A stretch of 64,000 nucleotides of DNA, taken from positions 1,054,001-1,118,000 of the forward strand of contig NZ_CP087164.1 of assembly GCF_021172045.1 (NCBI RefSeq), given 5' to 3'. The DNA comes from Capillimicrobium parvum (GTDB taxonomy: Bacteria; Actinomycetota; Thermoleophilia; Solirubrobacterales; Solirubrobacteraceae). The number at the start of each line of letters is the position of its first letter. Position 1 is the first letter of the stretch. Positions 1 to 64,000 of the stretch are shown here, one piece after another. The position numbers and the translations under genes were made by a program. Under the pieces are notes generated by a model. That model was given only the letters and a program-made list of their open reading frames with translations, was not told the origin of the DNA and did not search any database.

Positions 1-1
1 C

Positions 2-1111
2 GCCAGCAGCAACGACCTCCCCGGCAACGCCGTCGCCCAGGTCGGCGAGGTGTCCGTGACGAAGGACGACTTCACGCACTGGCTCAACGTGGCGGCCGTC
101 TCGTCGGCCCAGCAGACCGGGGCCAAGGGGGCTGCCGCCCAGGCGCCCGTCCCGCCGGACTTCACGGCCTGCGTGGCGGGCAAGAAGGAGAACGCGCCCA
201 AGCCGGCCAAGGGCCAGCCGACCACGACGGACGCCCAGTACAAGGCGCAGTGCAAGCAGGAGTACGAGTCGCTGCGCGACCAGGTCATGTCGTTCCTGAT
301 CTCGGCGCAGTGGATCCAGCAGGAGGCGGCGAAGCGCAACATCACGATCACCGACGCGCAGCTGCAGAAGGACTTCGACAAGACGAAGAAGCAGTCGTTC
401 CCGAAGGACGCCGACTACCAGAAGTTCCTGAAGTCGTCGGGCATGACGGAGCAGGACATCCTCTTCCGGGTCAAGCTGGACTCGCTGAGCAACAAGCTGC
501 GCGAGCAGGTCGTCAAGGGCAAGGACAACGTCACCGACGCCCAGATCGCCACCTACTACAACAAGAACAAGCAGCGCTTCGCGACCCCGGAGACCCGCGA
601 CGTGCGCATCGTGCTGACGAAGACCGAGGCGCAGGCCAACGCGGCCAAGAAGGCGCTGGAGGGCGGCGAGAGCTGGAGCAAGGTGGCCAAGCAGTACTCG
701 ATCGACGAGGCCTCCAAGGGGCAGGGCGGGCTGCTGTCGGGCATCGCCAAGGGCCAGCAGGAGAAGGCGCTCGACGACGCGCTGTTCGGCGCGAAGAAGA
801 GCACCATCGGCGGCCCGGTCAAGACCCAGTTCGGCTGGTACGTCTACGAGGTCGAGAAGATCACGCCGGCCAACCAGCAGACGCAGCAGCAGGCCTCCGC
901 GACGATCAAGCAGCTCCTGCAGTCCCAGAACCAGCAGAAGGCGCTCGACGGGTTCGTCAAGGACTTCCAGAACCGCTTCAAGGGATCCACCGTCTGCCGC
1001 ACCGGCTATGTGACGCAGGACTGCAGCAACGCGCCCAAGCAGAAGACGAACACGACGACGACGCCCGCGGGCGGCGCGACGACGAACCCCGCGCCCGCGA
1101 CGACGGGCTGA
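2..1111 (+). CDS. PrsA/SurA-type peptidyl-prolyl isomerase (5' truncated)
   Basis: Extracytoplasmic foldase that assists folding of exported proteins by proline cis/trans isomerisation. The frame is open to the left window edge, so the true start and any lipoprotein or secretion signal lie outside; 369 residues are visible. A SurA_N-like helical region covers about residues 15-200. It is followed by a parvulin rotamase domain (about 205-290, beginning at RDVRIVLTK, with GGLLSGIAKG and FGWYVYEVEKI). The tail is Thr/Pro/Asn-rich, as is common for secreted actinobacterial proteins. An internal GTG at 50 could be read as a start, but the upstream codons (AVAQVGEV) match the usual entry into this domain, so truncation by the window is preferred. 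It precedes mazG on the same strand. Confidence 0.88.
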   Translation, partial: ASSNDLPGNAVAQVGEVSVTKDDFTHWLNVAAVSSAQQTGAKGAAAQAPVPPDFTACVAGKKENAPKPAKGQPTTTDAQYKAQCKQEYESLRDQVMSFLISAQWIQQEAAKRNITITDAQLQKDFDKTKKQSFPKDADYQKFLKSSGMTEQDILFRVKLDSLSNKLREQVVKGKDNVTDAQIATYYNKNKQRFATPETRDVRIVLTKTEAQANAAKKALEGGESWSKVAKQYSIDEASKGQGGLLSGIAKGQQEKALDDALFGAKKSTIGGPVKTQFGWYVYEVEKITPANQQTQQQASATIKQLLQSQNQQKALDGFVKDFQNRFKGSTVCRTGYVTQDCSNAPKQKTNTTTTPAGGATTNPAPATTG

Positions 1112-1169
1112 GCGGCACTGAGACGAGGCGGCGGTCGCCGAGAGGCGCCGCCGCCATATCCTGGCGTCC

Positions 1170-3223
<2,054 letters not shown>

Positions 3224-3265
3224 GCCGCGCAGGAATCCGCGGCGCGCCCGCGAACGACCCAGTGG

Positions 3266-3550
3266 ATGCATCGAGTTCGCTGGGACCGGGTGGGGCGCGT
3301 CGCGCTGCTCTGCGTGCTGCTGGGCATCGTCGCCCTCTACGTCGGCCCGGCCCGGTCGTACTGGACGGCGCTGGGCGAGTCCAAGACCAAGAACGCGGAG
3401 GTGCAGCGCCTGCAGCTCGAGCACGACCGGCTGCAGGCCCGCAAGCGGGCCCTGAGCCAGCCGGACACCCTGGAGCGCGAGGCGCGCAAGCTCGGCTACG
3501 TCCTGCCGGGGGAGAAGGCCTACGTGATCGAGGACCTGCCGTCGGGCTGA
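3266..3550 (+). CDS. FtsB/DivIC-type septum formation initiator protein
   Basis: Small bitopic divisome protein of the FtsB/DivIC family (94 residues). One transmembrane helix is visible near residues 8-26 (VALLCVLLGIVALYVGPA). It is followed by a periplasmic coiled coil (about 35-70, LQLEHDRLQARKRALSQ) and the family segment EREARKLGYVLPGEKAYVI. Its position just after enolase is the classical place for this gene. By family knowledge it would act with FtsL and FtsQ in cell division. Confidence 0.9.
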   Translation: MHRVRWDRVGRVALLCVLLGIVALYVGPARSYWTALGESKTKNAEVQRLQLEHDRLQARKRALSQPDTLEREARKLGYVLPGEKAYVIEDLPSG

Positions 3551-3607
3551 GCCGCCCGGCGCCGGGGTCCATCCGGCGGGCGCCCGGGCGTGGCTACGCT
3601 GGGCGCG

Positions 3608-3928
3608 ATGCCCTACGAGACCGCGGTGTTCGACTGGCGCGCCGGCGATCGGACCGTGCAGAGCGCGGTCCCCGACGAGCGGCTGGCCATGGAACGCGTG
3701 GTCGAGGCGCTGATGGCCGAGCTGCGCCGCCGCATCGGCATCACGTTCACCGTCGACGAGCTCGCGTGCCTCTACGACCAGGGCACCGACTGGACGCTCG
3801 AGGTGGCCCAGCGGGTCGCCCCCGACGCGCCGTGGGCGTGGGACGCCTCCACGGTCGCCGACGCGGCCTTCCACCGCTACCTGCGCGGCGCGAGCGACTA
3901 CGCCGGCGGCCGGCGGCTCACCGACTGA
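3608..3928 (+). CDS. conserved small protein of unknown function
   Basis: A 106-residue protein that I do not recognise. The start is placed at ATG 3608 (MPYETAVFDW); an in-frame GTG at 3590 would add six residues. It is predicted soluble, has no membrane segment, and carries a central helical part with IGITFTVDELACLYDQG and a C-terminal AFHRYLRGASDY. High third-position GC supports coding. Its last 11 bp overlap the end of the convergent acetyltransferase gene. Confidence 0.7.
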   Translation: MPYETAVFDWRAGDRTVQSAVPDERLAMERVVEALMAELRRRIGITFTVDELACLYDQGTDWTLEVAQRVAPDAPWAWDASTVADAAFHRYLRGASDYAGGRRLTD

Positions 3929-4661
3929 CCGCCACGGCCCGCCTGAAGCGCCAGCGGCGCCCCAGGACGGCGAAGCCGAGCCGGCGGTAGAGCTCCCGCG
4001 GCCAGTCGTCCTCGTCGGCCCACAGGAACGTCAGATCGTGCCCGGCGCGCCGCGAGGCCTCCAAGGCGGCGAGGACGACCGCCTGGGCGTGGCCGCGCCC
4101 GCGGTACGCGTGGCGGGTCTGGACGTCCTCGATCTGGCCGATCGCGCCGTCGGTGTACAGCTTGGCCATCGAGGCGATGGTGCCGTCGGGTGCGGTCGAG
4201 GCGAAGGCCCGCTCGCTCATGGCGCGCCCCACGACCAGGTCGGCGACCTCGATCGCCGCGAGCGTGGCCTCGTCGAAGCCGTCCTCCCGCGTCGCCGCGC
4301 GCCGCGGCAGGACGATGTCGGGCGCCGGTACCTCGCGCGCCGCCTGGCGCGGTGTCCGGTCGGCGGGCACGGCGCCGGCGACCATCGCGACGTGGCGCTC
4401 GATCGTCCAGCCCGCGCGGGCCAGGTCGGCGGCCAGGCGGGTGACGTCGGCGGGCTCGTCGACGATCAGCATCCGGTGCGCCAGGCCGGCCAGCGCGGCG
4501 TCGGCGTCGGCGACGAGCTCGGCGGTCGCCGCGGCCGGGCGCTCGACGTAGACGAAGTTCAGATCCCAGAACGCCGGCTCGGAGAACCGGAACGCGCAGC
4601 CGTGCGGCGTCGGGGCGCGCGTCGCGACCCGCCCGCGCAGGGCGAGGTCGAAGGCCCGCAC
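3918..4661 (-). CDS. GNAT-family N-acetyltransferase
   Basis: Probable acetyl-CoA-dependent N-acetyltransferase of 247 residues with unknown substrate. The C-terminal third carries the GNAT core: IGQIEDVQTRHAYRGRGHA, with the acetyl-CoA-binding R/Q-x-x-G-x-G/A pattern (RGRGHA), then FLWADEDDW and LYRRLGFAVLGRRW. The N-terminal half is a divergent second GNAT-like fold. The start is uncertain: GTG 4661 lacks a clear ribosome site and the frame stays open into the upstream gene. It lies 22 bp downstream of that gene on the same strand, so the two are probably co-transcribed. Confidence 0.82.
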   Translation of the reverse strand: MRAFDLALRGRVATRAPTPHGCAFRFSEPAFWDLNFVYVERPAAATAELVADADAALAGLAHRMLIVDEPADVTRLAADLARAGWTIERHVAMVAGAVPADRTPRQAAREVPAPDIVLPRRAATREDGFDEATLAAIEVADLVVGRAMSERAFASTAPDGTIASMAKLYTDGAIGQIEDVQTRHAYRGRGHAQAVVLAALEASRRAGHDLTFLWADEDDWPRELYRRLGFAVLGRRWRFRRAVAVSR

Positions 4662-4683
4662 ACGGGCCCAGGCGGTGGGGTCG

Positions 4684-5283
4684 TCAGTCCTCGTCGTCGC
4701 CGTCGACCGAGGCGCGGCGGATGATGATCTGGTCGGACTCGATCGTCACCTCGACCGGGCGGTGACCCGCCCAGTGCTCGGCGTAGATCGGGTTCTCCTC
4801 CACGGCCGGGTCGAGCCACAGTCCGTAGCCCTCCTCGCCATGGTCGAAGGTTCCCTCGAGGACGCCCGCCGAGCTGCGGGAGCTGGTGCTCCTGCTGCTC
4901 CGTCCGCGGCCACGGCGGCCGCGACGGCGCGAGCTCGTCGACTTGTCCTCGGAGTCCGCCTCGTCGTCGTCCTTCGGGCCCTCGGCCTCGGCGCGAGCCG
5001 CCTCGGCGGCTTCGGCGGCCTCGGCGGCGGCCTTCTCGGCTTCGAGCTCGGCGGCGATGAGCGCGTCGTCCTCCGCGCGCAGATCGATCTCGTCGTCGAA
5101 GTCGACGGCGGGTGCGCCCTCGCCGTTCTCCGGCGGATCGGCGCTGAGATCGTTCTCGCGTTTGAAGGCCTCGATCTGCTGCACGGTCACCTCGAGTTGA
5201 TGGGCGACCCACGCATCCGTTCGACCTTGACGCACCCATGTGCGAATCTGATTGAGGTGGGGACGCAATGAGCGGCGTGCCAT
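4684..5283 (-). CDS. unknown protein with HTH-like N-terminus and acidic coiled coil
   Basis: A 199-residue protein that I do not recognise. The start is set at ATG 5283 (MARRSLRPHLNQIRTW) because the longer frame would run into the csrA promoter and gene. Residues 5-40 look like a helix-turn-helix (WVAHQLEVTVQQIEAFKREN). Residues about 65-105 form an Ala/Glu-rich coiled coil, then come a basic Ser/Arg stretch and a C-terminal beta domain (GVLEGTFDHGEEGYGLWLDP, then VEVTIESDQIIIRRAS). It is divergent from csrA with about 110 bp between starts. Confidence 0.75.
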   Translation of the reverse strand: MARRSLRPHLNQIRTWVRQGRTDAWVAHQLEVTVQQIEAFKRENDLSADPPENGEGAPAVDFDDEIDLRAEDDALIAAELEAEKAAAEAAEAAEAARAEAEGPKDDDEADSEDKSTSSRRRGRRGRGRSSRSTSSRSSAGVLEGTFDHGEEGYGLWLDPAVEENPIYAEHWAGHRPVEVTIESDQIIIRRASVDGDDED

Positions 5284-5393
5284 GAGGGGCGGGACCCTAG
5301 CGAAAGTTCTCAGGCAGCCGCACGTTTCATCCCCTACCGGGCCGGGGAGGCCGGTCCGGAGTACAGTGCCCGAGGCAGGGAGGTGCCAGTCGA

Positions 5394-5663
5394 ATGCTGG
5401 TCCTGACACGCAAGTCCAACCAGAGCATCATGATCGGCGACGACATCGAGGTGTCTGTCTTGTCGATCATGGGAGAGAAGGTCCGCATCGGCATCCAGGC
5501 GCCTCGGGACATCCCGGTGTTCCGCAAGGAGGTCTACCTCGAGATCCAGGAGGAGCGCGGGGGCGTGGGCGTCGCAGTGGGCGACGCGCGGCGCACGACC
5601 GAGCCGGCCGGGGGCCTGCGGGCCCAGGTGGACGACGAGCTGCGCAAGCTCGGCGGCGCCTAG
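5394..5663 (+). CDS. csrA: CsrA-family translational regulator
   Basis: RNA-binding dimer that blocks or remodels ribosome-binding sites at GGA motifs. The N-terminal 60 residues match the family closely: [20 protein letters not shown], then [19 protein letters not shown], including the conserved RNA-contact R and the C-terminal arm. At 89 residues it is about 20-25 longer than usual, with an extra helical tail ([16 protein letters not shown]). GGGAGG lies about 10 bp before the ATG. No flagellar genes or fliW lie nearby, so its target is not evident from context. Confidence 0.92.
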
Positions 5664-5709
5664 ACGCGGCGCAGGAGCGTGATCGGCGGGCGGCGGCTCC
5701 GGGCCGCCG

Positions 5710-5961
5710 TCAGCCCATCACGATGAAGAGGATCTCGAACATGCCGATCGTCACGCCGACGGCGGTGGCGATCAGCATGAGCACGAGCAGCACGAATCGG
5801 ACGGAGCCGTGCCGGTGACGGCGCTGGATCGTGCGCCGCCGGGCGCGGTCGATCGCCGTCTGGCGCAGCTCGTGGCGACGCTCGCGATCCTCCTGTGATT
5901 CCTCGACGAACGCTCGCTCGAGGTCGGCGAGGCTCTGGCGCATCCTCAGGGCCATCGGCAC
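5710..5961 (-). CDS. small single-pass membrane protein
   Basis: An 83-residue protein of unknown function. It has a charged amphipathic N-terminal part (LADLERAFVEESQEDRERRHE), an Arg-rich patch and one hydrophobic C-terminal segment (about residues 54-80, FVLLVLMLIATAVGVTIGMF). The start may be GTG 5961 or ATG 5955. It converges on csrA; a GC-rich inverted repeat (ggcggctccgggccgcc, about 5690-5708) sits between the two stops but lacks a T-run. Confidence 0.65.
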   Translation of the reverse strand: MPMALRMRQSLADLERAFVEESQEDRERRHELRQTAIDRARRRTIQRRHRHGSVRFVLLVLMLIATAVGVTIGMFEILFIVMG

Positions 5962-5994
5962 GAAGCGTACCCCTCGCGGCCGCTCAACGGGTGT

Positions 5995-6501
5995 TCAGCA
6001 TGCTTGCCATAACCCCCTCCGGTGCTCCCGCGCCTGCCGCTGCAGCTGCGCGAACCGGTCCGCGTATCGGACGTTCGGCGGCACCGTGAGCGTCCGCGCG
6101 TAGCCGTCGCGCACGAGCGCGGCATTGACGAACGTCCCGTCGCCCACGCGGTAGACGTAGGCGAGCAGGCGGCCGTAGCGGTCGCGGCGCTCGACGTCGA
6201 AGCGCAGGCGGACGTCCTCGCCGCCCACGAGCTGCTCGTTGTGCGCCGACGCGCGCTTGGCGAAGCACTGCACCGGCGTGCCCGGCTTGACCGACTCCGG
6301 CGTGTCGATGCCGATGTAGCGCACCGTCTCGTCCGTGCCGTCGAGATCGACGTGGATCGTGTCGCCGTCCACGACACGCGTGACCTCCCCCGCGACGCCC
6401 TTCGGGGCGCGGTCCGAGCGCTGCGCCGCGAGCCGCGCCGCGAAGACCGCGACGATCAGGACGACGACGGTGATGACGGCGCGACGAGGCATCCCCGCCA
6501 C
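5995..6501 (-). CDS. thermonuclease-family (SNase-like) exported nuclease
   Basis: A 168-residue staphylococcal-nuclease homologue. An uncleaved or cleaved signal anchor spans residues 6-26 (AVITVVVLIVAVFAARLAA). The OB-fold follows with VVDGDTIHVDLDG, VRYIGIDTPES and ERRDRYGRLLAYV. These carry the catalytic arginines, the calcium-binding aspartates and the active-site glutamate of the family. It is expected to hydrolyse nucleic acid outside the membrane. The start is GTG 6501 or ATG 6492. Confidence 0.9.
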   Translation of the reverse strand: MAGMPRRAVITVVVLIVAVFAARLAAQRSDRAPKGVAGEVTRVVDGDTIHVDLDGTDETVRYIGIDTPESVKPGTPVQCFAKRASAHNEQLVGGEDVRLRFDVERRDRYGRLLAYVYRVGDGTFVNAALVRDGYARTLTVPPNVRYADRFAQLQRQAREHRRGLWQAC

Positions 6502-6573
6502 CGTGTCACACGGGGCGGCGGGGACGCAGGACCCGTTGCAGAGTCGTGACGAAGCGGGCCGCGAGCGCGGGCG

Positions 6574-7653
6574 CTACGCGACCGTCACCTCGTCGGAGAG
6601 GTACACGTCCTGGATCGCGTGCAGGAGCCCGATGCCCTCGTCCATCGGGCGCTGGAACGCCTTGCGCCCGGAGATGAGGCCCGACCCGCCGGCGCGCTTG
6701 TTGATCACCGCGGTGCGGACCGCCTCGGCGACGTCGGTCTGGCCCGACGAGGCGCCGCCGCTGTTGATGAGGGGTGCGCGGCCCAGGTAGCAGTTCACGA
6801 CCTGCCAGCGGCAGAGGTCGATCGGGTTGTCGGTCGTCAGCTTGTCGTAGACCAGCTGGCTGGTCTTGCCGAAGTCCTTGCCCATCGCGAGGTAGCCGCC
6901 GTTGTTCTCGGGCAGCTTCTGCTTGATGATGTCGGCCTCGATCGTCGTGCCGATGTGGTTGGCCTGGCCGGTCAGGTCGGCGGAGACGTGGTAGTCGACC
7001 CCGTCCTTCTTGAACGCCGGGTTGCGCAGGTAGCACCACAGCACCGTGAACATGCCGAGCCGGTGGGCCTCCTCGAACGCGCGCGCCACCTCGACGATCT
7101 GCCGGTTGCTCTCCTCGGAGCCGAAGTAGATCGTCGCGCCCACGCCCGCCGCGCCGAGCTCGTGCGCGCGCTGCGCCGTGGCGAACATCGTCTGGTCGAA
7201 CTGGTTCGGGTACGTCAGCAGCTGGTTGTGGTTGAGCTTGACGATGAACGGGAACTTGTGGGCCCACTTGCGACTGACCGCGCCCATCACCCCGATCGTC
7301 GACGCGAACGCGTTGCAGCCGCCCTCGACCGCCAGCTCGACGAGGTTCTCGGGATCGAAGTAGATCGGGTTGGGCGCGAACGACGCGGCGCCGGAGTGCT
7401 CGATGCCCTGGTCGACGGGGAGGATCGAGTAGTAGCCCGTGCCGGCCAGGCGCCCGGAGTGCAGCATCCACTGGAGGTTGCGCAGCACGTTGGTCGACCG
7501 GTCGGTGTCGACCATGACCCGGTCGACGAAGTCGGGGCCGGGAAGGTGCAGGTTGGCCTTGTCGACGGTGGAGCAGACGTGGTTGAGCAGGGACTCAGTC
7601 TCATCGCCCAGCAGCTCCTCAAGGCGGGTGGAGGTCATCTCGGTTGCGGCCAC
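6574..7653 (-). CDS. fbaB: class I fructose-bisphosphate aldolase, DhnA/FbaB type
   Basis: Cleaves and forms fructose-1,6-bisphosphate through a Schiff-base lysine. The 359-residue length matches the FbaB family, which is distinct from metal-dependent class II enzymes. Motifs include [35 protein letters not shown] (likely Schiff-base lysine) and the phosphate-binding [11 protein letters not shown]. The start is GTG 7653, supported by GAGGAG about 7 bp upstream. It is divergent from the carboxylate-amine ligase gene; both promoters must lie in 7654-7739. Confidence 0.93.
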
Positions 7654-7739
7654 AACGGTCTCCTCGGTGATCAGATCGTGTCGATGTCTCCAGACTACCC
7701 CGGGGAGTGAGCGGGGCCACTAGGCTCCCGCGCCGAGCG

Positions 7740-8840
7740 ATGGAGCACCACTTCTCCGGCCCCAACTTCACGATCGGCGTGGAGGAGGAGCTCATGATCG
7801 TCGACGGCGAGACCATGGATCTCGTCAACGCGATCGAGAGCTTCCTCGAGGACTCCCCCGTGGGAGCGATCAAGCCCGAGCTCATGGAGTCCGTGCTGGA
7901 GGTCTCCACCGACCCGTGCTCGAGCATCGGCGAGGCCGAGCGCCAGCTGCGCGCGCTGCGCGGCCAGGTGCGCGAGATCGCCGCGCAGAAGGGCCTGGCG
8001 ATCGGCTCCGCGGGCACCCACCCGTTCGCGATGTGGGAGGACCAGCGCATCGTCGGGCGCACCCGCTACCGGGACCTCATCTCCGCGCTGCGCTTCGTCG
8101 CGCGCCAGGAGCTCATCTTCGGTATGCACGTGCACATCGGCCTCGATGACGCCGACATGGCGATCCACGTGGCCAACGGCATGCGGGTCCACGTCGGCGT
8201 GCTGCTGGCGCTGTCGGCCAACTCGCCGTTCTGGCGCGCCGACTCGACCGGCCTGCAGTCGACGCGCACGCCGATCTTCCGGGCGTTTCCCCGGGTCGGC
8301 ATCCCGCCGCGCTACGAGGGCTGGGACGACTACGAGCGCCGGGTCGAGTTCATGGTCGAGTCCGGCGTCGTCGAGGACTACACGTGGCTCTGGTACGACG
8401 TGAGGCCGCACCCGAACTTCGGCACGGTGGAGATCCGCGCGATGGACTCGCAGACGCGCGTCGAGCACACGATCGGCATCACCGCGCTCGTGCAGGCGAT
8501 GGTCAAGGAGCTCGCCGAGCACTACCGCGACGGCAAGCACCTCACGGACTACCCCTGGGAGATGCTCGACGAGAACAAGTGGCTGGCCTCCCGCCACGGC
8601 CTCGACGGCGAGCTCGTCGACCTCCCGTCCAACGAGCGCGTCCCCACGCGCGAGCTGGTGCGGCGCCTGCTCGACCGCCTGCGCCCGCACGCCGAGGACC
8701 TCGGATCCGCCGATGCCTTCGATGCGATCGAGGATCTCCTGGCCCGCGGCAACGGCGCCGCGCGCCAGCTGACGGTGTGGGAGGCCAACCACGATCTGCG
8801 CGAGGTCATGGCCGAGATCATGGAGGCCACCGGAGCCTGA
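7740..8840 (+). CDS. YbdK-type glutamate-cysteine ligase 2 / carboxylate-amine ligase
   Basis: ATP-dependent carboxylate-amine ligase of the GCS2 family (366 residues). It shows FTIGVEEELMIVD at the N-terminus, GSAGTHPFAMWEDQ, FGMHVHIGLDD, SANSPFW and VEIRAMDSQT, all family blocks. Homologues join glutamate and cysteine weakly in vitro; the true substrate is often unknown. ATG 7740 is chosen because the family starts near HHFSGPNFTIGVEEE; an in-frame start at 7707 would add 11 atypical residues. Confidence 0.92.
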   Translation: MEHHFSGPNFTIGVEEELMIVDGETMDLVNAIESFLEDSPVGAIKPELMESVLEVSTDPCSSIGEAERQLRALRGQVREIAAQKGLAIGSAGTHPFAMWEDQRIVGRTRYRDLISALRFVARQELIFGMHVHIGLDDADMAIHVANGMRVHVGVLLALSANSPFWRADSTGLQSTRTPIFRAFPRVGIPPRYEGWDDYERRVEFMVESGVVEDYTWLWYDVRPHPNFGTVEIRAMDSQTRVEHTIGITALVQAMVKELAEHYRDGKHLTDYPWEMLDENKWLASRHGLDGELVDLPSNERVPTRELVRRLLDRLRPHAEDLGSADAFDAIEDLLARGNGAARQLTVWEANHDLREVMAEIMEATGA

Positions 8841-8878
8841 TCGCGAGCTTCCCGGCCTGCGTATCATCGGATGTACGC

Positions 8879-9676
8879 ATGGCACGCGGGGCCGATCTGT
8901 TCGTCGTCTGCAAGAACTGCGGGTCCGAGGTGAGCCCGTACGTGACCGAGTGCCCATACTGCGGGCAGCGGGTTCGCAAGCGGGCGCCGAAGATCGAGCG
9001 CGGGGCGCAGCGGCCTGCCGAGAAGCCGCGCCGCTCGCGGCGGAGCTCCAGCGCGCCGCGGCTCGGGCGCCTGCGCCCCGGCGAGCTGCCGGGCCTGCGC
9101 ACCGAGGGGCGCCCGGTCGTCACGATCGCGATCGTCGCCGGCGCGTTCCTCGCCTACCTCGCGGCCGTCGCCGGGGCGTTCGACCCGCTCAACGCGATCA
9201 TCTTCGGCAAGCTCGACGGCGAGTGGTGGCGGATCTTCACCGCGCCGTTCGTCCACCTCAGCGGCGGGGGCACGATCTTCGCCGGCGGCGCCTACCAGTT
9301 CGCCACGATGGTCGCGATCGGCGTCTTCGGCACGATGCTCGAGCGGCGCCGCGGCGCCGTCGCCGTGCTCGTCATCGCGGTCCTCGCGGGGGCGGGCGGC
9401 ATGCTCGCCGCGGCGTCTCTCGACGACTTCCCGATCGCCGCCGGCTCCAACGGCCTCGCGCTCGGCCTGCTGTGCGCCTGGGCGGTGCCGAACCTGCTGG
9501 CCTGGCGGCGCGGCGACGAGTGGGAGGGCGACCTGCTCGGCACGGCGGTGATGGCCGCCGTCCTGCTGCTGATGCCGGTCGCGGTCGACATCGCCGACGC
9601 GGTGGCGGGCGTCACCGGGGCGGTCGTCGGGCTCGTCATCGGGCTCGTGCTCGCCCGGCTCCCGGCGCGCGGCTGA
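8879..9676 (+). CDS. zinc-ribbon plus rhomboid-like membrane protein, catalytic residues lost
   Basis: A 265-residue protein. An N-terminal zinc ribbon (CKNCG...CPYCG, residues 10-30) and a basic linker precede about six membrane helices with the rhomboid signature GEWWRIFTAPFVH. The rhomboid HxxxN motif reads YQFAT. The GASG serine motif reads GSNG when aligned on the following LxLGLL, which puts Asn at the nucleophile. The HLGG histidine of the last helix is replaced in ADAVAGV. It is therefore likely a rhomboid pseudoprotease rather than an active intramembrane protease. ATG 8879 places the zinc ribbon at the N-terminus. Confidence 0.82.
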   Translation: MARGADLFVVCKNCGSEVSPYVTECPYCGQRVRKRAPKIERGAQRPAEKPRRSRRSSSAPRLGRLRPGELPGLRTEGRPVVTIAIVAGAFLAYLAAVAGAFDPLNAIIFGKLDGEWWRIFTAPFVHLSGGGTIFAGGAYQFATMVAIGVFGTMLERRRGAVAVLVIAVLAGAGGMLAAASLDDFPIAAGSNGLALGLLCAWAVPNLLAWRRGDEWEGDLLGTAVMAAVLLLMPVAVDIADAVAGVTGAVVGLVIGLVLARLPARG

Positions 9677-9697
9677 TCGCGGCGGCGCCGCTGTATC

Positions 9698-10051
9698 GTG
9701 ACGGCGCCGGTGACCGACGACCCTGACTACACCGCCGCGGAGGTCGACGCGGCCGTCGCGGCCCTTCAGGACCCCGAGCGCTTCCGCCACGCCCAGGACG
9801 TGGTCGTGCACGCCGCCCCGGGCCTGCAGCGCGTGCTGAACGCCGCTCTCGAGGAAGGCGGCTGGTTCGGCGAGGCGCATGAGCAGCAGGTCATGCGGGC
9901 AGCCACGACGGAGGACCCGGCCGAGCGGGTGGCCGCGCTGCGCACGCTGCTGGCCGAGGAGACCCGGCTGGGGATGCTGGTCGGGGTGGCGGTCGGCTTC
10001 GAGCTGGCGCGCGAGCTGGCGGCCCGTCGCGCAACCATCGACCCGAAATGA
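9698..10051 (+). CDS. conserved small helical protein of unknown function
   Basis: A 117-residue soluble, largely helical acidic protein (AAVAALQDPERFRHAQDVV, AALRTLLAEETRLGMLVGVA). I do not recognise it. The start may be GTG 9698 or GTG 9710. It lies 19 bp before the UPF0173 hydrolase gene on the same strand and is probably co-transcribed with it. Confidence 0.7.
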   Translation: MTAPVTDDPDYTAAEVDAAVAALQDPERFRHAQDVVVHAAPGLQRVLNAALEEGGWFGEAHEQQVMRAATTEDPAERVAALRTLLAEETRLGMLVGVAVGFELARELAARRATIDPK

Positions 10052-10070
10052 CGACGAGAGGACTGACCAG

Positions 10071-10757
10071 ATGGAGATCCGCTACCTGGGCCACGCGACC
10101 TTCGAGCTGTCCGACGGCGACACGCGCGTGCTCATCGACCCCTTCCTGGCGCCGTACAACCCCAAGGCGCCGGTGTCCGCGGACGAGGTCGAGCCGACCC
10201 ACATCGTCGTGACCCACGGCCACGAGGACCACACCGCGCACGTCGTGCCGCTGGCGCAGCGCATGGGCGCGCCCGTGGTGGCGATCGTGGAGCTGGCCAA
10301 CGAGTTCTCCGAGGAGCTCGGCGAGGACCATCCGGTCCACGACCCCAACCTGGGCGGCACGGTCGAGTTCGACTGGGGCTGGGTGAGGTACGTCCCCGCG
10401 TGGCACACCTCGACGACGCCGAAGGGCACGGTGAACACGCCGGCGGGCGTGGTGGTCAACCTCGGCGGCACGACCGTCTACCACACGGGCGACACGGCCC
10501 TGTTCAGCGACCTCGCGCTCGTCGGCCGGCGCACGCCGATCGACGTCGCGATCGTCTGCATCGGCGGCCACTACACGATGGACCGCCACGACGCGGTGGA
10601 GGCGGTGAAGCTCATCGGGGCCGGGACCGTGATCCCCTGCCACTACGACACGTTCCCGCCGATCGAGACCGACGCCCAGGCCTTCAAGGCCGACGTGGAG
10701 CGCGAGACGGACGCCTCGGCCGTCGTCCTGGCGCCGGGAGAGACGCACGCGACATGA
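10071..10757 (+). CDS. UPF0173-type metal-dependent hydrolase (metallo-beta-lactamase fold)
   Basis: A 228-residue metallo-beta-lactamase-fold enzyme with unknown substrate. The metal site THGHEDHTAH (HxHxDH) is complete. Further ligands are in WHTS, TGDTALFSD and CHYDTFPP. The opening MEIRYLGHATFEL is typical of the family. The start is ATG 10071, with GAGAGG about 11 bp before it. The stop overlaps the next start by 4 bp (ATGA). Confidence 0.9.
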   Translation: MEIRYLGHATFELSDGDTRVLIDPFLAPYNPKAPVSADEVEPTHIVVTHGHEDHTAHVVPLAQRMGAPVVAIVELANEFSEELGEDHPVHDPNLGGTVEFDWGWVRYVPAWHTSTTPKGTVNTPAGVVVNLGGTTVYHTGDTALFSDLALVGRRTPIDVAIVCIGGHYTMDRHDAVEAVKLIGAGTVIPCHYDTFPPIETDAQAFKADVERETDASAVVLAPGETHAT

Positions 10758-11029
10758 CCCACGCGATCGTCCTCATCGAGGCCGAGCGCGACGCGATGGC
10801 GCAGCTCGGCGGCCGTCTGGCCGAGGTCGAGGGCGTCGGGCAGGTCTACTCGGTGACCGGCGCCTGGGACTTCGTCGTCATCGTGCACCTCGCGCGCCAC
10901 GAGCAGCTCGCCGAGGTCGTCACCGCGGGCATCGGCCAGGTGGACGGCGTCGCGCGGACGCAGACGATGGTCGCCTTCGAGGCGTTCTCCCGCCACGATC
11001 TCGAGGCGCTGTTCTCCGTTGGCCAGTAG
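10754..11029 (+). CDS. stand-alone Lrp/AsnC ligand-binding (RAM) domain protein
   Basis: A 91-residue protein made only of the Lrp/AsnC effector domain: MTHAIVLIEAERDAM, GVGQVYSVTGAWDFVVIV and a C-terminal FEAFSRHDLEALFS. It has no DNA-binding domain. Stand-alone RAM proteins oligomerise and bind amino acids or similar small ligands, and may modulate partner regulators. It is coupled to the upstream hydrolase by ATGA. Confidence 0.88.
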   Translation: MTHAIVLIEAERDAMAQLGGRLAEVEGVGQVYSVTGAWDFVVIVHLARHEQLAEVVTAGIGQVDGVARTQTMVAFEAFSRHDLEALFSVGQ

Positions 11030-11477
11030 GCGAGCAGCGGCGCTCGCCGCGGTCCTGACGATCGGGGCCGCGGCGCTCGCGGGCTGTGGCGGCGACGGCT
11101 CGTCCTCGACCGGCACCGCGCCGGCGCCGGCGGCGACCGCGACTGCGCCGGCGGGCGCCTCCACGTCCGGCGAGGACCAGCCGGGCGGCGGCGGCGACGA
11201 GCAGCCGATCGTCGTCCCCGCGCGCTTCACGTTCTCCGGCGACGGGCTCAGCCCGGCGGAGGTCGCCGTGCCCGCGTTCTTCGACATCCGGCTCACCGGG
11301 GTGTCGAAGGACGGCAGGGCGCACACGATCCTCTTCGAGGGCACGACGCTCCAGGTCCCGGCCCACGGGCGGGCGTCGGCGAAGATCGGCGGGCTGAAGA
11401 AGGGCCGCTACGGCGTGACGATCGACGGGCAGGAGAACGCCGCGACGATCGTGTCCGGGGCCGAGCCGGGACCGTGA
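11019..11477 (+). CDS. secreted lipoprotein with cupredoxin-like fold, no copper ligands
   Basis: A 152-residue predicted lipoprotein. The signal peptide has a hydrophobic core and the lipobox LAGC, after which comes a Ser/Thr/Ala/Pro-rich linker. The C-terminal 90 residues look like a small beta-sandwich (FTFSGDGLSPAEVAVPAFFD, GRYGVTIDGQ) similar to cupredoxin-type domains, but there is no Cys/Met copper site. It starts at TTG 11019, overlapping the previous gene by 11 bp. Function unknown. Confidence 0.72.
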   Translation: MASRRAAALAAVLTIGAAALAGCGGDGSSSTGTAPAPAATATAPAGASTSGEDQPGGGGDEQPIVVPARFTFSGDGLSPAEVAVPAFFDIRLTGVSKDGRAHTILFEGTTLQVPAHGRASAKIGGLKKGRYGVTIDGQENAATIVSGAEPGP

Positions 11478-11481
11478 GCCG

Positions 11482-11817
11482 GTGACGGAGATCACGTTCG
11501 ACGACTTCCTCGCCGTCGAGATGCGCGTGGGGCGGGTGGTCGAGGTCGAGGACTTCCCCGAGGCGCGCTCGCCCGCGTGGAAGCTGCGCATCGACTTCGG
11601 GCCGGAGATCGGGGTCAAGCGCTCGTCGGCGCGCATCACGAACTACTCGCGCGAGGATCTCGAGGGCTCGCTCGTCGTGGCGGTGGTGAACTTCCCGCCG
11701 CGCCAGATCGGGCCGGTGCGCTCGGAGGTCCTCGTGCTCGGCGCGGTGCAGGAGGACGGAACGGTGCTCATCCTGCGCCCCGACGGCGACGCGACGCCGG
11801 GCGCGCGGGTCGCCTGA
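11482..11817 (+). CDS. csaA: CsaA-like tRNA-binding domain protein
   Basis: A 111-residue tRNA-binding-fold (OB) protein of the CsaA type. It carries FDDFLAVEMRVGRVVEVEDF, WKLRIDFGPEIGVKRSSARI and the C-terminal GAVQEDGTVLILRPDGD. CsaA proteins are homodimeric and are reported to have chaperone or export-related activity and tRNA binding. The start is GTG 11482, four bp after the upstream stop. Confidence 0.88.
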   Translation: MTEITFDDFLAVEMRVGRVVEVEDFPEARSPAWKLRIDFGPEIGVKRSSARITNYSREDLEGSLVVAVVNFPPRQIGPVRSEVLVLGAVQEDGTVLILRPDGDATPGARVA

Positions 11818-11905
11818 CCCAGGTGTGCCGACGCCGGCCGGCGGCATCGCAGGTGGGCATGCAGCGCGTGCCGGCGGGAGGCGGGCCCCCGTGCGCCATC
11901 TACGC

Positions 11906-13438
11906 CTACGGCGCCGGGGGCAGGGCCGGATCGACCGGCGTGGTGGCGGCCGGGTCCGATTCGGCCGGGGGCGGCGGCTCGGTGGTGGTGGGCGTCGTCT
12001 CGGCCGGCGGGGGCGGCGGCGTGGTGGTCGCCGGCGGGGTCGTGGCCGGCGGCGCGGTCGTGGCCGGGACCGTCGTCGCCGGCGTCGTCGGGACGGTGGT
12101 CGGCGTGCCCGCCACGACGCTCACGTCGCCGCCCTCCTGGGTGTTGACGGGCGTCGTGGTCGTGGGCGTCGTCGTCGTGGGCGTGGTGGTCGCCGGCGTC
12201 GTCGTGGCGGGCGCCGTCTCCTTCTGCTCGGGCTTGGCGGCCTTCTCCGCCGCGGCGCTGCGCGCGGTGGTCTCGGTCGTCGTCGGCTGCGCCTCCGGCT
12301 TGGCGACGGCCTTCGGTGCGGCGGCGGCAGGGGCGGGCTTCGGCGCCGGGGCCACGGCCGGGGTGTGGACGGGCTGCGGCGCCGGGGCCGCCGCGGTGGC
12401 GGGCGGCGTCTGCGCGACCTGCACCGGGTTGGAGGACTGCCGTGTGGCGCGGTTCGTGGCGTGGTCGACCTCGACCGCCGCGCCGGTGACGATGGCCGCC
12501 GCGGCCAGCGTCGCCGCCGTCTTGGACGCGATCGTCCCCATGCCCGCCGACAGCGCGCTCGCCGCGCCGGCGGACGCGGTGGTCGCCGCCGCCGCGCCGG
12601 CCGCCGCGCTGGCGCCGCTCGCGGAGGCGGTGGTGCCGAGCTGGGCGAGGACGAACTTCTTGAGGAACAGCAGCGGCGCGACCGGCATGACCGCGGCCAG
12701 CGCCTTGTTCGTCTCCTTGAGCTGCCGGCGGAAGGTGGAGCAGCGGTCGCAGGTCTTCAGGTGCCGGCGCACCGGAGCGCTCGTGCGCTTCAGGCCCTCG
12801 GCGACCTCGCCGAGCTCGAGGCGGACCTCCTCGCACGTCAGCTTGCGCGCCTCGGACATCTCGGCCAGCGACACCCGCGCGCGGACGAGCAGCGACTTGA
12901 CCGACGGGACCGTCGTCTCCATGACGTCGGCGATCTGGTCGTAGGAGAGCGCGTCGATCTCGCGCAGCAGCAGCGCGGTGCGCTGCGTCTCGGGCAGCTC
13001 CTGGACGTCGCCGACGAGCTGGCGGAACTCCTCGCGCCTGTGGACCTTGTCGGCGGTCGTCGTGCCGTGCTCGGCGAGGTGGACGTCCATGGAGTCCACG
13101 CCGATCGCGGTCTGGCGGCGCAGGTGGTTCAGCGAGCGGTTGCGCGCGATGCGGTACAGCCACGGGCGCACGTTGATCGGCCGGTCGTCGGCGACCATCG
13201 CGTTGAAGGAGGCGGCGAAGACCTCCTGCAGCACGTCCTCGGCGTCCTCGCGCGAGTTGAGCATGTGCCGGCAGAAGGCCAGCAGCCGCGAGCTGTAGCG
13301 TGAGACGAGCGTCTCGAACGCCGCCTGGTTGCCCCGCCGCGTGAGCGCGACGAGCCGCTCGTCCGACTGCAGGCGCAGCAGCGGGGTGGGCCCGCGCAGA
13401 CCGGCGAGGGCATGGGGCTTGAAGGCGGATACTTCCAT
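11906..13438 (-). CDS. ECF sigma factor fused to zinc-finger anti-sigma-like domain, TM segment and Thr/Pro-rich tail
   Basis: A 510-residue fusion. Residues about 25-95 are sigma region 2 (FETLVSRYSSRLLAFCRHML, DAEDVLQEVF, PWLYRIARN). Residues about 130-185 are region 4 with an HTH (LSYDQIADVMETTVPSVKSL). Next comes a zf-HC2-like finger (CEEVRLELGEV, then HLKTCDRC), one hydrophobic Ala-rich segment (about 290-330) and a long extracytoplasmic Pro/Ala/Thr-rich tail. A sigma factor tethered to its own inhibitor-like domain and membrane anchor implies regulation in cis by an outside signal or by proteolysis. ATG 13438 is chosen because a longer frame would overlap the tRNA-Leu gene. Confidence 0.85.
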   Translation of the reverse strand: MEVSAFKPHALAGLRGPTPLLRLQSDERLVALTRRGNQAAFETLVSRYSSRLLAFCRHMLNSREDAEDVLQEVFAASFNAMVADDRPINVRPWLYRIARNRSLNHLRRQTAIGVDSMDVHLAEHGTTTADKVHRREEFRQLVGDVQELPETQRTALLLREIDALSYDQIADVMETTVPSVKSLLVRARVSLAEMSEARKLTCEEVRLELGEVAEGLKRTSAPVRRHLKTCDRCSTFRRQLKETNKALAAVMPVAPLLFLKKFVLAQLGTTASASGASAAAGAAAATTASAGAASALSAGMGTIASKTAATLAAAAIVTGAAVEVDHATNRATRQSSNPVQVAQTPPATAAAPAPQPVHTPAVAPAPKPAPAAAAPKAVAKPEAQPTTTETTARSAAAEKAAKPEQKETAPATTTPATTTPTTTTPTTTTPVNTQEGGDVSVVAGTPTTVPTTPATTVPATTAPPATTPPATTTPPPPPAETTPTTTEPPPPAESDPAATTPVDPALPPAP

Positions 13439-13507
13439 GGCGGCGAATGCGTTCCGATGCGGGAACACTGCTTGAACGATTAGGTTGCGGTCCGAGTTGC
13501 GCTGCTC

Positions 13508-13592
13508 GCCCGGGTAGACGAATGGCATAGTCACGCGGTCTTAAAAACCGCTGCCCCTTTGGGGCGTGTGGGTTCGAATCCCACCCCGGGTA
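13508..13592 (+). tRNA. tRNA-Leu (anticodon UAA)
   Basis: An 85-base cloverleaf with a long variable arm. The acceptor arm is gcccggg/cccgggt with a G-U terminal pair. The anticodon stem is gcggt/accgc with loop cttaaaa, giving anticodon TAA. The variable arm is gcccc-ttt-ggggc and the T arm is gtggg-ttcgaat-cccac. The discriminator is A at 13592 and CCA is not encoded. It decodes UUA, a rare codon in this GC-rich genome. It lies between the divergent sigma-fusion gene and the VWA gene. Confidence 0.93.
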
Positions 13593-13600
13593 CTGAAGGC

Positions 13601-15286
13601 ATGAAGCCGGCATCCATCATCACCATCGTCGTCGCGGTCATCGCCATCGGTGCGGCCGTGCTCCTGACGCGCGGCGGCGGGGGCGGCGGGTCGGGCAGCA
13701 CATCGACCGTCGACCAGGTCGCGCCCAAGGACGCGCTCAAGCTGTCGTTCGTCGTCTCCCCCGAGAAGGAGGATCTGCTCAAGCAGTCCGTCCGCGCCTT
13801 CAACGCGGGCGACCACCAGGTCGGCGGCAAGAAGGTGTTCGTGGAGATGCAGGCGATGAACTCCGGCGACGCCGAGAGCGCCATTGCCCGCGGCAAGCTC
13901 CAGCCCGACGTGTGGTCGCCGGCGTCCGGGTTCTGGGGACGCCTGCTGAACCTCCACACCGATCGCGCGTACGTCGCCGACGACACCCCCTCGATCGTGC
14001 GCACGCCGCTCGTCATCGCGATGTTCGAGCCGATGGCGCGGGCGCTCGGCTGGCCCGGCAAGCCGATCGGCTTCGACGACATCCGCCGCCTCGCGCTCGC
14101 GCGCGACGGCTGGGCCGCCGCCGGCAAGCCGGCCTACGGGCGCTTCAAGTACGTCCACACCAACCCGGACAGCTCGACGTCCGGCGCGTCCGCGGTCGCC
14201 GCCTCCTACTACGCCGCGGTGGGCAAGAAGGAGGGTCTGACCGAGGCGGACGTCGCGAAGGCCGCGCCCGCCGTCAAGGAGCTCGAGTCCTCGATCGTCC
14301 ACTACGGCGACAGCACGCTGTTCATCGCCGACCAGCTCTGCGCCGGCGGCAAGGCGTACGCGAGCGCGGCGGCGATGGAGGAGACCACGCTCATCGAGCT
14401 CAACCGGCGCAGGAACTGCACCGGCGGCAAGATGGTCGCGGTCTATCCCTCCGACGGCTCGTTCTTCAGCGACTCGCCGTTCATCGTTCTCAACGCGCCG
14501 TGGGTCACGGCGCCCGAGCGCCGGGCCGCCGGTCAGCTGCAGCGCTACCTCGCCGAGGAGATCGACGCCGAGACCGCGGGCCGCTTCGGCTTCCGGCCGG
14601 GGGACCCAAACATCAAGCCCGCCGGCCTCGTCACCCAGGCCAACGGCGTCGACCCCGCGCAGCCCGAGCGCGAGCTGCGCCTGCCCGAGCCGAAGGTCCT
14701 CGACAGCATCCTGCGGACGTGGCGGCGCGACCGCAAGCCGGCGAACGTCATGCTCGTCATCGACACGTCGGGCTCGATGAACGACGAACACAAGCTCGAC
14801 CACGCGAAGGAGGGCCTCAAGGCGTTCTTCCGCCAGGTCGCGCCGCAGGACGAGATCGGCCTGACGAAGTTCTCCGGCGACGTGACCCAGCTCGTGCCCC
14901 CCGCTCGCTACGACGAGAACAAGCCCAAGCTCGACGCCGCGATCCGCGACCTCATCCCCGAGGACGACACCGCCGTCTACGACGCCACCTACCAGGCGGT
15001 CGAGGAGGTCAGCCGCCGGGCCGACTCCGAGCACATCAACGCCGTGGTCGTCCTCACCGACGGCGAGGACACCGCGTCGTCGCGCGGCGCCCAGGACGTC
15101 GAGCAGCGGCTGCGCGAGGAGGGGCGCGCCGAGAGCAACGGGGTGCGCGTCTTCACGATCGCCTACGGGTCCGAGCCCAACGAGGGCGTGCTCGAGCGCT
15201 TCGCCAACGCGTCGGGCGGCAAGCCGTTCGTGGGCGACACCGCCGACATCGAGCAGGTCTATCGCTCGATCTCCAGCTTCTTCTAG
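13601..15286 (+). CDS. solute-binding-protein / von Willebrand A domain fusion, membrane anchored
   Basis: A 561-residue protein. The N-terminal membrane anchor (SIITIVVAVIAIGAAVLL, residues 5-22) and a Gly/Ser linker lead to a periplasmic-binding-protein fold (about 45-350: LKLSFVVSPEKEDLLKQS, QPDVWSPASGFWG, FNAGD). A VWA domain follows (about 380-560) with an intact MIDAS motif DTSGSM and TDGED. The combination suggests an extracellular ligand sensor or adhesion/assembly factor, but the ligand is unknown. ATG 13601 follows tRNA-Leu by 8 bp. It is followed 3 bp later by a membrane coiled-coil protein, probably its partner. Confidence 0.87.
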   Translation: MKPASIITIVVAVIAIGAAVLLTRGGGGGGSGSTSTVDQVAPKDALKLSFVVSPEKEDLLKQSVRAFNAGDHQVGGKKVFVEMQAMNSGDAESAIARGKLQPDVWSPASGFWGRLLNLHTDRAYVADDTPSIVRTPLVIAMFEPMARALGWPGKPIGFDDIRRLALARDGWAAAGKPAYGRFKYVHTNPDSSTSGASAVAASYYAAVGKKEGLTEADVAKAAPAVKELESSIVHYGDSTLFIADQLCAGGKAYASAAAMEETTLIELNRRRNCTGGKMVAVYPSDGSFFSDSPFIVLNAPWVTAPERRAAGQLQRYLAEEIDAETAGRFGFRPGDPNIKPAGLVTQANGVDPAQPERELRLPEPKVLDSILRTWRRDRKPANVMLVIDTSGSMNDEHKLDHAKEGLKAFFRQVAPQDEIGLTKFSGDVTQLVPPARYDENKPKLDAAIRDLIPEDDTAVYDATYQAVEEVSRRADSEHINAVVVLTDGEDTASSRGAQDVEQRLREEGRAESNGVRVFTIAYGSEPNEGVLERFANASGGKPFVGDTADIEQVYRSISSFF

Positions 15287-15289
15287 CGC

Positions 15290-16108
15290 GTGCCGATGCC
15301 AGCCAACGAGCTCGTCACCCGCAGCACGCTCCAGCGGCGCATCGCGGTCAACGCGCTGACGAAGCCCCTGAACCTCGGCGTGCTGGCCGTGCTGGTCGTC
15401 GTGGGGATCGTGCTCGACCTGACCCTGGTGGCGATCCCGATCGCCGTCGTCGCGTACCTCGTCCTGAGCGCGATCACGTTCTTCGACTCCGCCGAGGCCG
15501 AGCGGGTGGGCCGGGAGACGTACGCGAAGGCACGCGGCGGGGAGCCGGTCAAGCGGCTCGACACGCGCGAACTCGACCCGCGGATCGCCGCACTGCTGAC
15601 CCAGGCGCGCGAGTCGGCCGCGGCGATCCGCTCGGCGATCGCGTCGGCCGAGCACCCCTTCGAGGACGTCAGCGCCGACGTGGACGGGCTCGTGACGGCG
15701 ATGGAGACGAGCGCGCGGCGCGCCCAGCTGATCGCAACGACGCTCGGGCAGCTCGCCGCCAGCGGCCAGGACCCGCGCACGCTGCAGCGCCGGATCGAGG
15801 ATCTGCGGCCGCGCGCCTCGGATCCTGACGTGAAGGCGCTGATCGCCGACCTGACCGCGCAGCGCGAGGCGACCGAGCGGCTGTCGGGCAAGCTCGACCG
15901 CTTCGAGGTCGGCATGCAGCGCATCAACGCGTCGCTGGGCCTCATGCAGGCCCGGCTCGGCGAGATGAGCGCCAGCGAGGAGGAGGCTGCGCAGCGCGAG
16001 CTGGCGCGCCAATCGCGCGAGCTGCGCGAGCGGACCGACCTGCTGGCGGAGTCCATGGCCGAGGTCTTCGCCGACACCGGCGAGGGAGAGCGCGTCGTCG
16101 TGCGCTGA
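15290..16108 (+). CDS. two-TM membrane protein with long cytoplasmic coiled coil
   Basis: A 272-residue protein with two hydrophobic segments near residues 29-65 (LGVLAVLVVVGIVLDLTLVA, then VVAYLVLSAITFF), followed by a helical coiled-coil region to the C-terminus (AIRSAIASAEHPFEDV, LSGKLDRFEVGMQRINASL, ELARQSRELRERTDLLAES). It is not a family I can name with certainty. The 3-bp gap after the VWA fusion gene suggests one operon and a joint role at the membrane. The start is GTG 15290 or ATG 15296. Confidence 0.78.
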   Translation: MPMPANELVTRSTLQRRIAVNALTKPLNLGVLAVLVVVGIVLDLTLVAIPIAVVAYLVLSAITFFDSAEAERVGRETYAKARGGEPVKRLDTRELDPRIAALLTQARESAAAIRSAIASAEHPFEDVSADVDGLVTAMETSARRAQLIATTLGQLAASGQDPRTLQRRIEDLRPRASDPDVKALIADLTAQREATERLSGKLDRFEVGMQRINASLGLMQARLGEMSASEEEAAQRELARQSRELRERTDLLAESMAEVFADTGEGERVVVR

Positions 16109-16112
16109 ACCG

Positions 16113-16769
16113 GTGATGCTCCACGCCCCGCGCCTGCCCCCCGACCTCGACGAGCTGACCCGGACGCTCACCCCCGCCGACGCGGAGCGCGGCGCCCGCG
16201 TCGAGGACGCCCGGGTCCTCGACGTCGACCTGGCCGGCGCGCGGCTGGACCAGGTGGAGCTGCGCCGCGTCGTGTTCGCGGGCGGCGACATCAGCGAGGC
16301 GCGGCTCGAGGGCGGCGGCTTCACGGACGCCGTCCTGACGCAGGTGAACCTCGCCAACCTGCGCGCCCGCCACGCCTCGCTGCTGCGCGTCGAACTGCGG
16401 GGCTGCCGCATGACCGGCCTCGAGTGGGCCGACGGCCTCTGGCGCGACGTCACGGTCCGCGACTGCCGCGCCGACCTCTGCGCCCTGCGTCACACCCGGC
16501 TCGAACGCGTCGTCTTCGCCGACTGCCTGCTCACGGAGGCCGACCTGGTGGAGGCGCGCCTGCGCGAGGTCACGCTGGAGCGCTGCTCGATGACCGGCGC
16601 CGACGTCCGCGGGGCCACCTTCGACGGCTGCCACATCCGCGGCTGCCGGCTCGACGGCCTGCACGGCGCCCAGCGCCTCGATGGCGTGACGATGCCGTGG
16701 CCCGACGTCGTCCAGGCCGCCGGCGTCTTCGCCACCGCGCTGGGCGTGACGGTCGCCGAGGAGGCCTGA
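16113..16769 (+). CDS. pentapeptide-repeat protein
   Basis: A 218-residue protein with the A(D/N)LXX-type repeat ladder between residues about 30 and 195: DLAGARLDQVELRRV, EADLVEARLREVTLER and GADVRGATFDGCHIRGCRL. These fold as a right-handed quadrilateral beta-helix. Some family members mimic DNA and protect gyrase, but nothing here proves that role. It follows the membrane protein gene by 4 bp. The start is GTG 16113 or ATG 16116. Confidence 0.85.
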   Translation: MMLHAPRLPPDLDELTRTLTPADAERGARVEDARVLDVDLAGARLDQVELRRVVFAGGDISEARLEGGGFTDAVLTQVNLANLRARHASLLRVELRGCRMTGLEWADGLWRDVTVRDCRADLCALRHTRLERVVFADCLLTEADLVEARLREVTLERCSMTGADVRGATFDGCHIRGCRLDGLHGAQRLDGVTMPWPDVVQAAGVFATALGVTVAEEA

Positions 16770-16776
16770 GGAGGCG

Positions 16777-17487
16777 CTACGCCGCGTGGATCGACGGCCG
16801 GGCGCTCACGGGAGCGACCGCGTCGAGGACGACGTCGGCGAGCGAGCGATCGCCGGAGATGCTCAGCGCGCTGCGCAGGCTCTCGGGCCCGAGCGCCGCG
16901 ACCCAGTCGGCCTCGCTGCCGGCGACGGTCGCGTCGGGCGGATCCTCGGGCGTGCCCTCGGTGAGCTCGACCGCGCCGGGGCGCAGCGCCAGGCAGTACG
17001 AGCGCCGGTCGACGCGCAGTTCGACGGTGCCGCGCACGTCGGAGCCGATGAAGAGCCCGGGCACGGCCCGGAAGATGGCGCCGACGTCGATCGCCTCGCC
17101 CTCGCGCGGCGGTCCCCACGCCCACGTGAAGCCCCAGCGGGACAGCTCGGCGATGACGGGGACGAGCTCGCGCGAGCGCTCGGTCAGCTCGTAGTCGACG
17201 CGCGGCGGGACCTCGCGGTAGCGCTGGCGCGTGAGCAGTCCGTCGGCCACCATCCGGTTCAGCCGGGAGCGCAGCTGCTCGGTCGAGATGCCCGGAAGCA
17301 CGCGCTGCAGCTCGACGAAGCGGCGGGGGCCCGCGACGAGATCTCGGACGATGAGCAGCGTCCACTTGTCGCCGACGAGGTCCAGAGCACGCGCGTCTGG
17401 CGCCCACTGGTCATATGGGTGCCGCTTGGGTGGGGGAACGGCGGTGATGGTCGGGCCTCCTACCGAAACTGCTGGACCGCAAGGCAA
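16777..17487 (-). CDS. HxlR-family winged-helix regulator with C-terminal ligand domain
   Basis: Residues about 25-115 form the HxlR winged helix (LVGDKWTLLIVRDLVAGPRR, GISTEQLRSRLNRMVADGLL, YELTERSRELVPVI). The C-terminal 100 residues resemble an SCP2-like ligand-binding domain often fused to this family (VRGTVELRVDRRSYCLAL). The longest frame starts at TTG 17487. However, a strong AGGAGG on the minus strand (17461-17456) lies inside that frame, 7 bases before an ATC codon at 17448. The true start may therefore be this non-standard codon or be nearby. Divergent from the DsbA-like gene. Confidence 0.85.
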   Translation of the reverse strand: MPCGPAVSVGGPTITAVPPPKRHPYDQWAPDARALDLVGDKWTLLIVRDLVAGPRRFVELQRVLPGISTEQLRSRLNRMVADGLLTRQRYREVPPRVDYELTERSRELVPVIAELSRWGFTWAWGPPREGEAIDVGAIFRAVPGLFIGSDVRGTVELRVDRRSYCLALRPGAVELTEGTPEDPPDATVAGSEADWVAALGPESLRSALSISGDRSLADVVLDAVAPVSARPSIHAA

Positions 17488-17557
17488 GCCTACCGGCTGC
17501 GGTCAAGTCCCCGCCGACATCGAGACGCCAAAGCGCCAGTTTTTGCGGGGAGGCTCG

Positions 17558-18190
17558 TTGCAAGGGTCCGTGGGCACCCTCATCGACCTCGCCTCACGCC
17601 GCCGTCAGCGCGCCGGCGCCGCCTCGCGGTCCCGCCGCGCGACGTTCTTCTTCGACCTCGCCGACCCCGCGACGTACCTCGCGGCGGAGCGTGTCGAGCA
17701 GCTGCCCGCCGCGGTGATCTGGCAGCCCGCGGTGCGCGCCGCGCCGCCGCCCGTGCCCCGCGCCGAACTCGAGGAGCGCGCCGACCGCCTGCGCATGCCG
17801 CTCGTGTGGCCCGAGCCGTGCCGGGCGGCCGTGCCGCGGGCCATGCGCGCCGCCGCCCACGCCGCCGCCGAGGGCCGCGGCGGCGCGTTCGTGCTCGCGG
17901 CCTCGCGCCTGGCGTTCTGCGGCGGCTTCGACCTCGACGACCCCGAGGTCCTCGCGGAGGCGGCGGCGGCCGCGGGACTGGCGCTCGAGCCGGCCCTGGC
18001 CGCGGCCGGCGACCCGGCCGGCGACGACGCGGTCGCCGCGGCCGGCCGCTCGCTGGCTGCGCACGGCGCGGTCGCCATGCCGGTCGTCCGCGTCGGCCGG
18101 CTGCTCTTCCCCGGCGAGGACCGCATCGCGGAGGCCGCGGCCGCGCTGCGCGTCGGGCACGGCCGGCGCGCCCAGGGCCAGCGCGGCTGA
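17558..18190 (+). CDS. DsbA-like / HCCA-isomerase-type thioredoxin-fold protein
   Basis: A 210-residue protein with the family opening ATFFFDLADPATYLAAERVE, a helical middle (LRMPLVWPEPCRAAVPRAMR, AFVLAASRLAFCGGFDLDD) and the C-terminal MPVVRVGRLLFPGEDRI containing the cis-proline of the thioredoxin fold. No CxxC active site is present, so it resembles glutathione-S-transferase-kappa or isomerase relatives more than a disulphide oxidase. TTG 17558 is preferred because GGGGAGG lies 5 bp upstream; GTG 17570 is the alternative. Divergent from the HxlR gene, which may regulate it. Confidence 0.75.
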   Translation: MQGSVGTLIDLASRRRQRAGAASRSRRATFFFDLADPATYLAAERVEQLPAAVIWQPAVRAAPPPVPRAELEERADRLRMPLVWPEPCRAAVPRAMRAAAHAAAEGRGGAFVLAASRLAFCGGFDLDDPEVLAEAAAAAGLALEPALAAAGDPAGDDAVAAAGRSLAAHGAVAMPVVRVGRLLFPGEDRIAEAAAALRVGHGRRAQGQRG

Positions 18191-18196
18191 CCCCGG

Positions 18197-19300
18197 TCAG
18201 GCGGCGGGCTTCTCGCCCCGGCGCCGGGCCCGCCACGTCGCAACCTCGCGGACGACGGCGCTGATCGCCAGCCCGATGGCGATGCCGAGCGCGCTGTTGG
18301 CGACCCGTTCGAGCCCCTCGTCCGCGCCCTGGAAGTCCACGAGGCTCAGCATGAGCAGCGCGGTCGGCGTGAGCATGACGACCAGCCAGAAGTACCCGCG
18401 CTCGTCGAGGGCGTAGAGCCAGAACGCGGCCGCCGCGGCACACGCCACGAGCGCCCAGCGGTCGTCGGTCACCAACGTGATCAGCACGATGAGCGCGGCT
18501 CCGGCGAGCGTGCCGGCGGCGCGCTGGATCGCGCGCACGCGCGTGGCGTGCTCGCCGGGCTGCATGACCGCCAGGACGGTGAGCGGCACCCAGTAGCCGT
18601 GCGGCAGGCCGATGGCGCGGTACAGGAGCGTCGCGACGGCCACCGCGATCGACAGGCGGGCGACGTGGGCGCGCAGGTCGGCGTCGCCGCGTACGCCGGC
18701 GACGACCGCCCGCAGGACGGTGCGTGCCAGGTCCGGCGGCGGGGCGGGGCCGCGCCGGGCCAGGACCATCAGGACGAGCGCGGGCCCGGCACCGAGCACG
18801 TACCAGAGCATGCGCTGGCCCAGCGACTCGGGGCCCGCGGGGATGCCGCCGAGGACGACCAGGACGGCGGCGGTGGCGAATCCGGCGAGCGCGCCCGCCG
18901 GCCCCGCCGCGCGCAGCGTGGCCCACAGGCCGACCCAGACGAGGGTGGCGAGCACGAGGCTCCACGTGTGCGGGTTGGCGACGTCGCCCAGGGCGAGCGA
19001 CCCCACGCCCGCGACGGCGCACAGCGGCCCCCAGAACATGCGCGCCCGCAGCCCCGCCCGCGGGATGCACAACGCCGTGTTCAGCCCGGCGATCGCCGCG
19101 GTGAGCCCGGCGACCGTCTCGTCGATCGCCACGCCGATCGCCAGCGGCCCGACCGCCGCGAGCGCGCCGGCGGCGCCGGAGCGCCAGTCGATGCCGCGCT
19201 CCTCGACGCGGAAGGCCTCGCGCACGGTGTCGCGCACCGCCTCGCGGTCCAGGCTCAAGGCGAGCGGGATCACGCGTCGACTGGGCCCCCGGCCACGCAC
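18197..19300 (-). CDS. FUSC-family membrane protein (aromatic acid/efflux type)
   Basis: A 367-residue integral membrane protein with two blocks of helices separated by a cytoplasmic stretch (VLARRGPAPPPDLART). Its motif GLPHGYWVPLTVLAVMQP is typical of FUSC-like transporters (AaeB/YccS/ALMT relatives), including the conserved YW-P-T segment. The usual function is export of aromatic acids or other anions. It converges on the DsbA-like gene with only 6 bp between stops. Confidence 0.85.
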   Translation of the reverse strand: MRGRGPSRRVIPLALSLDREAVRDTVREAFRVEERGIDWRSGAAGALAAVGPLAIGVAIDETVAGLTAAIAGLNTALCIPRAGLRARMFWGPLCAVAGVGSLALGDVANPHTWSLVLATLVWVGLWATLRAAGPAGALAGFATAAVLVVLGGIPAGPESLGQRMLWYVLGAGPALVLMVLARRGPAPPPDLARTVLRAVVAGVRGDADLRAHVARLSIAVAVATLLYRAIGLPHGYWVPLTVLAVMQPGEHATRVRAIQRAAGTLAGAALIVLITLVTDDRWALVACAAAAAFWLYALDERGYFWLVVMLTPTALLMLSLVDFQGADEGLERVANSALGIAIGLAISAVVREVATWRARRRGEKPAA

Positions 19301-19344
19301 GTCAGTCTAGTGCGAACGTCATCGTTCATGTAAGGTGACGACCC

Positions 19345-20985
19345 ATGGCCGCTGAGACCCGGACCGAAACCAAGCTCCATGGCGGGCGCCTCGTCGCGAA
19401 GCGGCTGAAGGCCCACGGCGTGAGCAAGCTGTTCACCCTCTCCGGTGGACACCTGTTCTCGATCTATGACGGGTGCCGCGAGGAGGGCATCGACATCGTC
19501 GACGTCCGCCACGAGTCGGCCGCCGCCTTCGCGGCCGAGGGCTGGGCGAAGGTCACGCGCGAGCCCGGCGTCGCCGCCCTGACCGCGGGCCCCGGCGTGA
19601 CGAACGGCATGAGCGCGCTCGGCTCGGCGCAGCAGAACGGCTCGCCGGTCGTCGTGCTCGGCGGCCGAGCGCCGGCGATGCGCTGGGGCCAGGGATCGCT
19701 GCAGGAGGTCGACCACGTCCCGTTCGTCGCGCCGCTGACCAAGAGCGCCCGCACGCCGGGCTCCACCGCCGAGATCCCCGGCCTCGTCGACGACGCGCTC
19801 GTCACGGCGATGCAGGCGCCGACCGGCCCGACGTTCGTGGACTTCCCGCTCGACTACGTGTTCATGGAGCTCGAGTCCGAGCCGCCGTCCGACGCGCGCC
19901 TGCCCGATCCGCTCGACGCCCCCGCGGCCGAGGGCGTCGAGGCGGCGATCGCGCTGCTGCGCGGCGCGAAGCGGCCGGTGATCATGGCGGGCACGGGCCT
20001 GTACTGGGGTCGCGCCGAGACGGCCCTGCGCGAGCTCATCGCCGAGCTGCGCATCCCGGTCTTCATGAACGGCCAGGCGCGCGGCTGCGTGCCCGCCGAC
20101 GACGAGCTGGCGTTCTCGCGCGCCCGCGGCACGGCGCTCAAGGGGGCCGACGTCGCGCTGGTCGTCGGCGTGCCGATGGACTTCCGCCTCGGCTTCGGCG
20201 GCGCGTTCGGCGAGGACGCGAAGATCGTCGTCATCGACGGCGCGCGGCCCGAACGCACGCCGCCCCGCACGCCGGACGTGACGCTCTACGGCGGCATCGC
20301 GGCGACGCTGCGGGCACTGGGCGGCGGCGGCGCGCTCGATACGCGCGCGTGGGTGCAGGAACTGCGGGGCGTGGAGGCCGAGCGCCGCGAGGGCGAGCGC
20401 GCCGACTTCGGCGACGACCGCGCGCCGCTGCACCCGATGCGGCTCTATCACGACCTGCAGCAGGTCATCGACCGCGACGCGATCATCATCGGCGACGGCG
20501 GCGACTTCGTCTCGTTCGCCGGGCGCGTCATCGACTCCTACGAGCCGGGGTGCTGGCTGGACCCGGGTCCGTTCGGCTGCCTCGGCTCGGGGCCGGGCTA
20601 CGCGCTGGCGGCCAAGCTCGCCCGGCCGGACAAGCAGGTCGTCCTGCTGCTCGGCGACGGCGCGTTCGGCTTCAGCGGCATGGAGTTCGACACGCTGGCC
20701 CGCCACGGGGTCAACGTCGTCGGCGTCATGGGCAACAACGGCATCTGGGCGCTCGAGAAGCATCCGATGGAGTTCCTCTACGGCTACTCGGTCGCCGCCG
20801 AGCTGCGGCCCGAGACGCCGTACCACGAGGTCGTCCGGGCGCTGGGCGGCCACGGCGAGCTCGTCCGCTCGCCCGGCGAGCTCAAGCCGGCGCTGGCCCG
20901 GGCGTTCGAATCCGGCCTTCCGGCGCTCGTGAACGTGCTCACCGACCCGGCGGTGATCTACCCCCGTCGGGCGAACCTGGCGTGA
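19345..20985 (+). CDS. ThDP-dependent enzyme, acetolactate synthase large-subunit-like
   Basis: A 546-residue thiamine-diphosphate enzyme. The Pyr domain has [15 protein letters not shown], the catalytic glutamate in [14 protein letters not shown], and [20 protein letters not shown]. The PP domain has the ThDP motif [19 protein letters not shown], ending NN. It resembles actinobacterial enzymes annotated as acetolactate synthase or 2-hydroxyacyl-CoA-lyase-like; with no small subunit or other ilv genes nearby, the substrate is open. It is divergent from the FUSC gene. Confidence 0.85.
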
Positions 20986-21215
20986 TCCCCACTTCTGGGG
21001 ACGGATCTGGACGTTCGTTCGATTGTCCAGTGAACGCCTGCGGTTCCATACTGCGTTCGTCGGGTGTTCGGGGTCTGTGCCGAAAGGCGTTTTCTCCGGC
21101 AGCCGACTCATAGGCTCGGGCGAAGCCGCATCGAATCGGCGCCTCCCGCCGCCTGAGCCACCAAACAGGCCCCTGCATGGCACGTACCCCTGCCCGTCCT
21201 GTCGGGGCCACCTTC
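20986..21215 (+). ncRNA. possible structured RNA upstream of a strong terminator
   Basis: About 230 bp without a convincing gene, ending in a strong intrinsic terminator. It is unusually long for this tightly packed stretch. Local stems are visible: ctggac/gtccag near 21008-21030, tgccg/cggca, gccga/tcggc enclosing ggct/agcc, and ggcccc/ggggcc. It could be a small RNA or simply a long 3' UTR of the preceding gene. It does not match tmRNA, SRP RNA or RNase P motifs that I know. Confidence 0.3.
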
Positions 21216-21248
21216 GGAAGCCGTCCCTCGTGGGCGGCTTCCGTCTTT
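21216..21248 (+). terminator. intrinsic terminator
   Basis: Perfect stem ggaagccg/cggcttcc with an 11-base loop, then gtcttt. It ends transcription of the upstream ThDP gene or the possible RNA. Its reverse complement may also serve the convergent ppx gene. Confidence 0.8.
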
Positions 21249-22195
21249 CAGCGGCGCACCGTCGCCAGCGCGGCTCCGTAGAGCAGGTCGTGCTCAGAGA
21301 CCTCGACCTCCTGGAGGCGGAAGAGCCGCAGCGCCTCGACGAGCAGGACCGCCCCGGCGACGATCGTCGGCGCCCGGTCGGGGTGCAGCCCGCGCAGCCG
21401 CCGGCGCTCCTCGAGCGTCATCCCGGCCAGCCGCGCGAGCAGCATCTCGCAGGTGGCTCGCTCGAGCACGTGGCCCTCGACGCGCGCGGGGTCGTAGGGC
21501 TCGAGCTCGAGGTCGATCGCGGCGAGGCTCGTCGCCGTCCCGGCCACGGCGATCGCCGCCTCCGGCACGTACGTCATCGCGTGCGGGACCGATGCGTTCA
21601 GCACGCGGCGCACGTCGTCGGTCAGCGCCTGCAGCTCGTGGTCGGCCGGCGGGTCGTGGTGGAGGTGGCGCTCGCTCTGGCGCACGACGCCCGCCTGGGT
21701 CGACACGTGGAAGCGCAGTTCGCCGCCCTGGCCGATCACCAGCTCGGTCGAGCCGCCGCCGATGTCGACGACCAGCGCCGGGCGCTCCTGCGGCCGCGTG
21801 CTCGTGGCCCCGAGGAACGTCAGCCGCGCCTCCTCGTCGCCGGAGATCTCCCGGGCGTCGAAGCCGAAGCGCTCCGCGACCTCGGCGGCGAACGCCTCGC
21901 CGTTGGCCGCGTCGCGCACCGCGCTCGTCATGACCGCGCGCGCCGGGGGAGATCCCGCGGCGTCGATCGCCGCGCGGTACTCGGCGAGCACGCGGAGGAC
22001 GCGCTCCATCGCCGCGTCGGCCAGGCGGGCGGTGGCGTCGACGTCCTCCCCGAGGCGGGTGACGATGGAGCGGCGGTCGATCTCGGCGATCGCGCCGTTC
22101 CGGCCGACGTCGGCGATGAGCAGCCGCGTGGAGTTCGTGCCCACGTCGACGACGGCGACACGCGATGGCGATGGGTCGGGTGCGCTCGAGCTCAT
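21248..22195 (-). CDS. ppx: Ppx/GppA-family exopolyphosphatase
   Basis: A 315-residue ASKHA-fold phosphatase that hydrolyses polyphosphate termini or pppGpp. Both phosphate loops are present: VAVVDVGTNSTRLLIAD and LVVDIGGGSTELVIG. The catalytic region SGDEEARLTFLG and the late motif VAGTATSLAAIDL are intact. The length fits the short actinobacterial Ppx without a C-terminal HD domain. It is a single-gene unit with its own upstream region shared with a small divergent gene. Confidence 0.93.
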   Translation of the reverse strand: MSSSAPDPSPSRVAVVDVGTNSTRLLIADVGRNGAIAEIDRRSIVTRLGEDVDATARLADAAMERVLRVLAEYRAAIDAAGSPPARAVMTSAVRDAANGEAFAAEVAERFGFDAREISGDEEARLTFLGATSTRPQERPALVVDIGGGSTELVIGQGGELRFHVSTQAGVVRQSERHLHHDPPADHELQALTDDVRRVLNASVPHAMTYVPEAAIAVAGTATSLAAIDLELEPYDPARVEGHVLERATCEMLLARLAGMTLEERRRLRGLHPDRAPTIVAGAVLLVEALRLFRLQEVEVSEHDLLYGAALATVRR

Positions 22196-22233
22196 GGGTG
22201 TTCGCGGGCGATCATGCCGGGTAGCGTTGACAC

Positions 22234-22437
22234 ATGACCTCCGACCACCACGGCTCCGACCGCGTCGGCCACGGCGAGGCCTCGCTGGGCGAGGCGCAGT
22301 CGCACAACCCGCCCGACGATCCGGACATGCTGACCTCAGACGCCGGCTACCTCGACGCCGACACGGACTTCGAGGGCGAGGGCGACCCGCCCGAGGAGGA
22401 GCGCGGCAACGAGGATCCGGCCCCGAACGCGCCGTAG
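22234..22437 (+). CDS. small very acidic protein of unknown function
   Basis: A 67-residue Asp/Glu/Pro-rich, probably disordered protein (DDPDMLTSDAGYLDADTDFE). ATG 22234 is the only sensible start. It is divergent from ppx and convergent with the TetR gene, with 2 bp between stops. Function unknown; coding is supported by codon pattern only. Confidence 0.55.
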   Translation: MTSDHHGSDRVGHGEASLGEAQSHNPPDDPDMLTSDAGYLDADTDFEGEGDPPEEERGNEDPAPNAP

Positions 22438-22439
22438 GC

Positions 22440-23030
22440 CTACACGCGGCTCAGCGCTCGCAGCAGCAGGCCGAGCGCCGTGCCCAGGTCCGGAGCCTGG
22501 TCGCCGGCCGCGCTGCGGTGCAGGCCCATCCCGTCGATCGTCGCGACGATGATGCCGGCGAAGGCCTGCGGCTCGGCGACGCCGGCCGCGCGCAGGGCGG
22601 TCTCGGCGACCTCGGCGTACGCGTGCAGCGACTCGACCGCGACGTCGCGCAGCTCGGGGTCGCGCGCGGCTTCGAGGTAGAGCTCGAACTGGGCGATGTC
22701 TGGATGGCCGCGCTCGAGCACGAGCGCGAACGCCTCGACGATCTCCTCGCCGCCCGCGCCGGACGCCGCGAGCTCGGTGGCGAGCGCGGACATGCGCCCG
22801 GCGTCGTCGGTGACGTGCAGGCGCAGCGCCTCCCGCAGCAGCTCCTGCTTGGAGGCGAAGTAGTAGGTCAGCGAGCCGAGCGGGACACCCGCCTCCTCGG
22901 CGACCGTCCGGTGCGTCACCGCCGCGACGCCGCCCCGGGAGATCACGGCCAGAACCGCGCGCAGGATCTGCTCGACGCGCTCGTGCCCGCGCGCCTGGCG
23001 TGCCGGAGCGGTGGCCCCCCGTGGTTGCAT
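22440..23030 (-). CDS. TetR-family transcriptional regulator
   Basis: A 196-residue regulator. The N-terminal HTH (VEQILRAVLAVISRGGVAAV, then VAEEAGVPLGSLTYYFASKQ) is a canonical TetR domain, followed by a helical ligand-binding region. It is divergent from the multicopper oxidase gene. The inverted repeat at 23057-23074 in the shared promoter region is its likely operator, so it probably represses the oxidase operon and itself. Confidence 0.92.
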   Translation of the reverse strand: MQPRGATAPARQARGHERVEQILRAVLAVISRGGVAAVTHRTVAEEAGVPLGSLTYYFASKQELLREALRLHVTDDAGRMSALATELAASGAGGEEIVEAFALVLERGHPDIAQFELYLEAARDPELRDVAVESLHAYAEVAETALRAAGVAEPQAFAGIIVATIDGMGLHRSAAGDQAPDLGTALGLLLRALSRV

Positions 23031-23056
23031 TCGGCGGCAACCTACGCCGCTGGAAA

Positions 23057-23074
23057 CTTGTACGCAAGTACGAG
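23057..23074. promoter_or_regulatory. probable TetR operator
   Basis: Inverted repeat CTTGTAC-gcaa-GTACGAG (7-4-7, one mismatch), with a third gtacg copy just downstream at 23081. It lies between the TetR gene (start 23030) and the oxidase start (23099), in the right place to control both. Confidence 0.6.
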
Positions 23075-23098
23075 ATTCGTGTACGTTGCCGTTCGTTC

Positions 23099-24205
23099 AT
23101 GAATCGGGGACTTGATCGACGCGCGTTCCTGGGGGTCGGGGGAGCGGCACTCATCTGCACGATCGGCGGCAAGACCGTCGCGCTGCGCAACCCCGAGGAC
23201 GTGGCCGCGGCCGACGCCTATGCGCGCTCGATCGAGCGTCCGGCGGCGGCCGCCGCGCAGAAGGCCAAGCCCAAGCCGCCCGCGACCGACGTCCACAACC
23301 CGAAGGACGCCGTCGACGGCCTGTCGTTCGGCACTCCGCAGCCGCAGCCGGGCGGCCAGGTGCGCGAGTACTGGATCGAGGCCAAGAGCCTCGCGTGGGA
23401 CGTCGCGCCGACCGGCTGGGACCAGTTCATGGACCACGCGATCCCGAAGCCGCGCACGTTTCGCGCGTTCGCCTACCGGCAGTGGAGCGAGGGGTTCGCC
23501 GCACCGCTCGGCCCGGCCGGCATCCCCGGCCCGACGCTCGAGGCCGAGGTCGGCGACGTCCTGCGCGTGCACTTCCGCAACGGCGACGAGAGCTTCGGCC
23601 AGGCCGTGACCATGCATCCGCACGGGGTGCGTTACACCCCCGACTACGACGGCGCCTACTACGGCGCCTACACCCGCGTGGGCGGGTTCATCGCGCCGGG
23701 CGAGGAGTTCACGTACACGTGGGAGGCCACGCCCGACGCGGTCGGCGTCTGGCCGTACCACGACCACGGGCCCAACGAGACGCTCAACACGCACCGCGGG
23801 CTGTTCGGCAGCATCGTCGTCCGCGAGCGCGGCGCCAGGCGCCCCGACGTCGAGACCTTCCTCTTCTTCCACGCGTTCGCGCCGTCGATCACGAAGATCC
23901 GGCGCAACCTGCAGTGCGTCAACGGGCGCGTCGCGGCGGGCAACACGCCGACGGTCCGCGCCAAGGTCGGCCAGGACGTCGCCTTCCACACGTTCGGGGG
24001 CGACGACATGCTGCATACGTTCCACATCCACGGTCATCGCTGGCGCGCCGCCGACGGGACGTTCACCGACAACCAGCCCGTCGGGCCGATGACCTCGGTC
24101 ACGGCGCGCTGGACGGAGGACAACCCCGGGCGGTGGCTGTATCACTGCCACGTGCTCTCGCACATGGACGCCGGGATGACCGGTTGGTACCTCGTCGAAC
24201 CGTAG
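23099..24205 (+). CDS. small (two-domain) multicopper oxidase, Tat-exported
   Basis: A 368-residue copper oxidase. The N-terminus has a twin-arginine signal (DRRAFLG, then a hydrophobic stretch). All four copper-binding blocks are present: HPHG (about residue 173), YHDHGPNE (about 220), HTFHIHGHRW (about 308) and HCHVLSHMDAGM (about 349), giving type 1 plus trinuclear ligands. Short two-domain enzymes of this kind work as trimers and oxidise phenols or metals. ATG 23099 is chosen because it starts the Tat signal. It heads an operon with a beta-helix protein and a cupredoxin. Confidence 0.9.
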   Translation: MNRGLDRRAFLGVGGAALICTIGGKTVALRNPEDVAAADAYARSIERPAAAAAQKAKPKPPATDVHNPKDAVDGLSFGTPQPQPGGQVREYWIEAKSLAWDVAPTGWDQFMDHAIPKPRTFRAFAYRQWSEGFAAPLGPAGIPGPTLEAEVGDVLRVHFRNGDESFGQAVTMHPHGVRYTPDYDGAYYGAYTRVGGFIAPGEEFTYTWEATPDAVGVWPYHDHGPNETLNTHRGLFGSIVVRERGARRPDVETFLFFHAFAPSITKIRRNLQCVNGRVAAGNTPTVRAKVGQDVAFHTFGGDDMLHTFHIHGHRWRAADGTFTDNQPVGPMTSVTARWTEDNPGRWLYHCHVLSHMDAGMTGWYLVEP

Positions 24206-24219
24206 GAGGAGAAGACACG

Positions 24220-25548
24220 GTGCGCGTTCGCACAGCCATCTCGCTCGCCGCAGTTGCGGGCCTCGTCGCCGCGGCGCCCGCCGCGGCCGCCGACTACCCG
24301 GCCCCGGGCAGGCCCGGCGCGGTGCAGAAGCAGCCGAAGGGGCCGCTGCAGACGCTGCGCGTCTGTCAGGCCAAGAGCTGCAGGTACCGGACGATCCAGC
24401 GAGCGGTGAACAAGGCGAAGCCGGGCGACACGATCCGGATCGCCGACGGCACCTACCGCGAGGGCGTCCGCGTGAACGGTCCGAAGAAGCGCTACATCAA
24501 GCTCATCGGCAACGTGAGCGACCCGTCGAAGGTCGTCATCGACGTCAAGGGCCTCAAGGGCGCGGCGCCGCAGAACGCGATCCTCGTCAACGGCGCAAAC
24601 GAGGTCACGCTGCAGGGCATGACGGCCACCCACTACAAGGGCAACGGCTTCTTCATCACGAACGCGACCGGCTACACGATGGCCAACCTGCGGGCCGTCC
24701 TCGGCGGCGTCTACGGCATCTACGCGTTCAACACCATCGGCGGCACGATCCGAGATTCGACCGCCGCGTGGAACAACGACGGCGGCTTCTACATCGGCCA
24801 GACCCCGCCGCAGGACAAGCCGGTCCGCACGCTCGTCACGAACATCGAGTCCTACGGCAACGTGCTCGGCTGGTCGGGCACGAACATGCGCTACGTGACG
24901 ATCACGAAGTCGCGCTTCTACAACAACGGCACCGGGCTGGCGCCGAACGCGCTGACGTCGGAGAAGTACCCGCCGGAGGAGGACAACGTCATCACCGGCA
25001 ACGACATCTTCTGGAACAACTTCAACTACTACCGGGGCGCGCCGTTCCCGCTGCGCAAGCAGTCCGCGGAGTCGACGCCGTACCCGGTCGGCGTCGGCCT
25101 GATCCTGTTCGGCGGCCGGCGCAACATCGTGGAGAACAACAACATCCACGGCAACTACCTGGTCGGCGTGGCCGCGCTGCAGCAACTGCTGCTGAAGGAC
25201 AAGAGCGCACAGGACCTCGTCGGCAACCAGGTGCGCGGCAACGCCTTCGGGGCGGACGGCACCGACCTCAACGGGCGCGACATCTTCTACGACGGCAACG
25301 GCTCCGACAACTGCTTCGGGCCGAACACCGGCGTGCAGGCGACGCTCCCGGCCGACGGCTCGACGCTCATGCCGTGCCCGTACTCGGGGCCCAACGCGTT
25401 CGACGCGGCGGTACAGGCCGAGGCCGTCAATTGGGCGGTCGGCGACCCGACCCACGAGGCCCACTGGATCGTGCAGCCGCACGCACCGATCGCCGGCCTC
25501 ACGCCGCTGGAGCACTACGACGCCTACGCAGGCCAGAAGCCGGAGTGA
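24220..25548 (+). CDS. secreted right-handed beta-helix protein
   Basis: A 442-residue exported protein. The signal peptide (residues 1-24, ending AAAPAAAADY) precedes a parallel beta-helix. An entry motif (YRTIQRAVNKAKPGDTIRIA) and repeated short strands (NGANEVTLQGMTATHYKGNG, ITGNDIFWNNFNYYRG, IVENNNIHGNYLVGVAAL) typify PbH1/pectate-lyase-like or NosD-like folds. The enzyme activity and substrate are unknown. The start is GTG 24220 with AGGAGG about 11 bp upstream, overlapping the oxidase stop region. Confidence 0.85.
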   Translation: MRVRTAISLAAVAGLVAAAPAAAADYPAPGRPGAVQKQPKGPLQTLRVCQAKSCRYRTIQRAVNKAKPGDTIRIADGTYREGVRVNGPKKRYIKLIGNVSDPSKVVIDVKGLKGAAPQNAILVNGANEVTLQGMTATHYKGNGFFITNATGYTMANLRAVLGGVYGIYAFNTIGGTIRDSTAAWNNDGGFYIGQTPPQDKPVRTLVTNIESYGNVLGWSGTNMRYVTITKSRFYNNGTGLAPNALTSEKYPPEEDNVITGNDIFWNNFNYYRGAPFPLRKQSAESTPYPVGVGLILFGGRRNIVENNNIHGNYLVGVAALQQLLLKDKSAQDLVGNQVRGNAFGADGTDLNGRDIFYDGNGSDNCFGPNTGVQATLPADGSTLMPCPYSGPNAFDAAVQAEAVNWAVGDPTHEAHWIVQPHAPIAGLTPLEHYDAYAGQKPE

Positions 25549-25555
25549 GCCGCAG

Positions 25556-25924
25556 ATGACACGAACGGTCCGATGCGTCGCCGCCGCGGGTGCGGCGGCG
25601 CTGCTGGCCCTCGTCCCGGTGACCGCCGGGGCGGGGGCCGCCTCCAAGAAGCCGGTCAAGAAGACGGTCGACATCTTCGACAACTACTACGAGTCCGCCA
25701 AGCTCACGGTCCCGGTCGGCTCGACGATCACCTGGAAGTGGCCGGTCGACACCGGCGACTCCCACGACGTCACCCTCAAGAAGGGGCCGAAGGGCGTCAA
25801 GAAGTTCCAGTCCGATGTCGCGGCGGCGGAGTACAGCTACAAGCGCAAGCTCACGAAGAAGGGCAGGTACCACATCATCTGCTCGCTGCACGACGAGATG
25901 TCGATGGACATCACAGTGAGGTGA
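25556..25924 (+). CDS. secreted cupredoxin (plastocyanin-like) electron carrier
   Basis: A 122-residue exported blue-copper-type protein with a signal peptide (about 1-29). The cupredoxin fold carries ligands in GDSHDVTL and CSLHDEMSM: His, then Cys-x-x-His-x-x-Met, a complete type 1 copper site. It lies 7 bp after the beta-helix gene and is the likely electron partner of the upstream multicopper oxidase. Confidence 0.88.
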   Translation: MTRTVRCVAAAGAAALLALVPVTAGAGAASKKPVKKTVDIFDNYYESAKLTVPVGSTITWKWPVDTGDSHDVTLKKGPKGVKKFQSDVAAAEYSYKRKLTKKGRYHIICSLHDEMSMDITVR

Positions 25925-25937
25925 TGCGGTGATGCGG

Positions 25938-25953
25938 TGATGCTCTAGCATCA
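25938..25953. promoter_or_regulatory. palindromic operator of the VapBC pair
   Basis: Inverted repeat TGATGC-tcta-GCATCA (6-4-6, perfect arms), ending 4 bp before the antitoxin start. It is preceded by two gatgcggt direct repeats. Placement fits autoregulation by the ribbon-helix-helix antitoxin. Confidence 0.6.
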
Positions 25954-25957
25954 ACGC

Positions 25958-26179
25958 ATGCGCACCACGCTCGACATCGACGCGGACGTGGTCGCCGCTG
26001 CTCGGGAGCTCGCGGCGGCCGAGCGGCGGTCGCTCGGCTCGGTCATCTCAGAGCTCGCACGCCGCGGGCTCAGCCCGGCCCGGGTCGAGTCTGGCGGCGA
26101 CCTCCCCGTCATCCGCGTGCCACTGGGCACCGCGCCGATCACCCCCGAGATGGTCCGCCGCGCCCTCGACGAGGACTGA
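25958..26179 (+). CDS. VapB-type ribbon-helix-helix antitoxin
   Basis: A 73-residue antitoxin. The N-terminal RHH fold (MRTTLDIDADVVAAARELA, SLGSVISELARRGL) binds DNA. The C-terminal tail (ITPEMVRRALDED) would wrap and inhibit the toxin. It sits 8 bp before a PIN-domain gene, the classical VapBC arrangement. Confidence 0.88.
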   Translation: MRTTLDIDADVVAAARELAAAERRSLGSVISELARRGLSPARVESGGDLPVIRVPLGTAPITPEMVRRALDED

Positions 26180-26187
26180 CTCGCGCG

Positions 26188-26604
26188 GTGGCTCTGCTGG
26201 ACGTCAACGCGCTCGTCGCGCTGGCGTGGGACTCGCACGTGCATCACGCGGCGATCCGCCGATGGTTCGCCACGAATGCCGCCGCCGGTTGGGCGACCTG
26301 CCCGGTGACGGAGAGCGGGTTCGTGCGCGTCTCGTCGAACCGGCGAGCGCTGCCGAGCGCGATCGGAGCCGAGGCGGCCCGGGGGGTTCTCGCGGCGATG
26401 CGCACCGTGGAGGGCCATCGGTTCGTCCCCGACGACGTCTCGGTGACGGACCCGGACGTCCCGCCGCTGCACGGTCACCGGCAGGTCACCGACGCCCACC
26501 TCCTCGTTCTGGCGCGGCGCAACGACCTACGCGTGGTGACGTTCGACGCCGGTCTCGCGGCATTGGCGGAGGGTCGCGGCGTGGAGTTGCTGACGGTCCT
26601 CTGA
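26188..26604 (+). CDS. VapC-type PIN-domain ribonuclease toxin
   Basis: A 138-residue PIN toxin. Acidic catalytic residues appear in LLDVNALVALAWDSH, TESGFVRVSSN and TDAHLLVLAR, then VTFDAGLAAL. By family, it cleaves tRNA or rRNA and is held inactive by VapB. The start is GTG 26188. It ends 57 bp before the initiator tRNA-Met gene; in mycobacteria some VapC toxins cut this very tRNA, but that link is speculative here. Confidence 0.88.
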   Translation: MALLDVNALVALAWDSHVHHAAIRRWFATNAAAGWATCPVTESGFVRVSSNRRALPSAIGAEAARGVLAAMRTVEGHRFVPDDVSVTDPDVPPLHGHRQVTDAHLLVLARRNDLRVVTFDAGLAALAEGRGVELLTVL

Positions 26605-26660
26605 GCCGTTGCGGGACGCTGGTCAACGAGCGCTCGACGCTGGTACAATGAGGCTCACGC

Positions 26661-26739
<79 letters not shown>

Positions 26740-26744
<5 letters not shown>

Positions 26745-26774
26745 TCCCTCTCGCCAGGGGGGCTTTCGTGCTTT
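26740..26774 (+). terminator. intrinsic terminator of tRNA-Met
   Basis: Stem aagcctccct/aggggggctt with loop ctcgcc, then tcgtgcttt. Versions of this hairpin follow all three att copies. Confidence 0.75.
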
Positions 26775-26800
26775 GTGGGCAGGTAGCGGGCGCGGAACAG

Positions 26801-26820
26801 GGCATCAACGCGGCATCAAT
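26801..26820. repeat. paired GGCATCAA repeats, left arm of element 1
   Basis: ggcatcaa at 26801 and 26812, 11 bp apart (about one helical turn), 57 bp after the att core. Equivalent pairs lie at 49749/49761, 49956/49967 and 54143/54154. These are likely arm-type sites for the tyrosine integrase. Confidence 0.55.
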
Positions 26821-26890
26821 TCTTCGCCGCGGCGTCAGGTAGCGTCCGCTGCGCACGACCCGGCGTCGATCGACGTTGCAGTCGCAGACC

Positions 26891-29800
26891 ATGTTCGACG
26901 TCTCCACACTCAGCAGCTTCATCGGCCGCCGCGTCCTCCTCCGCGGTCAGTTCGTCGGTCCTGTGACGCTCGACGGCGTCGAGGATCTCGGCGGTACGTT
27001 CAGCCTGCGGGTTCGCCTTCCCGACGGGGCGCTGCGAGAGACGGTGCTCGATTCAGAGGAGCTCAGCGACGGCTCGTCGTTCGAGGTGCTCGGGGAGGCG
27101 ATGAACCTGGTCAACGGCGGCGACCTCTTTGACCTCGTCGAGGCCCAGCGGATCGAGCACGCCTACGCCCATGATCCGAACTTCGCCGTCTCGATGTCGG
27201 GCGTGCGGGGTCTGCCGCACCAGATCGAAGCGGTCTACCGGCACATGCTGCCCCAGCCGCGGCTGCGCTTTGTCCTGGCTGACGACCCGGGCGCCGGCAA
27301 GACGATCATGGCGGGGCTGCTCCTCAAGGAGCTGCGCCTGCGGTTGGTCGCCGATCGCGTCTTGATCCTCTGTCCCGCGCCGCTGACCGTGCAGTGGCAG
27401 GACGAGCTGCACGACAAGTTCGATGAGCGCTTCATGCTCATCGACTCGCACCTGGTCAGGTGGCAGCTGGGCGAGTCGCCGTGGCAGGAGCACGACCGGT
27501 GCATCGCGTCGATCGACTTCGCCAAGCGGGACGAGGTGCTCCCAGATTTGCTCCGCGCCGAGTGGGACCTGGTGGTCATCGATGAGGCGCACAAGTGTTC
27601 GGCTGCCTCCTACCCCAAGGTTCGTGACGGGGGCGACGAGCTCGACCGCACCAAGCGCTACACCTTGGCCGAGGAGCTCAGCCGGCGCTGCGAGCGTCTG
27701 CTGATGATGACGGCGACGCCGCATTCAGGTGACCGCAGCCGCTTCTACAACTTCCTGCGGCTGCTCGACCCCGACCAGTTCGCCGTCGACGAGCTGGCGG
27801 CCGAACAGATCCGCAATACCGACTCTCCGTACTTCCTGCGGCGTGAGAAGGACGATCTCGTCGACGAGTACGGCGGCAAGCTCTTCGTCGAGCGCGAGGT
27901 CGTCACTCAGCCCTTCGACCTCGGGAGGGCAGAGCTTGCGCTGTACGAGGCGGTGACGGAGTACATCCAGCATTTCCTCGGGCCTGCCGGCGGCGGCCGC
28001 GGCAACGCTGTGGCTCTGGCCCGCACCGTCCTGCAGCGCCGCCTCGCTTCGAGCCTCGGCGCGATCCGCTCCTCGTTGCGAAAGCGCGCCGACCGCATCT
28101 CGGCGCGTCTGATGGAGCTCGAGGCGCTGCCGCCCGCGGAGCGCGCGCGGCGCCTGCGTGAGCTCAAGCTCGCTGAGCCGCTCGCCGACGCCGAGCAAGA
28201 CGAGGATGACGCGACCGAGGCAGAAGAAGACCTCGCCGCCGAAGGGGTCGTGGTGGCTGAGTCGCTCGACCAGATGCGCGTCGAGATCTCCGCGCTCGAG
28301 CGACTCGTCGTGCAGGCCGACCAGACCATCCGCGGCGGGGAGGAAGCCAAGCTCGTCGCGCTCCGCGAGTGCCTACAGAAGGCAGAGCTCGCCGAGCTGA
28401 CCGAGGACGGCCGCGGCAAGCTGCTGATCTTCACCGAGCATCGCGACACCCTCGACTACCTGGAGCGCAATCTGCGCGACTGGGGCTACAGCACCTGCGC
28501 CATCCACGGCGGCCTGCCGCCGACACAGCGCAAGGTCGTCCAGCAGGAGTTCCACCAGAGCAAGCAGATCTGCATCGCCACCGAGGCGGCCGGCGAGGGG
28601 ATCAACCTGCAGTTCTGCCACCTGATGATCAACTACGACCTGCCGTGGAATCCGGTCCGCCTCGAGCAGCGCATGGGTCGCATCCACCGCATCGGCCAGC
28701 AGTCGAAGTGCGTCGTCTTTAACTTTTGCGCCACGAACACCGTCGAGGGGAAGCTGCTCTCGCGGCTGCTGGAGAAGCTCGAGCTTATGCGCATCGACCT
28801 CGGCGACAAGGTCTACGACGTCGTCGGGCAGGTGCTCACCCAGGGCGGCCTGGACTTTGAGCGGCTGCTACGTGACGCGATGATCGAGCCCGAGCGCGTC
28901 GACGCGGCAGCGCGGGAGATCACCGCACTCGATCCCGAGGCTTACGCGGCCTACGAGCGCGACATCGGCATCGCGCAGGCCACCCGCAACGTCGATGTCA
29001 CCTGGGTGCGCAAGCGCGACTGGCGCTCGGACGAGCGGCGTCTGATGCCCGAGTTCGTCGAGCGGCTCTTCGGACGAGCCGCCGACCACGTTGGACTGCG
29101 GCTGGAGGACCGCCGTGACGGTGAGCACCTCCTGCGTGCTGAGCATGTTCCCCGCTCGCTGCGGGACGATCGGCTGAGCTCGGTGCAGCGGCTAGGACCG
29201 CCGCAGGATCGCTACCTGAAGATGACCTTCCGTAAGGAGGCGCGCGCCAGCGCGCAGCACGAGGACGCGGTGCTGCTCTCGCCAGGGCACGAGCTCTACG
29301 GCGCGAGCATCGAGAAGATGCGCGAGCTGCTGCGCGGCGCCGACGGAGGCCTCGCTCCGTTCGTGGCACCTTGGGCGCGTGAGCCGTATGCGATCCACTT
29401 CTTCACCTACGTCATCCAGGGCATGGACTTGCGCGGCCGACCCGAGCAGGCGTGGGCCGAGCTGGTCGCCGTGGTCGAGGACCAGGATGGTCCACAGCTC
29501 GTTTCGCCCGACGTCCTGCACGACCTCACGCCGATTGACTACGTGCCCCGGGCGCTTGAGTCCCCCGACCCCGAGGCATTGCGCCGCGCGGCAAACCATG
29601 TCCGGTCTGTCGTGCAAACCGCCAAGCGCCGCGAAGTCAGCCGGGAGCGGGCCGAGCAGGCCCGGCTGCGCGCGGACTACCTGCGCCAGGCGATGGACGC
29701 GCAACGCGACGCACTACGCCAGCGCTACGAGCTCCTGGAAGAGCGCGTGTACCGCGGCGAGGATGCGGCGCGCTTCGCCCGCGACCGCGCGGAGGTCGCC

Positions 29801-30352
29801 TTGGAGGATCTCGAGCGCCGCCGGGAGTCCAAGCTCGCCGCCTTCGAGGGGCTCGGCGTCGTTCGCCCCGGCACCGTCAGCCACATCGGCACGGCGCTCG
29901 TCGGCCCGCCCGAGCAGCCCGAAGAGCGCGAGGCGACGCGATCGATGCGCGAGGACGACACGGTCGAGCTGGCCGCGATCGCAGCCGCCGAGCGTTATGA
30001 GCGCGAGCACGGCCGCGAGTGGGAAGACGTCAGCCACTTCCGCGACGGACGCGGCTTTGACGCCCGCTCGTGGACCGAGCCGCCCGACGGCCGCGTCACC
30101 GACGTGCGCCGCATCGAAGTCAAGGGCCGCTCGGCCGCGCACGGCGACGTCTCGCTGTGCAACACCGAGTGGATCGCCGCCCACCGTCACGGCGAGTCAT
30201 TCTGGCTGTACGTTGTCTACAACGCGGGACAACAGGGGGAGCGGCTCGTGCGAATCCAAGATCCGGCACGGGCGCTCGCTGGCGAGGTCGAAGAACGTCA
30301 GCAGGTCGTCACGTGGCGCATCCCCGGAGCTGCGATCGAGGCAGTCGCGTGA
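26891..30352 (+). CDS. SNF2-family helicase with C-terminal DUF3883 domain (DrmD-like)
   Basis: A 1153-residue superfamily-2 helicase/translocase, probably an anti-phage component. The helicase core has Walker A ADDPGAGKTIMAG (about residue 130), DEAH in VVIDEAHKCSA (about 228), MTATPHSGDRSRFYNFL, the second RecA lobe LLIFTEHRDTLDYLERNL with IATEAAGEGINLQF, and the arginine-finger motif RMGRIHRIGQ (about 593). A long middle region and coiled coil precede a DUF3883 domain (RRIEVKGRSAAHGDVSL, near 1075). ATG 26891 is chosen; TTG 26876 is possible. It overlaps the methylase by GTGA, so the three genes are translationally coupled. Resembles DISARM DrmD, but no DrmABC is present. Confidence 0.9.
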   Translation: MFDVSTLSSFIGRRVLLRGQFVGPVTLDGVEDLGGTFSLRVRLPDGALRETVLDSEELSDGSSFEVLGEAMNLVNGGDLFDLVEAQRIEHAYAHDPNFAVSMSGVRGLPHQIEAVYRHMLPQPRLRFVLADDPGAGKTIMAGLLLKELRLRLVADRVLILCPAPLTVQWQDELHDKFDERFMLIDSHLVRWQLGESPWQEHDRCIASIDFAKRDEVLPDLLRAEWDLVVIDEAHKCSAASYPKVRDGGDELDRTKRYTLAEELSRRCERLLMMTATPHSGDRSRFYNFLRLLDPDQFAVDELAAEQIRNTDSPYFLRREKDDLVDEYGGKLFVEREVVTQPFDLGRAELALYEAVTEYIQHFLGPAGGGRGNAVALARTVLQRRLASSLGAIRSSLRKRADRISARLMELEALPPAERARRLRELKLAEPLADAEQDEDDATEAEEDLAAEGVVVAESLDQMRVEISALERLVVQADQTIRGGEEAKLVALRECLQKAELAELTEDGRGKLLIFTEHRDTLDYLERNLRDWGYSTCAIHGGLPPTQRKVVQQEFHQSKQICIATEAAGEGINLQFCHLMINYDLPWNPVRLEQRMGRIHRIGQQSKCVVFNFCATNTVEGKLLSRLLEKLELMRIDLGDKVYDVVGQVLTQGGLDFERLLRDAMIEPERVDAAAREITALDPEAYAAYERDIGIAQATRNVDVTWVRKRDWRSDERRLMPEFVERLFGRAADHVGLRLEDRRDGEHLLRAEHVPRSLRDDRLSSVQRLGPPQDRYLKMTFRKEARASAQHEDAVLLSPGHELYGASIEKMRELLRGADGGLAPFVAPWAREPYAIHFFTYVIQGMDLRGRPEQAWAELVAVVEDQDGPQLVSPDVLHDLTPIDYVPRALESPDPEALRRAANHVRSVVQTAKRREVSRERAEQARLRADYLRQAMDAQRDALRQRYELLEERVYRGEDAARFARDRAEVALEDLERRRESKLAAFEGLGVVRPGTVSHIGTALVGPPEQPEEREATRSMREDDTVELAAIAAAERYEREHGREWEDVSHFRDGRGFDARSWTEPPDGRVTDVRRIEVKGRSAAHGDVSLCNTEWIAAHRHGESFWLYVVYNAGQQGERLVRIQDPARALAGEVEERQQVVTWRIPGAAIEAVA

Positions 30353-33021
30353 ACATCGAGGACCAGCGCCTCATCGAGGACTACATCCCGGTCGAGGCGA
30401 TCAGCATCGTTGCGCAGCGCGAGAAGATCGGCCACGCGGCGCTGCACCCGCGCAAGCTGCACCTGTGGTGGGCGCGCCGCCCACTCGCGGCAGCGCGGGC
30501 CGCCGTCTACGCGACCCTCGTCCCGGTCGAGGGGACGCCGGACAGCGAGCGCTCCGACGACTTCTTCGTCTCGTTGTGCCAGTGGGGCGCGAGCGACCAA
30601 ACAATCGCTGAGGCCCGCCGACGGGTGCTGGCCGCTAACGGCGGCGTGCCGCCGAAGGTACTCGACCTCTTTGCCGGCGGCGGCGCGATCCCGCTCGAGG
30701 CCGCGCGGCTGGGTTGTGACGCGACTGCGGTGGAGCTCAACCCCGTCGCGCACCTCATCGAGCGCTGCACTCTGGATTACCCGCAGCGCTTCGGGCCCGG
30801 CTTGGCCGATGACGTCCGCGAGTATGGCCGCCGCTGGGTCGACCGCACCTGGGACCGTGTCAGCCATCTCTATCCGCGGGTCGTCGACCCCCAGGGCGAG
30901 CAGCAGCGCCTCGGCGAGGACCCGACCGCCGACCGCGTCGCGGGACGACCGATCGCCTACCTGTGGACGCGCACCGTTCCGTGCCCGAACACCGCGGGCG
31001 GCGCCCACGAGATGCCGCTTGTGCGCCAGACGTGGCTGGCGAAGAAGAAGGGGCGCTTCGTTGCGCTCAAGCCGGTGGTCGACCGCCCGGCGCGCTCGGT
31101 GTCCTGGGAGGTCGTCGAGGCCGCGTCGTCCGAGGCGCTCGGCTTCGACCCGGCTGGCTTCTCTAGCCGTGGCAAGGCGAGCTGCCTGGTGTGCGGCGCG
31201 ACCGTCGACGCGAAGGACGTCAAGGCGCTCGGCCTCAACGGGAAGATGGGCATCACGCCGCTGGCAGCGGTCGTAGTCAAGCCGAGCGGTCGCGGTCGGG
31301 ACTACCTACCGGTGGGAACTTATGAGCAGCCGTCGGCTGCGGAATGTGAGGCAGTGCTCGCGGGGCTGGACGTGACGCCACCGGAGGAGTCGCTCCCGCA
31401 GGAGCTGACCGGCGGGATGTGTACTGCGTACGGCTTGGGGCGCTTTCAAGATCTCTTCACCCCGCGACAGCTCGCGACGCTCTGTGCCTTCGCGCAAGGG
31501 GTGCGCGAGGCGCACGCGGAGATGCTTGTCGAAGGAATGGAGCCGCAGCGGGCGGGGGCGGTCTGCGCGTCCCTCGGGATGGCGCTCGATCGCGTCGTAC
31601 TCCGGAGCAGCACCATGTCCCTCTGGGACAACGGAAACCTGTCGGTGACAAACGCGATGAGCCGGCAGGCGCTACCAATGGTGTGGGACTTCGCCGAAGC
31701 AAATCCTTTCGGCGGCGGAGCTGGACAGGCCATCGAATACGTCGAGAACACTGCCGACATACTGGAAGCACTCGCAAGTGCGAGCCGTCGGGTCGAATGT
31801 CACCGTACGTCGGCAACCCAGCTCCCAGACCATGACAGCACGTTTGACGCGGTCATTACCGATCCGCCGTACTACGACTACATCGCTTACGCTGACCTTT
31901 CGGACTTCTTCTACGTGTGGCTGAAACGTGCAGTCGGCTTCCTCTTTGAAGACGAGTTCAGCGGCGAGCTAACGCCGAAGCGCCGCGAGGCAATCGTTGC
32001 GCCGTACCGCCATCACGGCGACAAGGCTGCCGCGCGGGCGTTCTACGAGGAAGCAATGGCCAACGCCTTCTTGGAGGCGCACCGTGTTCTCAAGCCGGGG
32101 GCGCCCCTCGTTTGCGTGTACGCCCACAAGACAACCCTCGGTTGGTCGGTTCTGATAGAGGCGCTGCGACGGGCGAACTTCACGATTACCGAGGCGTGGC
32201 CGCTCGATACCGAGATGACGTCCGCTTTGAAGGCGAGGACCGCCTCCCTCGCCTCCTCCATCTTCCTCGTCGCCCGTCGCCGCGACGACGAGACAGCTGG
32301 CGCCTACCACGAAGTCGTCGCCGAGCTCGACGGCGTTATCGAGGAGCGTCTCGAGCGGCTCACGCAGGCGGGGGTCTCGGGGTCCGATCTCGTGATCGCG
32401 ACGATCGGCGCGGCGCTGCGGCCGTTCACCCGGCACGCGAGCGTGGAGCTTCCCTCCGGAGAGCCGGTCGCGGCCGAAACGTTCCTCACCGATGTGCAGA
32501 CGCGGGTGCTTGACGCGGTGCTTGCCAAGGTCCATGACCTCGGCGCGGACGTCGGGGCGATCGACTCCGCGACGCGGTACTACGTGCTCTCGCGCACGAT
32601 GTTCGGCTGGGCCGACATCGACTTCGACGAGGCCAACAACCTCGCGCGCACCGCGGGGGTGGAGCTCAAGGACACGCTGGCCTCCGGGCCTCACTCGCTG
32701 GCGGATGTCAAGGGCAAGGCCGTGCACCTGCGCGACTTCGAGGAGCGCGGCGCTGACGCCGACCTCGGGCTCGCCGGCACGCCGCTGATTGACGTGCTGC
32801 ACGGCGTCCTTTGGCGTGCCAACCATCGGGTCGTCGATCTGCCCGACTACCTCGCCCGGGTTCGCCCGGACACCGACCGCCTGCGTGCCGTCGCGCAGGC
32901 GCTGCAGGGTAAGGCGCTGCGCGATGAGGGTGAGTCCAAGGCGCCGGAGGCGCAGGCCTGCGAGCGACTGCTCGGCTCTTGGCGCACGCTCGTTGAACGC
33001 AACCTGGAGGGCCGCCTATGA
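30349..33021 (+). CDS. DUF1156-type adenine-specific DNA methyltransferase
   Basis: An 890-residue putative N6-adenine DNA methylase (COG1743-like). The N-terminal DUF1156 segment has EDYIPVEAISIVAQREK and KLHLWWARRPLAAARA. The SAM site is VLDLFAGGGAIPLEAARLG (about residue 104). The catalytic motif DPPYYDYIAYADLSDFFYVW lies far downstream (about 504). A zinc-ribbon-like insert keeps CLVCG but has lost cysteines in its first knuckle (PCPNTAGGA). GC drops to about 58% in 31,621-31,980 against about 73% in 30,841-30,960, which suggests a mosaic origin. It probably marks self DNA for the linked helicase and ATPase. The start GTG 30349 overlaps the helicase stop; its own stop overlaps the next start (ATGA). 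Confidence 0.9.
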   Translation: MNIEDQRLIEDYIPVEAISIVAQREKIGHAALHPRKLHLWWARRPLAAARAAVYATLVPVEGTPDSERSDDFFVSLCQWGASDQTIAEARRRVLAANGGVPPKVLDLFAGGGAIPLEAARLGCDATAVELNPVAHLIERCTLDYPQRFGPGLADDVREYGRRWVDRTWDRVSHLYPRVVDPQGEQQRLGEDPTADRVAGRPIAYLWTRTVPCPNTAGGAHEMPLVRQTWLAKKKGRFVALKPVVDRPARSVSWEVVEAASSEALGFDPAGFSSRGKASCLVCGATVDAKDVKALGLNGKMGITPLAAVVVKPSGRGRDYLPVGTYEQPSAAECEAVLAGLDVTPPEESLPQELTGGMCTAYGLGRFQDLFTPRQLATLCAFAQGVREAHAEMLVEGMEPQRAGAVCASLGMALDRVVLRSSTMSLWDNGNLSVTNAMSRQALPMVWDFAEANPFGGGAGQAIEYVENTADILEALASASRRVECHRTSATQLPDHDSTFDAVITDPPYYDYIAYADLSDFFYVWLKRAVGFLFEDEFSGELTPKRREAIVAPYRHHGDKAAARAFYEEAMANAFLEAHRVLKPGAPLVCVYAHKTTLGWSVLIEALRRANFTITEAWPLDTEMTSALKARTASLASSIFLVARRRDDETAGAYHEVVAELDGVIEERLERLTQAGVSGSDLVIATIGAALRPFTRHASVELPSGEPVAAETFLTDVQTRVLDAVLAKVHDLGADVGAIDSATRYYVLSRTMFGWADIDFDEANNLARTAGVELKDTLASGPHSLADVKGKAVHLRDFEERGADADLGLAGTPLIDVLHGVLWRANHRVVDLPDYLARVRPDTDRLRAVAQALQGKALRDEGESKAPEAQACERLLGSWRTLVERNLEGRL

Positions 33022-35840
33022 GTCCGAGCCCTGCCTACGCGCTGCGACCCTGGACCGACGTCGTGCGCCCGCACGACGACATCCGTTCGGGGGACCTCGC
33101 GCTGGGCACCTACGCCGCGAATCTCGCGCAAGTCGCGATGACGCAGGAAGCCGCGCCGGTCTACGGGGATGCGGAGGCGTTCTTCGCAGCGACGTATTTC
33201 ACTCCGACGATGTGCGGCCTGCTGGCCGATGTCTTTGGGGCGCTGAGCGGCCAGCGCGGCGACCGCGTCGTGCAGCTCAAGACGCCTTTCGGGGGCGGCA
33301 AGACCCACTCGCTGCTCGCGCTCTTTCACCTGGCGCGCTCGCGCGCGGCGGCCGCGTCGGTGCCCGAGCTCGACGGAATTGCCGACCCGGGTGAGGTCCG
33401 CATTGCCGTGCTCTCGGGCGAGTACCTCGACCCCGCGCGCGGGCGCGAGGTCGAGGGCCGCGTCATCCGCACCCTGTGGGGGGAACTAGCCTTCCAGCTC
33501 GGCGGCTGGCGAGCCTACGAGCGGCTGCTCGTCGACGGCGAAGAAGGCCCGCCGCCGGGCGGGCAGCGGCTCGGAGAGCTTCTCGCGGGCACGCCGGCGC
33601 TTGTGCTGCTCGACGAGGTGCTCGTCTACGCGGCCAAGGCGAAGTCGCTGCGGCTCGGCGACTCGACCATGGACCGTCAGGTCCTGCTCTTCGTCCAGCA
33701 TCTCACCGAGGCCGTCAACCAGCAGCAGCACACAGCGCTGGTCTACTCCCTGCAGGCCAGCGTTGGGGAAGCGGTTGGCGAGGAGGGGCTGCTCGAGGCG
33801 CTAGAGAAGATCGCCGGACGTATCGACGAGCGTCGTGAGCCGGTCTCCGGCGACGAGGTGCTCCGCGTGGTCCAGCGCCGACTGTTCGCCGACGTGGGTG
33901 ATGACGATGTGCGTTCCGAAGTCGCGCGCGCCTACGGCGACCTGCTCACCGCGCAGCTGGCTGCGGCCGCCGAAACCGACGGCGATCGCCAAGAGGCCGC
34001 TGCAGCAGGGCGCGGCCTGGAGCAGCGCATCCTCGAGTCATATCCGTTCCACCCCGAGTTGCTGGATCTCATGTTCCACCGCTGGGGCTCGTTGCCGACC
34101 TACCAGCGCACGCGCGGCGCGCTGCAGTTCCTCGCCACTGTCGTGCACGCCCTGTGGGCCAAGCGCTCCGAGCGCGAGCCACAGCCCCTCATCGGACCGG
34201 GCGACGTGGACCTGGCCGACGAGGGCTCCCGGCTGACGTTCCTCGAGCAGGTCGGCGCGACAAACCAGTACGCCTCGGTGGTCCAGGCCGACTTTCTGGC
34301 AACCGATGCGGGCACCCGGCGGATCGACGAGCGGCTCGGGCGCGACGCGCCGGGCCTTGAGCGTGCGCGGGTCGGGACACGGGTGGCCACGGCGATCATG
34401 CTGCTCAGTTTCGGAGCTCGCGAAGGGGCCGAGCGTGGGGCGCTTGAGCGTGACGTGCTTGAAACCTCGCTCGCCCCGGGCCTGGACCGCAACGTGCTCC
34501 TCGGGGCCCTCGAGGGGCTGCGCGGCGAGGCGCTGCTTTTCCTCCACCACGTCGGCGGTCGCTACCGTTTCGAGCCGCAGCCGAACCTCAACCGGCTCAT
34601 CCAGCAGGAGACCGCCAATGTCTCCCGCGAGTCGGTGCAGATTCACGTTCGTGCGCGCCTCGAAGACGTGCTCGGCGCTCGAGGGGCGAGCCGCCACGTC
34701 GTGCTGTGGCCTGACGGCCCCGGCCAGGTTCCCGACGAGACCGAGGCTTTCCAGGTCGTCTACCTAGCCGCGGACTGGTCGCCCGCCCAGGCTGCGCTCT
34801 CGCGCTACGTCCTGGAGAGCGCCAGTGGCCCGCGTGTGGCGCGCAACGCGCTCGCGTTCGTGGAGCCGGCATCGGGGCGTTTCGACGATGCCCGAGCCGC
34901 CGCGCGCCGCGCACTTGCCGTCGAGGCCCTCCTAAGCCAGGGCAGCCGCGTTGGGCTCAGCGGCGAGCAGAAGGAGGAGTTGAGGGAGCGTTTGCGCGTC
35001 GCCGAGCAGGAACTTCGCGCAGCTCTTGGGCAGGCATACACCCGCGTGCATGTCCCGCTGGGGCTCGCCGACGACGGCACCGTGCGCTTCGCCACGCGCG
35101 ATCTTGGGACGATCCTCTCCGGCGGGCGGTCCCTCCACGAGCGTGTCCGAGAGGCGTTGCAGACCTACGTCGCGGATGAGCTCTTCCCGACGAAGATCGC
35201 TGCATTGGCCGACCTGAGCGACGAACGAGAATGGCGCTGGGTGAGCGAGGTGGCCCACGCGTTGCCGAGGTTCTTCGAGGCGCCGAAGGTTTGGAACCAG
35301 GACGCGCTCACGACGGGGGTGATCAAGGCGGTCGCCCAGGGCGCGCTTGGTTACGTCGCGGGGGCTCAGGAGCGGGACGGCGCGCTGTTCGCGCCTTCGA
35401 CAGGCTCGGTGCGCCTCCGCGAGGACCTGGATCCCGGAAGTGTCGGGCTCGGCGAGGGCTGTGCTCTGCTGCGCGTGAGCCTCGCCGAGCGACTCCGTTC
35501 GCCATCGCCTCCCGACGCCCGACCCCAGAACGACCCGCCTGCGCCACAAATCGGCCGGCCGGATCAGCTTCCGATTGAGGTGGCGCCCGGCGGCGATGCG
35601 ACTGGACTGGCGCTGAGCATTACGGCAACTGAGGACGATCTCTTCACGCTCAGCCAGGCACTCGGCAAACTCCGCGGCCTGCTCGGAGAGGGCGGGACGA
35701 TGGGCCTGCAGATCGAGGTACGTTCGGCGACGTCAGGAGAGGCCATCGACCGTCTCAAGGCCCGCAACACGGTGGTGGAGCCGCTCGAGGAGAACGATGG
35801 CGTAACGCTGAGTTGGCAGTGGACAGGGCAGACGCGCTGA
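33018..35840 (+). CDS. DUF499-family AAA+-like ATPase
   Basis: A 940-residue predicted ATPase (COG1483/DUF499). Near the N-terminus is LALGTYAANLAQVAM. The Walker A motif is LKTPFGGGKTHSLLALFHL (about residues 86-104) and Walker B is TPALVLLDEVLVYAAKA (about 193-209). SFHPELLD-like YPFHPELLDLMFHRW and ALQFLATVVHALW follow. The C-terminal part is a variable region ending VTLSWQWTGQTR. This family recurs with DUF1156 methylases and SNF2 helicases in defence islands. It is coupled to the methylase by ATGA. Its mechanical role is unknown. Confidence 0.88.
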   Translation: MSPSPAYALRPWTDVVRPHDDIRSGDLALGTYAANLAQVAMTQEAAPVYGDAEAFFAATYFTPTMCGLLADVFGALSGQRGDRVVQLKTPFGGGKTHSLLALFHLARSRAAAASVPELDGIADPGEVRIAVLSGEYLDPARGREVEGRVIRTLWGELAFQLGGWRAYERLLVDGEEGPPPGGQRLGELLAGTPALVLLDEVLVYAAKAKSLRLGDSTMDRQVLLFVQHLTEAVNQQQHTALVYSLQASVGEAVGEEGLLEALEKIAGRIDERREPVSGDEVLRVVQRRLFADVGDDDVRSEVARAYGDLLTAQLAAAAETDGDRQEAAAAGRGLEQRILESYPFHPELLDLMFHRWGSLPTYQRTRGALQFLATVVHALWAKRSEREPQPLIGPGDVDLADEGSRLTFLEQVGATNQYASVVQADFLATDAGTRRIDERLGRDAPGLERARVGTRVATAIMLLSFGAREGAERGALERDVLETSLAPGLDRNVLLGALEGLRGEALLFLHHVGGRYRFEPQPNLNRLIQQETANVSRESVQIHVRARLEDVLGARGASRHVVLWPDGPGQVPDETEAFQVVYLAADWSPAQAALSRYVLESASGPRVARNALAFVEPASGRFDDARAAARRALAVEALLSQGSRVGLSGEQKEELRERLRVAEQELRAALGQAYTRVHVPLGLADDGTVRFATRDLGTILSGGRSLHERVREALQTYVADELFPTKIAALADLSDEREWRWVSEVAHALPRFFEAPKVWNQDALTTGVIKAVAQGALGYVAGAQERDGALFAPSTGSVRLREDLDPGSVGLGEGCALLRVSLAERLRSPSPPDARPQNDPPAPQIGRPDQLPIEVAPGGDATGLALSITATEDDLFTLSQALGKLRGLLGEGGTMGLQIEVRSATSGEAIDRLKARNTVVEPLEENDGVTLSWQWTGQTR

Positions 35841-36097
35841 GCCGCTCCGTGTGCTGTTTGGAGCAGTAGGACCTTGGTGGCGGGCGCCTCGCCGGGTGAT
35901 AACGCGGGGAGGTCGTGCCCTCGCTCGGTGCGGACTCGCACCCGCGCCGTGATGTTGTCGTGCGCGACAGTGCTGGTGGGGGCTCCCTCGTCTGTCCCGT
36001 CGCGGGATAGGATCCACCCTTGCCGCGAGGCCGGTTTCTCGGCGCCCGACCGGACTACTCGGCGAACCGCGGAGAAACGGCTGCGTAACATCTGGCG
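35841..36097. other. gene-free spacer after the defence operon
   Basis: 257 bp with no convincing gene. It must hold the end of the operon transcript and the promoter of the next small gene. I see no clear hairpin terminator. Confidence 0.5.
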
Positions 36098-36412
36098 ATG
36101 CCGATAGAACCGAGCGACCCGCTGCGCAGCACTGCGGAGAAACAGATCGGCGTGTCCATCCCCGTTCCGCTGGATTCGCGCTTGGACGCACTGGTCCGTC
36201 GCGTTATCGACGCTGGCGAGCGCACCTCCCGCAAAGAGCTTCTGGCCGCGCTGCTGCTCGAAGCGTCAGAGGATCCGGAACGCCTCACGCGCGCCTTGCG
36301 GCAATACCGGAGCTCAGAGGCAGCCGATGCGGTGATCGCAGGCGACGACGTCCAGGCTTACCTTGAGCCGCTGGAGCGCAAGCCTGGCCCGCGCCCGTAT
36401 CGACTCGCTTGA
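36098..36412 (+). CDS. small putative DNA-binding protein (RHH-like)
   Basis: A 104-residue protein with VSIPVPLDSRLDALVRRVID followed by AGERTSRKELLAALLLEA, reminiscent of a ribbon-helix-helix or similar regulator. The tail (LERKPGPRPYRLA) is proline- and arginine-rich. I do not recognise a specific family. ATG 36098. It could regulate the upstream defence operon or the downstream recombination operon. Confidence 0.68.
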   Translation: MPIEPSDPLRSTAEKQIGVSIPVPLDSRLDALVRRVIDAGERTSRKELLAALLLEASEDPERLTRALRQYRSSEAADAVIAGDDVQAYLEPLERKPGPRPYRLA

Positions 36413-36526
36413 GCAAACGCCGCGTCCGCTCAGGTGCGTGCCGGCAGCGATGGTTGTTGGGCCTCGGCAGACCGCCTGACCTGACGCAGAAGTCGGCTCG
36501 TCGGCAGCTGCCCATACTCGCCCAAC

Positions 36527-36557
36527 TAGACATATGTTAGAAATAGGTCTATGTCTA
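36527..36557. promoter_or_regulatory. AT-rich inverted repeat, probable operator
   Basis: TAGACATA at 36527-36534 and its exact complement TATGTCTA at 36550-36557, 15 bp apart, in a locally AT-rich stretch just before the ATG at 36551. A partial third half-site (ggtcta) lies at 36546. It is a likely regulator-binding site and promoter. Confidence 0.5.
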
Positions 36558-36793
36558 CAATGAGGAATCAGCGCCGCAGTGGGTGCGTCACCGGCGCCGA
36601 AGATGCTAGTTCATGCCGGCAGCTTGCGGGCGAGGCGTACGGGTGGTCGATCGAGCTGGCGATGTTCGCCTGTGCCGCCGACGCGATGGCGCGAGAAACG
36701 TCGGAGCGCGCTGCGCAGTCCGCCGCCGAGTCGTTGTCTCGTCAGCTATCCGCGTTGTCGGAGGCGGTGGTTCATTCAGCGCTCAGGAGGTAG
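36551..36793 (+). CDS. small alanine-rich protein of unknown function
   Basis: An 80-residue helical protein (WSIELAMFACAADAMARETS, then SERAAQSAAESLSRQLSALS). Start ATG 36551 or 36560. The inverted repeat at 36527-36557 overlaps the first start, so 36560 is more likely if that is an operator. Unknown function; it converges on the HNE-like gene with no gap between stops. Confidence 0.5.
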   Translation: MSTMRNQRRSGCVTGAEDASSCRQLAGEAYGWSIELAMFACAADAMARETSERAAQSAAESLSRQLSALSEAVVHSALRR

Positions 36794-37258
36794 CTAGTCG
36801 CGGTCGCGCTGGACCTCGGAGAGGAGCCTGTCGAATGGGACGCGGTCGTGGCGCGGGTACTTCTGACGCGCACCATGATCGTCGATCCACCCGCGCTCGA
36901 AGCGTTCGAGGCGCAAGCGGTTGCGGTGTTTCAGTTGCTGGGGCGACCAGTCCGCCTTCTTGGGAGCCGCGCCGTAGGTGTCCCACCACGCGTGGATCGC
37001 CGCCTTGACGTAGGCGTCGGTGTACACGAAGTCGGAGCGTCTCGCGCGTCCGGGCTTGCGGAGCGTGGGCTGGTAGTTGAGGCGCCGTGAGAGCTCTGCC
37101 TCGCTGATCCCGAGCCTGCTTGCAACCTCGAACCGGATCTGGCCGTGGTGCTCCGGTGGCCACTCAGCACGTAGATGTTGCTCGAGTGCTCGAGCCTCGT
37201 CGGCGAGCTGCTGACGCCGCGTGGCGACTTCGTCTTCCCACGGAATCCGCCTGGCCAC
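36794..37258 (-). CDS. HTH protein with homing-endonuclease-associated-repeat-like segment
   Basis: A 154-residue protein of mobile DNA type. Residues about 35-55 look like an HTH (FEVASRLGISEAELSRRLN). The C-terminal half (AIHAWWDTYGAAPKKADWSP, then RFERGWIDDHGARQKYPRHD) resembles the HNE repeat found beside homing endonucleases. GTG 37258 (VARRIPWEDEV) is chosen; the frame extends to 37357. A truncated second copy lies at 47525-47661, where it is fused onto a broken XRE gene. Confidence 0.65.
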   Translation of the reverse strand: MARRIPWEDEVATRRQQLADEARALEQHLRAEWPPEHHGQIRFEVASRLGISEAELSRRLNYQPTLRKPGRARRSDFVYTDAYVKAAIHAWWDTYGAAPKKADWSPQQLKHRNRLRLERFERGWIDDHGARQKYPRHDRVPFDRLLSEVQRDRD

Positions 37259-37355
37259 GGGCCGCGAAGGATGACAGGAACGTAGGAATGTAGGAGCGCA
37301 GGAACAGGGATGAGCTTGCAAGACGCATGTGCGCCGCCTCGGCAGCGTTCGGCGC

Positions 37356-37583
37356 ATGGACGAACTACGAGCGCCTCAAACGAACCCGGAGCGACTCCTC
37401 ACGGCGGAGGAGGTGGCCGAGCGCCTTGGCATGACGGCGGCATGGGTCTATGAGCAGAGCCGAAACGGACGCATTCCGACCGTCCTGCTCGGTCGTTACC
37501 GCCGATATCGGCGCGAGGCGATCGACGACTGGATTCGCCACGTGGAACACGGCGCGGCGCCCGGCCGCACGAGGGCGCGATGA
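37356..37583 (+). CDS. excisionase-like HTH protein
   Basis: A 75-residue protein with the Xis/MerR-type winged helix: LLTAEEVAERLGMTAAWVYE, then RNGRIPTVLLGRYRRYR and IDDWIRH. It is a recombination directionality factor candidate for the downstream integrase. ATG 37356. It overlaps the next gene by 4 bp (ATGA) and is first in a four-gene coupled operon. Confidence 0.85.
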   Translation: MDELRAPQTNPERLLTAEEVAERLGMTAAWVYEQSRNGRIPTVLLGRYRRYRREAIDDWIRHVEHGAAPGRTRAR

Positions 37584-37948
37584 GTCCGTCGGAACCTCCC
37601 GGAAAGCCGGGGCAGCTGGTCGTGCCGCAGAGGGCCCGCGCCGGGAGTTCACCGTCTCGGCCCACGCTTCGTCCGCGGGAGGTCGCGTTGGTGCTTCAGG
37701 TGTCGGTCGACCGGGTGCTTCGTCTTCCCGCCGATGGCGTTCTGGCCAACATCTCTAGCAAGTACCAGCCGCGCTTTGAGACCGATGAGGTGTGTCGGCT
37801 GGCGGAGCGGATGGTCGCCGCCGGCCAGCTGAGGCCGCTCGCGCTCTGGGTCGCCCGACTACTTATCGACGGCCAGGTCGAGGCGCCGCGTCTCGCGCGC
37901 GACCAGATCCCTCCGCTGCCGGTCGAACAGCTGCAGGACGAGGTCTGA
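37580..37948 (+). CDS. HTH-like accessory protein of the recombination operon
   Basis: A 122-residue protein of unknown family. The middle contains a helix-turn-helix-like stretch (LRPREVALVLQVSVDRVLRL) and FETDEVCRLAERMVAAGQLR. It sits between the excisionase-like gene and a giant recombinase-like gene, overlapping the first by 4 bp and the second by 1 bp (TGATG). It is probably a DNA-binding accessory factor for integration or excision. Confidence 0.7.
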   Translation: MSPSEPPGKPGQLVVPQRARAGSSPSRPTLRPREVALVLQVSVDRVLRLPADGVLANISSKYQPRFETDEVCRLAERMVAAGQLRPLALWVARLLIDGQVEAPRLARDQIPPLPVEQLQDEV

Positions 37949-40482
37949 TGATGGCCCGCTGTCGAAGTGTCCGTGGCGCTCAGGAGCTCACCCTCTTTGG
38001 CATGGATGGTTGGGATCCCAGCACACCAGATCGTGCAGAGGAACCAGAACCACGAATGCTGAGGAACTTGCCTGATACCTCCGCCGGCGGTGCGGCTCCT
38101 GACTTGCCGCTCGTCGCGCTCTCCCGGCTGGTCGGAACGATGAACGGCAGGTCCGGTCGCGTTTGGCACATGGTCTGCCACGTCGCGGTCGCGTACGCCA
38201 CCACAGGGTTGTTCACCGCAAGCGGGGAGTTGGAGCCGGCACCGTTCGCGGACCTTCCTGGCGGCCCGTGGCCGGACGGTCCGACGGCGCTAAAGCGACT
38301 GGGCACCGACCTCGCCACGGTCCGTCGCAGTTATCGCCTCCTGGTCCACCAGTCCGGCCCATTGGCGACGTTGAGCGAGGAGTTGGTCGCCGAGATCGTC
38401 CCTCGGCGCCTGTGGCCGGTCATCTCGCGCATGGCCCAAGACGGGCCGGAGGTGTTCGCCCGGCGCGCCGACCGATCGCTGGAGACGTACGCACTAACGA
38501 CCGTCGCCGGTAACAAGCGCCGTACGGCCGGCCCGCCGTCCATCGAATCAGTGCGCACGCGCGCTTACGCGTTCCGCCGACTCGCCGGCATCTTCGTCGA
38601 GCTCAACCAGACCACCGACACGTACCCCGAGCTCGCTGACTGGACGCGACGTTCTGGCATCGCTGTGCCCAAGCCGCCCGCCGTCGTTCGGCGTGAGGTC
38701 CGCGCACCACGACTGGAGGTGGTGCGCACGACCTGGGCCGATCTCGACCGGCGTGTACGCAAGTTCCTCAGGATCGACGCGGGCGACGACCTCTTCGACG
38801 CGGTTAACGCGATGCCTGACTACCGCCTGGTCGCCGGCGGGCTGTACTTCGATCTTCGGCGACTGGTCGCGCTGGAGCTGTTCGTGCTTCTGGGAGGGCG
38901 CCTGGATGCGATCCGCCGCCTCAACAAGAGCGATCTCGTCCTCGACACGATCGGACCTGCGCCTGACCACCGGCACGGCGCCGTGCTGCTTCTGCGCCCG
39001 GGCAAGACGCTCGACGAGAACGTCATTCGTCGCAAGCCTCTCCCGCAGCAGACGACCCGGCTTCTGCAGGCGTGGCTTCTGTACCTCCGCCGTCACCGAT
39101 CGGCTGTGTACTACGCCGATGCGCGGCGTGTGAACCCCCGCCCCGAGTCACCGGACCTGCCGGCCGATCACCCGCTTCTGGTCGCTCGTCAGCAGACGCT
39201 CTCACGCTGGGACACCTCCGCGCTACGCGTCATGTTCTCCGGCCAGCCATCAAAGCGCGGCCGAAAGGGCGGGACCAAGGCGCTCATTCCCCGCGACGGA
39301 GGCTGGGCACCTGATCTGCCCGTCGAACTCCGCGCCTACGTCGGCTACACGCCCCACGAGTTTCGACGCCTGGCCCTGCAGCTTGCCGAGCGCGCTGGCG
39401 CGATGTGGGACCGGGAGCACCCTTCGGGCGCGGCGCAGACGCGCCTCGAGCCCGGGATGTACGGCAGTGCCCTACTTGACCACGCACCGCCCGGCAATCC
39501 CTTGCGAAATCTGTACGCGGATCGCCACCAGGAGGACCTCTACGAGTTGCTCTCCGGCCGGGCGATCGAAGGCATCCGACGTCTGCTGACCGGTCCAGAA
39601 GGCGCCCGGCGGCGCCCCGATCGCAAACGGCTGGAGGCCCTCGCGCAGCGGCTTCGACTCGTCGACGCCGAGATCGCTCGCTTGCATGAGCGAGCCGAAC
39701 GCCTCGCCGCCCGCGCGGCGCCAGGTAGCGCCCACATGCTGTCCGCGGGTCGAGACTCCGATGATGAGGACCCGAGTGACCGGCAACTGTTGGAGGCCCT
39801 CGTCGCCGGCCAGCGCGACGGCGCCGCCCAGATGTTTGAGCAGATGGACCGGCTCCGCATCGAGCAGGCAGAGTCCGGTCGCCTGCTCTACGAGCAGTCC
39901 GCTCTATACGAAATCCGCCAGCGTGTCCGCGAGGAGCTGGACGCCCTCTGGCACAACGAGACGCGATGGGAGATCGTGCCTGACGACGCGCCGCCCGGCG
40001 CAGAGACCATCGACTTCACGCTCGACGACATCCTGGCGGGCGCGGATCTCGCGCCCGCTCCGAGCCTCGTAGCTCCGACGCTCACCCCGATACGCGACTG
40101 GCTGCTGGTCGTCGAGCTCGCGGAGGTCGCGCAGATCGACCGAACGACCGTCGCTCGCTATCTGCACGGGCAAGCGCTCCCGCCTCGCCGCGACGCACGC
40201 CCGTGGGAACCATCGGCCATCCCGATGGACCGCTCACTCGGGCGGAGCTATCGACGCATCTGGATCCCAGGAGTCAACACCGAGTTCTGGCGAACAGAGG
40301 CGATGAAGCTGAGGCTCGCCGTCGCCCTGTCGTCCTGGCCAGCAGGCCCAGGCTGGACCAGAAACGGGCAACCGACCCGGCGCTGCACTGCGCCTCTGCA
40401 TCTTCCGCCCGGATTCGCCTCCGGCGCTCAGCCGACCGGGCACAGCGACGTAGCGACGCTGCTACCGGCGAACGGCCGCTGA
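37948..40482 (+). CDS. very large tyrosine-recombinase-like protein
   Basis: An 844-residue protein. A putative tyrosine-recombinase catalytic domain spans about residues 240-530. It has an Arg I box GGRLDAIRRLNKSDL (about 316), HxxR in YTPHEFRRLALQLAERAG (about 469), a late His in LLDHAPPG (about 509) and a candidate nucleophile in LRNLYADR (about 520). The C-terminal 320 residues add coiled coils (LEALAQRLRLVDAEIARLHE) and a terminal HTH (LAEVAQIDRTTVARYLHGQ), features absent from ordinary integrases. It lies directly before, and 1 bp overlapping with, a canonical integrase. It is either a second recombinase or a structural partner. Confidence 0.72.
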   Translation: MMARCRSVRGAQELTLFGMDGWDPSTPDRAEEPEPRMLRNLPDTSAGGAAPDLPLVALSRLVGTMNGRSGRVWHMVCHVAVAYATTGLFTASGELEPAPFADLPGGPWPDGPTALKRLGTDLATVRRSYRLLVHQSGPLATLSEELVAEIVPRRLWPVISRMAQDGPEVFARRADRSLETYALTTVAGNKRRTAGPPSIESVRTRAYAFRRLAGIFVELNQTTDTYPELADWTRRSGIAVPKPPAVVRREVRAPRLEVVRTTWADLDRRVRKFLRIDAGDDLFDAVNAMPDYRLVAGGLYFDLRRLVALELFVLLGGRLDAIRRLNKSDLVLDTIGPAPDHRHGAVLLLRPGKTLDENVIRRKPLPQQTTRLLQAWLLYLRRHRSAVYYADARRVNPRPESPDLPADHPLLVARQQTLSRWDTSALRVMFSGQPSKRGRKGGTKALIPRDGGWAPDLPVELRAYVGYTPHEFRRLALQLAERAGAMWDREHPSGAAQTRLEPGMYGSALLDHAPPGNPLRNLYADRHQEDLYELLSGRAIEGIRRLLTGPEGARRRPDRKRLEALAQRLRLVDAEIARLHERAERLAARAAPGSAHMLSAGRDSDDEDPSDRQLLEALVAGQRDGAAQMFEQMDRLRIEQAESGRLLYEQSALYEIRQRVREELDALWHNETRWEIVPDDAPPGAETIDFTLDDILAGADLAPAPSLVAPTLTPIRDWLLVVELAEVAQIDRTTVARYLHGQALPPRRDARPWEPSAIPMDRSLGRSYRRIWIPGVNTEFWRTEAMKLRLAVALSSWPAGPGWTRNGQPTRRCTAPLHLPPGFASGAQPTGHSDVATLLPANGR

Positions 40483-41627
40483 TGTCCCGCCGGCCATATG
40501 GGACCGGCTCGCTCTTCCAGCGAGGCTGCAACTGGTACGGCCAGTGGCGCGTGGATGGTCGCCTCGTCAAACGCAAGGTCGGACCGGTCCGCACAGCTGG
40601 CACGAGCGATGGGCTGACGCGCGTCCAGGCCGAACGCCGGCTCCGGCAGCTCACCCAAGCCACGAAGGTCGCGGCGAGCCACGAGCGCCTTTCGATCGCC
40701 GTTGCGGCCGAGGCCTACCTCACCCATCTCGACGAGGTCCTGGGCCGCAAGCCCACAACCTTGCAGGACTACCGCAGCATCCTGCGCCGCCACGTGATCC
40801 CCTTCTACGGCGACGTTAAGCTAGATCGCCTCAACGCAGCACAGGTCGCCGGATACCTGGCAAGTCGGCGCCGTGCGGGACTCGCCCCGAAGACGGTGGT
40901 CAACCACGCGAACTTCCTGCACGGGTTGTTCGGCTTCGCTGTGCGGCGAGGCTGGATGCCGTCCAATCCCGTCGAGGCGCTGGACAAGCCTCGAGCCCCA
41001 GATCGCGGCGGTGAGGTGCGGTTCCTGTCGGCCGATCAGCTGGATCGCTTGATCAGCCATGTTCGGGCGACGAAGTTCGCTGAGGTCGACCGGGCGATCC
41101 TGGTGACGGCCGCGCAGTCCGGCCTCCGCCAGGGCGAGTTGCTCGCCCTCCGCTGGAGAGACGTGGATCTCGAGGCGCGCGTCCTGCGGGTCCGGGAGAG
41201 CTTCACCCGTGGGCGTTTCAGCTCACCGAAGTCCCGCCATTCGACGCGGGCTGTGCCAGTGTCGGCACGAGTCGCACTGGCACTCAGCAGGTTGGCACAG
41301 GTATCGGCGTTCACGGCGCCCGAGGACCTCGTCTTCGCGCACCCTGAACTTGGCTCGGTGCTCGACAGCTCGGCGCTGCGCAAGCGCTTCACGGCGGCCC
41401 TCAAGGCGGCCGGCCTGCCGCACATGCGGTTTCACGACCTGCGCCACACGTATGGAACGGCCATGGCGGCAGCTGGGACACCGATGCGAATGCTGCAGGA
41501 GTGGATGGGGCACGAGAGCTACCAGACGACGCTCATCTACGCCGCGTACGCGCCCGACGCATCGCACGGCTTGAAGTTCGTCGAGCGCGCTTTCGGTCGC
41601 TCAGCGGATTCCGGCGAGGAGCTCTGA
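40482..41627 (+). CDS. int: tyrosine site-specific integrase
   Basis: A 381-residue phage-type integrase. The N-terminal arm-binding region has GTGSLFQRGCNWYGQWRVDG. The core-binding domain holds YRSILRRHVIPFYGDVKLDRL. The catalytic residues are complete: Arg in SGLRQGELLALRW, HDLRHTYGT, GHESYQTT and the nucleophile in LIYAAYAPD. It probably drives integration at the tRNA-Met site. ATG 40482 overlaps the upstream stop (TGATG). The convergent XRE gene overlaps its last 27 bp. Confidence 0.95.
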   Translation: MSRRPYGTGSLFQRGCNWYGQWRVDGRLVKRKVGPVRTAGTSDGLTRVQAERRLRQLTQATKVAASHERLSIAVAAEAYLTHLDEVLGRKPTTLQDYRSILRRHVIPFYGDVKLDRLNAAQVAGYLASRRRAGLAPKTVVNHANFLHGLFGFAVRRGWMPSNPVEALDKPRAPDRGGEVRFLSADQLDRLISHVRATKFAEVDRAILVTAAQSGLRQGELLALRWRDVDLEARVLRVRESFTRGRFSSPKSRHSTRAVPVSARVALALSRLAQVSAFTAPEDLVFAHPELGSVLDSSALRKRFTAALKAAGLPHMRFHDLRHTYGTAMAAAGTPMRMLQEWMGHESYQTTLIYAAYAPDASHGLKFVERAFGRSADSGEEL

Positions 41628-41813
41628 GGGGGGAACCCCGAGGGCGCGGGCGATCACGACGATCGTCGCGAGCCTCGGATCCCGGCCGGCCCGCTCGAGC
41701 AGGCTGATCTCGGTGCGGTGGAGGTTGCATGCGTCTCCGAGAGCCTCTTGAGAGAGCCCGAGAGCGAGTCGTTTGGCACGCAGGTTCGCGGCGAATCGCT
41801 CCCGCGGCGACAT
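41601..41813 (-). CDS. small XRE-family regulator
   Basis: A 70-residue Cro/CI-type HTH protein: LRAKRLALGLSQEALGDACN, LHRTEISLLERAGRDPRLAT and LGVPPSELLAG. It overlaps the end of the integrase gene by 27 bp and is divergent from the HNH nuclease gene. It probably represses that gene, like a controller protein of a restriction system. Confidence 0.9.
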   Translation of the reverse strand: MSPRERFAANLRAKRLALGLSQEALGDACNLHRTEISLLERAGRDPRLATIVVIARALGVPPSELLAGIR

Positions 41814-41886
41814 CGGCTCGATGCTCGCGGGAGGTAGACGAAAGCTCTACAGACAAAACCTCTCGGTCCGGATAATGTGCCGACGC

Positions 41887-42918
41887 ATGGGTGCCCGAAC
41901 GATGCTGAGGCGTCGCACCGAAAGGCGAGCGTTCTTCAGGCACCAGCGAGCGCATCTCGAGTACATCCCGGCGTTCAGCGGACTGCATGAGGAAGAGCAG
42001 GACCTTCTGTTTCAGCTCGCGGGCCGAGCGGCGGCCTCCCCGGTGACTGCGCTCAAGAGGGTGGCCCGCTTCCTTTGGCGTGAGCGCTACCTGCATGTGG
42101 TGCCGCAGGACGCCGACGCATTCGCGCTTCTTGTGTCTGCAGCCGCTCTCCTTGAGCTCGACCCGTCCGGGGGCCGGCGGCGACTCGAGAACGGGTCGTA
42201 CCGGTACCACCGCGCACTCAGTGCATGGTGGTGGTCGATGACTCTGAAGAATCGCGCTCGACAGCAACGCGACGTCGACGCGGTGCGAACGGCGGCGCAG
42301 GAGCTCGTGGACTGGCTCAGAGCCGGCGTGCCCGCGGCCAACGATCCACCGGTCATCGCACACGCTCGACTGCTTGTCGACCCTGACGGCAACTGGCTCT
42401 CGAAAGCCGGCTACCGCAGCAGCGGGAGCCGGGCGCGGCTGGTCCGCTCGCTGCTCTGGCAGGTCGAGCCTGTAGACCTGGTCACCGGTGAGCCGATGAT
42501 CGGGATCAAGTTGGTCGAGGCCAGCGGATCCAGCCGGCGCCAGCTCGTACAGGTCGAGCGCGAACACGAGCACCATGTATTCCCGCGCAGCTGGCTCGTG
42601 AAGCGGCCACCGATACGAGCCGGCGGCGACGTCGACCAGCCTGCGAACCTTGCGTTGCTGTCGCCGGCGACGAACTCGTGGATCTCGGACCGCGGCCCGG
42701 CTGATTACGTCACGTCGCTTGACAAGGCGTTCGGCCCAGAGCACGTAGACCGCATTCTGGCCACGCATCTGCTGGACGGAGCGCTCCTGCGAGAGAATGC
42801 GTTTGCCGACCAGATGACCGCCCGTGCCGACAGACTCGCTGCGATGGCTCGACGCATCCTTGATCCTCGGGAACTTCACGTCGTGCAGCCGGTGAAGGAG
42901 TGGCCGCGCGATGTCTGA
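41887..42918 (+). CDS. HNH-type nuclease with DUF1524-like C-terminal motif
   Basis: A 343-residue protein. The C-terminal part shows REHEHHVFPRSWL, then ANLALLSPATNSWISDR and PADYV, the histidine-centred HNH pattern found in the DUF1524 half of GmrSD-like restriction enzymes. No DUF262 N-terminal domain is present. The N-terminal half is helical and unassigned. Start uncertain (41875, 41887 or 41902). A -10-like gataat at 41871 would give a near-leaderless message from 41887. Its stop region overlaps the next gene by 8 bp. Likely defence or element-maintenance nuclease. Confidence 0.72.
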   Translation: MGARTMLRRRTERRAFFRHQRAHLEYIPAFSGLHEEEQDLLFQLAGRAAASPVTALKRVARFLWRERYLHVVPQDADAFALLVSAAALLELDPSGGRRRLENGSYRYHRALSAWWWSMTLKNRARQQRDVDAVRTAAQELVDWLRAGVPAANDPPVIAHARLLVDPDGNWLSKAGYRSSGSRARLVRSLLWQVEPVDLVTGEPMIGIKLVEASGSSRRQLVQVEREHEHHVFPRSWLVKRPPIRAGGDVDQPANLALLSPATNSWISDRGPADYVTSLDKAFGPEHVDRILATHLLDGALLRENAFADQMTARADRLAAMARRILDPRELHVVQPVKEWPRDV

Positions 42919-43669
42919 GCCATCGCGGGATCTGGTGTTCTCCGACCTGGTCGAGGCTTGGGCTCGTGTTCGTGATCCCCGGATGCAGGGTTCCCTCGCC
43001 TACGAGTTCTACGAGGTGATGGCCGACACGTTCGGATGCGATCTGCGTCGTGTGCCGAACCCGCCGCCCGTTGCCCCGGAGTGGCTGGGCGGTGCCATCG
43101 AGAGGATTGAGCGGCGCTACGGAGGGCGCTATCCGACCCGCTGGGCGCGGAGGGTCCATGAGTTTGTCGTGCGGTATGCCGAGCCGCGCCACGGCACGCG
43201 CAATCCATTCGCCCGGTTTCTCGAGATGGACGACGTCACGAGGGCGATCCGCGATCGCGACCCGGGCATCGATCTCACGACGCCCGCTGGCCGCTTGCGA
43301 TGGGAGGCGGTGATCGCGGGCCTCTTCGCAGATCTGTATCCCGAGGCGGCGGCAAGAACGGTCTCGTGGCAACAGGTTTATGAACTCGGCTTCGCCACCA
43401 AGGGCGGGAAGCTCACATGCGGTTGGTATCGCGAGGACGGGCCGCCCTGGGCGGCCGCTCCTGCTGCATCGAGTGGCATCGAGAGCGACGGTGACGGCGA
43501 CGCCCGGGTTGCCGAGCAGGCGGCGCCTCCGTCGCCCGAGGCGGCCGCGCTTCTCGACCGGAGCTGGCGCGGCCATGAGCTCTGGCAGGACTGGGTGGAC
43601 GGTCGCATTCCCGGCTTCCCGGACGACGACTCCGCGCTGCTGGACGCGCAATCCGGGCTGCGCCGCTGA
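42911..43669 (+). CDS. unknown protein paired with the HNH nuclease
   Basis: A 252-residue soluble protein that I do not recognise. Notable segments are YEFYEVMADTFGCDLRRVPN, RYGGRYPTRWARRVHEFVVR and WEAVIAGLFADLYPEAAART, then a disordered Ala/Pro linker and a C-terminal helix (HELWQDWVDGRIPGFPDDD). The 8-bp overlap with the nuclease gene suggests co-translation and a common function, for example as inhibitor, target-recognition subunit or partner. Confidence 0.72.
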   Translation: MSEPSRDLVFSDLVEAWARVRDPRMQGSLAYEFYEVMADTFGCDLRRVPNPPPVAPEWLGGAIERIERRYGGRYPTRWARRVHEFVVRYAEPRHGTRNPFARFLEMDDVTRAIRDRDPGIDLTTPAGRLRWEAVIAGLFADLYPEAAARTVSWQQVYELGFATKGGKLTCGWYREDGPPWAAAPAASSGIESDGDGDARVAEQAAPPSPEAAALLDRSWRGHELWQDWVDGRIPGFPDDDSALLDAQSGLRR

Positions 43670-43704
43670 GCTGGGGCGACGAAGCGGCTTTCCAAGCCGC
43701 CCAG

Positions 43705-43941
43705 TTGCTGCTTCGTTTCGTCGAAAGCAGCCGTGATCCGCTCGACGCCGAGCAGCGCCGCGTGTCCTCCGTCCGCTGGAACGTGAGAGGGAAGACGGTG
43801 TGTCCGAGTTGTGGCCAGCGGAGCGCGACACCGGCGGCGCTTGGTAAACGCTGCGTCGTATCCCACATCACCGGAGCGCGGGAGCTGTTCGCTGCCGCCG
43901 ACTCTCCCGTCGTCTGCAGCTACGGAAGCAGCCGGTCGTGA
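43705..43941 (+). CDS. possible small zinc-knuckle protein
   Basis: A 78-codon frame from TTG with VCPSCGQRSATPAALGKRC, which resembles a zinc knuckle. It overlaps the end of the gene on the other strand by 74 bp and has no clear ribosome site. It could be noise or the remnant of a larger gene. Confidence 0.25.
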   Translation: MLLRFVESSRDPLDAEQRRVSSVRWNVRGKTVCPSCGQRSATPAALGKRCVVSHITGARELFAAADSPVVCSYGSSRS

Positions 43942-44221
43942 GGACCGTGCGCGCCATGAGCCGCGAGACGTCGGCGGGGTCTGGGTCGAGCGCCACCATC
44001 ACCGTTCCGGCATCGAGGTGAAACAGCGATCGTTGGGCTGATCGAAGCCAAGCGGGTGTGCCTTCGCGGATCGGACAAATGTTCGTCAATGAGGCCAACT
44101 CGGCTTGTGCCTGGGCTGTGGTGATGCCGGGCTTGACACGCTCCCGGTATCGCTGGACGGCGTGATCGGTGATGCGGATCATGACCGACCGACCATTGTG
44201 CAAGCAGCCCTCGGCGATCAC
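43868..44221 (-). CDS. small element-borne protein coupled to an XRE regulator
   Basis: A 117-residue protein. The central stretch MIRITDHAVQRYRERVKPGI is typical of small proteins in actinobacterial phages and islands (possibly toxin-like or mRNA-interferase-like fold, unproven). The start is GTG 44221, overlapping the XRE stop by 4 bp (GTGA), so it is translated after that gene. The Arg/Ser-rich tail (SCRRRESRRQRTAP) is low complexity. Role unknown; an XRE/partner toxin-antitoxin pair is possible. Confidence 0.62.
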   Translation of the reverse strand: MIAEGCLHNGRSVMIRITDHAVQRYRERVKPGITTAQAQAELASLTNICPIREGTPAWLRSAQRSLFHLDAGTVMVALDPDPADVSRLMARTVLTTGCFRSCRRRESRRQRTAPALR

Positions 44222-44814
44222 TGCTCCTCCAAACGCAGGTCGACGCGATAGCGGCCCTGATTGTTGTCCCGTCGGTCTGCTTGCGAAAGACGCTCCTGAT
44301 CGGCTGCGCAAGCGAGCAGAAGTCGGCGCCGCACGGGCGTGAGTGCCTGCCACATGGCCAACAGGTCGCGTAGTTCTCGCTCGGCCTCCCGGCCGCCCAG
44401 CGTCAACAGCGAAACCGCCCATTCGGAGACGCCTGGCCCAAAGAACATGCCCTGCGCGGCGATATCCCGTCGACCGTCGTGACGAGACCCCTCAATGATC
44501 TCAGCTGAGGTCCTCAGGACGTCAAGAACCTCGCGCCACCCGACGGTCAGGCGGTCGAACTCTTCATCCGTGATGTGCCCCGCCATGTACAGCAGCGGCT
44601 CGGCTGGCTTGCCGAGCGCTCGGGCGATCGACAGTAGGAAGTCCGTGGACGGCTTGCGGATCTCTTGTTTCTCGACCCGACTGATCTGGCTCGCCGTCAC
44701 GTCGGCTCGCCGCGCCAGCTCGCGGATCGACAAGTCGGCGTCTGTGCGCGCCGTGTGGACCATCAGCGCCAAGCTCGTCGCGTCTTCATCTAGACCGGCT
44801 TCGTTGATTCTCAT
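44218..44814 (-). CDS. XRE-family regulator (long form)
   Basis: A 198-residue regulator with an N-terminal Cro/CI HTH (LSIRELARRADVTASQISRV, FLLSIARALGKPAEPLLYMA) and a helical C-terminal region of unknown ligand. ATG 44814 is chosen because two palindromic operators begin 5 bp upstream and a promoter (TTGCAT, 17 bp, TATGTT) would make a leaderless transcript starting at this codon. Downstream partner gene overlaps by GTGA. Confidence 0.85.
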   Translation of the reverse strand: MRINEAGLDEDATSLALMVHTARTDADLSIRELARRADVTASQISRVEKQEIRKPSTDFLLSIARALGKPAEPLLYMAGHITDEEFDRLTVGWREVLDVLRTSAEIIEGSRHDGRRDIAAQGMFFGPGVSEWAVSLLTLGGREAERELRDLLAMWQALTPVRRRLLLACAADQERLSQADRRDNNQGRYRVDLRLEEQ

Positions 44815-44818
44815 GATC

Positions 44819-44864
44819 TGCAACATATTGCGTTGCATTTGATAATGCAACATAGTCCGTTGCA
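44819..44864. promoter_or_regulatory. tandem palindromic operators of the XRE regulator
   Basis: Two inverted repeats TGCAAC-N7-GTTGCA at 44819-44837 and 44846-44864, spaced 27 bp centre to centre. They span the predicted -35 and -10 boxes, so the regulator probably represses its own gene with its downstream partner. Confidence 0.75.
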
Positions 44865-45482
44865 CCCGACGCACGTCGCTCACACCGATTCAGCGGCTAG
44901 GCGCTTGGCGGACCGGGCTAGGGCAGTCCGTCAGCTCACATCAGGCAGCCGTGGCTTGCACGCGGATGAGACAGCGACGATCGGCACGGCGACCCGCTGC
45001 GATCGAGTTCATGATTGGCAGGGCCTCCGCGCAGATCTGGGGCGTGCTTGAGGACAACCAGAGCGATCTACCGAGATCCGGCATGGGGAGGCCCGGGCGG
45101 AGCATCCACGCGGTCGCCTGACCTAGGTGAGCAGCGGCGTGCTGTCACGTGGCGGTGGCGCGCTGCTCCTCGTCGTCCGGAAACGACAGCCGCTCAGCCA
45201 TCATCCCGGCAGCGCGCGCCGCATTACCATCCAGCGACAGCGAACTGATCTGCACGGGCAGTTCGCCTCCGTCCCGCGCCTCCCGCCGCGTCTCTCGCCC
45301 GGCTGTCGGCGCCTGCGCGGCGTCAGGGCTCGCCGCTCGTAGTCCCCTTTACGGATTACGGCGGTTTGCGGCAGTTTTGTGTCGTGCCGGCCGCACGGCA
45401 TGGAATCATGTGTTTCGTGCTCACGAGGGCGCGGCTGCCCGCCGAGCAGTCCAAGGGAGATAAACGAGAAAGGAGGGCCCGG
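44865..45482. other. 618-bp stretch without a supported gene
   Basis: Both strands have only short frames without good ribosome sites or recognisable motifs. A relatively AT-rich patch at 45343-45425 could hold a promoter for the small gene that follows. Confidence 0.4.
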
Positions 45483-45740
45483 ATGGCCAGTCCCAATGGC
45501 GGTCACCACCGCTCCGCCATTGCCGGGCGCAACGTGACGTTCGCATGGCCGCCGGAGTCCGCGCACGACCGTGTGCGAGGCGACCGGCGGCAGCAGCCGG
45601 TCGTCCGGTGGCACGAGTTACGCTCCGCAATTAGCGCGCGGTACGTGACCGCCGCCTCAAGTTCTACGGACTACGGGACATCCTCGCGGCTAACGCCGTC
45701 CGTATCAATCGGGCGTCGCCGGGGTGGCAGGGCCCCGTGA
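45483..45740 (+). CDS. possible small protein or decayed gene
   Basis: An 85-codon frame from ATG 45483 preceded by a strong AAGGAGG (8 bp spacing), which is the only reason to call it. In another frame the same DNA, just after a stop near 45630 and up to 45766, reads RRLKFYGLRDILAANAVRIN followed by RASPGWQGPV, which looks more protein-like. The locus may therefore be a frameshifted gene. Function unknown. Confidence 0.35.
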   Translation: MASPNGGHHRSAIAGRNVTFAWPPESAHDRVRGDRRQQPVVRWHELRSAISARYVTAASSSTDYGTSSRLTPSVSIGRRRGGRAP

Positions 45741-45799
45741 CGCCCATATTCGAGGCTGGCGGCTGACTGCCTACCCGCGCCACGGAAGGGAGGGCACCG

Positions 45800-46411
45800 A
45801 TGCCCCAGATCTCTATGACGACGTTCCTCGACTACATTGCCGCCACCGGGACGACCCGGCTGCGACGGATCTCGGACGCCAAGAAGCACTACGGTCAGGA
45901 GTACAACCCGGCGACCGACTTTTACGGGCCGCTCCGGAAGCGGATCGTTCAGACCTTCGAGGACGGCTGGGACCCCAACAAGTTCGACGTGCTCCTCGCC
46001 GAGGTCACCGACCCCAAGAAGCACGATCTGTACGGGGCGTGCCGCAACGGGTTGCGCAAGTGGGCCGGCGTGTCGGGCAAGAAGACGATCGTCTGGCAGG
46101 CGCCCAAGAAGGTGATCTGGAAGAGCGGCGACCTGGAGGTCAATGTCAGCCCGGAACTCTGGGTCGCCGTCGACGGCGGGCCGGAGATCATCAAGCTCTA
46201 CTTCAAGTCCGATAAGTTGACCCAGCACAAGGTGAACCTGTCGCTGCGTCTGCTGGAGACCACGGTCGGCGGCAACGGCACCGCCGTCGGCATCCTCGAC
46301 TTGCAGCGCGGCAAGCTGTTCCAGCAGACCACCGAGCCGCCGGACGGGATCGACCTCCTCCTCCAGAGCGAGGCAGCCGGGCTGGCGACGCTCTGGAACT
46401 CGCTCCCGTGA
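45800..46411 (+). CDS. orphan protein of unknown function
   Basis: A 203-residue protein that I do not recognise. GGGAGGG lies about 8 bp before ATG 45800, a strong ribosome site. The N-terminal half is helical (MTTFLDYIAATGTTRLRRIS, YGPLRKRIVQTFEDGWDPNK). The C-terminal half is beta-rich (LEVNVSPELWVAVDGGPEII, LRLLETTVGGNGTAVGILDL). Lysine content is higher than in neighbouring genes, which suggests foreign origin. No membrane segment or signal peptide. Confidence 0.7.
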   Translation: MPQISMTTFLDYIAATGTTRLRRISDAKKHYGQEYNPATDFYGPLRKRIVQTFEDGWDPNKFDVLLAEVTDPKKHDLYGACRNGLRKWAGVSGKKTIVWQAPKKVIWKSGDLEVNVSPELWVAVDGGPEIIKLYFKSDKLTQHKVNLSLRLLETTVGGNGTAVGILDLQRGKLFQQTTEPPDGIDLLLQSEAAGLATLWNSLP

Positions 46412-46519
46412 CGCGGGGCTTCAGAACCCGCGGCAATGTCATCGGTGGAGGGGGTTAGTTCGCAACTTTCTTGCTGGGCGGGCGGCAAACCTGCGCCGCC
46501 CGCCCGGACGCCATCCTCG

Positions 46520-47524
46520 CTAGACCACGACGCGCAGGTCGGGCGGTCCGCTCGTTGTCGGTGCCATCGCGTGTGCGCGCCCACGATCCGACGCCAGCGT
46601 GAGCCCGAATACGGCCCGGTTCAGTTCCTCCACTGGGACCCTGAGTTCGCGAGCGACGTCCCGACGACTCACACCCTCCCCCTTGAGGGTCTGGAAGACC
46701 TTCGGCAGGATCTGCGACGTCTCCCGCTCGATGCCCCGCGGTTCGCCGGCCCGGTAGCCCCGCTGACCGAGCTCGATGTACGTCGAGCGTGCCTGCCAAT
46801 CGCTGAGCAGGCCGAGGCGATGCATGCGGCGCGCCAGGTTCATCGCCGCGACATTCCACCGACGTTTGGCTCTGATGATCTGCTCCACGCCGCCGCCACG
46901 TGGCGCGTCGGCCAGGACGCTGCGCCGCGGCATCAGGAACGCCGAGCCGAACACCTGCGCTTCGTCTTCGGCGCGTCGCCGCCGGGCGCCCGTGCGTGTG
47001 CATGACGAGGTGGCCGAACGCGTGGGCTGCGTCCATCCGACTGCGTTCAGCCGTCTTCATGCTGTTGAGGAAGACGTACGGGATCCCGCGCCGCCAGAAC
47101 GAGAACGCGTCGACCTCAGCGCAGTCCTGCACGAGCGAATACACCCGGACACCGTGCGCCTCGAGCAAGCGGACCATGTTCGGCGCCCGTCGTTCGCCGA
47201 GGCCCCAAAGCGCCCGTAGCCCGTCAGCTGCTTGCTCCGGATCGGTGTCCCGCAGATGCGGCAGGTCGGGCTGTGGGAGGTCGAAACGTGCGCGGATCCA
47301 GTCATCGAGCTGCAGGGCGATCGTTGCGGCGCCGATCGCCTGGTGGCGCTGGCTCGCGGTCATCGCACTCATCGAGCGGAAGCTCACGCTCTCGACCGGA
47401 GGCTCCTCAATGTCCTCACCGACGAAGAACGACATCGGGAACGACAACGCGGCCGCGAGCCGCTCGACGGTCTCGGCGTACGGCTCGCGTTCGCCACGCT
47501 CGTACGAGGTGAGCTGCCCGCAAA
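46520..47524 (-). pseudogene. XRE / ImmA-IrrE metallopeptidase regulator, truncated and frameshifted
   Basis: Remnant of an XRE-ImmA/IrrE protein. One frame encodes the end of the HTH (QLTSYERGEREP), ALSFPMSFFVGEDIEEPP and the peptidase helix AAHAFGHLVMHTHG. The family HExxH here reads HAFGH, so the catalytic Glu is lost. Continuation shifts by one base near 46,955-46,985 to the frame AEDEAQVFGSAFLMPR, IIRAKRRWNVAAMNLARRM and VPVEELNRAVFGL, ending at 46520. The first HTH helices are missing and replaced at about 47,520-47,570 by the end of another gene. It is broken in three ways. Confidence 0.75.
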
Positions 47525-47661
47525 TCAGATTATTTTGGCCATGTAGCCGCACGGACATCTGGCCGGGTTCGCAACTTCGAATCGGATCTGGCCGTGGTGC
47601 TCCCGCGGCCACTCCAAGCGGAGTTCTTGCTCGGCTGCTCGTGCCTCGTCGGGGGCGGTCA
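47525..47661 (-). pseudogene. fragment of the HNE-like gene (second copy)
   Basis: A 45-codon piece whose residues EWPREHHGQIRFEVA match the start of the protein encoded at 36794-37258 (EWPPEHHGQIRFEVA). The similarity ends abruptly at about 47570, after which the frame reads into the XRE pseudogene sequence. The DNA match to 37,130-37,230 is obvious by eye. It marks a recombination junction. Confidence 0.7.
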
Positions 47662-48606
47662 TCTCATCGCGACGCTTCCCGCGGATGACGCGAGCGCACA
47701 CCACGCGGATCGCTTGGTGCTGGGCGGCAGTTCACCGCCGGGCGCGTGAAGGTGGTGCGGGCCGCCCCGCTTCTGCGTCCCACGGGACGACCATGAAGTG
47801 GGGCCCCTTCGACCTCGTACGGCGTCGGCGCGACCGGTGCGGCCGGTTGCGCTGCTTCATGTCGGCGCGGGCTGCGTCGCGACCGGCGTGCAGAGAGACG
47901 GCAGTGTCGGGGTCGTCCGAGGCGACGACCGCCCATTCAGGCCTGGGCGGCTCGGCCCGCGAGCGTGGCCGCCCGGTGGACGACAGGCGACCACCTGCGG
48001 TGCGCTCGTACATGCGGTCCATGTCGTCTTCGAGATGTCCGACCCGTCCCACGCCCGGGATAATCGCTGCGCGCGTCCGTGTTGGCAACCCAACAGACGT
48101 CCAGCGCCGGCCGCTCGGTACCCGTCCAAGCTGCGGCGCTAACCTGCCGGCTGCGCGGCGCTCCGCGCGCTCCGGGAGCATGCCGCTTCCTGCTCCGCGG
48201 TCAGCGGCGGCTTGCTCATCGCCACGAGGCTGGCGCTGACCTCCGCTGAAGTCATGGGTGCGAGCCCCCAGTCGCCCAAAGGGACAGTCAACGGTTGCGC
48301 TTCCGTGGGATGTCACGTACGCGAGGTGCCAGTGGACGGTGTAGCGGCGCGGTCGGTGCGCCGGGCTGCCGCTCCGCGTCCATTTGCGACAGTGCGTGGA
48401 ATGCACAGCGGCGCCGCTGCTGCCTCAACGCGAGAGTGGGCCTCCTCGTCTTAGAGAGCCGTATGAAGCTCGCCAGGGCATCCGGGTACCCCCTCCCAAC
48501 GAACTGATGGGACTGACTCGGTGCAGCGTACACCCGCTACCGGTCGCCCCTTGGCGTTCGAGAAGTGGGGGTGCGACCTTGCATCCATCACCGCCCACAC
48601 GATTGG
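47662..48606. other. 945-bp stretch without a supported gene
   Basis: Only short overlapping frames on both strands, with none showing recognisable motifs or good ribosome sites. Probably decayed element DNA plus the promoter region of the following gene. Confidence 0.4.
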
Positions 48607-49614
48607 ATGCGCCGCGTGCGTTACGACGACGTGCCGTGGGATGACCATGCGGCGCTCAAGGAGCTTGCGGGAAGCCGGGACCTGGATCCGCACCCGAAGT
48701 TCTGCCCATCCGACCGGTTCGAGCTGGTTCGGATTGTGAACGAACGGCTCTTATCGGTCGATCCAACCGAATACGTGGCTGCGATGCGCATTAGCCGAGT
48801 GCACAAGTTCTGGTCGGAGAGAAACCGCGACCCCGCCCTAGCCGCCCACCACACGCACCTACGCCGCGTCTGGCTGTGGGAGGCACTGTGCCGACAGCCT
48901 TCCGACGCACACCGCGCCGCGATCCTTAACGCGTTGGGCGAGTGGCGTCCCAGCGCCGATGCGCAGCACGTGGCTGATGACGCGGTGCGTGTGATCGCGG
49001 TGTGCACCGTGCCGCACGAGCTGGTGAGGCTCGCCCGGTCGCTACGCGAGGGAGACCCGGCACTGCCACACCTTGCGGTGATCGCCGCACACCGAGCAGT
49101 GGCGTACGCCGACATCAGTGCCGCGGGCGACCCGCGCGCCGCCGGCGAACGATCCATGGCCCGCCACTCGCTCGCCGCGTGTCTGCGCAGGACCGACCGC
49201 AGCCGTGACGCCGTCGAGCTCGCACGGGCGACTATCGCCGTGCAGTCCGACGGTCCGGTCGGCTGGACCATCTTGACCGGCGCCACCCGCGACCTGCATG
49301 GTGGCGCGTCGGCGGTCGAGGTCGTCGACGAGGCGGTCGACCGCATGGGCGTCGAGGTGGCGGCGGCCGACCCGTACTTCGCCTCGGCCGCGGCAGCGGC
49401 GTACCGCGCCGCCGGCATGCCCGGCCACGCCGACGCGTGGCAACTCGCTGCCGAGCCCCTGAACGGCCACAGCCAGCCGTCTCGCCAGGAGGCCCTTGAG
49501 CGCGCGGGGCAGTTCGCGGCGGTGCTGCGCCAACGCCGGCAGCACGGGGAGGCAGGCCTCATCGAACATCTCGTCGCCCAGGCGCGACGCGCGATAGCAC
49601 CCGCACCGGGCTGA
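48607..49614 (+). CDS. alpha-helical, TPR-like protein of unknown function
   Basis: A 335-residue protein rich in Ala/Arg helices. The C-terminal two thirds look like tetratricopeptide-type helical pairs (AAGERSMARHSLAACLRRTD, AAAYRAAGMPGHADAWQLAA). The N-terminal 120 residues (RRVRYDDVPWDDHAALKELA, HKFWSERNRDPALAAHHTHL) are unassigned. ATG 48607 is chosen over an in-frame ATG at 48565 because the N-terminal match to soluble sequence begins there. It is the last gene of element 1. A role in signalling or defence is possible but not shown. Confidence 0.65.
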   Translation: MRRVRYDDVPWDDHAALKELAGSRDLDPHPKFCPSDRFELVRIVNERLLSVDPTEYVAAMRISRVHKFWSERNRDPALAAHHTHLRRVWLWEALCRQPSDAHRAAILNALGEWRPSADAQHVADDAVRVIAVCTVPHELVRLARSLREGDPALPHLAVIAAHRAVAYADISAAGDPRAAGERSMARHSLAACLRRTDRSRDAVELARATIAVQSDGPVGWTILTGATRDLHGGASAVEVVDEAVDRMGVEVAAADPYFASAAAAAYRAAGMPGHADAWQLAAEPLNGHSQPSRQEALERAGQFAAVLRQRRQHGEAGLIEHLVAQARRAIAPAPG

Positions 49615-49748
49615 CGGACCTCGGCGCGCCAAGATCGAGAGCCCCAGAGCAGCACTCCGGCGGCCAAGGCGATGCCGCTGATCATCGGCGGCTCGCGAGG
49701 CGGACTCAAGGTCCGACAGGAGTCTGAATGAGGCGCGACTGCCGGGCG

Positions 49749-49768
49749 GGCATCAAGTCGGGCATCAA
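49749..49768. repeat. paired GGCATCAA repeats, right arm of element 1
   Basis: ggcatcaa at 49749 and 49761, ending 84 bp before att copy 2. The matching pair near att copy 3 ends 86 bp before that core. Likely integrase arm sites. Confidence 0.55.
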
Positions 49769-49851
49769 TCCGAGGCGAACTCAGCCGACCGTGACCGCGG
49801 TGGATGCCGTGAGACGGCGAGAACGCACCCTGGTTTCCTCACACGCACGAT

Positions 49852-49898
<47 letters not shown>

Positions 49899-49903
<5 letters not shown>

Positions 49904-49932
49904 CCCTCTCGCCAGGGGGCTTTCGTTCTTTC
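49899..49932 (+). terminator. intrinsic terminator after att copy 2
   Basis: Perfect 9-bp stem aagccccct/agggggctt with loop ctcgcc, then ttcgttcttt. It is carried along with the att duplication. Confidence 0.75.
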
Positions 49933-49955
49933 TGGGGGTCCGCGTCGAGGCGGCG

Positions 49956-49974
49956 GGCATCGATCAGGCATGAA
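49956..49974. repeat. paired GGCAT(C/G)(A/G)A repeats, left arm of element 2
   Basis: ggcatcga at 49956 and ggcatgaa at 49967, 11 bp apart and 53 bp after the att core. This mirrors the pair at 26801/26812. Confidence 0.5.
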
Positions 49975-50037
49975 TTGCTCCGCGACTGAAGAGCGCGGGC
50001 AGCGAAGCGCGTCGACGCGCTTCTCGAGCGCCGGCCT

Positions 50038-51054
50038 TCACGCGCCCGTTTCTTCCTCGTCGTGCGGGCTGGGTTGCTCTGGTTGGAAGTCGACGTCGAC
50101 GGTTTGAAAGCCCTTGTGGCGTTCACTTTCGGCGTAGGCCGTGTAGCTGCGTTTGTCGGCGGATGTGAGCTGGACGTCGTCGGTGAAGGGTGTCAGCAGC
50201 GCCCGCGGCCACAGCCGTCGCTGGGCGACGACGTTGATCTCCGCCGCCACGACGGTGACGAGCGCCAGCACGTAGATCCAGGCGAGCAGTCCGAGCACGA
50301 GCGCGAAGACGCCGTATGACTCCCGCGTGCCCTTGAGGGCGTGGCTGACGAAGTAGGTGCCGGTGAGCTGCACGATCTGCCAGCCGATTCCGGCGACCAC
50401 GGCGCCGAGGCGTAGGTGGCGGGTGGGGATCTCTCGCGCGGTGAGCACCCGAAAGGCGAGCATGAACAAGGCGATGTTGGCGAGCGCGGCGATCAGGATT
50501 GCGCCGACTCGCAACCCGCCGGCCACGCTGGCGCCCAGGGCGCCCGCGCCGGTCGTGAGACCTGACAGCCCGGTCGTGACCAACACCCCGAGGCCGAGCA
50601 CGAGCACCAGCAGCAGGCTGCGCAGGCGGGACTTGATCGGGTTCGGGCGCACGTTGCGCGGCACAGCCCACGCGCGGTTGAGCGCGTTCTGGGTGGCCTG
50701 GGCGGCACCCAGGCAGCCATACAGCGCGCCCACGATTCCGATCACCAGCGCCAGCCCGCTGCCCGAGTTTGCGTGCACGTTCTCGCGCAACTGGCTGGAG
50801 ATGACGGGGAACTGGGCCAGCGCCGAGTCCAACAGCCTGGCCTGCAGATGCGGATCTCCGTGCAGCGCGAAGGCGAGGATCGTGGCCAGCAACAGCAGCA
50901 GCGGAAACAGCGACAGGAACCCGTAGTAGGTGATCAGCGCCGCCAGGTAGCCGCCCTGGTCGTCCGCGAACTTGTACACCACAGCGAGCGGGAAGCCGGC
51001 CCAGCGGTGGCGTCGCTGAAAGGCGTCTAGCGACCTGACAACACGGCCCGACAT
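50038..51054 (-). CDS. YihY/BrkB-family membrane protein
   Basis: A 338-residue integral membrane protein with six predicted helices. Family landmarks are DQGGYLAALITYYGFLSLFP, LNRAWAVPRNVRP, the proline-rich loop region and GVFALVLGLLAWIYVLALVT. The C-terminal 50 residues are hydrophilic. BrkB-like proteins are widespread with poorly defined function. Start 51054. It is the only multi-pass protein of element 2. Confidence 0.93.
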   Translation of the reverse strand: MSGRVVRSLDAFQRRHRWAGFPLAVVYKFADDQGGYLAALITYYGFLSLFPLLLLLATILAFALHGDPHLQARLLDSALAQFPVISSQLRENVHANSGSGLALVIGIVGALYGCLGAAQATQNALNRAWAVPRNVRPNPIKSRLRSLLLVLVLGLGVLVTTGLSGLTTGAGALGASVAGGLRVGAILIAALANIALFMLAFRVLTAREIPTRHLRLGAVVAGIGWQIVQLTGTYFVSHALKGTRESYGVFALVLGLLAWIYVLALVTVVAAEINVVAQRRLWPRALLTPFTDDVQLTSADKRSYTAYAESERHKGFQTVDVDFQPEQPSPHDEEETGA

Positions 51055-51159
51055 GCTGGTCGCGGCCTCGCAGATGCTGCAGGAGCCCCCGCTGCTGCCG
51101 AGGGCGGGCTCGCCGCGCCGAGATGGCTCGCCGGGTGTCGTGCCGTAGGGATGGGCACC

Positions 51160-51534
51160 TCAGCGACGAGCGAGTCGGCGCCCGCTCTCCGTGTTGGGCG
51201 GGGTGTAGTTGAGCTCGTAGTGGTGGTAGAGCACCGACTCGTCTGCCTGGGAGAGCTCGTCGCCGTGCTGCTCGATGTTGGGCGCGTCCTTGACCTGCTC
51301 CTTGGAGACCGCTACCTGCAGGTCATCGGGACCGACGCTGATGCCACCGAGCGGCACGAAGGTCAAGTGGCGCCCGATGAAGCCCTCCTTGACGGTGCCG
51401 AACTGTGGCTCGTCGTTCTCGACGTCGACGTAGACGTCCTGCAGCTTGCCGATCTTCTCGCCATTGCGGTCGACCAGCATCTTGCCGTGCCATTCGGCGA
51501 CGTTCCACTCGGAGTCCCGCTGGTGCTCGCCCAT
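51160..51534 (-). CDS. PRC-barrel domain protein
   Basis: A 124-residue protein with the PRC fold: WHGKMLVDRNGEKIGKLQDV, FVPLGGISVGPDDLQVAVSK. PRC-barrel proteins bind RNA or other partners in rRNA processing or stress responses; here the role is open. The C-terminal tail (NYTPPNTESGRRLARR) is basic. It lies about 105 bp upstream of the BrkB gene on the same strand. Confidence 0.88.
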   Translation of the reverse strand: MGEHQRDSEWNVAEWHGKMLVDRNGEKIGKLQDVYVDVENDEPQFGTVKEGFIGRHLTFVPLGGISVGPDDLQVAVSKEQVKDAPNIEQHGDELSQADESVLYHHYELNYTPPNTESGRRLARR

Positions 51535-52238
51535 CGCCTCAATCCTCCTCTACGACCGGATCCCGGCATCTACCCATGTTACGCGCGCTGCAGCCCAGCC
51601 GGAACCCCCTGCGGCCGGCGCGAGCCCGTCGGCAAGGCGAGCCGCGACCCACGGACGGCATCAAGGCGGGCCCTCCGCGACCACGAACCCGAACGGGGTC
51701 CACTACGCCCCCGAATGGACCCGGGGTGCTGGTGTCGCGACGTTCATCGTCGGCGGCCTCGCGAAGGATGGCAGCGGGGACGTTGGAGCGGCGACACCGG
51801 GCACCTGCGCGCGCTGACGCCGCGCCGACAGCGCATCGGCGCGGCGGCTCAGCGGCTCAGCGGCGCAGCGGCGCAGCGGCGCAGCGGCGAGCATCTCTGG
51901 GCGACCGGCGATCGTGGCTGAACGCGCTGGGTTCGTCCGTGTCGGACTCGGCCACCACGATCACGTTGGCACGTCCGCTCCTTGGTCGCCGCGACCGCCC
52001 AACCGTCGCGCATTCTGCCCGGGATCGGTGCTCGAGATTGCCAGGTTGTCGCGGCGACGCGAGGTGCGGGCGCGCAAAGCACGAAGCAGTGGGCCAGCGT
52101 TGCTTCTCCGACCTCGGGATCGGGGATATCGGACGGGCCGCCTTCCTTGCCCGGTCTGGGCAGGTGACGCGCCCAGCAGAAAAGACGTGCAGGCCCGAGC
52201 GCTTGTGCCGGCGCGGCGTAGAAGAATCCCGGCTGACA
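51535..52238. other. 704-bp stretch without a supported gene
   Basis: Apart from the 8-bp tandem repeat at 51846-51885, I see no convincing gene. One frame (about 51690-51817) reads TNPNGVHYAPEWTRGAGVAT, which looks protein-like but has no proper start context; it may be a gene remnant. Confidence 0.4.
51846..51885 (+). repeat. 8-bp tandem repeat, five units
   Basis: ggctcagc twice, then ggcgcagc three times, followed by ggcgagca. A simple array in non-coding DNA; it may be a slipped-strand expansion. Confidence 0.85.
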
Positions 52239-52454
52239 ATGCCCGTCTACGTCTATCGCCGCCACGACGGCTCGACGTTCGAGATCACGCAGCGGATCAC
52301 CGACGACAGCCTGGTCAGCTGCCCGACGACCGGGCAGAAGGTCGAGCGCGTGCTTCAGCCGTTCGCCCCGCGCTACAAGGGCACCGGGTTCTACTCGACG
52401 GACCACCGGAGACTCAAGCCCAGCGAGCAGCCGAAAGGTGGCGGTGAGAAGTGA
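52239..52454 (+). CDS. FmdB-family protein with lost zinc cysteines
   Basis: A 71-residue protein. It keeps the FmdB frame MPVYVYRRHDGSTFEITQRI, ITDDSLVSCPTTGQKVERVL, but where the family has two CxxC knuckles only one cysteine remains, so it probably binds no zinc. ATG 52239. It lies 39 bp before the regulator gene. Confidence 0.75.
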   Translation: MPVYVYRRHDGSTFEITQRITDDSLVSCPTTGQKVERVLQPFAPRYKGTGFYSTDHRRLKPSEQPKGGGEK

Positions 52455-52493
52455 TGGTGGCCGCGGAGCGGGTGTATCGTCACAGGCGTTGCC

Positions 52494-53513
52494 ATGCCCT
52501 GGCTCGCCGACACCGACGTGGGCGCCGCGTACGGGTTCGCCCGCTCGATCGTGGGGGCCCGCACCGAGGCCGAGCTGCGACGTCGCGCGCTTCCCGCGCT
52601 CGCCGAGCTCGTTCCCGCGGATCTCCTGACCTGGGATCGGGTCGAGCTCGTCACGGGCGCCGTCGATCACGTGGCCATCCCGGACGGTGCGGAGCCCTCC
52701 GGCGCCTTCGAGGCGGTCGTGCCGCACGCCGGCGACCATCCGCTGCTCGCGGCGCACGCGGCCCGCCGGCGCCCGGCCGTGCGGTTGTCGGAGGTCGTCG
52801 AGCCCGGCGCCCTCACGCGCAGCGAGCTCTACGGCGACCTCCTGCACGCCGCGGGCGTGGAGTACGAGATCGCGATCGGCGTGCGCACCGGTCGCGGCGA
52901 GGCGGTCGTTGCGGCGCTCGGCCGCACCGAACGCGAGTTCTCCGAGCGCGACCGCGACGTGCTCGACCTCGCCCGCCCAGGGCTTGAGGGTGCGCTGCGG
53001 GCCACGCAGGCGCACGGGCGCCTCGTCCGCGCGCTCGCTGACGACCCTCCGCCCGGGACCGCGGTGATTCTGCTCGATCGCGAGGGCGAGATCGAGCTCT
53101 CCAGCACCGACGCCGGGCGTTGGTTGACGGAGCACTTCGGTGTGGCGGAACACCCCGGCTGGCTGCCCCGACCTGTCGCCGAGTGGCTGGCACTGCCGCC
53201 GCGCCCGCCGCTGGTGAGCGAGCGCGATGGCCGGCGCCTCACCGTCTGCCTGCTCCCCGGCGATCCGCATGCGCTGCTGCTCGAGGAGACCGTGGCGAGC
53301 TTCCGCCCAGATGCTCTCGACCGGCTCGGTCTGACCGCCCGCGAGACCGAGGTCCTGCGTGCCGCCAGTGTCATCCAGGGCGAGGCCGAGCTCGCGTGGG
53401 AGCTGTTCTTGAGTCTTCACGCGGTCCGCGAGCGGCTCGCGCGCCTGGAAGCCAAGCTCGGGGTGAGCACGGCCGGCGACGCCGTCGCCCGGGCGCTCCG
53501 CGAGAGCCTGTAG
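52494..53513 (+). CDS. GAF-type sensor with LuxR-like C-terminal HTH
   Basis: A 339-residue one-component regulator. The N-terminal part is GAF-like (ARSIVGARTEAELRRRALPA, VVAALGRTEREFSERDRDVL). The C-terminal 60 residues form an HTH of LuxR type (LGLTARETEVLRAAS, then WELFLSLHAVRERLARLEAK), though the recognition helix is unusual. The ligand is unknown. ATG 52494. Confidence 0.8.
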   Translation: MPWLADTDVGAAYGFARSIVGARTEAELRRRALPALAELVPADLLTWDRVELVTGAVDHVAIPDGAEPSGAFEAVVPHAGDHPLLAAHAARRRPAVRLSEVVEPGALTRSELYGDLLHAAGVEYEIAIGVRTGRGEAVVAALGRTEREFSERDRDVLDLARPGLEGALRATQAHGRLVRALADDPPPGTAVILLDREGEIELSSTDAGRWLTEHFGVAEHPGWLPRPVAEWLALPPRPPLVSERDGRRLTVCLLPGDPHALLLEETVASFRPDALDRLGLTARETEVLRAASVIQGEAELAWELFLSLHAVRERLARLEAKLGVSTAGDAVARALRESL

Positions 53514-53604
53514 GGCCGGTCGATGAGTGCGTTCGACACGAGGCATCGTCCCGACCCAAGGAGTGTCCGCTGGGCCCGAGCTCGAGGATCCCGAAGCGAC
53601 GCGC

Positions 53605-53808
53605 ATGGCTGAGACCGGTCCGACCATCACCGCGATGCTGGAGGACGGCCCTCTGAAGGGCAGCAGGATCGAGGCTGAGATCGTCGAGGGACGCCCGCCG
53701 AAGACGATCGATGCGCCTGACGACGACGGAAGCACGTGCCGCTACTGCCTCGCGGACTGGGTCCAGAGCGGTCGATCCGCGGCGTACACGTATCTGTACC
53801 GCGTGTAG
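53605..53808 (+). CDS. small conserved protein with single CxxC
   Basis: A 67-residue protein: AMLEDGPLKGSRIEAEIVEG, PKTIDAPDDDGSTCRYCLAD and a C-terminal AAYTYLYRV. ATG 53605 is preferred to a start at 53527. Similar short proteins occur in actinobacteria without known function. Confidence 0.6.
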   Translation: MAETGPTITAMLEDGPLKGSRIEAEIVEGRPPKTIDAPDDDGSTCRYCLADWVQSGRSAAYTYLYRV

Positions 53809-54142
53809 TCACCAGACGAGCCTCAGCAACCGCTGCACGACGAGCTGAGCCCGGTGCGGCTGTCCATGGCGGATCCCGCTGCATCGCTCATTCCCTCGCG
53901 GCGATCGCCGGAAGCGGCGCAGTCACCTCAGAAGCGAAGGTGCCCTCATTCGTCGTGCGCTCGACATCGTCGGTCTCAGAGCGCGTCGCCGGGAATCAGC
54001 CTCAGGGCTGACCGAAGACTTGACAAGGCAACCCACAGCACCAAGACATCATTCCGCAATCAGGAGGCGCCGCTCGTCATCCGCGAGTCCACCAGCCTCA
54101 GGCTGAACGTCATCTGAAGTCGCTCTGAGCGACCAGCGAGCG

Positions 54143-54161
54143 GGCATCGTATCGGTGTCAA
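54143..54161. repeat. paired GGCATC/GGTGTCAA repeats, right arm of element 2
   Basis: ggcatcgt at 54143 and ggtgtcaa at 54154, 11 bp apart, ending 86 bp before att copy 3. More diverged than the other pairs but at the matching position. Confidence 0.45.
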
Positions 54162-54246
54162 ACTGACCAGAACCCAGCCGACCGCAAGGTCCCGGGATGC
54201 TGGGGGGAACCGCGAGAACGCAGCACGGGCATCCCATCCGCACGAT

Positions 54247-54293
<47 letters not shown>

Positions 54294-54298
<5 letters not shown>

Positions 54299-54326
54299 CC
54301 CTCTCGCCAGGCGGCCTTCGTGTTTC
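54294..54326 (+). terminator. degenerate terminator hairpin after att copy 3
   Basis: aagccccct/aggcggcctt with loop ctcgcc and a weak tail tcgtgttt. The stem has a mismatch and a bulge compared with copies 1 and 2. Confidence 0.4.
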
Positions 54327-54340
54327 GGGGCCGCTCACTC

Positions 54341-54370
54341 TTGACTGATTCCAGAAGAAAGCTCTAGGGT
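54341..54370 (+). promoter_or_regulatory. probable fur-katG promoter
   Basis: ttgact at 54341 and tagggt at 54365, spaced 18 bp, 6 bp before the GTG start. Initiation here would give a nearly leaderless transcript, common in actinobacteria. A Fur-type box would be expected to overlap it, but I cannot define one. Confidence 0.45.
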
Positions 54371-54376
54371 GCCCGG

Positions 54377-57051
<2,675 letters not shown>

Positions 57052-57327
57052 GTTCGAGGCTCACGCAGAGCGGGCATCGCGCGAGCCGGAAGTTCGGCCG
57101 GGCGGTGCCCGCTGCTGCTGACATCGGCACCAACTGGGTGATACCGGACCGTCACCACCAGTGACGAAGCGGGCCCCGGCCATGTCCCTCCGGGTACCGA
57201 CGGGCGCCAAGGAAGCGCATCGTGGCGCGCGGCCACGATCTCGACGAACCGGACTACGTCCTCAACCGCCGGCCGACGGCCGGATCGCGCTCGGTGCGAT
57301 GGTCGAGGTCGGATGGATCCGACGCCG
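57052..57327. other. 276-bp spacer, no gene
   Basis: No supported gene between katG and the convergent decarboxylase gene. No clear terminator hairpin was identified. Confidence 0.5.
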
Positions 57328-58137
57328 TCAGTCGCCGGCCAGCACGCCATCGCCCGCGGTCACAGACTGGCCGATGGACGGGTCGTGGTAGTCCTTGAGG
57401 ATGGTTCCGTAGTCGAGTTCGACGTGCATCAGCGCGTAGGTGGCCTCAATTGGACCGATCGGCGTCAAGGAGGCCAGCGGGTCCAGAGCGCCTTGCGTCC
57501 CGAGCGTCAACGTGGCGGGCCCGGTGTACACCTCGGGGCGGCCGTCGGATCCGACCACCGCGTGCGCGGCCATGTCGTCCCGCACGAGCTGCAGCACCGC
57601 CGGTGGCTGGCCCCGCTCCGCGCCGGGGATGATCTTCAGGCACAGCCCGGGATGGGCGGGCAGCGCGTCCGGGTCGCCCCAGCGCTCCAGACGCATGCGG
57701 GCGGTCGCGATCGCGCAGCCGGTCGGGCGCTCGAGAGACGCGACGATCTCCTCCGCCACGCAATCCACGCTGATGTCCGCCAGCTTCTTCGAGTCACCCC
57801 AGAGCTCCCGGCCCGCTGCGAGGGCCGAGTCGCTGGTGACCCAGAGGAACGCCTCGAAGAAATACGGGTTTCCGCGAAAGACGCACTCGATGAACGCATA
57901 GCAGCCCTGATGGGGCCCCCACGTGCTGAACGGCGTGTCCTGGAACCAGAGCACCACGCGCGGCGCATCGCTGAGCGGCTCGACCTCCTCCGGCAGCAGG
58001 TCGAGGACCGGATCCAGGTGCGTCTCGTAGCTGATCAGCAGGTTCTTGCTGTTGCGATAGAAATGCGGCGGCGCCGGAATCAGCCCACCCCATGTCGGTC
58101 CGCTGAAGGTCATCCGGTCGGGCGTCAGTCTTCCCAT
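57328..58137 (-). CDS. acetoacetate decarboxylase family protein (copy A)
   Basis: A 269-residue member of the acetoacetate decarboxylase family (ADC). The opening TPDRMTFSGPTWGGLIPAPP is followed by the active-site lysine pair in GRELWGDSKKLADI, and GPATLTLGTQGALDPLASL near the end. The substrate may be acetoacetate or another beta-keto or aromatic acid. ATG 58137. It is 31 bp downstream of a second homologue; the two share GRELWG(D/Y)SKKLA. Confidence 0.88.
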   Translation of the reverse strand: MGRLTPDRMTFSGPTWGGLIPAPPHFYRNSKNLLISYETHLDPVLDLLPEEVEPLSDAPRVVLWFQDTPFSTWGPHQGCYAFIECVFRGNPYFFEAFLWVTSDSALAAGRELWGDSKKLADISVDCVAEEIVASLERPTGCAIATARMRLERWGDPDALPAHPGLCLKIIPGAERGQPPAVLQLVRDDMAAHAVVGSDGRPEVYTGPATLTLGTQGALDPLASLTPIGPIEATYALMHVELDYGTILKDYHDPSIGQSVTAGDGVLAGD

Positions 58138-58168
58138 GTCTCGCTCGATTCGTGAGTGGGCGTTGGCG

Positions 58169-58978
58169 TCAGGTGTAGGTGCGAACGATCTGGCCGGGGT
58201 GCAGCACAGCGTCGAACGTGCCGTAGTAGCCCCCCAGGACGTCGAGCACGGGCAACGTGTGCACCGGGTCGACGGCCGTCGGCACATCGAACGCGATGCT
58301 CGCCGTGGTACCGAACCAGGCCTCCGTCATCCCGTCCGGCGCGGTGCGGGGTGTGACCGGAAAGCGTGTCTCGACCAGCTGGGCGACGTCCGTCGGATAG
58401 CGCCCAGGGTCCGTGCTCGGGATGACCCGCAGGCTGAACACCGGGACGTCCTCGAACTCGGCGGGCTCGGCAGGCCGGTCGATCTTCAAGACCGCGGTGA
58501 GCAGCCGCACCGGCTCCGGGCGGCTCAGCGTCGCCCACACCACGTCGGCCTCCTGGCCCATCTCGATGTGTGCCAGCTTCTTCGAGTAGCCCCACAGCTC
58601 GCGGCCGCCGGCCAGCGGCGGCTCGCTGGTGACGTAGATGTAGGGCACGTATATGCCGCGGCGCTTCGTGCCCTCGTCGTCCGTGAGTTCGACCTCGGCC
58701 AGGAAGCCGCACTCCCGGTACGGGCCGAAGGTGCTGAACCGGTAGTCCGAGATCATCGCGGTCACGATCGGCTCGTCCCCGAGCGGGCGCAGGCCCGGCG
58801 GCAGGTGCCGGCCCAACGCGTCTGCCCTGGTCCGGTAGGCGATCATCATCGTCTGGGACCCGCGGTAGTAGAACGGCGGCTCTCCGTAGAGGGGCGCTGT
58901 CACGGGCATCGCCCGCCGGAGGTCCGATGCGGACAGCCCGGCGGTGGCGGTGTCCTCTCGGGGTGGTGTTACGGTCAT
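58169..58978 (-). CDS. acetoacetate decarboxylase family protein (copy B)
   Basis: A 269-residue homologue of the downstream gene, with LYGEPPFYYRGSQTMMIAYR, the lysine pair in GRELWGYSKKLAHI, and VTAMISDYRFSTFGPYRECG. Tandem divergent copies suggest a hetero-oligomer or two substrates. ATG 58978. It follows the permease gene by 29 bp, so transport and decarboxylation are probably linked. Confidence 0.88.
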   Translation of the reverse strand: MTVTPPREDTATAGLSASDLRRAMPVTAPLYGEPPFYYRGSQTMMIAYRTRADALGRHLPPGLRPLGDEPIVTAMISDYRFSTFGPYRECGFLAEVELTDDEGTKRRGIYVPYIYVTSEPPLAGGRELWGYSKKLAHIEMGQEADVVWATLSRPEPVRLLTAVLKIDRPAEPAEFEDVPVFSLRVIPSTDPGRYPTDVAQLVETRFPVTPRTAPDGMTEAWFGTTASIAFDVPTAVDPVHTLPVLDVLGGYYGTFDAVLHPGQIVRTYT

Positions 58979-59007
58979 CGCTCTCTCCGATTCGTTGCGG
59001 TGGTCGC

Positions 59008-60498
59008 TCAGCCGGCCGCCTCGGGCCGCACGTCGCCGTCCTCGCCGGCGAACACGTCGATCTCACGGCGACCGGGATGGAGGTGGCCGGCCACCAGGCC
59101 GAAGACCGCCACGACCACGAGCAGCCACGGCAGATGGCTGACGATCCACGCGTCGCTTCCCGTGATCGCGGAGAAGTTGTCGATGATCAGGACGCACGCG
59201 GTCGTGAGCCCCGCGAAGGCGAGGATGGGCGCCACCACGCGGCCGAACAGGCTGACCGTGGTCTCGTTGCGCAGGTAGGCGATCACCGCGATGGAGGTCG
59301 CGGCCATCAGCGCCAGGACACCCAGAGTCCCGACCCCGCCCGTGACGGCCGCCATGTCGAGGTACGGATCCGCGCCCGCGATCGCGAAGATCGCCACGAT
59401 GACGGCCATCAGCGTGAACTGGGTCATGCCCGCGATGTAGGGCGTCTTGTAGCGCGGGTGTGTCCGCCCGAGGGCGCTGGGCAGCAACCCGGCGCGCCCG
59501 AACGCGAACAGGTACCGCGACGTCATGTTGTGGATCGCGATCATGATCGCGAAGAGGCTCGTCATCAGCAGCCAGTTGACGGCATGGCTCGACCAGCCGC
59601 CGAGGTTCGCTGCGGCGATGCCGGGAACGAACGCGCCGGGGTCGCTCAACGCGTTCTCCTCGAGCTTGGCCGCCGGCTGCGAGGCCACCACAGCCCAGGT
59701 CGTGAGCGTGTAGCTGATCGTGATGAACAGCACGGCCGCGTAGGTCGCGCGGCGCACCGTGCGCCGTGGATCCTTGGCCTCCTCGCCGAAAATCGCCGTC
59801 GCCTCGAACCCGATGAACGAGAGGAACGCAAAGGCGAACGCAACGCCGGGAGCGCCGGAGAAGATTTCCTTCGGCGAGAACGACGACAGCGAGAACGCGC
59901 CGAAGCCGTTCTGGACGAGCACCGCGACGTCCATCGCCAGCAGAAGGGCGACCTCGCAGAGCAGGAACACCCCGAGCAGCCGGGCGTTGAGCTCGACCCC
60001 CCGGACCCCCAGCACCGTGACGACGGCGAGCGTCCCGAAGGCGAAGACCTCCCATGGGATGTTCACGCTGAGTTCCGCGTTGAAGACGTAGTTCGCGAAG
60101 TAGCCCATGTAGCCGATCGTGAAGATCGCGAGCAGGTTGTACGCGACGTTGGCCACCCAGCCGGCCGCCACGCCGGGCGTCCGCCCCAGACCAGCCGAGA
60201 CGTACGCGTAGAACGCGCCGGCGTTCGTGATGCGCTGGCTCATGGCCGTGTAGCCGACGCTGAACAGGCAGAGGACCACGCCGGCCAGGACGTACGTCCC
60301 GGGCGCGCCGATGCCGTTGCCGAACCCGATGATGATCGGGAGGTTGCCGACCGCCACCGCAAGCGGGCTTGAAGTCGCGACGACGAAGAAGAGGATCGCC
60401 ACGACGCCCATCGCGGCCGGGCGCAGCGAGTTGCGTCGCCCGTCGTCGGTCGGGGTGGACGCCCCCGTGGCGCCCGGCTGGACCGTTATCTCCGCCAT
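59008..60498 (-). CDS. APC-superfamily amino acid/amine permease
   Basis: A 496-residue transporter with about 12 membrane helices. The first helices carry VVATSSPLAVAVGNLPIIIG and the typical APC pattern; later come FLSFIGFEATAIFGEEAKDP (the conserved GFE..GEE box) and HNMTSRYLFAFGRAGLLP. It is likely an importer for an amino acid, amine or keto-acid substrate. ATG 60498 is supported by GAGGAG about 10 bp upstream; longer in-frame codons are dismissed. Confidence 0.9.
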   Translation of the reverse strand: MAEITVQPGATGASTPTDDGRRNSLRPAAMGVVAILFFVVATSSPLAVAVGNLPIIIGFGNGIGAPGTYVLAGVVLCLFSVGYTAMSQRITNAGAFYAYVSAGLGRTPGVAAGWVANVAYNLLAIFTIGYMGYFANYVFNAELSVNIPWEVFAFGTLAVVTVLGVRGVELNARLLGVFLLCEVALLLAMDVAVLVQNGFGAFSLSSFSPKEIFSGAPGVAFAFAFLSFIGFEATAIFGEEAKDPRRTVRRATYAAVLFITISYTLTTWAVVASQPAAKLEENALSDPGAFVPGIAAANLGGWSSHAVNWLLMTSLFAIMIAIHNMTSRYLFAFGRAGLLPSALGRTHPRYKTPYIAGMTQFTLMAVIVAIFAIAGADPYLDMAAVTGGVGTLGVLALMAATSIAVIAYLRNETTVSLFGRVVAPILAFAGLTTACVLIIDNFSAITGSDAWIVSHLPWLLVVVAVFGLVAGHLHPGRREIDVFAGEDGDVRPEAAG

Positions 60499-60712
60499 GA
60501 CTGCTCTCCTCTCCTCGGAGGACGACCGGGGCGGCTCTGTGCTGCCCCGGGTGCCGACCTCTCCGTTCGACCCCGGGCGAGACTCACAGCGTCCCGGCAG
60601 ACCGTCAATGGCGGTGTCTGCCAAAAGCAAGGCAAGCCGCTTGGCAGCGGGCCCCAAATCGTTTTAGGCTTCGCCGGCCTTGGCCGCCCTTCGAGAGCAC
60701 CCGTCGCCCCCC

Positions 60713-62383
60713 ATGCAGCCGGCACAGCCTGTCCCGGGACCGGTCGAGGACCTGCTTCGCCGGCTCTTGGCCGCCGGCACGGTGGGCGCCGCCGCTCAGG
60801 CGGCTGTGGACACCGTCTGCGACGCGCTGCAGGTCGAGGTCAGCTGGAGCGGGATCATCGAGGAGAACTCGCTGACGATGGCCGCGTACAACGGCCTGCA
60901 CACGACCGAGATGGCCGCGCTGTGGCGTCTGGAGATCGGACACGGCATCGGCGGGAGGGTCGCGCAGGAGGGACGGACGATCCGGGTTCGGGACTACCGG
61001 CGCGATCCGCGTCGCGTTCCCGTGATGAAACACCTCATCGACGGCGAGCATCTGCGGTCGTCGATCTGCGCTCCGCTGGTCTGCGGCTCCGAGATCCTCG
61101 GGGTCCTGTACGCAGCCGAGCGCTTCTCCCGGGACTGGACGGACGACGAGGTGCGCTTCGTCACGAGCGTCGGACGTGACACGGGCGTGGCGCTTTCGCT
61201 GATCAGGCGACACCGCCAGGATCGGCTGGAGTCGGAGGACGCCGTTCGATCGGCGCGAGAGCGAGCGAGGAGCATCGACGCAGTCAAGGTCCTGGCCGGC
61301 ACCCTGGCCGGCGCCGACGACATTGGACCGGGGATCGCGGTGCTGGCGTGCCACCTCGGCATGCACATCGAGCTGCTGAACTCGGACCGCGAGTTGTTGC
61401 GCGAGGCGCCCCAGCCGGGCGGCGGCACGGCCCACGTGCGGTTCGAGACGGCGGTCGGAGAGGAGCTGCCCGCGTTGCTGCGAGTCCGCGGCGACCGGGA
61501 CCTGGACGCGACCGAGCGGGAGCTGGTGGAGGTGTGCAGCGGCCTCATAGCGCTGCAGTTGCTGCGTGAGCGCGCCGCCCTCCAGATGGAGCTACGGGTC
61601 CACGGCGAGCTCTTCGACGACCTGCTCGAAGGGCGGGTCGATGATCACCTCCGGCTGCTGGAACGTGCCGCCCTGCTCGGCGTCGATCTCAAGGCCCCCC
61701 GGTACGTCGCCTGCATCGGACCGCATGTCGGCGAGGGCGGCGAATGCGACGACACGCACGCGGCGTTCAGCCGGGGCGCGCTCGACCGACTGGAGCACGA
61801 CCTCGGCCGTCACTGCCCCCGTGCCATCCTCATGCCGCGGCGTGGTGAGGTGGTCGCGCTGCTGGAGCCGGAGAAGACAGCCCGCAAGAAGGTCGATGAA
61901 GCCCTGCGGCTCGTCGTTGGCTCGACCGCCGAGACGGGGGCCCTGGCCGCGGGGCTCGGGCGGATGTGTGTCGGCCTCGGCGACTACGAGGACTCGTACG
62001 CCGAGGCCCGGATGGCCCTGAACCTCGCACGGCGACGGTGGCGAGCGGGCGAGGTCCTCTCGCCGGCAGATCTCGGGTTCTACGGGCTGGTGGGCCGCGC
62101 CTCGACGCGGCAGTCGCTCGAGTCGATGGTGGCGAGCGCGCTCGGGCCACTGCTCGAGGCGGATGCCGCCGGGGCGTCGGCGTACGTCAAGACGCTCGAT
62201 GTGTACCTCGCCAGCGACCGGCGCCTCGAGAGGACTGCGAACGACCTGCACGTGCACCCCAACACGGTCCGCTACCGCCTGACGAAGATCCAGGAGATGC
62301 TCGGCGTGAGCCTACGCGACGTCGAGGAGCGCTTCCTGCTCGAGCTCGCCCTCCGTGTCCGCGCTGCGCTCGATCAGCAATAG
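60713..62383 (+). CDS. GAF-PucR-type transcriptional regulator
   Basis: A 556-residue regulator. A GAF domain lies at about 30-165 (TMAAYNGLHTTEMAALWRLE, SICAPLVCGSEILGVLYAAE). A middle region and a C-terminal PucR HTH (ANDLHVHPNTVRYRLTKIQE, near residue 510) follow. It probably senses a small molecule and controls the divergent permease-decarboxylase genes. ATG 60713; an in-frame TTG at 60680 would add 11 residues. Confidence 0.88.
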   Translation: MQPAQPVPGPVEDLLRRLLAAGTVGAAAQAAVDTVCDALQVEVSWSGIIEENSLTMAAYNGLHTTEMAALWRLEIGHGIGGRVAQEGRTIRVRDYRRDPRRVPVMKHLIDGEHLRSSICAPLVCGSEILGVLYAAERFSRDWTDDEVRFVTSVGRDTGVALSLIRRHRQDRLESEDAVRSARERARSIDAVKVLAGTLAGADDIGPGIAVLACHLGMHIELLNSDRELLREAPQPGGGTAHVRFETAVGEELPALLRVRGDRDLDATERELVEVCSGLIALQLLRERAALQMELRVHGELFDDLLEGRVDDHLRLLERAALLGVDLKAPRYVACIGPHVGEGGECDDTHAAFSRGALDRLEHDLGRHCPRAILMPRRGEVVALLEPEKTARKKVDEALRLVVGSTAETGALAAGLGRMCVGLGDYEDSYAEARMALNLARRRWRAGEVLSPADLGFYGLVGRASTRQSLESMVASALGPLLEADAAGASAYVKTLDVYLASDRRLERTANDLHVHPNTVRYRLTKIQEMLGVSLRDVEERFLLELALRVRAALDQQ

Positions 62384-62424
62384 CTCAGCCCTTGGTCCGC
62401 CACGGTCAATCGGTGGATCCGGGT

Positions 62425-63459
62425 CTAGGCACCGATGAAGGCGCTGCTCTCTCGCACCCGCAGCACCGCCGGGATGGTCACCGGCGCCTCGGCATCCTCG
62501 CCACGGATGCGGCTCAAGAGGAGCTCCACGGCGGCGCGGCCGACCTCAGCCGGATCGAGATCGAGCGCCGTCACCGGTGGGTGGCCCTGGCGTGCATCGA
62601 TGCTGTCGATCCCGGTCGCGACGAGCAGGTCGCCGGGCACCGAGAGCCCACGCGCCCTGGCCGCCCGCATGACCTCGCCCGCGTAACGCTCCGGTAGGCC
62701 GATGATCGCGTCGGGGGCGCGCGGGCCATCGAGCAGCACGCCGGCTCGCTCGCAGGCAGTCAGCTCTGCGGCCGTCCCGTTGGCCGCATCGACGATCGGT
62801 TCGAGGCCGTGCTCCTGAGTCCAGGCGAGGTAGCCGCGAAGAGAGTCGACCGTCCAGGCGTTGCCCCAGCCCGAGGTCAGCAGGGCGATCCGCCGCGCGC
62901 CCGACGCGTGCAGGTGGTCGAGCAACACGCGCATGCATTGGGCGTTGTCGGAGTTGACGTGCCAGCGGTGGTCCGGGTGGTCGGGATCGCGCTCGATCGT
63001 CACGACCGGCTTGTCCAAGCGCCGGCAGAACTCGAGCTGCCCATCGCCGGGGACCGTGTCGCACAGGATGGCGCCGTCCACCGCGAGGTCCTCGAGGTCC
63101 TGGTACGAGCGCAGCGGCGGTGAGATCAGCAGCCGGTGGTCGTTGTGCAGGGCGGTCGCGGTTGCGGCGCGGATGACGTGCATGTAGGCGTCGAAGCTGA
63201 GCTCCTCGGGGCGGTCGCTCGCCGCCTCAACGCTCGAGAGCACCAGCGCCAGCGTGCCGGTGCGCGACGTGCGCAGCGCCCGGGCGATCCGGCTCGCCCG
63301 GTAACCGAGCTCCTCGGCCGCGGCCGCCACGCGCTCCGCGGTCTCCGGCTTCACGGTGCCCCGGCCGTTGAGGGCGAGCGACACCGTCGCGGGCGAGACG
63401 CCCGCGGCGGCGGCGACGTCCCGGATCGTCGCGCGAGGCTCCATGGACGAGGCGCCCAT
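62425..63459 (-). CDS. LacI-family transcriptional repressor
   Basis: A 344-residue regulator: N-terminal HTH ATIRDVAAAAGVSPATVSLA with hinge helix ARALRTSRTGTLALVLSS, and a periplasmic-binding-protein-like effector domain (GTVKPETAERV, RIALLTSGWGNAWTVDSLRG). It normally binds sugars or nucleosides. It is divergent from the MMPL-type transporter gene and may control it. ATG 63459; a second ATG at 63444 is possible. Confidence 0.92.
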   Translation of the reverse strand: MGASSMEPRATIRDVAAAAGVSPATVSLALNGRGTVKPETAERVAAAAEELGYRASRIARALRTSRTGTLALVLSSVEAASDRPEELSFDAYMHVIRAATATALHNDHRLLISPPLRSYQDLEDLAVDGAILCDTVPGDGQLEFCRRLDKPVVTIERDPDHPDHRWHVNSDNAQCMRVLLDHLHASGARRIALLTSGWGNAWTVDSLRGYLAWTQEHGLEPIVDAANGTAAELTACERAGVLLDGPRAPDAIIGLPERYAGEVMRAARARGLSVPGDLLVATGIDSIDARQGHPPVTALDLDPAEVGRAAVELLLSRIRGEDAEAPVTIPAVLRVRESSAFIGA

Positions 63460-63593
63460 CGCAAGGCCACGCTACCAGTCGCCGTTCGCGCCCACCGACC
63501 GTCGGTCGCGGGCGCAACCACACGACCGGCTCCAGGCGGCAGCCTGCGCCGGGAAGCTTTTGGGAAGCCGGCGGGCCTAGCGTCGCGCCGGTC

Positions 63594-64000
63594 ATGAACG
63601 AACGGCACACACCCACATCGCGCCGGGCGCTCGGGCTCTTCGGACGCCTGGGCCGCTGGTCGGCGCACCACCGCCGCGCGGTCTTCGTCGCGTGGGCGGT
63701 GCTCATCCTCGCTCTCGGCGCCTTCGCCCCGCGGGCCGAGCACGCCCTCTCCGGCGGCGGCTGGCAGGCGGACGGCTCGGAGTCCGTTGCCGCCCGCAGC
63801 CTGATCGACCGGCACTTCGGTGGCGAGGGCAGCTACGCGTTGGCCGTCGTCGTCAGCTCCCGCGCGCACGCAGCGGGCGATCCGGTGTTTCGTCACGCAG
63901 TGGCAGCCGCGGCGCGGGTGCTGCGCGACGAGCCGGCGGTGGCGGCGGTGACGTTGCCGCAGCCGGGCCGGTCGGTCTCGCGTGACGGGCACGTGGCGGT
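63594..64000 (+). CDS. MMPL/RND-family transporter (3' truncated by window)
   Basis: The first 135 residues of an MMPL-type exporter. The N-terminus has the family start RLGRWSAHHRRAVFVAWAVL with the first membrane helix (about 28-49, AVFVAWAVLILALGAFAP), then ALSGGGWQADGSESVAARSL and the first periplasmic loop. The reading frame remains open to the right edge. ATG 63594. MMPL proteins export lipids, drugs or siderophores. Confidence 0.85.
   Translation, partial: MNERHTPTSRRALGLFGRLGRWSAHHRRAVFVAWAVLILALGAFAPRAEHALSGGGWQADGSESVAARSLIDRHFGGEGSYALAVVVSSRAHAAGDPVFRHAVAAAARVLRDEPAVAAVTLPQPGRSVSRDGHVA

Follow-up and report, generated by a model that had tools for sequence, protein, structure and literature searches.

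A putative large tyrosine recombinase and its small partner, inserted between xis and int in a tRNA-Met island of Capillimicrobium parvum

What does an 844-residue, recombinase-like protein do in an operon that already holds an excisionase-like gene and a canonical tyrosine integrase gene? The question arises at a locus of Capillimicrobium parvum that we analysed within a 64,000-nucleotide stretch of contig NZ_CP087164.1, here called the window. An earlier note on this DNA had described four overlapping genes, Xis-like, HTH-like, large recombinase-like and integrase. Their coordinates were all confirmed, as were the overlaps, ATGA between P0001 and P0002 and TGATG both between P0002 and P0003 and between P0003 and P0004:

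37356..37583, + strand: operon gene 1, P0001, Xis-like, 75 aa, with an HTH_17/excisionase domain
37580..37948, + strand: operon gene 2, P0002, small HTH-like partner of the large recombinase, 122 aa
37948..40482, + strand: operon gene 3, P0003, large tyrosine recombinase (putative), 844 aa
40482..41627, + strand: operon gene 4, P0004, canonical tyrosine integrase (Int), 381 aa

P0001 matches Pfam HTH_17 (9.6e-12), the TIGR01764 excisionase model (1.3e-8) and a PHROG excisionase (8e-10), and P0004 matches PF00589 (2.2e-32) and a PHROG integrase (9.5e-68). P0002, which is present in a single copy in the genome, has no family match above threshold. The open frame of P0003 is longer than chance would produce, since its 844 aa compare with a maximum of 548 codons (median 275) for the longest one-strand open frame under a dinucleotide model of 8.5 kb; its coding status is also backed by homologues 675 to 768 aa long.

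Searched alone, P0003 gave no recombinase match in Pfam, PHROGs, NCBIfam or PADLOC; a NAPRTase_C match in its helical region (0.002), under that family's cut-off, was set aside as chance. Whole-genome searches recovered six full-length relatives, all from Thermoleophilia (two of them MAGs) and 22 to 26% identical to P0003, giving 7 of the 399 genomes sampled with the window included. A phylum sample of 386 held no full-length relative beyond the window's own, and the pattern scans of plasmids, phages and viral contigs, which are insensitive, found none either. Weak matches in the phylum and the order proved to be fragments, and the four that were translated (L091, L093, L097 and L098) contained no recombinase. 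The P0003 family is rare, and it has no name in the family libraries searched.

The relatives give direct if weak HMM matches, the PF00589 model to two of them (1.2e-4 and 3.5e-4), the XerC model to two (9.7e-7) and the PHROG integrase model to three (1.7e-6). Profile comparison by hhalign aligned the P0003 family with a set of eight long recombinases of the Tn554 type (P = 3.6e-9) and also with TnpA-type recombinases (5e-8), the motifs being in register in both cases, and the scores of 83 and 70 compare with at most 22 for column-shuffled controls (n = 40). Against the four partner integrases alone the comparison was not significant (P = 0.07), and against an 18-sequence integrase set it gave 3.7e-9. 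AlphaFold models of P0003, full-length and cropped, were of low confidence (pLDDT 37 and 52); the top 14 Foldseek hits of the low-confidence cropped model were Cre or its engineered variants, all weak (E 0.025 to 0.16, TM 0.22). The residues and regions that bear on function are as follows:

38899..38901, + strand: codon of R318, catalytic Arg I, invariant in 7/7 sequences
39004..39006, + strand: codon of K353, candidate beta-hairpin Lys, invariant in 5- and 3-sequence alignments
39355..39366, + strand: codons of the HxxR motif, H470 to R473, with H470 and R473 each invariant in 7/7
39481..39483, + strand: codon of H512, third catalytic position (H/W), His in 6/7 and Gln in L023
39514..39516, + strand: codon of Y523, candidate nucleophile, invariant in 7/7
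39622..39951, + strand: long helical (coiled-coil-like) region, residues 559-668, from the predicted model
40084..40197, + strand: C-terminal HTH, residues 713-750, from weak family-level matches

The Arg, HxxR, His and Tyr set had previously been picked out by eye, and it stands above chance because R318, H470, R473 and Y523 account for four of the only 18 invariant columns in the alignment of P0003 with its six relatives; K353 has no aligned invariant column in that seven-sequence alignment. Taken with the HMM matches of the relatives and the hhalign results, these columns bear out the proposal of a tyrosine recombinase with a full catalytic set. From its sequence, P0003 is almost certainly a tyrosine recombinase, and probably a complete and active one.

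P0003 would appear to have its catalytic domain in the centre, then a long stretch of helices and, towards the C terminus, an HTH. The coiled coils suggested earlier correspond to modelled helices at residues 559-590 and 609-668, with pLDDT of about 70 to 80 in part; the terminal HTH is more weakly backed, by family-level matches (Pfam HTH_31 at 0.0025 in P0003 and HTH_17 in 3/7 relatives). Such a long helical region with an HTH behind it suggests binding and assembly, and P0003 might accordingly be imagined as an architectural or regulatory DNA-binding factor that has the recombinase fold and no enzymatic activity, as has been proposed for Tfp and GinC. Both of these are large proteins with the recombinase fold, and their catalytic sets are incomplete (PMC10214605, PMC5385486). 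Unlike them, however, the P0003 family keeps its four core catalytic residues invariant, and we regard a purely architectural role as improbable.

An ordinary recombinase and an abnormally long one are encoded in one operon in Tn554 and its actinobacterial kin (PMC3414803), and two-recombinase elements with an ordinary and a large enzyme are also known as SE and GInt (PMC10214605, PMC5385486). The likeness to Tn554-like elements drawn in the earlier note, with size and order differing, is sound: the operon shares the pairing, and the P0003 catalytic domain aligns in register with the Tn554 TnpA and TnpB profiles, while order, size and domains are otherwise. Since the arrangement is already known in Actinobacteria, P0003 could in principle be a diverged but ordinary long recombinase of the Tn554 type (TnpB or an actinobacterial LTBSSR). 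Several differences make this very improbable. Only the catalytic domain aligns with the Tn554-type proteins, and the N- and C-terminal parts of P0003 do not; the catalytic Tyr lies at 523 of 844, with the helical region and HTH behind it. The Cys triad that follows the catalytic Tyr in 8/8 TnpB-type proteins is missing from the P0003 family when the two are aligned. Tn554 runs short, long and DUF6262 TnpC, whereas the window operon has long before short and no DUF6262/TnpC gene: its genome gave no PF19776 match, and P0002 does not match TnpC, a protein that some known Tn554 relatives lack as well (PMC3414803). Finally, the window operon adds an Xis and an HTH gene, and a 52-bp att repeat marks a tRNA as the target of its element. 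Tn554-type elements with DUF6262 TnpC do occur in the same family (L058, at G033:C1:1283770 and 4103480), and the two DUF6262 copies of that genome have identical scores, possibly reflecting recent transposition. An 863-aa tyrosine recombinase also adjoins another short-long pair on the Pseudonocardia plasmid pBCI2-2 (L064:5053-7641).

SE, the strand-biased circularizing integrative elements (IntA, Tfp, IntB, Srap), resemble the operon in having four overlapping genes that include an ordinary recombinase, a large RHRY recombinase and a small helper (PMC10214605), but the window operon has no Tfp-like gene, and SE proteins did not match the P0003 family when single pAQU1 sequences served as queries. 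GInt (ginABCD) likewise combines a four-gene recombination operon with an island bounded by direct repeats (PMC5385486). It differs in gene count and position: GInt places three recombinase-like genes (ginABC), together with ginD, at the island edge (PMC5385486), whereas the present operon sits inside its island and encodes two recombinases alongside a pair of short HTH-type proteins. RIT elements (RitA, RitB, RitC) carry three recombinases of 315 to 410 aa (PMC10214605); the suggested RIT likeness holds for the overlapping tyrosine recombinase genes, but membership does not, as the operon here has two recombinases, of 844 and 381 aa. Xis-Int islands that target tRNA genes are a good match for P0001 and P0004, for the att repeat at tRNA-Met and for the defence cargo; the present operon differs from them in the HTH-large recombinase pair placed between xis and int. 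The system would work like the known elements with an ordinary and a large recombinase, yet it looks like a separate and uncommon variant.

The island in which the operon lies is delimited by the following features:

26661..26734, + strand: tRNA-Met(CAT), the integration target (attB gene), found by ARAGORN
26693..26744, + strand: attL of the 23-kb island, an exact 52-bp repeat shared with 49852-49903
26891..30352, + strand: HmaA, island cargo (PADLOC HmaA, 9.3e-185)
30349..33021, + strand: HmaB, island cargo (PADLOC HmaB, 5.5e-129)
33018..35840, + strand: HmaC, island cargo (PADLOC HmaC, 3.6e-115)
49852..49903, + strand: attR of the 23-kb island, an exact 52-bp repeat
54253..54289, + strand: further att-like copy, an exact 37-bp repeat of 26699-26735

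The tRNA has the GGG/CCC anticodon stem seen in initiator tRNA, and the 52-bp repeat comprises its 3' part and ten further bases; the next longest repeat in the att comparison, 21 bp at 37134/47583, apparently falls within gene starts that resemble each other. A duplicated tRNA 3' part thus bounds P0004, which places the element among tRNA-integrating Int-Xis islands, and inside the 23 kb no gene other than P0004 has a Pfam integrase match. The operon adjoins neither end: attL is roughly 10 kb away from it and attR roughly 8 kb. The further att-like copy suggests that a second, tandem element of 4.4 kb is possible at 49904-54289; the right ends of the island and of this possible element share GCGAGAACGCA...GCACGATCTCAT just inside att. 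Directly inside attL, hmaA, hmaB and hmaC are adjacent, the arrangement that identifies an Hma (helicase-methylase-ATPase) defence system, here complete-looking at 26891-35840. An XRE plus metallopeptidase-like gene at 46455-47612 is apparently frame-disrupted and may be a decayed regulator.

The same site is used elsewhere. Many related genomes (L079-L085 and L087) have a tRNA-Met gene followed by at least one spaced copy of its 3' half, and the gene is a recurrent integration hotspot among relatives. Two of the elements there have a relative of P0004 and no large recombinase: in L081 the integrase is 53% identical to P0004, and in L083 it is about 41% identical and preceded by an Xis-like gene. 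P0004 therefore probably sets the tRNA-Met site. In our reading, a 23-kb integrative island with Hma phage-defence cargo occupies tRNA-Met, and the operon is its likely recombination module; Xis (P0001) and Int (P0004) would form an ordinary pair that uses the 52-bp att core to insert and excise the island. The att repeats and the presence of Int relatives at the same site both point to this pair as the one that mobilises the island.

Where does the large protein belong? The idea that the four genes make up one conserved integration module found no support in a survey of co-occurrence, in which only the HTH and large genes travel together. At 6/7 loci (window, L020, L022, L023, L039 and L040) the large gene is immediately preceded by a P0002-like gene, and none was recognised in L021. 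The order is xis-HTH-large-int in the window and HTH-large-xis-int in L020 and L039, beside tRNA-Thr(GGT), and the integrases of the window and of L020/L039 belong to distant lineages. In L021 the large gene is accompanied by a divergent integrase 1.2 kb away, and in L022, L023 and L040 no tyrosine integrase was detected on the contig of the large gene. From these gene orders and integrase lineages across the seven loci, it is the HTH and large pair that forms the conserved unit, joined to different Xis-Int systems; P0002 and P0003 would be a separable two-gene cassette lying between Xis and Int. Near the large recombinase of L022 are patatin-like, JAB and E1-E2 type genes, a CBASS-like set (L022:9305-13680), and in L023 a Cas4-like nuclease adjoins it.

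At three of the seven loci (L022, L023 and L040) the contig shows no tyrosine integrase, so Int is not necessarily the partner with which the large protein works. It is conceivable that the HTH and large genes are an autonomous module with sites of its own (a small element, an inverter or a resolver) that has lodged in Xis-Int operons and is inactive at the tRNA. Its presence at integrase-free loci, its combination with two unrelated Int lineages and its two placements relative to xis speak for such independence, as do the P0004 relatives that lack P0003. We nevertheless think this rather unlikely. Repeat searches found no att site or terminal repeats of the module's own, and comparison of L022 with L023 gave no element ends, conservation stopping at the gene ends. 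Moreover, the tight start/stop overlaps with neighbouring genes in two lineages resemble selected co-expression: in the window and in L039 there is overlap between the large gene and those next to it in the operon, and xis and int overlap in L020 and L039. These overlaps suggest co-expression of the large protein and the integrase across two unrelated Int lineages, and they favour joint action of the two proteins.

On this comparative evidence, we consider it quite possible, if short of probable, that P0003 acts jointly with the co-expressed Int and modulates integration or excision of the island. P0003 would then assist or control both reactions beside Int, the part that large recombinases play in Tn554, SE and GInt elements. 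A related and more tentative proposal, which we put forward with some doubt, is that the HTH and large genes constitute a new, rare and separable module that has plugged repeatedly into unrelated Xis-Int operons, and also occurs alone, with a specificity or control function of its own.

In this island the Xis-Int system has gained a physically linked large recombinase that its relatives at this tRNA site lack, and a comparison with and without the large protein is therefore possible at a matched site. The locus also adds a recombinase family that is nameless in the family libraries searched. If the proposal is true, a plug-in module of an HTH and a large recombinase gene would give islands a second recombinase with a specificity of its own or a control function.

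Follow-up and report, generated by a model that had tools for sequence, protein, structure and literature searches.

An orphan GmrD-type nuclease gene overlapping the gene of a helical partner protein in a tRNA-Met defence island

A gene for the catalytic half of a GmrSD/BrxU-type enzyme, overlapped by a gene for a small helical protein whose relatives recurrently accompany nucleases, is found in the 64,000-nucleotide stretch of Capillimicrobium parvum DNA analysed in this study (the window). Our analysis suggests, tentatively and with a probability somewhat short of even, that the pair constitutes a two-subunit nuclease, where the second protein would act as a helper replacing a lost sensor half and an XRE protein encoded on the opposite strand would repress the operon. 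The module is cargo of a 23-kb mobile tRNA-Met defence island, which also contains an Hma system and an integrase.

The nuclease and its relationship to GmrSD and BrxU

The nuclease gene (41902–42918, forward strand) resides in a frame that is open from a stop codon at 41749 through 42918, with TTG 41773 as the start of its longest form. Since this start leads to an overlap with the XRE gene, and since the GC content by codon position in the segment 41773–41910 (0.54/0.59/0.74) differs from that of the remaining frame (0.74/0.48/0.77), translation more likely begins at one of the ATG codons at 41875, 41887 or 41902. The earlier note had described the encoded protein as a DUF1524-like HNH nuclease on the basis of the motifs HHVFPRSW and ANLALLS, both of which are present and align with their HNH counterparts in GmrSD-family proteins. 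The HNH residues H224, H225, N249 and N258 are invariant between the protein and its relatives, and the loop GELYGGAxETR, which is conserved in these relatives, is missing from the window nuclease. The protein matches no family above the cut-off in Pfam, where PF07510 does not reach an E-value of 1, and none in NCBIfam, PADLOC or PHROGs.

A profile of 25 viral GmrSD proteins, which serves as an independent control, detects the nuclease with an E-value of 1.4e-11 as its sole match among 831 frames of the window and 2000 shuffled versions of the nuclease. The profile of 16 relatives, from which the window protein was left out and whose founders had been found via the window nuclease or its matches, assigns it 90 bits at model positions 324–572 of 604, corresponding to the half that follows DUF262. 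When compared to PDB sequences, the alignment profile leads to BrxU (E 0.0016). BrxU is also the best Foldseek match (E 0.03, probability 1.00) of the predicted nuclease model (pLDDT 70, pTM 0.72), which aligns with BrxU 246–579 at a Z-score of 12.8, followed by SspE at 7.5 and Cas9 HNH domains at 5.3 and lower; as the model is mostly helical, the Z-score of 12.8 alone is not decisive and the case rests on the sequence profiles. Judged from these profiles and from the predicted model, the protein is the C-terminal half of a GmrSD/BrxU-type Type IV enzyme, composed of a central helical part and the HNH domain. Single-protein scans of viral contigs and genome contigs revealed no close relatives, and there are only partial matches in 11 plasmid records, of which none reaches 80% coverage, and in one phage record.

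The absence of a DUF262 half, to which the earlier note had drawn attention, holds for the window, where the GmrSD profile matches no frame besides the nuclease, and equally for the entire 5.95-Mb genome, where a search with PF03235 (DUF262) gave no match whereas the same search was positive in 8 of 14 control genomes. A separate GmrS gene elsewhere in the genome was rejected on account of this empty search. Within the class, the nuclease search returned matches at E 0.01 or better in 16 of 299 genomes, own genome included. Thirteen matching loci were examined and one (L015) was dropped as it lacks HHxFP; in 10 of the 12 loci left, the DUF262 signature DGQQR is located in the same frame, and in L005 it is found in a separate frame just upstream. 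Three candidates were not used in this GmrSD set, one being short with a stop (L014) and two judged to be unrelated (L016, L017). In viral relatives, DGQQR is contained in frame at 25 of 27 loci, and the other two carry it upstream in another frame.

The consequences of such a loss can be viewed in light of characterised enzymes. For BrxU, the published account (PMC8565348) states that the N-terminal domain has to hydrolyse nucleotide before cleavage can occur and that D474 and H475 in the HNH domain at the C-terminus are required. With a C-terminal domain that cuts only after the N-terminal NTPase domain has acted, a lone C-terminal half should need other control. In SspE, the nickase residing in the C-terminal domain is activated through a conformational switch (PMC9646914). 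Proteins consisting of GmrD only are already known: a survey (PMC4619093) counts 207 single-domain homologues of GmrS or GmrD that are unpaired, and the occurrence of an orphan GmrD half is therefore no novelty in itself.

The partner gene and its relatives

The partner gene (42911–43669, forward strand) encodes 252 residues and starts at an ATG that lies within the 3′ end of the nuclease gene, the two overlapping by exactly 8 bp (42911–42918), as the earlier note had claimed. A ribosome-binding site (GGAG) is located about 10 nucleotides upstream of the ATG, and the arrangement suggests that the translation of both genes would be coupled. The protein had been left without a family name by the same note, which agrees with the lack of any family in NCBIfam, PADLOC and PHROGs and with a best Pfam match (E 0.039) that falls far short of the cut-off. 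Its conserved domain encompasses approximately residues 1–170, with the motifs D..W near the N-terminus and ..PF..(Y/F)(L/M)E(A)P.., and precedes an acidic tail (170–252) that is not seen in relatives. The AF model of the partner is helical and finds no match with E <0.001 in the PDB or among viral models, which excludes nothing in view of its poor quality (pLDDT 65, three rows).

A leave-one-out profile recognises the window partner with 55.9 bits (E 1.3e-16), compared to 5.8 bits for the best of 500 shuffles, and the other four founder sequences of the family obtain 67 to 138 bits. The five-row profile detects further sequences in G077 (43.8 bits), in a relic of the own genome (33.1 bits) and at the locus G733b (31.4 bits), with the best shuffle at 10.4 bits. 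At the level of sequence profiles, the partner family is real. This relic (L045) and the G733b sequence, a GIY-YIG fusion (L046), are both real relatives; the weak candidates L021–L024, L040–L044 and L047, read by eye, were taken as chance. Relatives were found in 4 of 146 genomes of the bacterial family (own included), with strong matches in 4 of 232 genomes of the order, and in 6 of 369 genomes of the class, and they were found in this class only. In a sample of the phylum, a two-row profile matched solely the own genome (1 of 396), plasmids and phages contained no match, and the pair of nuclease and partner has no second copy elsewhere.

A nuclease or nuclease-like gene is fused to the partner or lies next to it at six of the nine loci of the partner family, which strengthens the functional tie to a nuclease that the earlier note had proposed. 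The kinds of gene at these loci comprise the HNH half that the partner overlaps in the window, three PD-(D/E)XK-like sequences, one GIY-YIG and one divergent REase-ARP. In the own genome near 5.529 Mb, beside a tRNA-Phe, a broken gene contains a PD-(D/E)XK-like stretch (EVK...TLWDLLK...YLV) before the partner domain, with tblastn alignments running across stops, and the same fusion is found in intact form in a 526-residue protein of G212, whose locus contains a tyrosine integrase. In G122, the partner gene overlaps by 4 bp a gene for 273 residues that shares the LWD.LK...YLV region (pairwise E 0.008, with 27% identity across 79 residues), followed by an integrase and a tRNA-Lys. The PD-(D/E)XK assignment at these three loci is a motif read by eye, without a matching family in Pfam, NCBIfam or the PDB. 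Since the three loci form one lineage, the independent kinds amount to HNH, PD-(D/E)XK-like, GIY-YIG and REase-ARP. Two of these are represented in G733, where one relative (G733a) is divergent from a REase-ARP gene (PF22558, 9.8e-16) with TPR genes adjoining, and the other (G733b) is fused behind a GIY-YIG domain (PF20815, 4.3e-14) with another REase-ARP gene located about 0.8 kb off. At the remaining loci no nuclease was seen: the partner homologue of G098 (a Patulibacter MAG of the same bacterial family) is located between TPR genes, that of G077 beside TfoX_N, and in G226 a C-terminal remnant neighbours a TPR gene.

The XRE gene and the tRNA-Met island

The small Cro-like gene that the earlier note had placed divergently from the nuclease corresponds to an XRE/HTH_3 regulator of 70 residues (41601–41813, reverse strand; Pfam HTH_3, 8.2e-14), whose 3′ end overlaps the end of the integrase gene tail-to-tail. 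The divergent region between its start and the likely starts of the nuclease (41814–41901) offers a weak operator candidate in the form of an inverted repeat with 8-bp arms (41799–41806/41826–41833), which are equalled in 5.7% of shuffles. A sigma-70-like promoter was not found in this region, nor does any operator or promoter there rise above chance level. Similar to Type II control (C) proteins, the small HTH_3 protein adjoins a nuclease gene and matches the PADLOC Control_protein profile (9.8e-14), a match that reflects a generic HTH. Unlike in such systems, there is no C-box, with the best site containing 3 mismatches out of 8 positions and equalled by 496 of 500 shuffles, and no cognate methyltransferase beside the nuclease, whose neighbours are the integrase, the partner and a second XRE gene. 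The nearest methyltransferase is HmaB (30070–33021), which is a member of the Hma set. The proposal of the earlier note that the layout matches a controller and a restriction-type pair was not upheld in this respect, and a classical restriction-modification controller was rejected.

The island is integrated at a tRNA-Met gene (26661–26734, forward strand, ARAGORN). A repeat comparison defines a left direct repeat of 87 bp (26693–26779), which includes the 3′ end of the tRNA and its flank and is 95.4% identical to the right direct repeat (49852–49936), and a further copy of 66 bp (54247–54311). Between the first two repeats lie the defence genes HmaA, HmaB and HmaC (26876–35840, forward strand; PADLOC, 9.5e-185, 9.3e-129 and 3.6e-115), an excisionase-like HTH_17 gene (37329–37583) and a tyrosine integrase (40203–41627, forward strand; Phage_integrase, 3.5e-32; phrog_1, 5e-68), which ends beside the XRE gene and whose open reading frame exceeds the gene in length, with the match to integrases starting near residue 92. 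The third-position GC between these repeats is mostly 0.75–0.80, with exceptions that include HmaA (0.88) and the region 45800–46411 (0.94), and it amounts to 0.95–0.99 for most genes before 23 kb. The island also contains other broken genes (46520–47612).

Control of the nuclease and comparison with known systems

In the mechanism that we favour, the first gene would provide the central helices and the HNH domain of a GmrSD/BrxU-type enzyme whose DUF262 NTPase/sensor half has presumably been lost, and the product of the second gene, a small helical subunit with an accessory role, would be co-translated with the nuclease and bind to it. The partner may control or license the nuclease in place of the DUF262 half, in a process where DNA would be cut only once a phage or other element has been sensed, and the divergent XRE protein would keep the expression of the operon low. 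That the partner domain is fused in cis to other nucleases agrees with an accessory module and favours such a role over that of a pure inhibitor. Counted against the two-subunit reading are the three of nine loci (G098, G077, G226) without a nuclease beside the partner homologue, the PD-(D/E)XK calls made by eye, the loss of the GELYGGAxETR loop, the occurrence of the pair as a single copy and the low confidence of the partner model.

The acidity of the relatives and their lone copies in turn favour an inhibitor. As immunity protein (antitoxin), the acidic helical partner would block a half nuclease that is toxic on its own, either as an island-stabilising toxin-antitoxin system or in abortive defence, and this reading, which we consider unlikely yet worth retaining, finds support in the basic character of the nuclease (pI 10.0) compared to the partner (pI 5.1) and its relatives (pI 4.5–5.4), in the overlap of both genes next to an XRE regulator, and in the lone copies at three of nine loci, which would fit orphan immunity genes. 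It is at odds with three relatives that are attached C-terminally to a nuclease or nuclease-like protein, which is unusual for an inhibitor, with a gene order in which the nuclease comes first, and with the near-neutral conserved domain of the window partner (net +1, pI 7.9), whose acidity is confined to the tail. The same in-cis fusions, involving nuclease or nuclease-like domains of three unrelated kinds, are a property shown by targeting domains, and the partner could accordingly act as a DNA-targeting (specificity) subunit, directing the HNH half to phage DNA with or without modifications. This we regard as improbable, as the relatives carry a net charge of −6 to −16 and the partner matches no DNA-binding family or fold, the fold having been searched with the poor model (pLDDT 65).

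It could also be that the locus is decaying, in which case a rearrangement of the island would have removed the 5′ part of a GmrSD gene, now standing beside a leftover gene. The missing DUF262 half, the lost loop, the integrase directly upstream, the broken genes elsewhere in the island and the broken partner relative elsewhere in the genome would all be consistent with decay. Conversely, both frames are intact with a coding-like distribution of GC by codon position, the HNH residues are kept, the overlap and the ribosome-binding site are intact, and the alignment of the nuclease model with BrxU starts right at the N-terminus of the ATG-41902 form, as expected for a cut at a domain boundary rather than at a random position. 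On balance, we hold that decay is not a likely account.

Beyond the window, the helical domain might constitute a portable control or licensing module of Thermoleophilia-type actinobacteria, which would have been joined by fusion or gene overlap to three or more mutually unrelated superfamilies of nucleases (HNH of the GmrSD type, PD-(D/E)XK-like and GIY-YIG) and would here stand in for the sensor half (DUF262) of a GmrSD enzyme, a generalisation that we consider less likely than not. If it were a true controller of unrelated nucleases, the family, which is not contained in the libraries searched (Pfam, NCBIfam, PADLOC, PHROGs), would provide a new marker for defence genes that current profile libraries do not name. 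No paper naming REase-ARP was found, and literature on GmrSD without DUF262 and on DUF1524 toxin/immunity systems (including PMC11980606) describes no such pair in the portions available, which does not prove its absence in print; a literature search for PGN_0703 found no entry.

The two-subunit reading places the pair next to GmrSD, BrxU and SspE, where both target sensing and licensing of the HNH half fall to the DUF262 half, and a natural HNH half without DUF262 that is coupled to another gene could reveal the minimum control such a nuclease needs. With BrxU and GmrSD Type IV enzymes, the window nuclease shares the C-terminal helical and HNH half, the catalytic His and Asn positions and a predicted fold, whereas it lacks the DUF262 NTPase half and the GELYGGAxETR loop and is instead accompanied by an unrelated partner gene. 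The resemblance to SspE, a phosphorothioate-sensing DUF262-DUF1524 protein, concerns the C-terminal half of the latter, which aligns with the nuclease model, whereas its N-terminal sensor domain has no counterpart in the window nuclease; sspABCD genes were not seen in Pfam and PADLOC scans of selected window genes. The GIY-YIG and REase-ARP nucleases of G733 carry or neighbour the same partner domain, although their folds differ from that of the window HNH. Finally, the protein resembles single-domain GmrD proteins in containing the GmrD half without GmrS, but is distinguished from them by its coupling to a conserved accessory gene and by the absence of any GmrS from the genome.

Tandem units at tRNA-Met and the Hma operon

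The 3' end of tRNA-Met is found in three copies (26693-26779, 49852-49936 and 54247-54311), which constitute one 23-kb island followed in tandem by a second unit of 4.4 kb, latter of which contains BrkB-like and PRC-barrel genes. Within the island, the tRNA directly precedes a complete defence operon (26876-35840), whose components HmaA, HmaB and HmaC, a helicase, a methyltransferase and an ATPase, respectively, were matched by PADLOC with E-values of about 1e-115 or better.

An apparently frameshifted gene and a direct repeat

The RmrA/spr1629-like gene combining XRE and Peptidase_M78 domains (46455-47612, minus strand) appears from its sequence to be frameshifted, since the profile match breaks off midway and the remainder continues in the frame 46520-46954. 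A 21-bp direct repeat (37134-37154 and 47583-47603) resides inside two minus-strand frames, which share the peptide EHHGQIRFEVA.

Relatives of the nuclease partner

A broken relative of the partner, the 252-residue, predicted helical protein whose gene overlaps that of the nuclease, is located on the minus strand near 5.529 Mb of the same genome (L088, 4982-5688) as a fusion with a PD-(D/E)XK-like stretch, adjoined by tRNA-Phe; it is the remnant of a different island.

In genome G733, the partner domain forms the C-terminal part of a GIY-YIG protein (L091, 4591-5946, minus strand) located near a REase-ARP gene (2830-3759, plus strand), and the other partner homologue of this genome is adjoined by a second REase-ARP gene. 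TPR genes neighbour partner homologues in G098 (L034, 5679-10264), G733 (L033) and, as a single gene, G226 (L090, 5816-6826), the TPR genes of G098 and G733 being fusions with PP2C and ADP-ribosylglycohydrolase.
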